A stretch of 64,000 bases of DNA. It comes from Astropecten irregularis. Lineage: Eukaryota; Echinodermata; Asteroidea; Paxillosida; Astropectinidae. Positions 1-64,000 of this stretch are shown piece after piece. Below the pieces are notes generated by a model that ran no database searches, was not told the DNA's origin, and saw nothing but the letters and a program-made list of their open reading frames with translations. A program made the translations under genes and the position numbers. Numbering within the stretch: the stretch's first letter is position 1; every line of letters begins with the position of its first letter. The stretch covers positions 9,098,499-9,162,498 of the forward strand of contig OZ020250.1 in assembly GCA_963971285.1 (NCBI GenBank). Reading direction: 5' to 3'.

Positions 1-825
1 CGGCGTCACGATCCTGACGGAAATGTTCTCAAAACAGATCTGATTGGCTGATGTGTTGCATAAAATTTGCATGCAGGCATGTATCAGACGTTCGTACGTA
101 GTGACGCGGAGTAGAATGGGTGATACTCAAACTAAGCGAATGCACGGAATCAAATTCTTCTAAAGATCAAAAATAATAGTGAAAAGATGCCCATGAATCT
201 GCATTTCTTTGACAAAAACCAAAGTATGATATTACCTTTTAGATTGAAGCCCTGTTTTACAGAGTACCTTCCTCGGTACCGTATTGCCAACGGTCCTTTT
301 TTGCCACCATTTCAAAAATGGATCCAGAAATGGGTTTATCTTTAAGCCTGAGCTCAATCTGAGGATTGTAAACACTGGCTACAGCTGTGCGCTTTCCAGT
401 GTTTTATCCTGGCTTTGCTTTCAAAATGGCGGCTTAAGGGACGTCATTATCAAGTCTATAGTATATAAAGTATTAGTGAAAAGATCGGTTTCGCTTCGGG
501 GTCATTTCAGAAGCAATAAGTATGGGATTTGTGCGACTTATGCAGTTCACTCCCTGGTCTGTCAGCTCACATTAAACCTCATGGGATTGATGCTGTATAC
601 TCCACAATGCCACGATGTCAGAGTACGGAGAGCGCCTTTCCCAGCGGGACGAACATTTCTTGGCCATGGGTGTCTGGTTCCAATTTGCCAGGGATAGTGT
701 TCGGTCCATGCACGGTCGAGATGTCAATGCCTTGTCACTTGCTCACATTGACGTATGTGTGAATCAGCAGATGACCCCGTTTATAAGCTGAATGTATGTA
801 CAAGTTTAGTGTAACAATGTAGCGA
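1..825. other. Unassigned left flank
   Basis: A fragment of the M1 MITE right end lies at about 180-240. Open frames at 284-762 show no recognisable domain and no convincing splice context. The gene A/B 5' flank does not recur here, although the neighbouring trinucleotide array does. Confidence 0.5.
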
Positions 826-1660
<835 letters not shown>

Positions 1661-2198
1661 GCAGCAGCAGAATAATGCAAGAATGTCGTTATGCGCAAAT
1701 TACATTAAAACAAATATCAAGTCTAAACGGCCCCTTTGATATTTAAATACCCAACTCATGACACACATCGGGCTCGTGAAAAGAAGAGATCCAAAGCGTC
1801 AATCCGAGTTGCTTGCATCATTTCATCATATTCTCTTTTTCTTTTTTCATTTGCCCCGTTCGACTGTCAGCCCTCACCCACCCATTCACTATCACCACAG
1901 CAATAACCATCACCATCAGTCAAGGGAATGCCTGTCTGCAGAGTCTATTATCAATGTACGTTATTTTATTACCGTCGATGCTACTCATTATTGGGTAATT
2001 GACTCTTTTCAGGGCAAACTTGACAAGGAAAACCCAATATTCGTCTATAAATAATGAATCCTATGTGCTCTATATCATTCTGACAATTAAGGAAAAAATA
2101 ATGTTGACACAGACATTTCTTTCTTTTTGACAGTTTATAGCCTTCATAAACGCGAGGTGTATTCGATTGCCAATTATAATTTCCGTTAGACTAATTTA

Positions 2199-2471
2199 TC
2201 TAAATTGCATATTAGGAAGACAATATAGCGTCTAAAAGTGAACATTTGGGAGACATCTGCAAATAGGGAGACTTTTCGGTGTCTCCCTATTATACCAGCT
2301 ACATTTTAAAGACATATTTTTACAGTCCACATTTTAATAGAAGACAGAAAATGCTGTCAATATGAACATATGTCAATTTCAAGTTCATTAGTTTGGAGGA
2401 TGTTTAGAAATGGGTAAGTAAAGTTTGTGCACGACCCAATGAGAAAGTCTCCCTAATGACCCATTCACGGT
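2199..2471. mobile_element. GGGAGACA-type element, unit 1 only
   Basis: About 270 bp with GGAAGACA at the left and AGTCTCCCTAA at the right. The uninterrupted site is visible in unit 2 near 14696 (TTTCCGTTATATCAACAATT). Relatives occur at 31060-31330 and 52691-53030. Confidence 0.6.
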
Positions 2472-2964
2472 AATATCAACAATTGGAATGGAGTGAAAAA
2501 TTTATTATAAAAAGCTTCTGGTGTGTGTTCCCCACGTCACCGCCTCTGCGAGTCAATGACCGTTTATGCCCAATATTTAAAAAAATTGAATCAAGTCAAA
2601 TCAAATCAAAAAGGAAAATAAGTTTGTTTTCCGACCATTCAAGTATCTTAATACCTTAACATCGTGCGATTTTTATAAGCATAAGATAGCCGGTATTAGC
2701 AGAATTGTCTTTCTAAACTGTCAAACATTGAAAAAAAAATGATTTTGTGTCCTTAAAATTTGGTATTGAGCTGGAATCTTTGTGCTTGAAAGGTTTCTAG
2801 TTGAATACCCAAAATCAAAACAGGAAAGAATTAATGTAAAAACCCCATTGTGGTATTTCTGTCTGTAGCTCAAGAGAAATATTTTTTTTATAAATATTAC
2901 TTCAAGATTACATTAGAACAAATGTATATACATTAAAGTTGGCCTTAATAACAGCATTAATCAT

Positions 2965-3335
2965 TTAAAGGTATAATACATGATTATAATACATGATTGG
3001 TAAAGGTCACATAACAGCACTTACACTTTGTCTGATCCATATGTGCATGAAATAATAAACCTGTGAAAAGTGGAGCTCAATCGGCCATCAGTTCTGAGTC
3101 AGGAGAAAAAAAGCGAAAACCCGACTCATTTTTTCTTATACAACATAAAGAATGGTAAGATCATTAACCCGAGATCAAAACTGTTTTCGGTTTTTTTTGG
3201 ACTAATTTCTGGATAAATCTAGCATTTCAGGCGGAAACATTTGATCACCACCATTTTCATACCCTGAAAGGTATACGCAAATCTGTGAACTTTTCTGTTT
3301 GGGTATGTTACCAATCCTGTATACTGTACCTTTAA
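2965..3335. mobile_element. M2 MITE (TTAA-flanked)
   Basis: Begins TTTAAAGGTATAATACATG and ends TGTACCTTTAA, with TTAA at both ends. Its right half resembles the M1 family. Confidence 0.7.
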
Positions 3336-3654
3336 GGCATTATTTTTTTAGCAAATCAGGTGACAAAACAGAATTCAAAATCAATTACCCAGCAGGCTTC
3401 AGTTGGAACGTTCCTGTAAAGAAAATATATGCTGGAACGTGAATTAAAGAACTTTGGTTCTTCACGAAACAGCTTCTCTTCCAATCAGACAACAAATATT
3501 AGTATTCACTAAAATCATAAGCCTCTAGACACCTTTGTTTCTAATTCATACATTGCAAAGCTTAAAATAAGACTGAAAGCTTCAGATGACTTTCATTTTC
3601 AAGTCCGATAACTGTTTCTAATCGAAATTAATTAGCTGATTTTTAGGTTTTATA

Positions 3655-4026
3655 TTAAAGGTAGTGTCATACTTTGGTTTTTGTCCAAGAAATGCAGATT
3701 CATGGGCAAAAATATCAAGGAAGATACAGTAACAGTCATCTGTGAAAATTTCAGTCCCATTACGGTGCTCATCACCTTTTGAGAAAACAGTGAAAAAAAA
3801 CGCCCAAAATATTTCTGAAGTCTTTTCGCCGTTATTTGTTATCTTTTAAAGATCAAAATTGTTTTTGGTCATTGGTTTTACTCTTTTCTGGATAAATACA
3901 GCATTTCAGGCAGAATTATTTTAACGATAGATTTCTACCATCACCATCATTATACCCAGTAAGTTATAGGTAAATCTGTGACGATTTCTGTTTCGGTAAG
4001 CTGCCAAAGTATGATAGTAACTTTAA
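3655..4026. mobile_element. M1 MITE (TTAA-flanked)
   Basis: Inverted termini of the form AGGTARTATCATACTTTGG and its reverse complement, flanked by TTAA. About 370 bp, non-coding, no transposase. Confidence 0.75.
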
Positions 4027-4448
4027 GATGCAGTTTCATCCAACAATAACAGCATTTATAAGAAATTTAATTTATAGTTCATATGCCTGGGTTATTGGTG
4101 TTATTATCAACTGTTAGTAATTAATAGCATAAACCGTTATGGAAAACATTTTGTACATTAAAATCAAGCATATATTCAGCATACTAATATTTTTTTCACG
4201 ATATGGGTGCAGACCAGTAAATGAAAATTCCCATAGGCTCTCATGTAAAATGGCCAATTAAAACAAATAACCGGTCAAGCTATACAGCCATTCTGCAAAA
4301 CAAAGCTTCGAAAATTCATTTCCATTTTCTTTTAAACATTATAGAGGTTAACCAATTTCATTTTTAAGCGAAAAGTCCATCCAAAAAAAAATAACCCCCA
4401 AACTTCCCTATTTACTTTTAAAACAAGTATCCCTCCACAATACTATAA

Positions 4449-4454
4449 TTTATT
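4449..4454 (-). terminator. Candidate polyadenylation signal, gene A
   Basis: AATAAA on the minus strand about 355 nt after the stop codon; the same hexamer and surroundings are conserved after gene B. Confidence 0.4.
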
Positions 4455-4809
4455 ATGGCAAAGGTAGAGGGACTTTATGGCCTTAATTCATTCAAACAGC
4501 TCGGGGGTGACAGTATAAACTCTGGGGACCGGGTCCATTCCCAAGCAGGGCTCGCCAAACGCTTTAAAAAATGCATTTTTAAGTTATCGAAAAATCAGTA
4601 AGTTTCTAACTGAGATTGACCTAATTGCTGGTCTGCACCCAATGGCTAAGGCTGTTTCCCAATTCTCAGGCTGCGGCTGCAAATTATGCATGCACCTTTG
4701 GCAGCAACAGCCACTTTCATAGACTTGCGTGTTATTTGCGGTCGCAGCCATAGATTTGGACTAATTCAAAAAGAAATGCGTTTGAAGGGCGCCCCCATTA
4801 TGTAAACAT

Positions 4810-7800
4810 TTAAGTCTTGGAATCAATGTCGATCACATTGTACTTATTGGAGGATATTATGATTGGTAGTCTTGGACTCGTGCGGTCACTGCTTCCCTTC
4901 ATTCGGTCCAGCATTGAATATTCCCCATCTTCTTCCTTACAGTTGGTCTGCAGTGCGTTGTACGAATTAACATTGACAAGTTTCCCTGGTGGGAGTCGAA
5001 TGGACGTTGCTGCGTAGGCATACGTGGGTGAATTTGACCTAGCGGTCGGGGACGAGTTTACGGCCACCTCATACCCAGGGTCGGCTCTTGCATGCTGCCG
5101 TTTCCCCTTCGCACCCAGCTCCTTGTTGACTTGAGCGTACTTTGGCACGGCACCGGTCGCACCTAGCGATGCCACTTCGTACGGTGCGCTCAGATCTGCC
5201 GGCACTGGATTTGCACGCGACGATTTCGAGGATATCTCGGCAACTTCGTAACCGGTGGGGTTGTTGGCGCCCTCTCGCGGCGAATTTGGGACACCGCAGG
5301 CTGGCTCCTCGTATCCACCGTCATTTCTGCTGCGTTTTTTAACGGGAGCAGATTTTGCTCCCGGGGAGTATACGTCATCTGGATTCTCGTACCCAGTATC
5401 CGATCCCTGCTTACCATTCACCCTCTTCACATCAGGTGGTTGTCTAGTCATCATTTGTTTGGGAGAGTTGGGTTCATAAGGAGACGGCCTATACGCGTGT
5501 CGTTCCGACTGTTGCTGGCAACTTGAAGAAGGACTGGAGAAATCCTCCGAATCCACGCTGACGTAATTACCGTAGGAGAAAGCGACATTGTGGTTCCCGA
5601 GGAGGACCGGGCTGTTGGCGTGAAGTGCACCGGCGCCCGGTGGGCTGTGCACGAGGCCTTTGCCTGGCCCCCGCGGACTCCGCACGTTGTTCCTGGTGCT
5701 GTCCATTCGCGGACAGAAGAAGTCGCCGCTTCGCTCCATTTCGTTGCCTGATATATGTCGCTCATAAGACGGATTTCTAAGAACAGAGACTCCCCCTGTG
5801 GGAAAAATATAACAAAAATACCGTTGTCCTTAAATTCTTGTTCATTCTCTGTTATAGCCCCATTGCTATTTATGGCTTGTTCCTATCTCGCCCACATCTC
5901 GTTCCTAATTCGTTTATGGCTTGTTCCTATCTTGTTCATATCCCGTTCGCATCTTGACAGTATCTGTTTTGTCAAAATCCGCTACGCACGTGTAACAGCT
6001 CTAATAGCACCTGGTAGGGCGCATTGATCTTGTCTTGTCAGTTTTACACAGGATTTCGTCGTTTTGCAATGACAGGTAAAAATGTTGCCACTTGTCGGTA
6101 TAACCAGAAACCAACAAAATGTTTCCGGCCTGATTTTGGACAGGTTGGGGATATTTCCCACTGCTTACTAACTATTTTCTCATTTCAAACTCACCAATGG
6201 TTCACACACAAAAATTGTCGCAAACACATACAAAACAAGCCAATATTCGGTTCGTAAACTCGACCAAAACCAATTTTGATGAAAATTCACAAGTTGCAAT
6301 GTTATGCATTTTAAAAACTAGATGATTAGAATAAAAGACCTCACAAAAAATTATCAACGATGTACTATGCCTTACAGTTCCGTGTGTTCTTACTAAGGCT
6401 TTCCTTCAACCGATACAGGACAGCGGAGCTACATCAGGCTGTGTTTTGTTTGGGGTTGTTGTTTGTTTTTCCTGACGGTCGCTCTTTTTGTTCACTTACC
6501 ATTCGATTTAGGATCCTGATATCTGGATTCATGGAGGTTTGTGCAGTCCACCGCATCAAAACTGAAGGTAAACATTACAGAAACGATTAACCTTTATGAG
6601 GTGAACAGTTGAACACGAATCAAAGAGAATTGCAATGCTTATTTTGTTGTCGCTAGCGCTTGTAAATAATTTGAGCAAAAAGTTACTTTATTCATTCGGT
6701 ATACACATATCACATGGTTTGAGGGTGGACAGTCGATTCTAGCTCCCGAGGTGTTGGAAATTGACAAACTATAGTTCCCGAGGCGAAGTTTGTCAACTTT
6801 CAACACCAAGGGAAGCTAGAATCGACTATCCACCCGAAATAAGCCATGTGATATTTGTTTTACTATACCTCATAAATATTCACAATTGATTCGTCGAGAT
6901 CGGCATCAGTAAGTGCAGGAAAATGTTCGTGTTCGTGAGCTACCATTAACTTCATGTAGGTCGAGGCTCACGCACGCGCGCTGCAAACTTTTCCTAGGAT
7001 GCGCAGTGAGACGTTCCACGCGCAGTGAGATGTTACACGTGTAACAGTTCCTTCGGAGATTCCCCGGCCTACTCGCCGGTGATCAGCAAATATATCCACA
7101 TGGCACGTGATGGTGAATTGACCAATTGGGATTCGGCTCTAGGTCGTAAATATTTATGAGGTATAGCAATAGGTATTATCATCATTTCTGCATTAAACCG
7201 ACACAGATAATCAAAGAAAGATTACTGGAAAGCTGAACCGAACAAAACTCATGAACTCAAGACAGAACGGGAAGGAGGCGACATAATGACAAATCCCTTA
7301 AAGGTGCAATCTTACTTTGGTAGCAAACCAAAACAGAAATCTTACAGATTTACCTATACCTTTCAGGGTATAAAGACGATGAAGGTACAAACATATCGTT
7401 TTACGTTTTCCTGCCAGAAATGATGTATTTATCAAGAAATGAGTAAAAACCAACGACCGAAAACAATTTTGATCTATATAAAAGATAAAAAATAACGGTG
7501 AAAAGATTTTTTTTAATACCTTGGGCGTTTTTCACTGTTATGTTTTCTTCAAAAAGTGGGCATCTGCATTTCTTTGACAAAAACCAAAGTATGATATTAC
7601 CTTTATAGTATTCGATGTGCAAATTGTGCAAATCCTATATACACCGATTCGACGGCACGAAATGCCATCCGCCATTACTGCGGTGTCCCCGCCCGCCTTT
7701 TGTGTGTCATACACGAATCCAACTTGCAATTCGTGTAATGGGAGACTTTTGAGAATCGGTCTTCAAGTCAACAGCTCACGCGCACGCAATTGTGAGCATG

Positions 7801-10800
7801 CGCACGCAATTATGCTCACAATTGCATGCTCAGCGCGTGCGCTGTTGACTTGAAGACCGATTCTCAAAAGTCTCCCATTGGCCCTGCGGTGTATCAGGGG
7901 ACATGTACCCTGCAGTATAGAGTGCAGCAGAGCGGAAATTCTGTTGTTGCCACTCAGTAGGCGGACGGAGACACCACAGTAATGGCGGACGGTACGTCGT
8001 GCCGTCGGATCGATATATACAGACTGAATTAAACACATGAATCGTATAATTATACCGATTATCTACAGGAATATCCACGCGAGCAGGCTTGCCACGTGAC
8101 CGCCGCCTCCTTCGGAATAGCGCCACCAAGAGGATAATGACGAATATTGCCAAGACTGCCGGTAGCCAGTACTGGATATAGAAGACAACCTCGTTTGACA
8201 CGTTGCCATTGACAGCAGCTTCCGTGGTCGTAGTCACACCTGCGAATGGATATCAATTACATGTATAGAGTTTGACTCAGGGTTCGGCCGGATTCGGTTA
8301 ACGGCTTTTGCTCACGGCCGTTGCTGCCTGGACTTTGGTGCATATCACAAAGCAGCAAGAGCCTTAGTCGAAGTCGTAACTGCTGACTTGGATCCCAACA
8401 CTTACACAGCAGAATGTGGGTCTGCATATGCATACATAAACAGTGCTTTTACACGGCTCCAATTCTGGTTGAAGATTGAATTCTGACTTGGATTTCAATG
8501 ACTTCAAATGGGCGAAGGATACGAGATGCCTTTTGTACAAATTTGATGACTCCATTCAGTGGTATAGGTCCACGGTTCAGTCATTAACCTGAAGAAAAGA
8601 CGCCAATGAAGTCGCCACGTCACGGTAGACAACTCGGGAATTTTACAAGCATCAAAGCAGTTTCATTTTATTTACCTCCTATCTGTGACGGCGATGTCAT
8701 GCTGGAGGTTTCTTGGGTGGTTGTCGGATCAGGCGTCCGTATTGGCGTCGTTGGTGATGTCACGGTGGTCACCCGTACCTCGGTCTCCAGCTTTGTTGTT
8801 GGTGTCGTGCCTGGCGAGGAGTCAGTCGTTGGTGGCGCACTTGTCGTGAGGCAGTTTTGCGGTGTAAAATAAGAACTCCTTGACAAGAAATTATACAGAA
8901 TATTGTTTTCCAACACCAAAGCATTCTGTCAAACATTTAGAGGCCCATCAACTCATTGGCCTGTCCTTTTTCAAACTCTGTTCGTTGTCTGTTGGGGTCT
9001 TTTAGGTTGTTAGTTTATGTATGTTACTGTAGTGGTTCCATAACAGTCTACTCATCAATACAAGTAATAAACTGGTAAAATGTATAAAATGCTTGGAGTT
9101 AGGAGGGTCTGGCGCGTTTCGATCCTGGCAGGATCTTTGTCAAAGAATTCGATAAAGATCCTGCTAGGATCGAAACGCGCCAGACCCTCCTAACTCCAGG
9201 CTCCTTATCAACTTTGTTTTGGGACAAAAACTCGCATCATCCCCCAGTTAATGTTTCTGTAGGATTGTGCTCTGTATTTAATCCCTTGATACAATTTGTA
9301 GAGTTGCATTTTGCATATATTTCGAAATGAGTGTATGTGTGAGTTTGTATAGTAGTATTCAAGCCGTGGACGAAATAACAAAGGGATTTAACTGTGGGAA
9401 AAGGTCTACGATTGGAAAGCATGTACAAAACCAATGGAGCTGCTGCCCAAAAAAGAGGAACAATTGGGGTCCACGATTGCAGGCGTTTACACACTTGCGG
9501 GTGTGTAGCATGCACACTGTGGACCTCATGACAATGGACTTCCACAATGCAGGATCCCAAGACGTTATGTGGACTCGCACATGTCCACATAATGTCTTGA
9601 TGCCAACAAAAATGCCACCAGAGAAATTTCCAATGTGTCTTTATCCGTCGCAAATTGAAGTTTATTATTCAAGGGATATTTTGTCCAAATTCAATCATGA
9701 AAAGATTGGTACAGTTTAAATACCAATGGTTTGAAGTTGTTCATCTGGACAGTAAATGGGAGCAAAGGAAAGTCTACATAAGGTATGTAAAACAAACGTG
9801 TGTGTGAGTGTGTGTGGTCTTCTAGGTCGCTAGTTACAGTTTGTCATCAGCACTTACCCTTTGTATCTACTAGATGGCGAGCACTCAGCCCCTATGCGTC
9901 GATTAGGTCGTGGACTTTCATGATCGTAGCCGAACTGCAGTATTCGATCTCTAGGCCCATTGGTGATGCAAACGCATTCATCCTCTTTGGCGCCTTCGTA
10001 ACAAGCATCTTCACTGGCTTCGTCATTTGGTGTCGAACTTGCGAAGCATGTAGGGCCATGGCCACCATTCCTGTACCGACGACGTCCTAGTTAAAACCGC
10101 AGTTGTTGATCAAACAGAAAAATACCGAGCAAGCGCTTGTATTAGGATTCTACCATTTCATTTTTTATGACAGCGTTTCCAAATATCAATTTATATAACA
10201 AAATGCAAATCATTTTGTTATATCAGGGAATTGACTCGATTGATTTAAGTCATTGGAAGACTGGAGCAGGATTTGAACCAGCGACCTCCAAAATCCTGTA
10301 ACCGTCCTCTGCTCTTATACCAACTGAGCTATAGTATCTTTGTTCGTTTGCCACTCAGAAGCCAGGAAACCACTCACATGATCATTTAAGATAGGCGCAG
10401 CATTAGCAATGTTGCAATCTTAGAAACAGTACATGGGGGATTACTCAAAGAGGATACGGCTTTTTAATCATGGAATTTATCCAATAAACCACAAAGAAAA
10501 CTGACCGGATTACATTTTATTTTATTCAAGAGGGAATGAACTGCCACGCGGCTAATGAGCCTTTGATTTAAATTAGTATCAAATTGTGACTTGGGCATTT
10601 CACATTCGAACAGTACGTGATTTTCTTACTGAATGTTTCTGCTTTCATTAGTTTTGTATTAGTTATCATTCGTTTTTGTTTATGTTTTCTGGATATTAAG
10701 TGGATTTTTTTGGCCTAGCATGTAAAACACACAAGTTTTAATATGGTACCATCATGATTCTATTAGACTCTTTATAATGTACCTCTAACAGACCTCCATA

Positions 10801-13066
10801 CCATGATTTAATGGTTTTCTTTCTCACGAGTTTTGGTTTGTTTTAAAAGCTACCGGGAGAAGCATGTTAGTGATGTCAAAATATTGACAGTTGTATATTA
10901 AAGTAAACTTCATACTTTGTTTTTGTTTTGCCAATGAAATGCAGATTCATGGGCAAAAATATCAAGAAAGATACAGTAATAGTCATCTGAGGGAAAAAAC
11001 ACTTCACGGTATTTTCAAATCTACTCACAGAAGTTTGATCTCCCCTTTTGGTATTTTGTTTGCTCTTTTCTGGATAAATACAGCATTTTGGGCATATGTA
11101 TTTAACGGTATATTTCTAGCCATCTATGTATAGGTAAACCTGTGAACATTTCTGCTTTGGTTTGTTACCAATGTTGTACATGCCATTTAAACCATGACGG
11201 AAATACAAAGATTTACTTGCGAAATTCTCGGGTGCATCGCCACACGGTTCTCGGGCCGGACATTGGAGGTAACCTTTGCACTGCGCCCTGAAATTAAAAA
11301 GAAAAGAAATTTACTGACAGGGTAATAGTATAAGTTTTTCCGGTCATGACCGAGAAGTGCCACTATTAGTGTTCACTCGGCCCAAACCATGAAATAGCCA
11401 CATGGGGCTGCGAATTTCAACTGCAATTGCAAGTGTTGTGTCTATTTTTGTTTGTCGAACATTTTAATTTCGACACCAACGGAGAAGTCTGCATATAAAT
11501 ACCAAACCTTATTCTAACAGATATCCTCATCACACACTTTTGTAACTTATTTCTAAAATCCTCTGAGTCAATGAAACTGAATTTGGCTACCGTGTTCCTT
11601 TTAGGACAAAAAAATAGACGGTAAGACTGTATTTATAATAGATATAGGGAAAAATAGGGAGACATGTATCTTATAATAAATCTATCTAAAATATCCGATA
11701 TCTATGTATCACGACCCTCTATATGACAGTCTACTATTTATTCATTAAAAAAGGTATAACGCATCATAGCTATAGCTTTTTGTAGTGGTAAATAAATATG
11801 TATTTCTCTTAAGTTGTGATTAATGTGGAATAAAGAAAGGATAGTTATTAGATTTTAAAGACAAAGAAATTATTCAAATATTGATCAAATTCCCTTAAAA
11901 ATCGATCATAATAAAATTAGCCTTAAACTAAGTCAATTAAAGGAAGCACCATACTTTGGTTTCTGTCAAAGAAATACAGATTCATGGGCAGAAATATCAA
12001 GGAACATACAATAAAAGTAATCTGTGAAACTTTCAGTCCCATACGGTGCTCACTTTTTGAGAAAACAGTGAAAAACGGCCACAGTATTTCTTAAGTCTTT
12101 TCTCTTTTATTTTTGATCTTTTAAAAGATAAAAAAGATTTTCGGTCGTTGTTTTATTAATTTCTGGATAAATACATCATACCCTGAAAGTCATATGTAAA
12201 TCTGTAAACATTTCTGTTTTGGTCGCTTACCAAAGTATGATACAACCTTTAATGTTTCTCAGTAGTCGTATCGACAACTGTGCAATCCCCTTTTTAACTT
12301 CAACTTTTAGGTTTTGCTTTTCTGTTGTTTTTATAGCTTGTTTATCATGCCGTAAATTTCTGTGTATTTTCTTAATGTAGTGTTCGTGTATATGTACATG
12401 TATGTTTTAACACCGTGGTTTGATGTTTTACCTACTATAACGCAAACTTATTCCTCTTCAGTTTTATCTTTGTTTTTATGATTATGTGTTTTGATGTAAA
12501 TTTTACCATTGTATGAATAAGCATGTTTTTCATTTTCTTTTAACTATGTAAACGACAAGCAATTCAGCCTATGGCTGCGAAATGTCTGTGCAATAAACCA
12601 TTAATAAAAAATAATAATACATGTTGGCCTACCGAGTAAGGATTCTATAAACTTGTTATCACGATTTCGAAATGAATTCAGAATTTAGAAAGTCAATTTC
12701 TGTACAGTATCTTAAATTCAGGGATTACGTTAAATAATTCTAACGAATTCAGAAAAACATAAAACGAGCTTGAGAGAAGACGAATATAGTTGATTATTAT
12801 ATCCAGATTATTGATTTACTTATTTGTTTGAACAGCAGAGGGTTTTATTTTTTTTTTTGGGGGGGGGGGGGGGGGGTAATGATTAATATTGTGCCACCGA
12901 CTTACCATTCACACACGTGTCTAAGTACCATCGGTATCCATTCATCTGCACCGCGCCGTAAACGACGGTCAACCCTGGTGTCGTTTGGCAAGGAAGTATA
13001 ACTATCCGCGACAACCATAACCATCATAGTCACACATAATCCACAGACAACCAAATACTTTGCCAT
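4810..13066 (-). CDS. Gene A: single-pass receptor-like protein with Cys-rich/mucin ectodomain and multi-tyrosine tail (copy 1)
   Basis: Seven exons with consistent phases: 13066-12906, 11287-11217, 10086-9858, 8878-8676, 8239-8056, 6561-6500, 5747-4810 (1848 bp, 615 aa plus stop). Start ATG has A at -3 and G at +4. Exon 1 encodes a signal peptide (MAKYLVVCGLCVTMMVMVVA), an NDT glycosylation sequon and a basic RRLRR site. Exons 2-3 (about residues 54-153) form a Cys-rich domain of no recognised family. Exon 4 is a Thr/Pro-rich mucin-like stalk. Exon 5 carries an NVS sequon, a transmembrane helix (about 242-263) and an RRRRRS stop-transfer. Exons 6-7 give a tail of more than 330 residues with no kinase domain; exon 7 has 16 tyrosines, including YENP (pYxN, Grb2-SH2 type), YEEP, three YEVA, YAQV, YSML and YNVI (YxxPhi type). 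Likely a phosphotyrosine-scaffold receptor. The architecture is seen in the sequence; a recognition or immune role is inference. Tandem paralogue of gene B. Confidence 0.82.
6710..6850. repeat. Inverted repeat in gene A intron 6
   Basis: TCACATGGTTTGAGGGTGGA pairs with the segment ending CCACCCGAAATAAGCCATGTGA; inner arms include ATTCTAGCTCCC and its reverse form. Shared with 19055-19190. Confidence 0.6.
6861..7166. repeat. Element with TATACCTCATAAATATT termini
   Basis: The left end is repeated inverted as AATATTTATGAGGTATA about 300 bp on. Unit 2 has the counterpart at 19203-19503. Confidence 0.6.
7298..7606. mobile_element. M1 MITE in gene A intron 6
   Basis: Left end TTAAAGGTGCAATCTTAC, right end CCAAAGTATGATATTACC. 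Shared with unit 2. Confidence 0.7.
7635..8020. mobile_element. Palindromic element (outer) in gene A intron 5
   Basis: CTATATACACCGATTCGACG at the left pairs with CGTCGGATCGATATATAC at the right; inner arms CGCCATTACTGCGGTGTC and reverse. Holds a second palindrome at 7737-7879 and ends close to the exon 5 donor. Confidence 0.65.
7737..7879. mobile_element. Nested 143-bp palindrome
   Basis: AATGGGAGACTTTTGAGAAT pairs with its reverse complement ending at 7879. Relatives at 20085-20218 and 51713-51853. Confidence 0.7.
9092..9200. mobile_element. 109-bp palindrome, gene A intron 3
   Basis: Arms CTTGGAGTTAGGAGGGTCTG and reverse complement meet around TCTTTGTCAAAGAATTCGA. Absent from the matching place in unit 2. 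Confidence 0.7.
10214..10549 (-). mobile_element. tRNA-derived SINE insertion, gene A intron 2
   Basis: Minus-strand A-box region TAGCTCAGTTGGTATAAGAG and B-box region GGTTCAAATCC (10263-10335), preceded by the conserved GGTTTCCTGGCTTCTGA segment. The site in unit 2 (near 22940) is empty. Confidence 0.6.
10898..11190. mobile_element. M1 MITE in gene A intron 2
   Basis: Internally shortened member ending in CATTTAA about 26 bp from the exon 2 donor. Confidence 0.6.
11937..12252. mobile_element. M1 MITE in gene A intron 1
   Basis: Left end TTAAAGGAAGCACCATACTT, right end CAAAGTATGATACAACC then TTTAA. Confidence 0.7.
12849..12876 (+). repeat. T-run followed by an 18-G run
   Basis: A run of T followed by about 18 G, 29 bp inside intron 1 from the exon 1 donor of gene A. 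Unit 2 has a much shorter T-run plus GGGGGG at about 26245-26256. Confidence 0.8.
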
Positions 13067-13544
13067 TGTCGAATTGGTCCAATTTCAAGTTTCTTCTCCA
13101 CTCAATGCGTTGTTATAGACGGCAAAATGTACGTTCGTACGTTCAACTATTCACACAATTCCTATTGTTTGTATCAAGCACGGATGTCACATCATCACCA
13201 ATTCCATGAATCAATTATCTTTGAACTGACGCAATTATGCAGTACATTTTATTAAGAAATGTCTTCCTGCCTAACTATCAAGCCACATGCTTTGTCACAT
13301 TCACATTTAATAGCGTACTGTTGGCTTGGGTAAGGTTGTGAAGATTTGATGCTATTCTTCTATTTCTCATGCTACCGGAAAAGAAAGAACGCGTGTATGG
13401 GCTTCCGCTCCACCAGATGTCAGGTTTTCCTGTGGACAGAAGTGAGGTCAAACGGAGGTTGTTGGTCTACTATAATTAGTAGGAAAAACCAAAATAATGT
13501 ATGGAGATGTATAATTGCTTCATATTCTTGTATCAGAGGCTGCC
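13067..13544 (-). promoter_or_regulatory. 5' flank of gene A, candidate promoter
   Basis: About 480 bp between the gene A start codon and the trinucleotide array. Nearly all of it recurs upstream of gene B, so any promoter would have been copied with the gene. No convincing TATA box or initiator was recognised; the call rests on position only. Confidence 0.25.
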
Positions 13545-13701
13545 GCTGCTGTTGGTGCTGCTGCTGCTGCTGTTGGTGCTGCTGCTGGTGTTGCTGCTGC
13601 TGTTGGTGCTGCTGCTGCTGGTGTTGCTGCTGCTGTTGCTGCTGCTGCTGATGCTGATGCTGCTGCTGATGCTGATGCTGCTGTTGTTGTTGTTGTTTTC
13701 G

Positions 13702-13785
<84 letters not shown>

Positions 13786-13818
13786 TCGTTGTTGTTGTTT
13801 TCGTTGTTGTTGTTTTCG

Positions 13819-13854
<36 letters not shown>

Positions 13855-13886
13855 TCGTTGTTGTTGTTTTCGTTGTTGTTGTTGTT

Positions 13887-13977
<91 letters not shown>

Positions 13978-14096
13978 TTGTTGTTGTCATTGTGGTTGTT
14001 GTTGACATTGTTGGTGCTTTTATTGACGTTGTTCTCGTCGTTGTTGACGTTGTTGTTGTTGCTGTCGTCGTCGTCGTCGTCGTCGTTGTTATAGCC
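13545..14096. repeat. Trinucleotide array 2, CTG-rich then TTG/TTGTCG
   Basis: Starts CTG/GTG-rich after GAGGCTGCCGCT, passes through TTG with TTTTCG interruptions, and ends in TTGTCG hexamers and GTC runs. Its left flank matches array 3 and its right flank matches array 1, so it lies at the junction of the two duplication units. Confidence 0.95.
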
Positions 14097-15200
14097 GTCT
14101 AACATCCCCAGATATGGGTAAAGTGTTCTGCAGCAGCAGAAAAAAATGCAGCAATGTCGTTATGCGCAAATTACATTAAAACAAATATCAAGTCTAAACG
14201 GCCCCTTTGATATTTAAATACCCAACTCATGACACACATCGGGCTCGTGAAAAGAAGAGATCCAAAGCGTCAATCCGAGTTGCTTGCATCATTTCATCAT
14301 ATTCTCCTTCTTTTCTTTTTTTCATTTGCCCCGTTCGGCGGTCAGCCCCCACCCACCCATTCCCTTCGTCACCACCCAGACATTAGGTTCACCATCACCA
14401 CAGCAATAACCATCACCATCAGTCAAGGGAATGCCTGTCTGCAGAGTCTATAATCAATGTACGTTATTTTATTACCGTCGATGCTACTCATTATTGGGTA
14501 ATTGACTCTTTTCAGGGCAAACTTGACAAGGAAAACCCAATATTCGTCTATAAATAATGAATCCTATGTGCTCTATATCATTCTGAAAATTAAGGAAAAA
14601 ATAATGTTGACACAGCCATTTCTTTCTTTTTGACAGTTTATAGCCTTCATAAACGCGAGATGTATTCGATTGCCAATTATAATTTCCGTTATATCAACAA
14701 TTGGAATAATGAGTGAAAAATTTATTATAAAAGGATTCTGGTGTGTGTTCCCCACGTCACCGCCTATGCGAGTCAATGACCGTTTCTGCCCAATATTTAA
14801 AAAATTGAAACAAATCAGATCAAATCAAAAAGTAAAATAATTTTGTTTTCCGACCATTCAAATATCTTAACATCTTAACATAGTGCGATTTTTATAAGCA
14901 TGAGATAGCCGGTATTAGCACAATTGTCTTTCTAAACTGTCAAACATTTAAAAAAAAAAAAGAAAAAAAAAAAAGATTTTCTGTCCTTAAAATTTGGTCT
15001 TGAGCTGGAAACTTTGTGCTTGGAAGTTTTCTAGTTGAATACCCAAAATCAAAACAGGAAAGAATTAATGTAAAACCCCATCGTGGTATTTTTGTCTGTA
15101 GCTCAAGAGGAATATTTGTATAAATATTACTTCAAGATTAAATTAGAATAAAAGGTGTATACATTACATTGAAGTTGGCCTTTATAGCAAAATTAATCAT

Positions 15201-15570
15201 TTAAAGGTATAATACATGTTTGGTAAAGGTCACAGAACAGCACTTTGTCTGATCCATATGTGCATGAAATAATAAACCTGTGAAAAGTTGAGCTCAATCG
15301 GACATCAGTTCTGAGTCAGGAGAAAAAAAGCGAAAACCCGACTCATTTGTTTTCTTATACAACATAAAGAATGGTAAGATCATTACCCCGAGATCAAAAC
15401 TGTTTTCGGTCTTTTTTGACTAATTTCTGGATAAATCTAGCATTTCAGGCGGAAACATTTGAACTGTATGTTTCTATCACCACCATTTTTATACCCTGAA
15501 AGTTATACGCAAATCTGTAAACTTTTCTGTTTGGGTATGTTACCAATCCTGTTATGTACTGTACCTTTAA
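15201..15570. mobile_element. M2 MITE, unit 2 counterpart of 2965-3335
   Basis: Same site in the duplicate, so it was inserted before the duplication. Confidence 0.7.
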
Positions 15571-15904
15571 GGCATTATTGTTTTAGCAAATCAGGTGACA
15601 AACCAGAATTCAACATCAATTACCCAGCAGGCTTCAGTTGGAACGTTCCTGTAAAGAAAATATATGCTGGAACGTAAATTAAAGAACTTTGGTTCTTCAC
15701 GGAACAGCTTCTCTTCCAATCAAACAAAAAATATTAGTACATGTATTCACTAAAATCGTAAGCCTCTTGAGACACCTTTGTTTCTAACTAGTCCTACGTT
15801 GCAAAGCTTAAAATAAGACTGAAAGCTTCAGCTCACTTTCATTTTCAATTCCGATAGCTGTTTCTGATCGAAATTATAGCTAATGCGGATGTTTAGGTTT
15901 TATA

Positions 15905-16274
15905 TTAAAGGTAATATCATACTTTGGTTTTTTTCCAAGAAATGCAGATTCATGGGCAACAATATCAAGGAAGATACAGCAACAGTCATCTGTGAAAATT
16001 TCAGTCCCATTACGGTGCTCACCTTTTGAGAAAACAGTGAAAAAAAAACGCCCAAAATATTTCTGAAGTCTTTTCGCCGTTATTTGTTATCTTTTAAAGA
16101 TCAAAATTGTTTTGGGTCATTGGTTTTACTCTTTTCTGGATAAATACAGCATTTCAAGCAGAATTATTTTAACGATATGTTTCTACCATTACCATCATTA
16201 TACCCAGTAAGTTATAGGTAAATCTGTGACGATTTCTGTTTCGGTAAGCTACCAAAGTATGATAGTAACTTTAA
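15905..16274. mobile_element. M1 MITE, counterpart of 3655-4026
   Basis: Same position in unit 2; predates the duplication. Confidence 0.75.
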
Positions 16275-16712
16275 GATGCAGTTTCATCCAACAATAACAG
16301 CATTTATAAAACTATAAATTAAAACTATTAAAACTATAATTAATAGTTCATATGCCTGGGCTATTGGTGTTATTATCAACTGTTAGTAATTAATAGCATA
16401 AACTGTTATGAAAAACATTTTGTACATTAAAATCAAGCATAATTATATTCAGCATACTAATAATTTTTTCACGATATGGGTGCAGACCAGTAAATGAAAA
16501 TTCCCATAGGCTCTCATGTAAAATGCCCAATTAAAAAAAAACCCGATCAAGCTATACAGCAAAATAAAGCTTCGAAAATTCAATTTTAATTTTCTTTTAA
16601 ACATTTTAGAGGTTAACCAATTACTTTTTAAGCGAAAAGTCCACCCAAAGAAAAATAACCCCCAAACTGCCAAATTTACTTTTTTTTTAAGTATCCCTCC
16701 ACAATACTATAA

Positions 16713-16718
16713 TTTATT
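16713..16718 (-). terminator. Candidate polyadenylation signal, gene B
   Basis: AATAAA on the minus strand about 355 nt downstream of the gene B stop, equivalent to 4449-4454. Confidence 0.4.
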
Positions 16719-17073
16719 ATGGCAAAAGTAGAGCGACTTTAGGGCCTGAATTCATTCAAACAGCTCGGAGGTGAAAGTCCAAACTCTGGGGACCGGGTCC
16801 ATTCCAAAGCAGGGCTCGCCAAACGCCTTAAAAAATGTATTTTTAAGTTATCGAAAAATCAGTAAGTTTCTAACTGAGATTGACCTAATTGCTGGTCTGC
16901 ACCCAATGGCTAAGGATGTTTCCCAATTCTCAGGCTGCGGCTGCAAATTATGCATGCACCTATGGCAGCAACAGCCACTTTCATAGACTTGCGTGTTATT
17001 TGCGGTCGCAGCCATAGATTTGGAATAATTCAAAACGAAATGCGTTTGAAGGGCGCCCCCATTATGTCAAAAT

Positions 17074-20000
17074 TTAAGTCTTGGAGTCAATGTCGATCAC
17101 ATTGTACTTATTGGAGGATATTATGATTGGTAGTCTTGGACTCGTGCGGTCACTGCTTCCCTTCAATCGGTCCAGCATTGAATATTCCCCATCTTCTTCC
17201 TTACAGTTGGTCTGCAGTGCGTTGTACGAATTAACATTGACAAGTTTCCCTGGTGGGAGTCGAATGGACGTTGCTGCGTAGGCATACGTGGGTGAATTTG
17301 ACCTAGCGGTCGGGGACGAGTTTACGGCCACCTCATACCCAGGAAAGGCTCTTGCATGCTGGAGTTTCCCCTTCGCACCCAGCTCCTTGTTGACTTGAGC
17401 GTACTTTGGCACGGCACCGGTCGCACCTAGCGATGCCACTTCGTACGATGCGCTCAGATCTGCCGGCACTGGATTTGCACGCGACGATTTCGAGGAGATC
17501 TCGGCAACTTCGTAACCGGTGGGGTTGTTGGCGCCCTCTCGCGGCGATTTTGGGACACCGCAGGCTGGCTCCTCGTATCCACCGTCATTTCTGCTGCGTT
17601 TTTTAACGGGAGCAGATTTTGCTCCCGGGGAGTATACGTCATCTGGATTCTCGTACCCAGTATCCGATCCCTGCTTACCATTCACCCTCTTCACATCGAG
17701 TGGTTGTCTAGTCATCATTTGTTTGGGAGAGTTGGGTTCATAAGGAGACGGCCTATCCGCGTGGCGTTCCGACTGTTGCTGGCAACTTGAAGAAGGACTG
17801 GAGAAATCCTCCGAATCCACGCAGACGTAATTACCGTAGGAGAAAGCGACATTGTGGTTTCCGAGAAGGACCGGGCTGATGGCGTGAAGCGCACCGGCGG
17901 CGGCAGCACCGGCGCCCGGTGGGCTGTGCACGAGGCCTTTGCCCGGCCCCTGCGGACTCCGCACGTTGTTCCTGGTGCTGTCCATTCGCGGACAGAAAAA
18001 GTCGCCGCTTCGCTCCATTTCGTTGCCTGATATATGTCGCTCATAAGACGGATTTCTAAGAACAGAGACTCCCCCTGTGGGAAAAATACAACAAAAATAC
18101 CGTTGTCCTTAAATTCTTGTTCATTCTCTGTTATAGCCCCATTGCTATTTATGGCTTGTTCCTATCTCGCCCACATCTCGTTCCTAATTCGTTTATGGCT
18201 TGTTCCTATCTTGTTCATATCCCGTTCGCATCTTGACAGTATCTGTTTTGTCAAAATCCGCTACGCACGTGTAACAGCTCTTATAGCACCTGGTAGGGCG
18301 CATTGATCTTGTCTTGTCGGTTTTACACAGGATTTCGTCGTTTTGCAATGACAGGTAAAAATGTTGCCACTTGTCGGTATAACCAGAAACCAACAAAATG
18401 TTTCCGGCCTGATTTTGGACAGGTTGGGGATATTTCCCACTTCTTACTAACTATTTTCTCATTTCAAACTCACCAATGGTTCACACAAAAAAATTGTCGC
18501 AAACACATACAAAACAAGCCAATATTCGGTTCGTAAACTCGACCAAAACCAATTTTGTTGAAAATTCACAAGTTGCAATGTTATGCATTTTAAAAACAAG
18601 ATGATTAGAATAAAAGACCTCACAAAAAATTATCAACGATGTACTATGCCTTACAGTTCCGTGTGTTCTTACTAAGGCTTTCCTTCAACCGATACAGGAC
18701 AGCGGGGCTACATCAGGCTGTGTTTTGTTTGGGGTTGTTGTTTGTTTTTCCTGACGGTCGCTCTGATTATGATTGTGTTTTCTAACACCGTTAATGCACC
18801 AATGTCCCCATCTTCGCTCCTCCTATCTTTTTGTTCACTTACCATTCGATTTAGGATCCTGATATCTGGATTCATGGAGGTTTGTGCAGTCCACCACATC
18901 AAAACTGAAGGTAAACATTACAGAAACGATTAACCTTTATGAGGTGAACAATTGAACACGAATCAAAGAGAATTGCAATGCTTATTTTGTTGTCGCTAGC
19001 GCTTGTAATTTGAGCAAAAAGTTACTTTATTCATTCGGTATACACATATCACAAGGTTTGAGGGTGGACAGCCGATTCTAGCTCCCGAGGTGTTGGAAGT
19101 TGACAAACTATAGTTCCCGAGGCGAAGTTTGTCAACTTCCAACACCGAGGGAAGCTAGAATCCACTATTCACCCGAAATAAACCATGTGATATTTGTTTT
19201 ACTATACCTCATAAATATTCACAATTGATTCGTCGAGATCGGCATCAGTAAGTGCAGGAAAATGTTCGTGTTTGTGAGCTACCATTAACTTCATGTAGGT
19301 TAAGGCTCACGCACGCGCGCTGCAAACTTTTCCTAGGATTCGCAGTGAGACGTTCCACGCGCAGTGAGATGTTACACGTGTAACAGTTCCTTCGGAGATT
19401 CCCCGGCCTACTCGCTGGTGATCAGCAAATATTTCCACTGGCACGTGATGGTGAATTGACCAATTGGGATTCGGCTCTAGGTCGTAAATATTTATGAGGT
19501 ATAGCAATAGGTATTATCATCATTTCTGCATTAAACCGACACAGATAATCAAAGAAAGATTACTGGAAAGCTGAGCCGAACAAAACTCATGAACTCAAGA
19601 CAGAACGGGAAAGAGGCAACATAATGACAAATCGCTTAAAGGTGCAATCATACTTTGGTAGCAAACCAAAACAGAAATCTTTACAGATTTACCTATACCT
19701 TTCAGGGTATAAAGACGATGAAGGTAGAAACATATCGTTTTACGTTTTCCTGCCAGAAATGATGTATTTATCAAGAAATGAGTAAAAACCAACGACCGAA
19801 AACAATTTTGATCTATATAAAAGATTTTAAAAAAAATAACGGTGAAAAGTTTTTTTTAATACCTTGGGCGTTTTTCACTGTTATGTTTTCTTCAAAAAGT
19901 GGGCATCTGCATTTCTTTGACAAAAACCAAAGTATGATATTACCTTTATAGTATTCGACAGAATGTGCAAATTGTGCATATCCTATATACACCGATTCGA

Positions 20001-23000
20001 CGGCACGAAATGCCATCCGCCATTACTGCGGTGTCCCCGTCCGCCTTTTGTTTGTCATACACGAATCCAACTTGCAGTTCATGTAATGGGAGACTTTTTA
20101 GAATCGGTCTTCAAGTCAACAGCTCACGCGCACGCAATTATGAGCATGTGCGTGCATGATCACAATTGCGTGCGCTTTCGCTGTTGACTTGAAGACCGAT
20201 TCTAAAAAGTTTCCCATTGGCCCTGCGGTGTATCAGGGGACATGTACCCTGCAGTATATAGTGCAGCAGAGCGGAAATTCTGTTGTTGCCACTCAGTGGG
20301 CACAAAAGGCGGACGGAGACACCGCAGTAATGGCGGACGGTATGTCGTGCCGTCGGATCGGTATATACAGAGTTAAAAAAAAAAAAACTCACAGAGTTAA
20401 GGAACACATGAATCATATAAATATACCGATTATCTACAGGGATATCCACGCGAGCAGGATTGCCACGTGACCGCCGCCTCCTTCGGAATAGCGCCACCAA
20501 GAGGATAATGACGAATATTGCCAAGACTGCCGGTAGCCAGTACTGGATATAGAAGACAACCTCGTTTGACACGTTGCCATTGGCAGCCGCTTCCGTGGTC
20601 ATAGTCACACCTGGGCATGAATATAAATGATTGACTTTGGCTCAGGGTTCGGCCGGATTCGAGTTAACGGGGATGGCTCACGGCCGTTGCTGCCTGCACT
20701 TTGGTGCACACAAAAAAGCAAGAACCTTTAATAGATACCTTCGTATCTCAACAACTACACACAGTGCTTCCACAATCAAAATGATGATTTCCTCATTCGG
20801 AGACTCAAATTTCCTTCTTTTCCTCCCGATTTCCTTATTTTTTCATAATAGTCAAAAAAGCCTATTAAACATGTACTAGACTACTTCACTGTTCTATAAA
20901 TCTTGTTATGCTGAGAGTGAGCAGAGGTCAGCGCTAAAAACGTACCAGTGACTGACTGCCAATAATACAGGTATATACATAATATAATACAGGCTAGGCA
21001 CGCACTGCATTCCATGCCCCAGAAATAATTAATAAAAAGAAAAGAATAAAAAGCGCCCTCTGCAGCTTTTACTGATAATAGGGCCTCGGACTCCAGATCC
21101 AGGGGAAACTATGCTTGTAAGATATGGCAATTCAATGTAGGCCCTAATCAGACAACAAATTTTTCGAAAATTATCATAAATTCATAGATTTTGCTGCTTA
21201 TTTGGAAAATTATGTATCATTTGCTCAGAACTTAATAATATCCTTACAATTTCTTTAGATTTGGAGGATTTCCTTAAAATTTCCTCGGTTTTTTTCATTT
21301 CCTTAAATATTCCTTCAAAAGTAAAAATTCCCTTAAAATGAGGAAATTTCCCTGAATGTGGAAACGCTGACTACACAGGAGAATGTGGACCAACAGACCG
21401 TTGCATGCAATACACCAACAGTGATTGTACACGGCTCCCATTCATGCCCAAATCCTGAAGGAAAGACTCATAAGAGGAAAGATACACAACTCAGGAGATT
21501 TTACCAAGCAAGCAGCTTATTTATTTACCTCCTTTCTGTGATGGTGATGTCACCATGGAGGTTTCGTACGTGGTAGTTGACCAATCAGGCGTCCGCATTG
21601 GCGTCGTTGGTGATGTCATGGTGGTCACTCGTACCTCGGTCTCCATCTTTGTTGTTGGTGTTGTGCCTGGCGAGGAGTCAGTCGTTGGTGGCGCACTTGT
21701 CGTGAGGCAGTTTTGCGGTGTAAAATACTTCCTCCTTGACAAGGAATTATACAGAATATTGTTTTCCAACACCAAAGCATTCTGTCAAACATTTAGAGGC
21801 CTATCAACTCATTGGCCTGTCTTTTTTCAAACGCAGGTTGTCTGTTTGTGTGGGGGTGTTGGGGTGTTTGTTTGTGTGTTTATTTCTATGGGTGCGTTCG
21901 TTTAGCTCCCCCGGGTCGACACCAGTCAACCTCGTCCCCATTCTCCCGCTTGTTTTGTGCAGTAAAGCACGACCATTCACAGTAAGGACTGACCCGGGGG
22001 AGCTAAACGAATGCACCTTATATGCACCTTATACGTGGTTCAACTTTGTTTGGGACAAACTCCCCCCTCCCCCCAATTACTCTGTAGGATTGTGCTCTGT
22101 GTTTCATCCCTGTTGAAAGTTGTCGAGTTATATTTTGCATATCCTACATGTAGTTCAAAATGAGTGAGATTGTGTAGTGGTATTCAAGCCGTGGAGTGAT
22201 AACAAAGGGATAGTAATGGTCCACGATTAGGAAAAGGTCTACGATTGGAAAGCATGTACAAAACCAATGGAGCTGATAAACAAAAAGTCTAACTAAAAGA
22301 GGAACAATAGGGGTCCACGACTGCAGGCGTTACACACCTCTTGTAATTGTGGGTTTGTATAGGCATTCAAACCGTGGACTGATAACAAAAGGGACAATAG
22401 GGTCCACGATTGGAAAAAGGTCCACGATTGGAAAGCATGTACAAAACCAATGGAGCTGCTGCCAAAAAGTTTAAGTCCAAACAAAAGAGGAACAATAGGG
22501 GGTCCACGATTGCAGGTGTTTACACACGTGTGTGCGGGGGTGGGTGGGTTGGTTGGGGGGGGGGGGGGGGGTCTTCTAGGTCGCTTTTAAATGTTCAGCA
22601 CTGTAATCAGCACTTACCCTATTTCTGACGAGCACACTTCTTCTATAGGTCCATTAAGACTTTCATGGCCGAACTGCAGCAGTATGCGGTCTGGCCAATT
22701 GGTGATGATGCAAGCGCACTCATTCTCTTCGGGACCATCCTCACAAACATCACAACCCTTGTTGCGTCGTGCATAGCATGTACGGCCACTATTCCAGTAA
22801 AAACATCCTAGTTAAAATCATACAGTTGTCAGTTCAAACAGAAAGATACCACGCACTTGTTTTAGAATTGTAAGATTTCATTTTTTTTATGATAGCGTTT
22901 TCAAATATCAATATTATTGATATAACAAAATGCAAATCATTGCGGCAAATGAACCTTTGATTTCAATTAGTATCAAATTGTGACTTGGGCATTTCAGATT

Positions 23001-26000
23001 CGAACAGTACGTGATTTCCGTACACAATATATTTTTCTTCCCTCTCTTTTTTGTTTATGTTTTATTAATGTTTTCTTGAATGTGTTCCCTTTCTCACGAG
23101 TTTTGTTTTGAAAGCCACCGGGGGAAGCATGTTAGTGATGTCAGAATTATGACAGTTGGATATTAAAGGTAATATCATACTTTGGTTTTTGTCAAAGAAA
23201 TGTAGAGTCAGGGTCAAAAATATCAAGGAAGATACAGTAACAGTCATCTGTGAAATTTTCGAGAAAAAAAAGGCCAAAAATTATTGTGGTCTCTGTTTTT
23301 ACTCTTTTCTGGTAAATACAGCATTTCAGGCAGAAAAAAAATCAACGGTATGTTTCTCCCATCACCATCTTTATACCTTGTAAGTTATAGGTAAATCTGT
23401 GGAGATGCTACCAAAGTATGATACTACCTTTAAGGCACATGATATGGGCAAATGGATTTAATCTCATGTTGAAAATGTATAATGCTTACTGAACATGACG
23501 AAACAAAATGGCGGAAGGTGCACCTTAAAGTTGCAGACCAGTAAATATATAGGTCAAAATCAGTCCGCGGAGCTCATTAATTTTGTGTATACCCTCAAAA
23601 TCGTTTTTTTTTATAAAATGATTATTTGCTGGGCCCTACATGGGAAGTCTTATAGAGAAAATGGATGGAACCCGGTCACCAGAGTTTGGACTCCAAACTT
23701 GGAGCCGTTTGGATGAAATCAGGCCCCAAAGTCGCTCTACTTTGTCATGTAGGGGAGGGGTACATTTTTTAGTCTGGCATCAGTCAACATGGCCGTTTTC
23801 ATGGTATTTTCCTTTGGATGGACCTTTTTTATATTGGCCATTTAGCATGGGAGCCTATGGTAAATTGATTACTGGTTTGCACAGTTATGTGTAACTTGAG
23901 GTATAGGCCTATAAAGCCATTGACGTACAACAAGCAATGCTTGTTTCGTCGTGTGGATTCATGCACCATGTAAAACCACGATATCCGGAGCGTCATTTCA
24001 AAGTTGTCATTAAAAAGCTTAAAGGTTTAATACATGATTGGTAAAGGTCACATAACAGCACTGACACTTTGTCTGAATCTGCATATATTTGAAATGATAA
24101 ACCTGTGAAAATTTGAACTCAATCGGACATCTGAGTCACAAGAAAAACAGCGAAAACCCGACTCAATTTTGCTTATAAAACATAAAGAATGGTTTTGATT
24201 TTACCCCGAGATCAAAACTGTTTTCGATCGTTGTTATACTAATTCCTGGATAAATACACCATTTCAGGCGGAAATATCTTAAAGGTAATATCATACTTGT
24301 CAAAGAAATGCAGATTCATGGGCAAAAATATCAAGGTAGATACAGCAACAGTCATCTGAAAAAATGTCGATCCCCTACGATGCCCACCAGAAAACAGTGA
24401 AAAACAGCCACAGTGTCTTTAAGTCTTTTCACTTTTATTTTTGATCTTTAAAAAATCAAAAAAAAAAATTGTCTCTGGTTTTACTCTTTTCTGGATAAAT
24501 ACGGCATTTCAAGCAGAAAAATTTTAACAGTATGTTCTACCATAGCCATAGGTAAATCTGTGAAGATTTCTGTTTCGGTATGCTACCAAAGTATGATACT
24601 AGCTTTAACGGTATGTTTCTACCAGCACCATCTTCATAACATGAAAGTTATAGGTACATATGTGAACATTTCTGTTAGTGGGTATGTTACCAATCCTGTA
24701 ATGTACCTGTAAAATCCGCTGACAACAGAAGTTCACCTTGGTTTCCGCCACTTTTACAAAATTGCGTTGATCGACCGAATAAAAAGTCTGGTTCCCGACT
24801 CAACGCCAAGCCTTGAATCATGTGGTTTAAGTTTCGTTTATATATTTAAAGTTAGTATCACACTTTGGTAAGACACCAAAACAGGAATGTTCACATATTT
24901 ACGTATAACTTACAAAGTATGAAGATGGTGGTGGTAGAAACCTACCGTTAAAATGTTTTCGCCTGAAATGGTGTATTTATCCAGAAATTAGTAAAACAAC
25001 GACCGAAAATCTTTTTGATCTTTTAAAAGATTAAAAACACTAAATAGAAAAGACTTAAGAAATACTGTGGCCGTTTTTCACTGTTTTCTCAAAAAGTGGG
25101 CACCGTATGGGACTGAAATTTTCACAGATGACTGTGACTGTATCTTCCTTAATATTTTTGCCCACGAATCTGTATTTCTTTGACAAAAACCAAAGTATGA
25201 TATTACCTTTAAACCATAACAGAAATTCAAAGACTTACTTTTGAAATTGGCCGGTGCGACTGTACACTGGTCTTGGGCCGGACACTGAAGATAACCTTTG
25301 CACTCCGCCCTGAAATTCAAAAGGTCAATCTTGTTTTAATTCATTCTTCAAAAGACATAAAGACATAATTTGTGAAAAGTAAGTGCCAGTATTTTTCGGC
25401 CCTAAATAACCACATGTCAATGAACCCGAGTTTGTTGCCGCGTTCATATCAGGCACTTTCACACACACCAAAAAGCGCGACTATTTGGGTCGCAATTTGC
25501 AGCGCGACCCAAATAGTAGCGCTTTTTGGTGTGTGTGAACGTGCGTTTAATGACAACCTTCTATATCTATAGTAAAAAAAAAACATGTGGGTAAACTTGT
25601 GTCTTTAGTAGGCCTAAATAGAAAATAAGGAAAGATCGAAATATCTCACATTATATACTGGGACTCCAAGTTACACATTCATTTGTAGTGCCAAATTAAA
25701 TGTTTGTGTTTCTCTATTTGTTATTAGCGTGGGGTAAAGAAACGTTAATATCTTAAAGGTTTAAAAAAAGGAATTCAAATGTTGTTTCAATTCTTTTAAT
25801 AATCAACTATATTGAAATTAACCCTAAGCTTTGTCAAGGACCAGGATCCTGCACGATTAAAGATGTACAATTTTCATTTTGACAACATTGTATGAATATA
25901 TTAATTAAGGATGCTGTATGCTTTTTATTCTGATTTTGAAATTAATCAACAATTTAGAATGTCAATTTCATTCAGGTTTTGTTATGATGAATAATAGTCT

Positions 26001-26444
26001 GACAAATTCAGAAAAATAATCAATATAAGTAATAACTGCTGCAAACTGCTCATTGGGCAAAATAATGACCTAAAGGTTTATAAAAAGCTTGGAGTTTAGG
26101 AGGGCATTTCGATCCTAGCAGGAACGCGTCAGGCCCTCCTAACTCCAAGCAAATTCAGAAACATAAATTGTGATTGAATATAGTTGACATTTTCAAATTA
26201 TCCTTTTAACAGCAGATGGATTTTTGTTTTTATTTTATTTATTTTTTTTGGGGGGAAGATTAATTGTGCCGCCGGCTTACCATTTACACATGTTTGTAAG
26301 TACTCTCCGTGTCCATTCATTGTCATTGCGGCGTACACGACGACGGTCATCCCTGGTGTCGTTTGGCAAGGAAGTATAACTATCCGCGACAACCATTACC
26401 ATCATAGTCACACATAATCCACAGACAACCAAATACTTTGCCAT
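17074..26444 (-). CDS. Gene B: single-pass receptor-like protein, tandem paralogue of gene A
   Basis: Seven exons: 26444-26281, 25309-25239, 22807-22618, 21734-21529, 20610-20427, 18904-18843, 18026-17074 (1830 bp, 609 aa plus stop). Exon order and every splice phase match gene A. The leader peptide and transmembrane segment are identical to gene A. The 314-residue exon-7 ORF differs by about ten substitutions plus a five-residue Ala/Gly insertion; one tail tyrosine is lost (AYRPS in A, ADRPS here) and YVSV has become YVCV. In contrast exon 3 is 190 bp instead of 229 bp, has more cysteines (for example CDVCEDGPEENECAC) and aligns only in patches such as DRIL..QFG and HES. A basic RRRVRR site is retained after the leader. 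Both copies are open throughout and use GT-AG sites, so both look functional. Ligand unknown. Confidence 0.82.
19055..19190. repeat. Inverted repeat in gene B intron 6
   Basis: Counterpart of 6710-6850; arm mismatches differ between copies. Confidence 0.55.
19203..19503. repeat. Element with TATACCTCATAAATATT termini, unit 2
   Basis: Counterpart of 6861-7166. Confidence 0.55.
19636..19949. mobile_element. M1 MITE, counterpart of 7298-7606
   Basis: Gene B intron 6, same site as unit 1. Confidence 0.7.
19982..20369. mobile_element. Palindromic element (outer) in gene B intron 5
   Basis: Counterpart of 7635-8020 with the same nested insert. Confidence 0.65.
20085..20218. mobile_element. Nested palindrome, unit 2
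   Basis: Counterpart of 7737-7879, with a somewhat different loop. Confidence 0.65.
21891..22017. mobile_element. Hairpin element, gene B intron 3
   Basis: GGTGCGTTCGTTTAGCTCCC pairs with the right arm ending CTAAACGAATGCACC. Not present in unit 1. Relative at 30885-31012. Confidence 0.7.
22548..22571 (+). repeat. G-run near gene B exon 3
   Basis: A run of about 18 G about 47 bp beyond the exon 3 donor, next to GTGGGTGGGTTGGTTG. Unit 1 has TGTGTGTGAGTGTG instead. Confidence 0.8.
23163..23433. mobile_element. M1 MITE in gene B intron 2
   Basis: Starts TTAAAGGTAATATCATACTT after GACAGTTGGATA, the context also seen left of 10898 in unit 1. Confidence 0.7.
24019..24713. mobile_element. M2 MITE interrupted by an M1 MITE
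   Basis: M2 sequence runs to about 24282, is broken by an M1 copy at 24279-24606, then resumes with AACGGTATGTTTCTACC to about 24713. The M2 target TTAA is present on both sides of the insert. Confidence 0.75.
24279..24606. mobile_element. M1 MITE nested in an M2 MITE
   Basis: Inserted at a TTAA of the M2 copy. TTAA flanks both ends and removing one TTAA plus the insert restores the M2 sequence. Confidence 0.8.
24846..25212. mobile_element. M1 MITE beside gene B exon 2
   Basis: Full-length copy whose right end TTACCTTTAAACC lies about 26 bp from the exon 2 donor. Confidence 0.75.
25451..25546. mobile_element. Palindromic element in gene B intron 1
   Basis: Arms CACACACCAAAAAGCGCGAC and GCGCTTTTTGGTGTGTGTG around a GC-rich centre. 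Confidence 0.65.
26087..26150. mobile_element. Short palindrome of the 9092-9200 family
   Basis: GCTTGGAGTTTAGGAGGGC and GCCCTCCTAACTCCAAGC form near-perfect arms in gene B intron 1. Confidence 0.65.
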
Positions 26445-26954
26445 TGTCGAATTGGTCCAATTTCAAGTTTCTTCTCCTCTCAATGCGTTGTTATAGACGG
26501 CAAAATGTACGTTCGTATTGAACTAACTATTCAAACAATTCCTATTGTTTGTATCAGGCACGGGTGTCACATCCATGAATCAGTTACAGTGTATGTGTGA
26601 ACTGACGCAATTATTCAACGCATTATATTAAGAAATGACAGTGTAAACGTCAGCAGTTTTGTCTTCCTTTCTATTTAACTATATAGCCACATGCTTTGTC
26701 ACATTCACAGTTAATAGCATTAGCATACTGTAGGCTTGGGTAAGGTTATCAAGAATGAAATGTTATTCTTCTATTTCTCATGCTACCGGAAAAGAAAGAA
26801 CGCGTGTATGGGCTTCCGCTCCACCAGATGTCAGGTTTTCCTGTGGACAGAAGTGAGGTCAAACGGAGGTTGTTGGTCTACTATAATTAGTAGAAAAAAC
26901 CAAAATAATGTATAGAGATGTATAATTGCTTCATATTCTTGTATCAGAGGCTGC
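26445..26954 (-). promoter_or_regulatory. 5' flank of gene B, candidate promoter
   Basis: Counterpart of 13067-13544, close to the gene B start and ending at the third trinucleotide array. It carries small indels relative to copy 1. Positional inference only. Confidence 0.25.
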
Positions 26955-26960
26955 CGCTAA

Positions 26961-26997
<37 letters not shown>

Positions 26998-27143
26998 GCT
27001 GTTGCTGCTGCTGCTTCTGTTGCTGCTGTTGCTGTTGCTGTTGCTTCTGTTGTTATTGCTACTGCTGCTGCTGCTGACATTGCTGTTGTTGTTGCTGCTG
27101 TTGTTGCTATTGTTGTTGTTGCTGTTGCTGTTGTTGCTATTGT

Positions 27144-27177
<34 letters not shown>

Positions 27178-27190
27178 ATTGTTGCTGTTA
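26955..27190. repeat. Trinucleotide array 3, (TTG/CTG)n
   Basis: Mixed TTG and CTG run after GAGGCTGCCGCT, shorter than arrays 1 and 2 and lacking TTGTCG hexamers. Homology between the two duplication units ends at this array. Confidence 0.95.
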
Positions 27191-27493
27191 AATTGAAGGA
27201 TTCATGGTGATCATACCGAGGTTAGAATCTCCATCAATGGAATTTTGTAACGAAATTTGGCAATTTATGTAATTAAGCTTGAGTATTGCTTTAGTTCAAG
27301 TTAAACAAGGAAATACATTGTATGAATTGTGTACAAGTAAAACCGTTTCACTTTCATCGACTGAAATTCAATGCAGTGACAAAGCAAAACGAAACGAAAC
27401 CCAAAACGGCATGTGTGTAACAACAAAGCACTAAAGCGAATGTGTGATCGCTTTGTAATTTAATATAGGTTTGAACACCGAACAAGTTATGAG

Positions 27494-27862
27494 TTAAAGG
27501 TAATATCATGGTTTAAGTTGTCAAAGAAATGCAGACACATAGGCAAAAATATAACAGCCATCTGTGAAATGTTCAGTCCTGTACGGTGCCTAAACTGTTT
27601 GAGAAAACATTGGGAAACGGCCACACTATTTTTTCATAATCTTTTCATCGTGTTTTACTTTTATTTTTAAAAGATCAAAATTGTTTTTGGTCATTGGTTT
27701 CTACTCTTTTCTGGATAAATACACCATTTTAGGCAGAAACAATTTAACGGTATATTTCTAGCATCACCATCCTGATACCCTGTAAGTTATAGGTAAATTT
27801 GTGAAGACGTCTGTTTCGGTATATGCTACCATGATAGTATGATAGTATGATAGTACTTTTAA
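27494..27862. mobile_element. M1 MITE
   Basis: Left end TTAAAGGTAATATCATGG. The right end carries a small GATAGTAT tandem expansion. Confidence 0.65.
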
Positions 27863-28879
27863 AAGATAACAGTGCTTAAAACAATTCAACATTTCTGATG
27901 GACAGTTAGGCCTGTGTACTATGGCAACATTCTCGGTAACATGTCGAGCAGGTAAACGGTAACACAAATGGGCAACTAATGTGGCCCATATGAACACTTG
28001 GTATAACAATTGGCCATCATGTTACAGAGAATGTTACCGAAATCTTGACGGGCCTTTAAAGCACATGGTGTTTAGGAATTGGGCATGCGCGTTCACGTTT
28101 TCAACATGCCTGCAAAGTGATGGCAAAACTGTATTAGAATAAATTAAATAAAATAATACTGGAAATTGACAGTAAGGGCATATCTATGATCAAATTTCGA
28201 AGGGGTTGCACCATTTTTCCGCGAGACATTTGAGACAATGAAGTACATGTATAAGGCAATACTTGGGTTTTCAAATGGGGGCACCCTGGCACCGTCCATA
28301 ATTCTTTCTGCCAGTAAAATGGCAAAGAGCCAAACCTTAGATGTTATAATTAGACATGATTAGCAAATATTAAAACCGGTCACACATTTTCCAGTTCACA
28401 CCTATATATAGTTCTGAGTCATAGACTCAAATGGATCTTCGTTGTCATACTGTGTGTACACTGGTAGGAGTGGAGCATAATCCCCACTGTTCAAGGCAGC
28501 GTACAGGATTTGCAAGGCCTTCAAAACAATTATTGAGTTTGAGACAGAAAATGGACTCAACAGTTCGTAAACAGTTCAAACAGTCACCATGGGAAACCTT
28601 GGTTCATCAGATGGTGTTTGTTTTTTTCAAGGAAATCAAGATTTAGTGTCTTTTAAAAAGATCGTCCGTCCGAACGATTTAGTAGCATTTTGAAAGCGTG
28701 GTGTAACCGTGAAGGATTTGGATGGGGCAAGATTATTTCGGCCGTATTTCTGCTATCCAGATGAACAAAGCGTAAAAAGGTACATGAAAGAACGTGTGTA
28801 AGGAAGTTTAAGACCTTCACTTGTGTTTAAGTACCAAATTCAGCCAAAACGCACATCTTTGCAAATCCGTATGATACCT

Positions 28880-29245
28880 TTAAAGGTAGTATCATACTTT
28901 GGTAGCATACCGAAACAGACATTTTCACAGAATTACCTATAACTTACATGGTATAAAGAGGGTGATGGTAGAAATATACCATTAAAATATTTCTGCCCCG
29001 AAATGCTGTATTTATCTAGAAAAGAGTAAAACCAGTGAGCAAAATCATTTTTGATCTTTTAAAGATCAAAAATAAAAGAGAAACGATTTAAGAAATACTG
29101 TGGCTGTTTTCACTCTTTTCTCAAAAAGTGGGCAACGTATGGGACTGAAATTTTCACAGATGACTGTTATATTGTACCTTCCTTTATTTGTAGTCCATGA
29201 ATCTGTATTTCTTTGACAAAAACCAAAGTATGATATTACCTTTAA
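28880..29245. mobile_element. M1 MITE
   Basis: Near-canonical termini, TTAAAGGTAGTATCATACTT and ATGATATTACCTTTAA. Confidence 0.75.
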
Positions 29246-29504
29246 CTGCTTGCAAACAAGGAAACATAGGCCTACTGCTTGACGTCAAACGAACGGGAAG
29301 TGGTCGACTGTCTGTTTTCTGTTTTACTGGTTGGATGAAACACTTTCACCAGTAATTCACTGAAACAGGAAATAATGTTTTGCCTAAATCCCCTTCCTTG
29401 TTTTGGTAACAAAAACCACTGAATCACGTCTGGTACTACTTCATTGTACATGTTTGTAAGCATATTCACTCCAAGTCCGATTCTCGTAGTTTTATACTCC
29501 GTTA

Positions 29505-29810
29505 GAGGATAATCATACTTTGGTAGCATACAGAAATCTTCACAGATTTACCTACAACTTACAGGGTATGAAGATGGTGCTAGTAGAAACATACTGTTAA
29601 AACGTTAAATGCTGTATTTATCCAGCAAAGAGTAAAATCAAAGACAAAAAAAAACCCAGTTTTGATCTTGGGTTGAGATCAAACCTCTAGTGAACAGATT
29701 TGAAAATATTTTGTGAGAGTTTTTCACTGTTTTGTCAAAAAGTGGGCACCGTATGGGGCTGGAACTTTACAGATGACTTTTAATGTAGTTAACCTTGAGG
29801 TTACCTTTAA
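29505..29810. mobile_element. M1 MITE, diverged
   Basis: Left terminus TAATCATACTTTGG; right terminus ends TTACCTTTAA with a deletion. Confidence 0.55.
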
Positions 29811-29828
29811 ATTCATTCTTTGATTCGG

Positions 29829-30059
29829 TCCTTTTCCAAACCCCGGCTCAGGCTCAGGCTCCGGCTCTGGCGATGTCATCCATATGCTGAAAATATAGGT
29901 TGTGGTTTTTCCTTGAAGCCGAATCTCTGTTTTCTTGTTCAAAATAGAGTATCTACTTCCAAACCGTACCAAAAAGTCTCTATTTTGATACCCGTCATTT
30001 TATAATGGATTCAAGAAATGGAGCCGGAGCCGGAGCCGGAGCCGAGGTTTGGAAAAGGG
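29829..30059. repeat. Inverted-repeat element with GGCTC microsatellite arms
   Basis: CCTTTTCCAAACCCCGGCTC at the left and GAGCCGAGGTTTGGAAAAGG at the right; short (GGCTC)n-like runs sit in each arm. Confidence 0.6.
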
Positions 30060-30189
30060 TAATTAACACTTTGCCCAAAAAAAAAAAGTTACAAATCAGA
30101 CCTTGAAATGGATACTTACAGATATTAAATGAAAATGTGATTGGGATTACTGGATTAATAGAAAACTTTCCTATGCAACAAAGGGGTGT

Positions 30190-30450
30190 GTTCAGACGCC
30201 TATGGAGGGCACAGGATGGCGCATCAGCCCATTGACTAGTTGCAGTAAGAAACAGATTGGCTGAGGTAAATGGACATCGGGTGATTGCTTGTATCATGAT
30301 GTGGAGTGGCCATCGTGATCTCTGGATCTGACTTGTTGTTGTGACTTTTTCCTCTGGGGTTATCTCAAGAGCAAAGTGTTTATTACCCTCCACCTGATAT
30401 TGCAACTCTCCGACAAAGAATCATTGATGTGTTTGATGCTCTAAGTCGTG
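30190..30450 (+). pseudogene. Mariner-like (Tc1/mariner) transposase fragment, dead
   Basis: In interrupted plus-strand frames the sequence reads QDGASAH (catalytic Asp region), VRNRLAE, and then DFFLWGYLKSKV, a signature of transposase C-termini of the mariner/IS630 group. Stops and frame shifts break it. Confidence 0.6.
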
Positions 30451-30884
30451 TGTAAAACTTGGTACCAAGTCTATTCTGACCCATTGTCCAAAAAGAATGA
30501 TTACTCAGCCATCCGTGACCATGTATGATTAAAAAACATATCATTGGAAAGAGGAGAAATGTGGCTTTAACATGATACTATTCACTTTGCTGTAAAGCTA
30601 ACCCAATCTTCACAAATTTGAATTTAAATCCTGTTGCGTTTTTTTATACACACTGTATATATTGCGATTTGGAATGAAACTACACGAATCAGAAAAAAAA
30701 AACACCAGAGTAAATTTTGCTGTGATTGATATTTATTATAATATTTTTGCCAATTCATCACTCTGAATAATATAATATGTCTATTCTAAATCGAGCATTG
30801 TCACTATCTTGTCACAACTTTTAGGGATCGGTTTTACGGTTGTTTTCATTTTTATTCTTTTGTTATATTTTCTACTTTTACAAT

Positions 30885-31012
30885 GGTTGCGTTCGTTTGG
30901 CTATTACGAGTCGACACCAGTCAACCTCTTCCTCACCCTCTCGCCTGTTTTGTGCAGTATACACGGCCATTCCTAGGTCAGGGCTGCCCCGAGGGAGCCA
31001 AACATTTGCACC
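30885..31012. mobile_element. Hairpin element, decayed relative of 21891-22017
   Basis: GGTTGCGTTCGTTTGGCT and GAGCCAAACATTTGCACC flank the shared core GTCGACACCAGTCAACCTC. Confidence 0.6.
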
Positions 31013-31059
31013 CAATCATAGTTTTAAATGTCGTTCTTCATTAAAATAACATAGTTGTA

Positions 31060-31330
31060 ATGTTTCTAAATTGCATATCAGGGAGACACTTTAGCGTCTA
31101 AAAGTGCACATTTGGGAGACATCTGCAAATAGGGAGACTTTTCGGTGTCTCCCTATCAAACCAGCCTTTAAAGACATATTTTTGCTGTCCATATTTTCAA
31201 TAGAAGACAGAGAATGCTCTCAATATGAACATATGTCAATTTCAAGTTCATTGGTTTGGAGGATGTTTAGAAATAGGTAAGCAAAGTTTGTACATGACCC
31301 TATAGGAAAGTCTCCCTAAGGTTTCATCCT
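31060..31330. mobile_element. GGGAGACA-type element
   Basis: Same family as 2199-2471: GGGAGACAC near the left end, internal GGTGTCTCCCTAT, right end AAGTCTCCCTAA. Confidence 0.6.
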
Positions 31331-31984
31331 CGTTTATAATAAACACTACTGTAATGAAATAGCTTTGAATATGAAGTAGTTTATGTGATCTTCTATAAGA
31401 GTACATACGTTTTAACATGCAGGATAAAAAATACTATAGTATTGCGATTGTACAAATAGGCCCTACATACTTATAACATACATACTTTGGCTATATTCAT
31501 ATTTGAGTTGGATTTGCATGAGAGGGTTGGCCGTCGGTTTTTCCTGCGCATAATTATATGTAATTTCTAAACAAACAAAAGTCATACAATACAGATTAAA
31601 CTCGTAACCAGTCCTTCCTCTCCTGATGATATTTCCTGATTATGTTAGCTGATCTTAACAAGTTGTGCTTTTGTAAGCACTTCCGCCAAAGGTTATAAAT
31701 ATACTGTATATTTAAAACAGGCATTCATCCTAATTTTGATTAAAAATTTATTCGAATATATTCAAATTCATTTTTTCCTCCCAAGTATTTGTCTACAATC
31801 GTCATAATATTTCATAAATGCATATTCCCTTCCTATAGGCACAATTGATTCTTAAATACTTTGATGCAAATTATTGAACCACAAAACAAATCCTCTTGTG
31901 TGCCCATTAGAACACTGCCACCCACTGATTTTGTTAGTTTTGTCCACTAAACGCGGAACACTAAAATTATCAGAGTAACATTAT

Positions 31985-32263
31985 ATTAGATGTACTATCA
32001 TACTTTGGTAGCATGCCGCGACAGAAATCTTCGCAGATTTACCTATAACTTACAGGATGTACAACGATGATGATGGTAGAAACATATGATGTTTGACCTG
32101 ACAAGATTTAAACAATACCGTGGGCCGTTTTTCACTGTTTTCTCAAAAAGTTTGCACCGTATGGGACTGAAATTTGTATAGATGACTGTTTCCGTATCTT
32201 CCTTGATATTTTTGCCCATAAATCTGTATTTCTTTGGAAACCAAAGTATGATATTACCTTTTA
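31985..32263. mobile_element. M1 MITE downstream of gene C
   Basis: Short copy with an internal deletion, from TGTACTATCATACTTTGG to CCAAAGTATGATATTACC. Confidence 0.65.
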
Positions 32264-32507
32264 TAGCTTATACTGAATTTGATAGCAGTTTGGTAAAACA
32301 ACACAATTGGTGAAGAATTGATTTTACGGTTGGAACTTCGGGAAAAGGACTCATCCACCAAACCACTCCCCGTCAAACCGATAGAAGTGACATGTGGTGG
32401 GACGTCGGCGCCGGGGTGGTTGGCACCCTTCCGCGACTGACTAGAGCGGTGTCGGTGGATATTAAGCCCGTGGAGTCGATCGAGGGTGGCTGAGCACGAC
32501 GGTGAGA

Positions 32508-35500
32508 CTAGACATCAATGCTAGTGGCTGGGCTGCGGTCTCCAAGGTTGTCGGCCGGCTCCGTCATTCGAGACGGCTTAAGTACCGTCCCCGTGCTGTC
32601 GACATCGACTTCTACACCACCGTCGACAGATTGATCGTGGATGCGCCGCGGGGAAACGAGCGAACCCGAACATGGTGACTCGGGAGCCGTGCCCGTGCTG
32701 TCGACATCCACACATTCGCTGGATGACGGTCGATTCTCCGGGGCCAAGTTTTGATTCGGACAGCCGTCATTTGGTTGGAAGTCGTGTTGAATATCGACTG
32801 CACTTGTTTGGTGTACCTCGCCTGGACTGTCGACATTGGCACATCCTTCAGGCAGGAGTCGACCCTGACAAGTGGGGGTATGGGTGGGCGAGTCGACAGA
32901 TGGTTGAAGGTCCTGTTGGTCTAGACGCTTGCAGTCGACTCCAGCACCGACACGAGACTGATAATCGTGTGGCGAATTAGGACATGGTTGGGGAACCGCG
33001 ACGCTGGGACTGTCGACATCGACATAATTTCCCAATGAAAGTCGACCGTGAACGGCGAGGACATGTTTCGGTGAGTCGACATTTCGTTGGAGCCCCTGAT
33101 GCTCCACACGTGTACCGTCCACTCCACCACCGTCAGATTGATCACTTGGCGACGGGGAAGAAATCGGCGAGTCGAATCTTAGTCCGAGAGCCGCTATTGG
33201 ACAGTCGACGTCAACATAATCCCCCTTTGAAGGTCGACACTGACCAGACGCGTCCTGGCTCGGGGAGGCACAAGGTGATTGCAGGTAGTTACCAGGTTTG
33301 TCGACATCGCCGCGGGAAGATTGACCGGCGACAAGGGGCGGTGACTCCAGGGAGACGTCGGGACGTCTGCCGGGTGCGATGACCACACGTTTACCCACTA
33401 CGTCCTCGATCTCCTCGTACGGTACCTCTTCATCACCAGACTCGTGAGGCTGATGGCGGCCCTGCCCTGGCCCATGATCGCCGGCCGACCGAGTGTGTGC
33501 AGTCACCCTCTCCTCCTTAGGGTTGTACTCTACGTACCCATCAGAGGTTTTCCTGATCACCTCGGCGGGTCGCGGTGGGACCACGGGGTTAAATTTTCTT
33601 ACGCTGTGGGTCAACCCACGAACACCAATCGCTATCTCATCTTCGTATGTTTGATTGGTGAAAATACCTGAAAAAAAAAATCCCAACATTTGGAAAAAAT
33701 CGCTTATTTAAACTGATCTGAAGGTACGATTATTCGGATTCGATTATTGAAACAATTTCCTTCAAATATAGTTGCAGTGTACAACTACAAAATGGCTAAA
33801 ATATCAGAGTTTTTGTAACACGATGGGCAGACAAATTTTTCATAAAACACAACCAAATTAATGAACAGAAACTTGAACAATTTGAACAATACTTTCAGTA
33901 ACTGTTTATTTATACCTCGGTGAGGTCGACCTTTGACCTTGGTCTTGTGTAGGGGGGATCCCCGTTCAGAAATGGCCATGTATCCTTCGTCTTCCCATTC
34001 CACGCTTGAAGAAGAAAAAATCACAAAGAGACAAAGAATGAATGTTCAAGAAAGTTTGGATTGGGTACATTAGTCCACAATATTCATTTTAAGGAGATAA
34101 AAACCATTTTGTGTATAATACGTGTTCATTGGTATAGGCCACAAAACAGCATTCACACTTCGTCTGATCAAGCATGTACATGGAATGATAAACCTGTGAA
34201 AATTTCAGCTCAATCAGACATATTAGTCTCGAAAAAATAGCGAAAACCCGAGTTGATTTTTCCTATAAAACTTAAAGAATTGGTTTTGATCTTTACCCGA
34301 GATCAAAACTGCTTTGTTTCACGCGGAAACATGTTAACGGTATGTAATGTTTCTACCAATACCATTTTCATATCCTGAAAGTTATACGTAAATATGTGAA
34401 CATTTCTGCTTGGGTACCAATCCTGTACTGAACCTTTAAGTAAATCGCGTAAAAACCTTGGTTGTTGTGTCCTCTTGAAATTAGCAAGGTTGAATTTGTG
34501 GAAAGAGGGCGGGGCTTTGATTCTTGAGGGAAATTATTGGAGCAAATCTGCCTGGTAGTTCTGCGCAAAATGCCGTGACACGACTGACAACTTTTCAAGT
34601 TCGCAACAAGCGGGTGTGAAAATTGTATTTTTCACTAAAATATTGTCGCAATGTGTTCAATCTAGGTTTTTAGGACTCTGGAACATTTGCTCAAAGTCAT
34701 AAATCTCATTTTTGGAACAGTAGAAGCTATTTAAGAATTGAAAATAATAGTTGTGGACTAATCTACCCAATCCACGAAAAGTTAAACAGTTTTCCAATTA
34801 CTGTAAAGTAAAACAAAATGCTCAGTTTTGAAACAGTCTGCAATATGAAATCACTGCATAACTCCCTAATGACAATTTGTTGTACCACAAGATGTGTTTT
34901 TTCTCTTAATTGGTGTAAACTCCCATTGACCTTAGTGTAAAACTATCAACTTCACAGTTCAAAATCTCATCCAGGAGTCTCTCAGTTTTTGGGTGCAATA
35001 CAGTCGACTCCCGTTATTACGAGGTCCATCGGACTTTCACAATTTTGTCATTGTAACCGGAACCTCGTTACAACCGGAGCGCAGTTTTCCGCCATTTGTT
35101 GCACCCGAGTCTCTCAGTTTTTGGTGCAATACATACTGTAAATGGTAGTTTGAGCCCTCATCTACCCAATTCTTTAAAAAATTTGGTTTGTTAACCGATT
35201 ATATTTTTTATAATTGCCCCAAGATAAAAACACCCCCGAAATGTCCCTTTTCCGTAACCGACTTGCTACCAGTTTTCATGAAGCAACCCTCCACGTTCAA
35301 AACAAAGGGCCAGATATTAAACCAAAATGTCTCAAGTATCCATAACAGGCTGATGCACTGAACCCCAATCAGGTTGTGATAAACCGTCATAATTACCCAA
35401 TATATTAATTGCACGAACACCAAATTGCATATTTGAAAAACATTTGAGGGTACACAGAATATGATAATCAGCTCCCGATTGAAAAATTGCAAAGCGCAAT

Positions 35501-38500
35501 TTTCGAAATGTCTACCGTACCCTGTATGGGTGCCTCTGTTGAGCTTCTTGCACACGGTGAAAACAATTACAGTTGCTATCAGTAAGAAAAGCCCGACTCC
35601 GACCACCAGAATTCCAATCAGTAACGGACGTGACGTTATATTCTCAGGCCCTGTAGATCAAACCATTATTTAAGTCCAGGAGTGATTTCAATTTGGCAGT
35701 ACTAGGCCTCTTGTCCTGCTTGGTCAATTTCATATAGCTGCTTAAGCACCCAAATGTGCATAAGCACCCAAAACCTCGGTACAAAATAAAATCAGTATTC
35801 CAGCCAAAACTGAATGTTATGCTCAGCAAACAACGGCCAAGTACAAGTCAAAAGCAGTACATCACATACAAATTTGGTTGGTAATCCTGTTTGATTGTTT
35901 GATCAAGGAAGATTTTTAATGCTTAAGCAAGATGTTTGTGCCTGGCAGATCTGACCAAATCCCCACAGGTAGCCTAAAGTCCGGTTATTCGTTTGCAGTG
36001 AAATACAAAAATGAGGAAGAATTGATCGAACGAAAAGGAGGTATTAATTTGTTACAATTTTTTGAAAGGCATAAGTTACCTGATACTTCATTATAAAGGC
36101 CTATACCAAGTCGGACACAATGTATGGTACAGACCGTCGCTGCATGGGTGCATGCAGCGCGAATTACAAGGGGCGAACATTAGAAATCGGAGCTACAATA
36201 AATGACAGTGATGCAATCTTCAGATGTATTGAGGCACTATAGTCCCAAGTTAGGCCGCGTCCCAAATTTCTGGCTACGACCGCCGTAGCCAGAGATTTGG
36301 GATACGGCCTTATATTTCGACTTGAAGGACCTAGATGAGTAAAACCCTCAAGCGAAGCGAAGGATCTTTACACACAAAAATGTTTTCCCATTCTCATTCT
36401 AAACCTCATTCCCTAAACCTCAACAGAGCATACCAATTCAGCCAAACGGCCTTTACTTACATTGGCTTCCTAGAGTAGTATTAGAAGTTCCTTGGGTCGT
36501 CTTCTCGTCTGTAACCGTAAAGGTTACTCTCGGCGACCCAGTAGTCACTTCCTGTGACCCGGTCTCTGCAGCACTTTCCGACCTAGCAAAATAGCAGACA
36601 AAAATAGGGAGACATATACCGGTGACATAACAAGCATAGCATAAAACATGAGTACTCAATATTACACAATTATACCAATCACGGATATGATTTGAATTTG
36701 CCAATGCATGGCTATAGGTCCATGCCACTCGATGCAATAATGCAAGCAACTTGGAGGTAACCAACTATACCGCAGCTTTCAAAAGGACAATTCAGTTGAA
36801 TTAAATATCTTTATTCTGGGAGTTTCTCAACATCAGAATATTATTTGAACATTCAAGACGAAGTTGTTTCTTCGTGTAGATTGTCTGGAACTGATTGCCT
36901 ATAGATTGCTCCGTGTGACATGGTTCTTATGCTTAAAGGTAGTATCATACTTTGGTAAGAGACCAAACCAGAAATGTTCACAGATTTACGTTTAACTTAC
37001 AGGGTATGAAGATGGCGGTGGTAGAAACATACCGTTAAAATGTTTTCGCCTGAAATGGTGTATTTATCCGGAAATCAGTAAAAGTAAATCTTTTTGATCT
37101 TTTAAAAGATCAAAAATAAAAGAGAAAACACTTAAGATATACTGTGGCTGTTTTTCGCTGATTTTCTCAAAAAGTGGGCAACGTATGGAACTGAAATTTT
37201 CACAGATGACTGTTTATAGTGTATTCGTCTTAATATTTTTGCCCAAAAACCAAAATATGATACTACCTTTAAAGGTAATATCATACTTTGGTTTTTGAAA
37301 AAAAAAAAAATACAGATTCATGGGGAAAAACATTAAGAAAGAAACAGTAACAGTTATTTTGTGAAATTCATATACTCATACGTTGCCCACTTTTTGAAAG
37401 AAAAAAAATGGTGAAAACGCCCGCGGTATTTTAAAATCTGTTCACAGGATTTATGTTTTCCCGAAGATCAAAATTGTTTTTGGTCAATTGGTTTTACTCT
37501 TTTCTGAATAAATACACCATTTCAGGCAGAATATTTCCAACAATATGTTTCTATCAGCACCATCTTCATACCCTGTAATTTGTAGATAAATCTGTGAAGA
37601 TTTCTGTTTTTCTATGCTACTACACTCTACACTCTAAAAAAAAGGTAAAAACATCATGTTTTTTTGTTGTGTAAAACTGTTGGGTACAACTGTTGTGTAA
37701 CATTTTACTCAACGTTGGGCAAACTGGCGTTTTCTGCAGTACCTCCAACTTGAGTAAAATATGATGCACAACAAAAGGGTAAAAATCTATCCAATAAAGG
37801 GTAAGAAATCAAACAACACATCGACGAGTGTAGAATTGGAGCTTTTTACCCATCAACCGGTTTAAAAGAAGCTTATTTTACACGGACGACGTGTACGAAA
37901 ATACGTTTTGCCCGTAATGGTAAACAGTATACTCCGAACGGGGTAAGCTTGTGCCGTGTGCTGACATGTGCTCAAAACGCACCATCATGTATCATCACCA
38001 TTAACGCTGCAGTTAGAAGATGGCGGTGGATAAGCCGCCGGAGACATGCCGGAGTTGTCAATCTTTGATTCCTGTGTTCAGAGGTAATTCAGTGATCTGT
38101 TTGTTCTATTTTCTTGCTTCCACAAACTGTATACTGAAATTGCTACCATTAGCTAGTTGTCATCATAGTTCATAAGCCATCATTGTTTTCCATTTCCATT
38201 AGGTTGAACCGTCACTAATTCATATCGCATTCAATTTAAATATGTCATTATTTTCTTTATTTTTACGAAGGTATTGGCATTGAGGACTATGTGAAGATAA
38301 ACCAGCGTAGCAGAAGCCAACCGTTCATCTAAGCAGTTGGGGGAGTGCAGAGCTCGGACCGTATACCTTCGTCATCAGCGACAAGCCATCCCCTGTGAAA
38401 AACTCTTTCTAGCAGTAGGCCTAATATAATTTCTCTCACTTTTTGAATTGATTTCAGACTTTCAGAAATTCAGAGTAGTGGAAGAAACTCACCAAATTGT

Positions 38501-41500
38501 TCATTTGATACTCACAATGCCGTGAAAGAATGACCAAATAACGTGTGTGTTATTATCAATCGTTAATATTTGTGATTATTTTTAAAAAGAAAATATATCA
38601 TTTATCATCATCTGTGGATTTTAGAAATTATTCCCCATAACAAAAATATTAGTGTTTTGTTTTACGATTACAGTTCAAAATTTATTAATTTTTCTCTATA
38701 GTGTGTTTTATGAAATTCAATATCAATGGATGGTGATTTCTGATCGTTTTTTTGACATGAACTTTTAAATGGATGATAAGCAATGATTGATTAGCCATGT
38801 TATACAGCAGTGAATCAACTGAAAAGCATGTGAAACCGAAACAGTTGTTTAAGAAATCATTTGAAATAATTCTAATACTACATACAATCATAGCTTAATC
38901 AGAATATATAAAGAAGTTGATTTTATGTTAAGAAAAACGAGCTCAGGTTGAATAAAAACACAGTAACGTGTGAATAAGTTGATAAAATAACGTTATGATT
39001 GTAGTGTTTTTTTCTTCCCCTAATTTGTTTAACCGACGTATAGCAGGCTAAAAATTAATCAACTAAAGGGTAAAAGAATAGCACAACTGTGTTGGGTAAG
39101 AACATTTTACACAATATCTGGGTAAGAATTTTACACAACACCTGGGTAACATTTGGGTTGGGTAAGGTTTACCCAACTTTTGTGCGATGGAGGGAACATG
39201 GTTGTTTCTGGGTAAACTCTATTTTTACACAATATTGTGTTATAATTTACACAGGCCTGTGTAAATTCTTACACATCGAAAGTTGGGTAAAATGTTTACC
39301 CAAGTCGACAACCATGTTCCCTTTTTACACTCAAAAGGGTAAGAATTTTACCCAATTTTTTTTAGAGTGTAAAAAATAAGTGTAAAATATTGTTGTGTAA
39401 AAGGGGTTGGGTAAAGATGTTGAGTAAATTTTGACTCAATATTGAGTAAAGTCCCATTTCCGTCCTTACACTTCACTTGTGTAAACGGCAAATATCAGCT
39501 TACTCCTCCGTGGTGTTAAAAAAATGATCAACAAAAGACTAAAACACGACTTTGACTCAAGTGTTGTTTCAGTATTAAGCAACGCGGTTACGTTTAAACT
39601 TGACGCCGCGCAGTTTAAGGTTTACTTCAACCTGGGTAATATGGACACATGAATGTACTACTCGCCTCATTGCAATATGGACACCGTCAATGCAACGTTG
39701 GAAAGCTGTAGCCTGCATGAATTAATTCCACTGTTTGAAGGTAATTTCTTGTGACTTTGTATCTCATTTTTCAGTTGTTTTTCTGTTAAAATGTTGCAAG
39801 ATGTTGAATTTGATCGGAAATTTGCAAAATAATTTGTTCAGCACCATGCATGATGCTCGCCATCCCCACAGTGTACAATGTACATATAATTATGTATACA
39901 TGCGCATAGGCTGTAAAGCAGTGTGATATGAATCTGTAGGTTTAAAATCTATTTGTCGAAAGTGGGATGTAGTTAGATTTAAGAACATAAGTGACAACCA
40001 TCAATTTGTTTTAGCAGCGGCAAATGTTCATTTTTGTTTTCTCAGGAGGGCACCATGCAGTCTTCAGTACTTCTTGAAGACAATAGATGTTGCAACCCGC
40101 AGTCAACGGTTCATCTCATCTTTTTGTGAGTGTACTAGACTGCAAACTGAGTCTATTAAATCTGTCTTACATAGACGGGAAATCCTTATAACCACTTTTT
40201 AAAAGATACTTTAAAGGATTGTAACAATTAACTCAACCACTTTAGAAGTCATATAAGGAAAAACTTCTTTGTTATGTTTGCATTGTTGTTATCTTTATAC
40301 AGTATATCAATGATTCCAATCCAGATGGCCGTTGTTATGTTAAGTGCTAAATTTACATGGTTGAGAGAGGTTTTGTATACAGGGATGCCTGGTGAAATTG
40401 ACGAAATAAAAATGTACTTCAATCAGAAATAATATTGCTTTTAGTCGAGTTCATTGTCTGTCGACATGGAACAGCCGTTATATTTTTCCCATAATCGAAC
40501 ACAACCTTGGGTTAAACTGACACAAGTGCTGTGTCAAATAGTATACTCAATATTTATTACACAGCGGATTGGGTAATATGGAATTTGACCTCTTTAATGG
40601 GAAAAGAATTTGACACATCTTAAGAGTAAGAAGTTTTACGTCTTTTCCGGGGTAAAAACCTTACACAACTGCTGAGTAAAACTTGACACAACCCCTGTTG
40701 TGTCACGTTTTACCCCGCAAACGTATCTGTTCCCTACTTACTATACCCTAAAGTGTAAGAGTTTACGCAATATTGAGCACTTTTTTCTTAGAGTGGATAT
40801 AAAGTATGATATTTCCTCTTATACAATGACATACCATAATTATACTAGACGGTTTTGTGGTACCTGAAAGCTCTCTTCATGTTACACAATTCTATGATAT
40901 GTGTCATGTGCTCTCCCTGACGGTCGTCAGATTGAAAGCAAGGTTGATATTCCGTATAAGAAGTATATGAATACACAAGGTACTTACGTTGGATTGGTTA
41001 ATGTTGACGTGGTGGTCCAGTATGAACCCGAGCCCTGGTTGCCCGAGTCAGAGCCCGAGCCCGACTCCGTGTCATCTACCACTGAGACATAACGTGTCGA
41101 CAAACTGTCTGTCTGGCTCGAAAGGTCTGTTGCAGACGATGTCCCAAAATATGATCCCCTGCCGGTAGACTGAGCGCTGGGATTATCTCTGCAACCGTAA
41201 TAATATCATACTTTGATTTTTACCAAAGAAATGCTAATCCATGGGCAAAAATACAAAGGAAGATACAATAACAGTAATCTGTGAAATGCCCAGCCCATGC
41301 AATGCCCACTTTTGAGAAAACAGTGACAAACGCTCATAGTATTTTTTACATCCATTCACAGGAGTTTTGATCTTTATTATAGATCAACATTTTTGGTCTT
41401 TGGTTTTACACTTTTCTTAATACATACAGCATTTTGGGCAAAAACAATATGTAATTGCATGTCTATACCATCATCATCATAACCCGTAAGTTATAGGTGG

Positions 41501-43707
41501 ATCTGTGAAGAATTTTGTTTTGGTATGTATGATAGCAGTATAATACCTGTCAGAAAATTTCTGTCGCGTATTGGCTTCAATTTAAAATACCATACACTGA
41601 AAAATTCACGGGAATGGAATCAACAATTTGGAGACTAAAGCTGGAATCTGGCAAATTTAGGGTAATTATAATATTATTTAAATTCAATTGGACGAGGATT
41701 TACTCGGCCACATTTTGATGGCTGCAGTTTTCTTGTAAAAATTGTGAAATATCCTCCCCACTTATTAAATTAAGATTGTATCATACTTTGGTAGGAGACC
41801 AAAACAGAAATGTTAACAGATTTACATATAACTTTCAGGGTATGAAGATGATGCTGGTAGAAACCTACCGTTAAAATATTTCCGCCTGAAATTGTGTATT
41901 TATCCAGAAATTAATCAAACAACGACCGAAAATCTTTTTGATCTTTTAAAAGATCAAAAATAAAAGAGAAAAGACTTAAGAAATACTGTGGCCGTTTTTC
42001 ACTGTTTTCTCAAAAAGTTGGCACCGTATGGGACTGAAATTTTCACAGATGACTATTACTGTGCCTGTCTTGATATTTTTGCCCATGAATCTGTATTTCT
42101 TTGACAAAAACCAAAGTATGTTACTACCTTTAAGGCACTATACAAGTCGTGAAAGCTAGGCCAGGGTCTTCAATAGGGACCAGTTCAGACCTTGGGCCAA
42201 TTTCATGGAGCAGTTAAGCACAAAAAACTGTCTTGCTCAACAAGACAAACCACCATTAGAAATTCCATTTGATATTCTAGGTAAGCGAACAACAGCCAAA
42301 GAACAATCACAAGTGATATAAACAACACATGGACATTGGGTTGTTAATCCTGTTTTTATGGAGACAGAAATGTCATGGGTTTTGTCAAATTTTTGTGCTA
42401 AACAGGGCTGTGAAATCAGCCCCTGACGTTAAATAAAATCATTTAAATGAATAATTGTGACAGTATAAAATTCCATCATTCCATCTCTTCGTTTGTACAA
42501 ATCATTCGTTTATTTGAAATGGGTTAAATTTAATGTAAAACAGAGTCTCCGGTTGACATTATAAAATGTAAATCGCATTCGATCACGAAGTATGGCCCCT
42601 ATCACGAATCACCTCAGTGTACCATCTCATCCCGCCGTGAATAAACACGAGTGAGGTCTGGGGGAAATTTCATACAGCTGCTTAAGCACCAACATTTTGC
42701 TTAAGCACCAAAAACCTTGATAAATGAAATCAGTATGCCAGCCAAAACTCCTTGTGAATGAATATTCTCAGCAAACAATGGCCGAATACAAGTCAAAAGC
42801 AGTAAGCATCACATGGAAATTTGGTTGGCAATGCTGTTTGATCAAGGAAAACTGTTCATGCTAAGTTAAGCAAGTTTTGTGAAATTGGCCCCTAGTGAGA
42901 GGTGATGGCCAAGTTCCGAGTACTATAGGCTTGCACACGAGGGGAACATTCCATAATTTCCATTACAGATTGTATTGTTAACAATATTGGGCAATGCCAA
43001 ACGATGCAACGTCTGCAGGCAACTTGGAGCCAACCAACTACATGTTCACTACTTGTAAAAGGAAAATGTCGCTAGTACAGAAGTCATTTTTCTTCTGTTA
43101 TTTTTGGCAGTTTACTCTCAGAAATTGCAGCATTGCTAATACTTGTATTGCGTGTATCAATGATCCTCGGGATATAGCGGTATGTGCGTGGTTTCATATA
43201 GCTTCTGGCCGCCAAACGAACAAAGACGTGACCATTAGGGACACCACCATAGGGCTGGGCAGCTCAATTGGTAGAGCGCCGGTGCGATGTTCCGGTTGTC
43301 ACTGGTTCGAATCTCGCTCTAGTCAATTTGTTCATTGAACACTTTTCAATGACTTTAAATTAATACAGTCAGTTAGTTTCCCTTGTGGTTATTTTGATGA
43401 TTGTCTCAAAGAAAATAAATTTGGCATACATTTTCTTCTTGGTGTACCGGTATGGCTGGAACTGTTTGCACATGAAAATCCTCATGTGACTTAGGCCTAT
43501 AGGATACTTGTAACGATGCATATGGCGTGAATTAAACTGCCAATCTCCCATCTTCGACCTTCGACCCTTATTGGTAATCATTCAATGTTCACTGAATGGG
43601 CCTACAATATGAACTTACCCATTGTTAGAATTTGATATCACCCCGCTGTCTGAACGTGCCCACGTGATTACAACTGAAAGAATCATGAGAACGGCCGTCA
43701 AATCCAT
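32508..43707 (-). CDS. Gene C: mucin-like single-pass receptor with YVDVDSP-repeat tail
   Basis: Six exons with matching phases: 43707-43619, 41188-40988, 36582-36461, 35650-35521, 34004-33916, 33667-32508 (1791 bp, 596 aa plus stop). Exon 1 is a signal peptide (MDLTAVLMILSVVITWARS). Exons 2-3 are Ser/Thr/Gly-rich without a Cys domain and hold an NTT sequon; exon 4 begins with an NIT sequon and gives the transmembrane helix (about 147-171). Exon 5 holds EGYMAIS. The 385-residue exon-6 tail contains YEDEI, GYVEYNP, an ITIM-like VPYEEI, NYLQSP, and repeats around GDYVDVDCP and GNYVDVDSP. The last four intron phases and the NYVxVDS motif are shared with genes A and B, which supports common descent although the ectodomains differ. 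Likely recruits SH2 proteins at the membrane; ligand unknown. Exon 2 begins about 5 bp from a MITE end. An additional small exon cannot be excluded. Confidence 0.75.
34109..34439. mobile_element. M2 MITE, diverged
   Basis: Shows TTGGTATAGGCCACAAAACAG and a right end GAACCTTTAAG. The left terminus is eroded. Confidence 0.55.
34440..34860. repeat. Dispersed repeat also found at 58545-59170
   Basis: Shares GGAAAGAGGGCGGGGCTTTG and AACATTTGCTCAAAGTC with the 58.5-59.2 kb region, where the second half is present twice. Confidence 0.5.
34999..35110. mobile_element. pogo/Tigger-like terminal fragment
   Basis: CAGTCGACTCCCGTTATTAC resembles terminal repeats of pogo/Tigger elements (CAGTNGACTCTCGTTATAAC type). 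Only one end is seen and no transposase frame follows. Confidence 0.4.
36252..36310. mobile_element. 59-bp palindrome in gene C intron 3
   Basis: AGGCCGCGTCCCAAATTTCT pairs with AGATTTGGGATACGGCCT. Confidence 0.6.
36933..37272. mobile_element. M1 MITE in gene C intron 2
   Basis: Complete copy; its right TTAA is shared with the next M1 copy starting at 37269. Confidence 0.7.
38020..38332 (+). other. Two-exon ORF-like segment inside the CACTCTAAAA element
   Basis: ATG at 38020 (context AGAAGATGG) opens 21 codons ending SLIPVFR, then a GTAATT donor at 38084. A second piece after TTTTTACGAAG (38271-38332) continues in phase to a TAA. The first piece resembles the start of a SAM-like helix bundle (LIPxF); this is a weak inference. 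May be a captured host exon. Confidence 0.3.
39677..40080 (+). other. Related exon-like segment in the second half of the element
   Basis: ATG at 39677 opens exactly 64 bp (21 codons plus G, ending ELIPLFE) before a GTAATT donor. Length, phase and donor are identical to 38020-38083. A second piece after TTTTCTCAG (40046 on) is in phase but stops quickly. Confidence 0.3.
41193..41551. mobile_element. M1 MITE touching gene C exon 2
   Basis: Left end TAATATCATACTTTG starts about 5 bp from the exon 2 acceptor, so this copy supplies most of the acceptor's upstream sequence. Confidence 0.6.
41767..42133. mobile_element. M1 MITE in gene C intron 1
   Basis: Full-length copy ending CAAAGTATGTTACTACC then TTTAA. 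Confidence 0.7.
42195..42895. repeat. Two GGCCAATTTCA...TTAAGCAC-type repeats
   Basis: Segments at 42195-42425 and 42662-42895 start with AATTTCATGGAGCAGTTAAG or AATTTCATACAGCTGCTTAA and end near GTGAAATTGGCCCC-like motifs. Related pieces occur at 35680-35960, 49875-50095 and 56105-56265. Confidence 0.5.
43165..43335 (+). mobile_element. tRNA-derived SINE in gene C first intron region
   Basis: Conserved 5' segment with GGTTTCATATAGCTTCTGG, then a tRNA-like part GCTCAATTGGTAGAGCGCC and GGTTCGAATCTCGCTC (about 43255-43320). No proper acceptor stem for a functional tRNA. Confidence 0.65.
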
Positions 43708-44835
43708 GATATCCAAAAGAATTTTTACAAATCAGCACAAAGCACTTGTATATTGCATGCATGCAAAGACTGAAGTGATAAAACGACAGCAAGAAGACGG
43801 GCATCATAAAAACCTATAAATCATAGAATATATTTCCTTGTTTCAGAAGTTTTCTTTTATTTTCTGTTTCGGATGGAAAGGAAAGATAACTCGATATGGG
43901 TCCTACGTGCAGAACATAATCGTGTAGCTTACAGAATTCCAACAACATGGTATCGGAAGATTGAAAGCCTTACAGACTCGAATGAGACTGAAAGAGTGAA
44001 GTCAACAATTTGAACTGGCATCACACAATGACAGATAGAACGTCCTATGGTTTCGTTCGACAGAGTAAGTTTAACAGGAAAACAAACATACATAAACATA
44101 CCAAATTAATCAACATGTTACGGAAAGAATGTGACATTTTGGTATAACTTATTAATTTAATTCTTGGCCCACGAGGGCGCTATACTGTTGGTCCCACGAG
44201 GGCGCTTTAATTTGAATATTTGGGTGTGGCGCATCCTTGTCATTTACATCAAAAACAGCCACGGAAGTATCTACTGTGTGCTTATTTCCGATTTTCGTTT
44301 CATTACTGATTTTGGAGTATTTGTATATAAATCTGCCTGTATACCAAAATTAACAAGGCTTTATTCATACTGGAACCTGGCTAATTTGACGAATTGAGAA
44401 CATTATTTTTCGAGTTTTCCCCGAAGTTTTCGGTTTCACGAACAGACTCACAAGTCATTTCCCCATTTTCCCATAGTAAACTGTATAGGGACACTCATGT
44501 GTAAATCTGTTTGTTTTCGTTTTCACGAAAGGACACACATGTTATAGGCTTTAATGCCAGTTAATTAATACCAGTAAACAACTTAAAATACGTCGACTAG
44601 TACTAGACCCAGTAACTGGGGCGCAGAACTCCCTTTTTTAATGTTGGGGTTGAGGGTCGGTCTAGCACCCCAGAGAATTCAATAGCCTTTTTGTACACGG
44701 AAAAAATGTACTTCACAGTAGGCCACGTTGGGTGATGACGCCTAAAAAAATGCGACGGCAAAAAAAACACGACGGCAAACAAAAAATGCGATGCTTTGAC
44801 GGCACAAATGGGACACCATACTTAGTTGCAATCAG

Positions 44836-45131
44836 GGCCCAATTTCATGGAATCCGTTACCGTTAGCAAAAATTCTTCGCTTACGGTAGCATAATTTTTT
44901 TGGTTACGGTTAGCGTATTTCACGGAAGAGTTTCCTTTTAGGTAACGGTAAGCAAGGAATTTGTGCAGAATGCATACGACAGCGCGTTAGCAGAAAATGA
45001 TCACGGTTACCCTAGAAATTATTCGCTAACCGAGAGTCTTGCTTACGGATTCCATGAAATAGATTTCACGCGTAGCATGCAGTGCCCGTAAGCACAAAAA
45101 TAGGCCGTAACGGATTCAATGAAATTGGGCC
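44836..45131. mobile_element. Hairpin MITE, GGCCCAATTTCATGGA type
   Basis: Left GGCCCAATTTCATGGAATCC, right GGATTCAATGAAATTGGGCC, with GTTACGGTTAGC variants inside. A diverged relative lies at 51980-52286. Confidence 0.65.
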
Positions 45132-45159
45132 AGATGACACTCCTACAAACGCTCGCACC

Positions 45160-45354
45160 CTATACACCGATCCGACGGCGCGAACATGTAGGTAAAAAAC
45201 ACCCGCCATTACTGGTGTGTCCCCGCCCGTATTTTATCCGGCAACAAAAGAATTAATTGCGCTCCGCCGCACTCTATAATTGCAGGGTGTATGTTCCCTA
45301 ATCATGGGCGGGTGATTTTTACCTCCAAGTTCGTGCCGTCGGATCGGTGTATAG
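45160..45354. mobile_element. Palindrome with CTATACACCGATCCGACGGC ends
   Basis: The terminal arm is repeated inverted at 45335-45354. Termini resemble the outer element in gene A/B intron 5 but the core is different. Confidence 0.65.
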
Positions 45355-45954
45355 GTGAAACTCTATCGTGCGTCGTACGTGCACGAAATTTGAAAGGATT
45401 GCGCCTCTACGTGTGGCTACCGAATTAATTATATAGTTTATGATAACAGTGGCGCCGGCACTGAATGTTTAAATAATTAACTGAATGATCACAAAATAAG
45501 CCAAATCCACATCCTAAACAAAATCCAAACCGTAACCCTGACCATTATTTTCATCTCTGTGTTTTTAATGTTTTTAATAATCTTTTATAGCCACTTTATG
45601 AAGCCATTGATCGTTTCTGTGGAAAAGCGCTCAATGTTTGTTGTTATAGAAAGGAATCATGGAGGCGCGCTTGACATCGAAAGTTGGTTCCGGAAAATGC
45701 AAAAGAAAAAAGAGCAAGAGTTAAGCAGACCGCCAGGTTTTCAGGGGCACGCGATTCACCGGGATTCTTTCACCCGGCTTACCGGCTCCCATATAGTCCC
45801 CATAGGCTTACTGGCAAGCCGACTACTGCGTATCCTCCCCACCGACCGACACCTTAGCCAGACATGCAAAGCTCTGAAGGACTAAGAGGGAGAAACAAGG
45901 CGGCCCCTGGACCATCGCGGTGCCAGGGTCCGCACATGCCATGTTCCATTCATG

Positions 45955-46205
45955 ATCAGAGAGTCAGGATCGGGGAATCGAACCCAGGCTGCCGGAAGTC
46001 TGAGCGGTGTACCGTCGCTTATCCCACCGAGCCACGAAGCGTTGGTGACATCACAGCCGTTTCTAAAACTATTTATACCAGACGAGTGACACAGAAAAGA
46101 CGAAGAAAGAAAGAAGTTTGTTGAGGCCAGGCCTCGAACCCGGGCCAAGAGACTGAGAATCCCATGCCCGAACCACTGGGCCAGTTCATCCGTCTTACTA
46201 AGACC
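45955..46205 (-). repeat. Two tRNA-like repeat segments
   Basis: Minus strand at 45960-46035 shows TGGCTCGGTGGGATAAGCG and GGTTCGATTCC; 46125-46192 shows TGGCCCAGTGGTTCGGGC and GGTTCGAGGCC. Box A/B pairs are present but cloverleaf pairing is poor, so they are called tRNA-derived repeats. Confidence 0.45.
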
Positions 46206-46475
46206 CGTCAAATTGGAGTCATATGACTGTCAATGTCCTAAATCACTCGAGCATGTCCAATGCAGTCCAATGGCAAAGCAAACCTGCTAGAGTCAGCTCC
46301 AGTCCAGAGATTTAAACCGAAAATGTGTTGTTTATCGAACTACATGTACAAGATTACTCTCTTCAAAGGCTGTTCATTCGAGAGAAAAATTAACGCGACC
46401 CATCTTGATTCTCAAATTTAATGGAAGTCTTCAGAATACTACGTTTACACACTCGACTTTTACAATATTGCCTTT

Positions 46476-46598
46476 ATGAGTAATGACGACCATATGAAGA
46501 AAAGGACATTGTCAAGACTTGGCAGAGGGATAGCCAGGGGAAGAAAGGGTTACAAGAACAGACTGTTGGAAACCGAAGATATCATAAATGACATCGAG
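46476..46598 (+). CDS. Weak candidate first exon of an unidentified plus-strand gene
   Basis: ATG at 46476 opens 41 codons, Lys/Arg-rich then acidic (RGRKGYKNRLLETEDIINDI), ending at a GTATGA donor. No downstream exon could be linked with confidence and no family is recognised. It may be chance. Confidence 0.2.
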
Positions 46599-47323
46599 GT
46601 ATGAAGTAACTTGGATACAAATTACTCAGAATAAACGTAACGCGGGAATTATGCGGATATTATTATGTTAAGAGACTTTGAAGTGGTTTGCGTTAGTTTG
46701 ATTCAAGGGTGCCGACATATTAAAGTTCTCACCAGTCTGTTTTCCAAGTTTTAGTAAGGAAAAATAAACATGTCCAAAAAAGCGAGACTGATCAGGCGCA
46801 GTTCGCTTAGACCATGGGTAGGTTTCGTCTCAAGACTGCAACCTTCTTCTTTGCAATACAGTATTTCTGCTTCCCATATTGAACCCTGTATTTCAGAGTC
46901 TTGGTTTCTCCATTGCATAAGCATCGATGCAGGAGCTAGTCCCACCATATTGTCACTGGGGAATGTATTTCTTTTAATAGCTGATATTTTTATTTATGTG
47001 TGGGATCGACCATGTCAGTTTTTAAGGGCGCCCTCACTAGTTGATGACTGGGAAGCAAAAGAGAATCTTTGAACTCGCATTCAACACAAAAAGTATGAAG
47101 CATCTTTATACATTTTTATTAACTGCATTATATTAAGACAGACCAAATTCACCAAAACCATAATTATTTAGAAACACAAATGACCCCAAAATGCTCCGGG
47201 GGAAAAAGTCTGTACCTAGCCTACGCGAATTACAGAAATTACTATTTCATAATTTTTGCTAGATTTTGCTAGTGAAAAAATAACATCTTACACCACCAAG
47301 TAGGGCTACATACAAGTATTATC

Positions 47324-47895
47324 CAGTGTTGGAGTACTCGTACTCATACTCATACTTGAGTACAACTCGAGGGGTTTTACAACTCGACGCCCGTATTCGA
47401 TTAAGAGTACTCTAAAATAAATGTACTTGGACCATACTCGATTCCATGTACTCGAATTTGGGGAGTACTTGACCATTTAGTGCAAATTTTATTTTAATTA
47501 CAATTTCACGGTTGATAATGTTGCCGATTTCCGATAAATTATACAATGGGAGTATGAAGATCATTGGAAGTTACATATCAAATGGAGTAAGCAACACAGT
47601 TTCATTTGCAAGATTTGAAAAACATTAAATTCTGTACACAGCATGATCAACATCCAATTATAAACATCTTTGTGAAACAAACTGCAATTTTTTGCATTGT
47701 GAGTTGGTACTGTACTCGGATGTGGACTCAGACTTTGGTACTCGGACACGGCCCTGTACTCGACCTTGAATGTACTCGGACTCGATACTTAGGACTTGGA
47801 CTCGACAGCAATGTATTCGGACTCAGCCCAGTACTCGGACCTTGAAGTACTCGGAGTACTCTGTACTCGGATCTGAGGACTCGACTCCAACACTG
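47324..47895. mobile_element. hAT-like element with GTACTCGGA satellite core
   Basis: Ends CAGTGTTGGAGT and ACTCCAACACTG, flanked by GTATTATC and GTTTTATC (7 of 8 match). The interior holds many variants of GTACTCGGACTCG. Confidence 0.65.
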
Positions 47896-48184
47896 GTTTT
47901 ATCTCTCAACAACTTTTGTAGTCTTTTTAATAAGTTGACACAATGACTGAATGAAAACATCTGGTTACACAAATTCTACCCACTTAAAAAAATAATTTTG
48001 GTAGAAAATCCACATCATTAAATCAAGCAGAGCAATTGAAAAATATTGCTGAGTATCTAGAAGTGATTAATGGCAGATTTACTGCACAGACGCTACCGTA
48101 GACAAAAAACAAACAAAAAGAAAATCATCTTTGATGATAAATCTATTTACATGAGAGTTTAAATCTTAATCAATGCCGCAAGTT

Positions 48185-48300
48185 GTCGTGGGAACAGAAA
48201 AAAAGTGTCTCCATGGGTGGGATTTGAACCAACCGTCCCGCTTTATGGAGACATCTGAACAACTAAGTCTGGGTACCATGCAGCTCAGACTAGTACATCG
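48185..48300 (-). repeat. tRNA-like repeat with T-run
   Basis: Minus strand has GGTTGGTTCAAATCCCACCC, a 3' ATGGAGACA pairing with an upstream TGTCTCCAT, and a TTTTTTT run after it. The D and anticodon arms are not convincing. Confidence 0.35.
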
Positions 48301-48496
48301 GTTGCCATGGGCTAGTACATTGGTTGCCGTGGGATGATAATGTTGTGCACAAGTGTGCCTAGTATAGTAAAAATATGACATGTCACAAGACACAATCTAT
48401 ACACAAGGTGTTATAACATAAAACAATGAGAGCCCTTGAGTAATGGCAAAGAAAATGGGAGAGAATTTATGTCAAGATTCTCTAAAAATTGGGAAA

Positions 48497-51400
48497 TCAT
48501 TTATAAAAGACAAGATATGAATACATAACGATGTAGCCCGGGTTTGAAGTCGGGTTGGGATCTTTGCCCTCGAACCAACCAAAGTAGGTGATTTTATTCT
48601 GGGTGGTGGTCAGCTGGGATGTGATGTCAAACACCCAGGGGTCCACCTCCCTTCCGTCACACCAGCCATCCCGTCCGTAGAGCCAGGTTCCATGCTCGTT
48701 GGGTTCCACGCCCGTCGGGGTGCGTAGAGCACAGCCCAGCGGAGTACCTGTGAGGGAGAACAATAATGGGAATTGGTTTTCCCCAAAGAATGAATCATTG
48801 GTTTCCTTTTATAATTATCTACAACGGAACTGACTGGATTAATTCAAATCATTTAAAGGAAAAAAAAGAAAACTGACTGAGTGGGATTCCAACCTGCAAC
48901 TTACAAACACTTTTCATTTTTTTAAGAGAACATAAATAATTGGATTTTGATGTTGGCTTGAACTTCATTGGAGTTTTAGGGAGGTTAAAACTTCCTGGAA
49001 CAATTTGCAAATTTCTGAGAAAAAAACTTGGATTTTAGGTCAGAATTCTCAAGGAGGTAGGATATTGTGAAGCCAAACAGGCAAAGCAACTAGACAGGTG
49101 GACAAAATGTCTTTAAAAATGCCACAAAATTTCACTTTGCAGCAATGCTTAAAAATGCTGATTTGGACTGAATATTTCAAGCAGAGAAATCAACGTTGTT
49201 GATAAATTCGAAGGGCCTTCTGAAAGACTCCCCTTTGAATTGGTTGATATGCAAATAAGTAATGAATATGCATACGATGGGAAATCATACCTGCATTGCT
49301 GAATGTGATGTTGTTGGGGTGTCCATTGACGACAAAGTGGTGTGACGTCACACAGAATTCACCACATCCGTTATTGTCGCTTCCATGTCCCGTTATGACG
49401 GCATACACTTGCACCTGAAACAAAATTAACCCCAATATTCATACTAAACATCGACAGCTAAACAAAATTACTGGGAAAAAGAAATGTCTCCATCAGACAT
49501 AATAATAACTATAACTATAATATAGATTAATGTATGGTGCACTTATCCGGAAACCTGATCAAGGCACCTACATGTACATTTTTACTGTATTATCCCTGAT
49601 TCCCTGGTCATTGGGCTACATTTTAATACATTCCTGAAACAATCTCAACTCCCTGGGGAGTGCACAGCTCCGGCTGTTAAGTGCACACAGGCTAATTAAG
49701 CACACATAACCATCTCTACCCTCGCAGGTACCCATTTACACCTGGGTGAAGAGGACCAATATGCGACACCATCTTGCCCAAGGATGCAAGCACCACTAGT
49801 CAATGGCTGGATTCGAACCCACAATCTGTAGATTGACCATGAGACCTTGAGTAAGACACAGTAGACACACCAGGGGCCGATTTCACGGCACTACTTGGCA
49901 CAAAGATGTTCTAACTGTGAAATTTCTCTCTTAATAAAAACAGGAATAACAACCAAATTTACATGAGTTGTGTATCACTTGTGATTGTTCTTTGGCTGTT
50001 GTTCACTGACCATGACTATCAAATTTCATTGAGCAAGACATTTTGTGCTAAGCAATTTTTTGTGCTTAACAGCTCCATGAAATTGGCCCCATGACCACTA
50101 TATTTACCATAAATGTACACTTTTTCATTTGTAAAAGTCCTGAATTGGATTCACCCCGCTGGAATTAGAACAGCGATGACAACTTTCCTTCATAATATGT
50201 GCCATGAAGTTCAAAATTTTGTCGCACAGACATTGCCTTGATGAATAAAGTGATGACCACAAACTAAAATTTACAGATCAGACACAAAAAGACCAAAAAC
50301 GGAATAGTGGAACAGTACACGAACATTTTCTTAATGCATTTTTTTGCATTTTTTTAACTAAACAAAGGAGAGCACACCACATAAACCTCACCTTCTTGGC
50401 ATCAGATGGAACAGCAAAATAGTATGGTTTGTAGATCTTGTTGTAGCTACTATTAAACGTTCCCCCTTGGAATAGTGGAGTGATATTGTAAGGTTTGATT
50501 GTACCTGCAAAACAAATCAAACCAAATTTTTCACTCAAGAAATTTCACTCAAACAGATTTTAAAATAACGTGGGCATTTTTCACTGCTTTCTCAAAAAGT
50601 GGGCACTGTATGGGACTGAGAAATTCACAGATGACTTTTACTGTATCTTTCTTGATACTTTCACCCATGAATCTGCATTTCTTTGACAAAAACCAAATTA
50701 TGATATAACCTTTAAAGATTGTATCATACTTTGGTAAGAGACCAAAACAGAAATGTTCACAGATTTACCTATAACTTTCAGGGTATGAAGATGATGCTGG
50801 TAGAAACCTACCGTTAAAATTGTTCCGCCTAAAATGGTGTATTTATACAGAAATTAGTAAAACAACGACTGAAAATCTTTTTGATCTTTTAAAAGATCAA
50901 AAATAACAGAGAAAAGACTAAAGAAATACTGTGGCCGTTTTTCACGATTTTCTCAAAAAGTGGGCAACGTATGGGACTGAAATTTTCACAGATGACTGGT
51001 ACTGTATCTTTCTTGATACTTTCACCCATGAATCTGCATTTCTTTGACAAAAACCAAAGTATGATATAACCTTGAAATAAAGTAAATAATACATATTCCT
51101 TTACCTTTGGTGCTGTCCTTTGAGAGACGTAAGTTGAGAGAGGGTTTCCAGGCTGCAGCCCAGGGGACCGTCTTCATGGTGAACTTGCACTTATTAGAGG
51201 TCAGCAGGGGAAACAATGGTGATACGTCTGTCAACCAATGACCAATGCGCCTACATGGGAATGGACAGAAACCAGTACCCTCGACAAAATCAGTACAAAT
51301 TCCAAACATTTAAGGTAGCAAGTCAAGAATAGTTAGCGGTGGCACCATGTACATACAAACTGTACATGGAGTTAGAATTTCTACCTCCATGGTACATACA

Positions 51401-54400
51401 GTGTATACCGGTAATCTCTTTTTTTATAGTTTGTTCGATTCTGAGAAGAACCATGGGACACTATGTATGGGAAACAGTACACTCTGTCTGTGTTGGCAGA
51501 CTGTTACAGGAATTGTATCGCCGGCATTTTTACGATTCGGCAAAATAACGGCCCTTTTTTCAACATGGATGTTCACCAAATCTGCGCGTAACAATGTTTT
51601 CAAACAGTCAAATTGGTTTAACATCCAAATTTTGGGGGGAAATTTGGTAAATAGCTTGTCTGAGAGTTTGTATTAAATAATTGGCATATCAGTTTGATTA
51701 ACAATGAATCTTAATGGGAGACTTTGGAGAACCGGTCTTGAGTCAACAGCGCACGCGCAAACCATGCATGCGCAATTGTGAGCATGCGCGGGTTGTTTTG
51801 CACGTGCGTGCCCGTGTGCTGTTGACTTGAAGACCGGTTCTCCAAAGTCTCCAAATAAGAAAATTAACTAAAAATTTAGTTTGTCTAATGATGCTATTTT
51901 ATCCTCATCCATCCACTGTTTGCTTGAATTCATTATTTAGATCATTAATTCTACTCTTCAGAAACCCCGAGTTGATTTGCTCTGGGTCCATTTTCATGGA
52001 ATCTGTATTTTTGAGGTTATGGGTACTGCTACATGTGATATCTACTTCATGGAATCCGTAAGCAAGACTTTCGGTTAGCTAAGAATTTCTAGGCTAGCCA
52101 TGATTTTCAGCTAACAGACTGTTATATCCCCATGCATTCTGCATTCTAAGTCTTTGCTTAGCGTTGCGAGAAAGAAAACTCTCCTATGAAGTAAGCTAAC
52201 CATAAGCAAAAAAGGTCTCCTATAGTAAGCAGAGAATTTTTGCTTACGGTAAGGGTTTGCTTAAGGGATTCGATGAAATTGGGCAATGGTTACTCTAGAA
52301 AACATTTTGTAATGACAGAGCTGGCCATAGAAAGTCTACAATCATTGGAGGAAATCATCAAGGACAAGCACACACTCTTTGCTGCACTCATCTTGGTTTC
52401 AATCCTTACAAAACTGCAGAGATAATTCCTAACCACCCCTCACCTCCTGAATGGTGTGATCCACCTGCCTAGTTCCATATTACACAATGGGGAGGATCCA
52501 TTGCAGCAGAGGTAGAGACCGACTATATGATCCCAGGGCGGGCAGGTCTCGTCTCTGGTTCCGGGACAAGACAAGGAAGCATCCAACTCCAGCTTGTTGT
52601 ACTCGGACAATCCTGCCAGGGAAGAAAACAATCAAAAGACAAAAGATCATTATGATTATGATTAAGATTATGATAATGATTACAAATGGGGTATTAGGGA
52701 GACACGTTAGCATCTAAAAGTGGACATTAGGGAGACATCGGGACTAGGGCTGTAAGTCTATGTTTTAAAAAGAAGAGGCCATTAAAAAGATACTTTTCGA
52801 TTAACCTAACCTGGGAAAATGTACCTGGGTACCCTTTTGAACGATCGGTTAACCGGTTAACCGGATACAAACTGCAGCCTTAATTGGGACTTAGGGAGAC
52901 TTTTTGATGTCTCCCTAAGTTACCAGCTACCATTTAAAGACACATTTTTACCGTCCATGTTTTAATAGGAGACAGAGAATGCGCTCAATATGAACATATG
53001 TCAATTTCAAGTTTTCAAGGATGGCATGTATTGCATAATTGCAAAGTTTCACTTCTTTCTTGATAGAAATCTGGGGGACGATTGTACACACCATCCCCAC
53101 CTAAAATTCTGCTGGAAGGGAATGCATACCCTCACCACCTGCCTTATCTATGTCCCTGGTGTTCCACTGACTCTGGTTCTACTCACTCTCTAAGGGTGGC
53201 AGTGTGACAGAGGCCACAACTCCAGTTTCTCCATGCATGACTTTATCCTTGAATATTGGGAGGACTAGTGCTTTGGTCGACAGTCTTTGTTTTAGGGATG
53301 ACGCGTAATTGAACCTGTGAATCAAATTAAAAAACAAACACCGGATTACACTATGGCTAACGGGAGTAACGGATAACCAATTAAAATAAATTGCCACTGC
53401 AATTTTTAGTAATTGTCCTAAAAGTTAAGATTCTAACAGCACTTTTGTTCTTCAACTTTTGTTTTTCAAAAGTGAACAAGGACAAATTTACTGGAGCAGG
53501 ATTGATCCAGCGACCTCCGGAATAGCATACAGGCGCTCTACCAACTGAGCTATCCAGCCCTATGTTGACGGTGCCCCTAATAGTCAATTATCTTTGTTAG
53601 TTTGGCAGTCAGAAGCCATGAAACCATGCACACACAGGTATATCCCAGGGACTGTTGTTTATTAACAAACAATCAAGTATATAAGCTGATGGTCTTGATT
53701 GTGGGTTGGGCCTACCACTTACACTGGGTGTCTCTGAACATGTGAAATGGATCCAGGATTGAGCAACAAGTATCTGAACAGGTCACTGATGGTTGATTGT
53801 TCCACCCCAGCCATCTGACTCAAATACTCTGCCACATTTAAACATGGATTAATAAACAGTGTAACCCATTGCTTTCATACTGTCAACATGACTAGGTTGA
53901 CTTTCTACAACTAAGGCAAGAAGGGAGTCAAACTAATCCATCCTGGTGATCTTCCAACTCATGCGAACAGTAGCAAATTAATTTCACAAATCCGCTTAGC
54001 AACAAAAATGTTGCTTAGCATAAAAGGCTCTCCTCGGCAGACGTCTGTTACCGACCAAAAATCCAATGCAGTGTATACAGCTTATGTCCGATCCTCGGCC
54101 AATGTGTGTATAATTCCTGCCCCTGGATGAGAGGTAGGAGCAATGACTGATTCAAAGACTGAAACCTGGTAGGACCTGAGTCTACTGACCATTCTGCCTG
54201 CCAGTTGAAGAACTGGAAGGACGGGTACAGTAGCCAGCCAATCTCCTGCAGAAGGCCCTCCCCGTCAATTCCAAAGTAGAAGGCCTCTGTAGGTGTAGTC
54301 TGGAAGGACACGTACATCTTGTCTGTCAGTAATCTGATGAAAGTGAGAGAGAGAGAGAATAAATGAACGAACGAACAGACCGAGACCCAGAATTCAACAA

Positions 54401-57400
54401 GAAGTGCCAATCATATCACAGATCACTGATCGATGCTAATTTCTGCTGTGAAACTAAAACGATCCTAGCCGAATCCGTACTTTCAACAAGAGATCCTGCT
54501 GAGGGTGGTATGTCAGGCCCTATGTCAATCCACTGGATCGCTACAAATGTTTTAATAACAACCCATTCTATTTCCCATTCTCAAACCTTTATTCTTTAAC
54601 AAATATGTAAAAAGGAGGACCATCGTTTAGGCTAAAATAAGGTAAATACTAATAGGGAGACATCCAAAATGGACTGGGGATAGGCAGATATTATTATGTC
54701 TTCCAAATTTGTTTCTACCTTGAACAGCATATTTCAATAACCATAGCACACAGACATGATTAAAACAAAAAAAACTAAAACAGTTTTCATCTCCAAGAAC
54801 AAAATTACAATTACCTTGTGTAAGAATTACAACTGGTTTCCGCTGTTCTCTACTGTTTCTAATGAGCAATTGAGCTGAAAATTTCACAGGTTTGTTTTTA
54901 TTCCATGACAAATCAACATCACCAATGTACATTATACTACCTTTAAAATAAGCCTAATCCACAAGTCAGCCTGATTAGGGTTTGAACCCGGGCCACGGTG
55001 GTGACAGGCAAGGGGAGTATCACCACAACGACCTGCATGACTCCCCTTGAAGTTGATCAAGCATATGTTCCTACCTGTCCATCAGGTCCTGACTGTATGG
55101 CACCATGGTCGCGGGTATCGAGGGCGGTGTGTCACACTCGGCGCCCTCACAGTTCATGTCCTGCACAGGATGTCCCTGTTCAGCATATACGATGACGGCC
55201 ACAGCTTGAGACTGTTGCATTGTGCTGATCTATGAGTGACAAAAACGTAAAGGAAAAGAACAACTTCGATGATAAGGGGAAAAAAGGTGACCCATTCACA
55301 GTCCGCTGAACACTCTACTGTGAACGCAGACGTGGACCAACATGATAATACAGACACCACAGCATCCAGTTCTTCAGTTGCCTGATGAAGGCTAGCAGTT
55401 CCAGCAGCTGAAATATCGCTACCAGCAACACGACATTGTGTGACATTATTGGATTTTTGATAGATACTGGTACCCAGCCAGACTTTAATGGAGCACCTCT
55501 GGCTTGGGGCCAGCACACAGGTACCGTCCAGATACACAAACAGCGTAAACGTAGCAGCTATGGCTTTCCATTACAAAACTGTAAATGCCCATAAAAAGAT
55601 TACGAATCATGTCATTTGCCCTAATCAAACACTGGATGTAGTACACAAAGGTTAATGTGTGGTGGCCTCCACCTAATGCCTGTGTTTTTAATAATACAGA
55701 CCCCATAACATCTGGGGCTTATTTCACCGCCCTGCTTAGCACAAAAAATTGGTAACCATGGAATTTCTGTCTTAAATGTATAATTCATGATTAGTAAAGG
55801 TCACAGAGCAGCAATCTGATCCAATATGTACATGAAATAATAAGCCTGTGAAAGTTTGAGCTCAATCGGACATCTAAGTCACAAGAAAATAGTGAAAACC
55901 GGACTCAATGTTTCTTATAAAACATTAAGAATGAAGTGTAGATCACTCCAAAAGAATGTATTGGGCTTACTTATTTCTGGATAAATACATCATTTCAGTC
56001 AGAAATCTTTTAACGATATGTTCCTGCCAGCACCATCTTTATACCCTGTAAGTTATACGTAAATCTGTGAACATTTCTGTTTGGGTATGTAACCAATCCT
56101 GTGGTGTTCCTCTAATAAAAACAGGATTAACAACCAAATGTCCAGTTTTTTGGCTATTGTTCACCGACTATGAATATCAAATGGAATTTTTAATGGTGGT
56201 TTGTTAAATTGAGCAAGACATTTTGTGCTAAGCAATTTTTGGTGCTTAGCAGCTCCATGAAGTTGGTCAGGACTTCTTTCACTGCTTCCCCTTTCTCCTT
56301 TCACCAACCTTTTTGGAGAAGCTGCAGCCTCCAGCTGTCACCACGGCGATCCTCTTGGCAACGCCATTGTCTGGTTGGCAACCGTCTTTAGAGGATGCGA
56401 CAGGGATGGTCTGATTTCCAAACTTGGCCGGGGACGGCAGCCAGTCATATCGAGCATCAAGACGCTTCAAGATAATCGGTGCCGAAAAAGACTGCGCATC
56501 TGCGTCAAAGGGAATCCCTGCATTGTTAGACTTTGCAAATTCATACAGATGGACCCTGACTAATACTGAATTAAAGGTGAAGGTTTGGGCATACTGGTAT
56601 GTCTATTGACCTATTCAAACTATCTCCTTTTCGATCCGTGTTGAAACCAACCTGGATCCACCTCGATTCAGCAAGGCAAGTTTATGAACTGAATCAAAGA
56701 AACGCAATGTTCACACTACACTTTGGTTTTAAACCAGCTCATACGACACAGATCATGGTGAAAAGTGCAATTAAGAAACGGGTTGAGATTTTCAACCCTG
56801 GTCCCTACCAGGGTTGATTTTGATCTGGTTTGGCCAGTCTACCCGGATTGGCACGGGATTGAAAATCCGGGATCGATCCGGTTCCAAACCCAAGATTTTG
56901 GATAGTGTGAAAAGCCCTTAAGACTGAGCCTACAAGCCCTGCATTGTTGGGCTAAGGCTCAAACTTACACACGAGTCTATAGGAAGTAGCCATAGCCACT
57001 ACCCTAGACAAGCATGTACATTAAAAGCAATAGTCAAATAATTTCATGCAATACCCTTAATGCACTGACAGGGAAGCAACATCAACAACCACACTCACTC
57101 CTATTGCCAGCCATTTGGACTGGCTTGGACGTCTGGCTCTGAAACACCACCTGTGGTAGACCACACCCATGATCCTGACACGCCCACTGCTGCAACAGGG
57201 CGGGGATCCAGTTGCCTAGCTGGTAAACTGAGGTCACGGCGAAGTGAAATCTGGATGAGAGGCTTGACGGAAGGCTTCGCCTAAGTCAGCAGTGGGAGAG
57301 TGTTTCGTAAGTTTTACGTGTTCTTAAAACAAATGAATTTGAAAATTATGCACAGAAGTAAATTAACTAGGACTAGCTTTCATGAGAAAAGGATGTTCAT

Positions 57401-57905
57401 CTCACCCTAATGTATCTTGTTCTACAATTCTGTCCAACGATGCCTGGAGCTGTCCCTTCATCCACATCGCATCCCTGACACCGCCCTCACTTGTCGGTAT
57501 GAAGACAAAATGCGCATTGTCAGGGCTTTCTTTGAGAAGGGATTCAACCGAGTTCTTGCTCGTCCAGAGAGACTCCAAGAAAGCCGAGTGGTTGTCGAAG
57601 GTGTGGATGATGATGGGAGAGTTGGAGAACTTTGAGCTTGGGTACTCGAGGAGACCATCCAGGGTGTGTAGCTGGAATGGCTGGGCTGGTTGGCCAGGGT
57701 TAAACCCTTGGCCGGCTCTAAGGGTTTCACTCTCCACATTGCTTGCGCTGGTTTCCAGTCGCTGTTGTAAACGGGTCCATCCCATTGGTGCATTGTCATC
57801 TAGCGTATTTCGGTACAGGTGCAGTGGATGGCGGTCGGCTGCATCTACCAATGAGCCAGTGTTCCACAGGGACAAACATAACACCAGACTGCTGAGGAGA
57901 ATCAT
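48497..57905 (-). CDS. Gene D: secreted PA-domain, PNGase F-like peptide N-glycanase
   Basis: Twelve exons: 57905-57406, 57280-57099, 56559-56309, 55229-55075, 54333-54176, 53828-53723, 53314-53187, 52612-52444, 51250-51105, 50504-50392, 49414-49291, 48747-48497 (2283 bp, 760 aa plus stop). The N-terminal MILLSSLVLCLSLWNTGSLV is a signal peptide. A protease-associated (PA) domain is split over exons 3-4 (AVVTAGGCSFSKK, then AVAVIVYAEQG). Residues about 455-760 match the two jelly-roll domains of bacterial PNGase F, which releases N-glycans from Asn: CPPWDH with D521 at the place of catalytic Asp60, ELGRWITPF, LTDVS, ITGHG, GCGEFC with E655 at the place of Glu206, and RDGWCDG at the place of R248/W251. 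The residue equivalent to Glu118 appears to be replaced (FTMKTVPW). Predicted secreted or lysosomal. The exon 5/6 junction (donor at 54175) is the least certain; the other junctions are strong. Confidence 0.83.
49680..49870. repeat. SINE-like dispersed repeat
   Basis: Contains GGTACCCATTTACACCTGGG, CTTGCCCAAGGATGCAAGCA and GGATTCGAACCCACAA in order, a layout typical of short interspersed repeats in marine invertebrates (from general knowledge, not checked). Confidence 0.45.
50556..51076. mobile_element. Two adjoining M1 MITEs in gene D intron 9
   Basis: A right-half fragment (50556-50714) and a complete copy (50711-51076) share a TTTAAAG junction between exons 10 and 9. Confidence 0.7.
51713..51853. 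mobile_element. Palindrome of the 7737-7879 family, gene D intron 8
   Basis: AATGGGAGACTTTGGAGAAC at the left, GGTTCTCCAAAGTCTCC at the right, GC-rich loop. Confidence 0.65.
51980..52286. mobile_element. Hairpin MITE, diverged, gene D intron 8
   Basis: GGTCCATTTTCATGGAATCT at the left and GATTCGATGAAATTGGGC at the right. Confidence 0.55.
52691..53030. mobile_element. GGGAGACA-type element in gene D intron
   Basis: Diverged member beginning TTAGGGAGACACG, interrupted by extra sequence at about 52745-52890, then matching the family core (GACATTTTTACCGTCCAT in related form). Lies in the intron between exons 7 and 8. Confidence 0.5.
53480..53660 (-). mobile_element. tRNA-derived SINE in gene D intron 6
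   Basis: Minus-strand GGATAGCTCAGTTGGTAGAG and a B-box-like GGATCAATCCTGCTCC, with the same upstream GGTTTCATGGCTTCTGACTG segment as 43165-43335. Confidence 0.65.
54965..55050 (-). repeat. tRNA-like repeat beside gene D exon 4
   Basis: Minus strand carries CCCGGGTTCAAACCCTAATC with an upstream GTCGTTGTGGTGATAC. Box B is good, box A weak. Confidence 0.35.
55773..56116. mobile_element. M2 MITE in gene D intron
   Basis: Contains GTAAAGGTCACAGAGCAGC and CCAATCCTGTGGTG; right terminus decayed. Lies between exons 3 and 4. Confidence 0.55.
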
Positions 57906-58242
57906 CTTTTAGCCGATCTTTCAAGATAGGGCCGACTAAGGAAAAACAGAACAAAAGCAAATGGCACTCACATACTCGTCCATATTGGCATATTTGAAGG
58001 GAAGGCTGAAGGGAATTACATGTGAACATTACCAAGCATCTTGTTTTGATACCATATCGTCTTGTTTTGATAAGTCAGCAAGCTAAGTTTTTTAAAAGTA
58101 GGCATGGTTTCGAGGGGAAAAATTCTGCTGACGACCATCACAGCAGTACACAAACCTGTGGAACCAGCAGAGGGAGTTTTGAGGAAAATGGCAACCGCTG
58201 CATTAAAAAATAAAAGTGTATTTAATAATCGTTGGGGCTCAA

Positions 58243-58368
58243 TTGCAGAATACCCCGCCACTCGAAATCCCAGTGCATGAACATAATTATATTAAGCGGT
58301 CAAAAAGGACATTTGTTTGTACACTGTAGGTTCAATGACGGAGAGTTGATTGGCGGGGTATTCTGCAA
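58243..58368. mobile_element. TIR element upstream of gene D
   Basis: TTGCAGAATACCCCGCCA and its exact inverse bound 126 bp. Confidence 0.6.
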
Positions 58369-58544
58369 TTACTCCAAGATAATGATATGCTAGGTACCCA
58401 GTATACACCTGAGATTGAAGGTCAGGGGTTAGTGTCTTTTAGCCCACCCGAATTATTTTGGGGGATTGTGTCTTGACGGGTCCTAAAACTATAAAGGAAA
58501 GGAAACTGCTTTTTGAAAAGTAACTTACCTACATACTTTGATGG

Positions 58545-59170
58545 TTTCCTCCTCTATATTACCAAGGTTAAATTTTTGGAAAGAGGGCAGGGCTTTGCTT
58601 TTTGAGGGAAATTATGGGGTAAAGACAGTAACGAAGATGGAACATTTCACAGCCGCACGGACGGCCGCAGACGAGAATAGTCTGGTTTCCACCTCTGAGA
58701 TTGGTCAAGTGACATGGGAAATGGCCTTCTGACATTATGAAGACTCTTGACCTGTTGAGTCTGGGCACTAGACTAGCCAGACCATACAAAATGGCCTCAC
58801 GCGATTAGACGGGCTGTTTTCAAGTTTGCAAGAAGCACGTAAGAAAATTGCATTTTTACACCGAAATGTTGCACAACTTTCTTCAATCCAGGCTTTTTAG
58901 GACCCAGGAACATTTGCTGAAAGTCAAAAGTATCATTTTTGAGAAGTAGAAGTTAGTTCAGAGCCAAAAAAATGAATGTGTTTTGGGATCCCGTCAACCC
59001 ACAATCGCCTTATTTTGAGACAATTATTAGCTTTTACAGTAAACTTTTTTTACACTAAAATATTGTCAAAATATATTCAATCTAGGGTTGTCAGGACCCA
59101 GAAACATTTGCTTCAAGTAAAAATCTCATTTCGGAGCAGTAGAAGCTATTGTATTATTGTCTACAAATAA
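58545..59170. repeat. Dispersed repeat, second copy with internal duplication
   Basis: Matches 34440-34860. About 155 bp with a CCGCACGGACGGCCGCAGAC core interrupts it at about 58620, and the motif AACATTTGCT with its flanks recurs at about 58910 and 59103. Confidence 0.5.
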
Positions 59171-60227
59171 TCTGGGTGGGCTAAGACACTAACCCCGAAG
59201 TTCATCATGACTAGTAAGTAGTATCCAATAATTCTTGGAGAAAATCATCCTTTTTCCGTAATGATCATAGCCTAGCCTACCTCCATGCTAAGACCAAGTG
59301 GAATTCTTTCAGAAATTATTTTTGGAATGGTAGGCCTACTGGTAGAACATGTAGAAAAACAAGTGTAAAGTGAGTAACGTTAGGCCTCTACGGCTACGTA
59401 CGGGTTTACATTTTTCCTTACCTCAAACAAAGAAAAATCGTCTCAACGATGGGTACGGGCGACAAGAGTTGCTATTTTCAAAAGAATTCATGCAATATTT
59501 AGCCAATTTAATTTGATTAGATTGGTTACCTTCCTCTATGCTTACGTGCATCATCTCACCTGCACTGCACAACAATGTGCGATTCGCGATTGTGGATAAA
59601 CAGCGCCACCTATAGTCTTATTTTTTTAGGCCCGAGTTGTTTGACTGAATGCACACGACTAAACAGATGTTTAAAGGGCGGCTGCAGTGCTTTTTTTAGT
59701 CATGTTATTTTTATTGCCTTCATACAGAGAATATACTGACAAATAATGAATGGCGAGCCTTATTTTGGTTTCAAACCAGCATTTGGTTTTCCTTTGAATG
59801 GCTTTGTAAAACGGGGGATTTTCATGCATACTCATGTAGGGAACCAGGCAGCAAAAATATAATGAAAAAACATAAGAAATGAAGAGGCAAACTTGACCTA
59901 CAGAAATAGTTTGGTAAAAAAATTACACCACCAGTTGAGTGTAAGGAACTTTTGGCAAAATAAAACCCATTGAGAAGGAAAAAGTATGTAAGAAAACCTA
60001 TAAAACAACCGCAACTTTCTGTGCACAAATCAATTGGGTTACTGCTCTCAGTTCCCCAGATGACATCACAGTTTTGCTCATGAATATGGAAATGCCAATT
60101 AGCATACAAACCAAATAACCTGTTTTTAACCTTGAATCAGTGTGAGGAAGTGGGTAAAATCACAGTCCCCATGTACAGTTTTTCAGTATTGGTACATGTT
60201 CAGGCCATAATATTCCCATTGCAGTGG
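59171..60227. other. Non-coding stretch
   Basis: AT-rich sequence without recognisable exons; the longest minus-strand frame (59822-60109) has no domain and no splice context. Confidence 0.5.
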
Positions 60228-61032
60228 CGGTATCAAGTTGGTAAGAAACCGAAACACAAATCTTCACACATTTTACTTACAGGGTATGAAGATGGTGATG
60301 GTAGAAACATATACCGTTACAATTGTTCCGCCTGGTGTATTTATCCAGAAATTAGTAAAAACAACGACCGGAAATCTTGTTCATCTTTTATAAGAGAAAA
60401 CAGACTTGAGAAATGCTGTGGCCGTTTTTCACTCTTTTCTCAAAAAGTGGCAGTGTCTGCGCACAAAGAGCTTGCTGCAGGTGCAAGAGAATTTTGCATG
60501 TACTCAAATCTGTTGGCGTGTTTGACTTCAAGGTAAACTTGTTCAACAATGAAATCAACTGAACCTTAGTGAACCTAGCCACTGCCTTTGTCAGTAATTT
60601 CTATACAGCATCTCATTTGCATAACCAATACGCACCATATAACTTATAACTAAGTGCACGAAACAGATGCATGGCTACACACACTGCAAGTGCAACACAC
60701 TCGGGTGCATTTGTTCGTATAGTTACTCATTTCCTCGTTAATTGCACTCTAGTGTATTCTCAGTAAATTAAATCCAAATGCAATGAAATAACCATGACGT
60801 TTAATAATCAATAAGTTAGATAATAAAGTGGCAATGTTGTAGGTCTCGAGACCGGTCTCCCCCTCGAACAATCAGGTCTTGGTCTCGGACTTCCAGGTAT
60901 CGACTACAACACTGAAAAGTGGGCACCATGGCACTGAAATGTTCACAGATGACTTACAATATCTTCCTTGATATTTTTGCCCATGAATCTGTATTTCTTT
61001 GACAAAAACTAAAGTATGATATTATCTTTAAA
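60228..61032. mobile_element. M1 MITE split by a 464-bp element
   Basis: Left part ends CTCAAAAAGTGG at 60450; the right part resumes AAAAGTGGGCACC at 60915 and ends ATGATATTATCTTTAA. Confidence 0.7.
60451..60914. mobile_element. hAT-like non-autonomous element with 8-bp target duplication
   Basis: Termini CAGTGT and ACACTG, flanked by identical AAAAGTGG at 60443-60450 and 60915-60922. An 8-bp duplication and CAGTGT-type ends are typical of hAT elements. Contains a GGTCTCGAGACCGGTCTC motif. Confidence 0.7.
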
Positions 61033-61501
61033 GATATAATAATAATTGAAGGATACTTGCAATAAAATTGGATTTTTATATAAACAAAAGAGGAAAGACT
61101 CATGCACCCTGGGGATATGCCACTTTTCGAAGAGGATTCAGAAGTTGGGAAGAGCCTCATCTGCAATGACGGTTGACTGTTGGAAGCTTGTAAACTCCTC
61201 AAAAAAGTTTTGCAACTCATGTTTGAGGGGTAATAAATTTCTTATTGATCTATCATCATTATGTGAATAATTATGGTATCATTGGAAAACGTGATTTCAC
61301 AATTATGTGCCTGTTATGCTAATGTAATCATGGAATGCTCAGCCTTGATGCGGCGAAGTCAAAAATGAAATGTTACAAAACTCAACTGAAGAATATTTTC
61401 TGCAATAACAAATTGGCGAAAAAAGTTGTAGCTGAAGACCAGAATAGCTGAGAATACTTAATGAGCGCTTCAAAAGAATGTTCACTGATTGCGTTGCACG
61501 A

Positions 61502-62090
61502 CAAGATTGGTAAAGGTCACAGAACAACACTCACACTGTGTGTGATCATTATGTACATGAATGATAAACCTGTGCAAATTTGAGCTCAATCGGATCGGAC
61601 ATCTGAAGCCCACCGCACACTATACGATCCGACTACGACCCGACTGGTTTTTGGAAGGATCGCAAAGCATTCTGGGAGTCTTAACCGTGATTCGACAGTC
61701 GAATCTTGCCGACTGGCCATCAAAGTGGGTCTGCGACTGGGAACAATCACGGTTAAGACTCCCAGAATGCTTTGCGATCCTTCCAAAAACCAGTCGGGTC
61801 CTAGTCGGAATGTCGGATCGTATAGTGTGCGGTGGGCTTTAGTCACGAGAAAATAGCGAAAACCCGACTCATTTTTACGTATAAAACATGGTTTGAATCT
61901 TACTCCGAGATCAAAACTTTTTTCGGCCTTTGTTTTATAAATTTCTGGATAAATACACCATTTCAAGCGGAAGTATTTTAACCTTATGTTTCTATATACC
62001 AGCACTATCTTCCGAATTCTCCATACCCTGTAAGTTGTAGGTAAATCTGTGAACATTTCTGTTTGGGCGGCATGTTACCAATCATGTACT
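61502..62090. mobile_element. M2 MITE interrupted by a long palindrome
   Basis: M2 body from TTGGTAAAGGTCACAG to about CCAATCATGTACTG, split at CGGACATCTGA by the palindromic element 61606-61839. Confidence 0.65.
61606..61839. mobile_element. 234-bp long-arm palindrome inside an M2 MITE
   Basis: AAGCCCACCGCACACTATAC at the left pairs with the right arm ending GTGCGGTGGGCTT; arms of about 95 nt include GATCGCAAAGCATTCTGGGA. Confidence 0.75.
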
Positions 62091-62789
62091 GGCATTGCAT
62101 ACGTTTGGTAATAACTCTGACAATTTATGGCAATAAAAACTTACTTGGTGAGAAGTACAGCTGCTTTGGATAGTATAATGCATATTGAGAAACGTTCAAT
62201 TCGAAGTACCGCGGTTATGGAAAAATATGTCACTTTTTATCTCCAAAAATTATGAAAGTCTTAGAAGCGTTATGGCCGTAACGCTTCTCAGCTATTGACT
62301 AACTGTTCTCTGGCGTGAAATAACCGCTCTAGTTTGTCGCCAAAATCTCAAAAACGCTACCACCTTCTGAATTGAAACTTTTACAGGTTATAGTTTTATG
62401 GTATATATATATAATTATATTGGTTTGAAACAAACAGTAGGCTCAAATTACCAAACGTATGCAATCCCTTTAAGAATGCAATATCTAGATTTGAATAGGC
62501 CTATGTGATGTTGTGAAATCCCCACATGAAAAACACTATTGAATGAGTAAGAAGATAATTTAATGCTCCATGTAAATACAAAGATTCTAATTTGCAAGAC
62601 TAAAAAGCAATGAGCTATTATAATTAAATCAAAATGTGGCCATTACGTACCAACACGTCGTGAACCAAGACTAGGTCATGGTTCGATGGGGGGCGGGACA
62701 ATGCAAATTATACTTACAGTACATATCCTAATAAGGAGATGGTTATGCACGGGCGCGTATTCCAAAATTGTTAGCCTGGGGAAAAGGGT

Positions 62790-63202
62790 ACGGAAGCTTG
62801 AATTGCCTTCCGAGTTTCCGAGATAATTTATCTCGGAAACAATGAATGTTTTCATGGTAACATGGAATTCAACGATAGGAAACTTGGAATTCAATGTTAG
62901 TGCATCTCAGTAATACGGAAAAATATCTCAGTAATACGGAATTCAATGATAATTTTTCTCAGTAACACGGAATTCAATGAATATCATTGAATTCCGTGTT
63001 TATAAGATAAATTATTATTGAATACCGTATTACTGAGATAACTCATCATAAAATTCTGTGTTGCTGAGATGCATTAACATTGAATTCCAAGTTTCCTAGA
63101 TATTCTATCGTTGAATTCCATGTTACCATGAAAACATTCCGTGTTAGCAGGATCATGTTATCTCAGTAACGTGGAAACTCGGAAGGCAATTCAAGCTTCC
63201 GT
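62790..63202. mobile_element. 413-bp hairpin with internal GGAATTCAATG repeats
   Basis: ACGGAAGCTTGAATTGCCTT pairs with AAGGCAATTCAAGCTTCCGT. Inside are repeated ACGGAATTCAATGATA and CTCAGTAA motifs that also pair across the centre near 62975. Confidence 0.7.
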
Positions 63203-63714
63203 AAAAGGGAGTATGGTCTCCCCTCCCCACTTTCTCTGTTCTTTCTCCGTCTTCCCTTCCCCCCTCCCCGTCGCTCCCCTTTTTCTTTCTTTCCTCCCTT
63301 TTTTCGCGTCCCTAAGTTTTTTCGTTCTCCGTCCCCGGCCATTTTAGTAGTCTGGGCCAGCCCCCTTCTGGATACGCTACTGCTTATATAGCCATGGAGG
63401 AGTTTTCCTCGAGGTCACTCATGATAAACGTCAACTTCGCACAAAGATTTTGCTGCAAGAATCCCTAAGTTCGTTTGGGTTCGTTTGACGTCATCGTGAC
63501 GTCCTTTCCCCAGCATTTTGCACGCTTGAATAAGTAAATTAAAACTATGTATCCATTAAAGTTATACCATTAATTATCAATTGAAAATCTCACGGTCTCC
63601 AGTCTCCACATAGCCCCAGCTGCCCTTACCATCATGCTCGATTTTATATTGAAATTGTGCAAGTCATAATATTAGCCGCGTGCATGTGTACATAATTAAT
63701 AAGTTATACATCAA

Positions 63715-64000
63715 TTAAAGGCAGTATCATACTTTGGTTTTTATCAAATTGAGAAAAACAGATCATACAGATCCATGGGCAAAAATACCAAGACAGATAC
63801 AGTAACAGAGTCCAGACATCTCTGGAAATTTCAGTCCCATACGTTGCCGCCCACTTTTTGAGAAAACAGTGAAAAGCAGCCATTAGTCTTTTCTCTTTTA
63901 TTTTTGATCTTTTAAAAGATCAACAAGATTTTCGGTCATTGTTTTACTATTTTATGGATAAATACACCATTTCAGGCGGAAAACGTTTAACGTTATGTTT
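63715..64000. mobile_element. M1 MITE cut by the window edge
   Basis: Starts TTAAAGGCAGTATCATACTT and continues past the end of the window. Confidence 0.65.

Follow-up and report, generated by a model that had tools for sequence, protein, structure and literature searches.

Two neighbouring genes on the minus strand of Astropecten irregularis DNA, here called A and B, are predicted to be two single-pass receptors of one type. The block in which they diverge spans everything that encodes the mature ectodomain, introns included, and is thus wider than exon 3 (Table 1). To account for the pair, we tentatively favour, at a little under an even chance, a scenario in which the genes were duplicated in tandem long ago and their flanks became alike later on, by homogenisation of the kind known from TLR1/TLR6; a joining of two old alleles comes second. 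Positions refer to the window, i.e. the whole stretch of 64,000 nucleotides that was analysed; negative positions lie to its left.

Gene models and predicted proteins

The gene models were derived from the DNA sequence alone. Both genes lie within 4810-26444 and have seven exons each, the introns are bounded by GT-AG in 12 of 12 cases, and the intron phases are the same at every junction. The products (631 aa for A, 625 aa for B) contain no internal stops and end at a stop common to both; the initial annotation was thus correct in describing both copies as open and in phase. They share one layout, which comprises a leader, a propeptide with a furin-like site, a Cys-rich ectodomain, a Thr/Ser stalk, a transmembrane segment and a tyrosine-rich tail. 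Exon 1 encodes RLRR in A and RVRR in B, which we take to be the furin-like site, and the precursors are probably cut at this RxRR motif.

Leader and transmembrane segment had been described as identical in the two neighbours, and indeed no difference is found in the transmembrane segment or in residues 1-31. The similarity of the tails, put at about 97% by eye, was close to the mark: exon 7 DNA is 97.8% identical (964 of 986 aligned bases; a further 15 bases are gapped) and the protein 95.5%, with the gap counted. Exon 3 has changed in length (229 vs. 190 bp), in Cys number (5 vs. 7) and in most residues (43% protein identity), again as first noted. After the leader, the ectodomain of A has 10 Cys and that of B 12, both even numbers. 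The exon length changes between the genes (3, 39, 3 and 15) are multiples of three in 4 of 4 cases, the intron length differences in 1 of 6.

The tails contain 18 (A) and 17 (B) tyrosines and carry NPSY, YENP/YEEP and, in both genes, an ITAM-like pair, YNAL-x10-YSML. The ITAM motif is YxxL/I-x6-12-YxxL/I, and the ITIM motif is [ILVST]xYxx[LIV]. When the tyrosine contexts were read by eye, ITIM motifs were found at 0 of the 18 tyrosines in the A tail and 0 of the 17 in the B tail. The motifs present suggest putative docking sites for SH2/PTB adaptors. Exons 5-7 are under constraint, with a dN/dS of 0.36 (0.17-0.74). The two receptors may differ in ligand specificity and would then feed two inputs into the same signal.

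Table 1. Features of the receptor pair and its surroundings (window positions)
Feature	Position	Strand	Basis
(GTT)n array, left end of unit A	827..1658	.	
Homogenised 3' side, 4.9% (1700-4574) and 2.4% (4575-8211) differences	A 1700..8211; B partner about 14169-20582	.	BIC segmentation
Gene A exon 7: tyrosine-rich tail and stop	4810..5795	(-)	
Gene A exon 6	6500..6561	(-)	
Gene A exon 5: transmembrane segment, then RRRRR	8056..8239	(-)	
Divergent block, 17.8% differences in alignable part	A 8212..12961; B partner roughly 20583-26339 (projected)	.	BIC segmentation, sliding identity
Gene A exon 4: final ectodomain Cys and Thr/Ser/Pro-rich stalk	8676..8878	(-)	
Gene A exon 3: Cys-rich, 5 Cys	9858..10086	(-)	
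Gene A exon 2: Cys-rich	11217..11287	(-)	
Gene A exon 1: leader, propeptide with RLRR furin-like site, mature-chain start	12906..13066	(-)	site from translation
GTT/GCT array, A-B junction	13539..14090	.	
Gene B exon 7: tail and stop	17074..18074	(-)	
Gene B exon 6	18843..18904	(-)	
Gene B exon 5: transmembrane segment	20427..20610	(-)	
Gene B exon 4: stalk	21529..21734	(-)	
Gene B exon 3: Cys-rich, 7 Cys	22618..22807	(-)	
Gene B exon 2	25239..25309	(-)	
Gene B exon 1: leader, propeptide with RVRR furin-like site	26281..26444	(-)	
GTT/GCT array, right end of unit B	26961..27189	.	
Gene C, 3' part: stalk, transmembrane, middle and tail exons; phases 2-1, 1-2, 2-1, 1 as in A/B exons 4-7	32508..36582	(-)	splice sites by eye, phases weak test

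Extent of the divergence and the role of selection

From exon 1 to exon 7, A and B are 89, 76, 77, 90, 97, 98 and 98% identical. For introns 1 to 6, a global alignment gives 77, 80, 84, 82, 97 and 99% of paired bases; introns 1-4 contain large insertions, and the alignment is rough there. Sliding identity amounts to 89-99% from the 3' flank up to A 8303, then drops, and recovers to 86-99% in exon 1 and onwards into the 5' flank. BIC segmentation, which like the non-coding counts and the nucleotide alignment of exons 2-3 below used chosen alignable blocks only and left out large parts of introns 1-4, divides A into four pieces with 4.9% (1700-4574), 2.4% (4575-8211), 17.8% (8212-12961) and 6.5% (12962-13539) differences. 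The divergent piece begins 28 bases inside the transmembrane exon (A 8212) and ends at codon 35-36 of exon 1 (A 12961), within the RxRR site. The view that this is a receptor pair with a conserved signalling part and a divergent outer part is supported. The divergence extends beyond exon 3: the end of exon 1, exon 2, part of exon 4 and the introns between them have diverged as well.

The same sharp step is found in non-coding DNA and at synonymous sites. Non-coding differences amount to 186 of 4970 positions (3.7%) on the 3' side, as compared with 118 of 783 (15.1%) in the alignable parts of introns 1-3 (p = 8e-30); the latter figure counts alignable sequence only and is thus biased and probably too low. 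Values of dS are 0.045 in exons 5-7 and 0.435 in exons 2-3. Where A and B share a residue, the codon is identical too in 379 of 389 cases for the transmembrane segment and tail and in 94 of 109 for the ectodomain (p = 2e-5). The initial annotation had offered two explanations, namely that selection diversified the ectodomain or that the rest was homogenised, and it is the second one that this step supports. The first is not borne out by exons 2-3, for which dN/dS is 0.60 with a bootstrap range of 0.33-1.13.

For single exons, dN/dS is 1.28 (0.45-6.01) in exon 1, 0.73 (0.34-1.88) in exon 3 and 0.64 (0.24-1.96) in exon 4. The exon 3 estimates depend on the alignment, a MAFFT protein alignment giving a dN of 0.42 and a dS of 0.48 (NG86) and the codon alignment 0.27 and 0.37. 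Four further codon-alignment settings left exons 2-3 unaltered and shifted exon 4 in one case. Selection on the protein alone would leave introns and synonymous sites even along the gene; as both are uneven, it cannot alone explain the step. Positive selection as the sole cause is ruled out by the divergence of silent sites and introns.

Exons 2-3 do exceed the alignable introns, with 62 of 255 differences (24%) in the codon alignment and 82 of 261 (31%) in the nucleotide alignment (p = 3e-8 vs. the 118 of 783 in introns), and this excess is also present at synonymous sites. Together with the coincidence of the divergent block with the mature ectodomain, it is what would be expected if the genes had duplicated recently and positive selection had then changed the ectodomain very fast. 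However, introns and synonymous sites have diverged too, and with the dN/dS of exons 2-3 given above we regard this course of events as very improbable. Neutral drift had been proposed to show itself in introns as diverged as exon 3 and in a dN/dS near 1. Here the outcome is mixed, with 15.1% differences in introns 1-3 against 24-31% in exons 2-3, and a dN/dS that is under 1 by no clear margin. Neutral decay or relaxed constraint in the ectodomain of one copy would agree with the ectodomain-exon dN/dS not being significantly below 1, but the lack of stops and frameshifts, the preserved phases and the even Cys numbers speak against it, and we give it little credence.

Related sequences in the genome and the neighbourhood

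The initial annotation had also suggested looking for more copies. A search of the 475.7-Mb genome with protein B (E up to 10) resulted in 13 matches, one for each of the 14 exons of the pair except exon 3 of A, and no third copy was found; since that exon was missed, a diverged third ectodomain could escape the search, but a similar third tail would not. An exon 3 profile built from A and B detected nothing else below E 0.6 among the 7625 open frames of at least 25 aa in 294 kb, and tblastn within the window found no convincing spare exon 3 cassettes in the introns.

Pfam searches with E up to 10 delivered only DUF6121 (A) and TMEM154 (B), both below their cut-offs. They gave no model match to the Cys-rich receptor families named in Pfam (EGF, SRCR, TNFR, Ly6, Ig and others) and no LRR or TIR domains, which characterize the TLR family. 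In the PDB sequence search (E up to 10), neither the whole of B nor the A and B ectodomains found a match. The predicted structure of B exon 3, with exon 3 of A as the sole other row, has a mean pLDDT of 49.1, which leaves room for a distant fold relation. In the part of the literature covered on echinoderm relatives, receptor-pair precedents and allorecognition, this receptor type was not found described.

Two further genes, C and D, look like old relatives of A and B, a resemblance that lies in architecture and intron phase and does not extend to the sequence. The tail of C contains repeated YVDVDS-like units. D is a candidate left of the window, with a transmembrane exon at -7207 to -7052 (phases 1-2) that has RRRRR after the transmembrane segment; its tyrosine-rich tail frame (C14:9085711-9086976, window -12787 to -11522) includes YDEP, SVYNTL and DDIYNVI. 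Its splice sites were assigned by eye, and the phase of the tail is ambiguous. The D tail has no Pfam match (E up to 1), and in the genome (E up to 10) the C and D tails each match themselves alone. Shuffled tails reached the real score in 6 of 500 cases for A-C, 121 of 500 for A-D and 389 of 500 for C-D, and kinship is thus not proven by sequence. When A and D were compared over their last 40-odd residues, a segment chosen after inspection, 89 of 2000 shuffles did so. A strict scan for Cys exons like exons 2 and 3 found none for C or D, but it also missed the exons 3 of A and B. A looser scan that recovers these found one weak candidate for C that resembles exon 2 and none that resembles exon 3, and two of each, all weak, for D; the exon-3 profile supported none of the C and D candidates.

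The surroundings contain other features. The C-terminal domain of a peptide-N-glycosidase F-type protein lies at 48500-48808 (-) (Pfam E 1.1e-15), and a tRNA-like Rfam match of 37.2 bits at 53488-53559 (-), where ARAGORN reports none, is perhaps a tRNA-derived repeat. A repeat of about 310-370 bp occurs in both orientations (3655-4026, 24845-25213, 28879-29245, 36933-37245, 41772-42133 and 50711-51077) and also in the left flank; its copies are about 82-92% identical among the matches listed, and it is likely a short DNA transposon. In the right flank, three adjacent open frames (window 83533-100987) are 84.5-89% mutually identical, and the frame that was tested is a GH3 family member (E 8e-62). 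Further to the right (155048-163999), a frame of 2984 aa that extends to the end of the stretch examined resembles, by eye, a Helitron-type transposon. Elsewhere in the assembly, COX1 has matches of equal score at C168:6974 (probably the mitochondrion) and C25:9951314 (a nuclear copy or a misjoin), and a third match (C131:32783) is 46% identical, with a 552-aa frame without stops; this last contig may be bacterial. The mitochondrial code agrees with an echinoderm: of translation tables 9, 5 and 2, table 9, which echinoderms and flatworms use, gives Asn at the five AAA codons of the mitochondrial COX1, where Asn is mostly conserved, and an echinoderm-like COX1 query matches at 85%.

Origin of the pair and comparison with known receptors

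In the reading that we favour, the pair would have arisen by an old tandem duplication, probably via unequal exchange between GTT arrays at both unit ends, as the positions of the arrays suggest. GTT-type arrays bound both units, which fits such an exchange. The 3' half, i.e. transmembrane segment, tail and 3' flank, would later have been homogenised by gene conversion or unequal exchange, and the 5' flank and leader to a lesser degree. Homogenisation may have stopped at the ectodomain block because the copies were already too different and too rich in insertions there, or because such events were removed by selection. With just two sequences, conversion is not demonstrable by a tree. Against homogenisation, it can be said that the similar stretch is longer than 6.5 kb and extends as far as a GTT array, as would suit a recent duplication as well, and that conversion alone does not predict the excess of exons 2-3 over the alignable introns, synonymous sites included.

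Furthermore, a single recent exchange between diverged alleles yields the same divergence profile. A and B would then be old alleles of one gene, with ectodomains held apart by balancing selection, that a single unequal crossing-over, at the GTT arrays of two haplotypes, brought onto one chromosome; we consider this unlikely, but the most serious of the alternatives. The whole profile would follow from one structural event, GTT-type arrays are present at all three unit boundaries, and the divergence of the flanks would be ordinary allelic divergence: the flanks differ by 2.4-6.5%, and the heterozygosity of marine invertebrates is in about this range. However, alleles would be required to differ by a dS of about 0.4 across a sharply bounded 4.7 kb, and dN/dS in exons 2-3 is not above 1. 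A more far-reaching form appears more doubtful still. Here the gene would be a recognition receptor of the allorecognition, gamete or immune type, and A and B two of its ancient, balanced allele lineages, joined by an unequal crossing-over at the GTT arrays, so that carriers would be permanent heterozygotes, and the locus would be part of a D-A-B-C cluster of an undescribed echinoderm receptor family. An assembly artefact, in which the two haplotypes of one locus were placed in tandem, is improbable. The flank identity is near the allelic level and the join lies within a simple repeat, but the surrounding 294 kb contain no N, both copies are complete, and the genome-wide matches of the tail DNA are A and B only, with none on other contigs.

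The homogenisation that we favour has a precedent. In TLR1/TLR6 of nine mammals, the transmembrane segment and most of the TIR domain were homogenised by repeated, independent conversions, and the N-terminal part has diverged; the conversion tracts of 893-1033 bases end within the coding sequence, and in the homogenised part shared residues have the same codons, the identical-codon test being used there as well (PMC2077338). A and B are likewise a tandem receptor pair in which silent divergence drops sharply in the transmembrane and signalling part. In contrast to these LRR/TIR proteins from nine species, A and B are different proteins from one genome, and their similar stretch is longer than 6.5 kb and includes introns and the 3' flank.

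CD300A/CD300C and the relatives of CEACAM1 are paired immune receptors with similar ectodomains and differing signalling parts. They too are neighbouring genes that resemble each other in one half and differ in the other; in A and B, however, the pattern is reversed, the signalling part being alike, and no Ig-type domain was found. Clustered protocadherins combine a variable outer part with one shared set of constant cytoplasmic exons. The combination of variable outer and common cytoplasmic part is similar, but A and B each have their own tail exons.

The kind of event is already known from TLR1/TLR6, and the A/B receptor type has no sequence relative in Pfam or the PDB. To our knowledge, echinoderm recognition receptors are poorly known. 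The pair would be a clean natural case, introns included, of two receptors with one signalling output and two different inputs, and it offers a precise boundary for testing, from the RxRR site to the transmembrane exon. If the two genes are joined alleles instead, a fixed heterozygote would have been caught in the genome.
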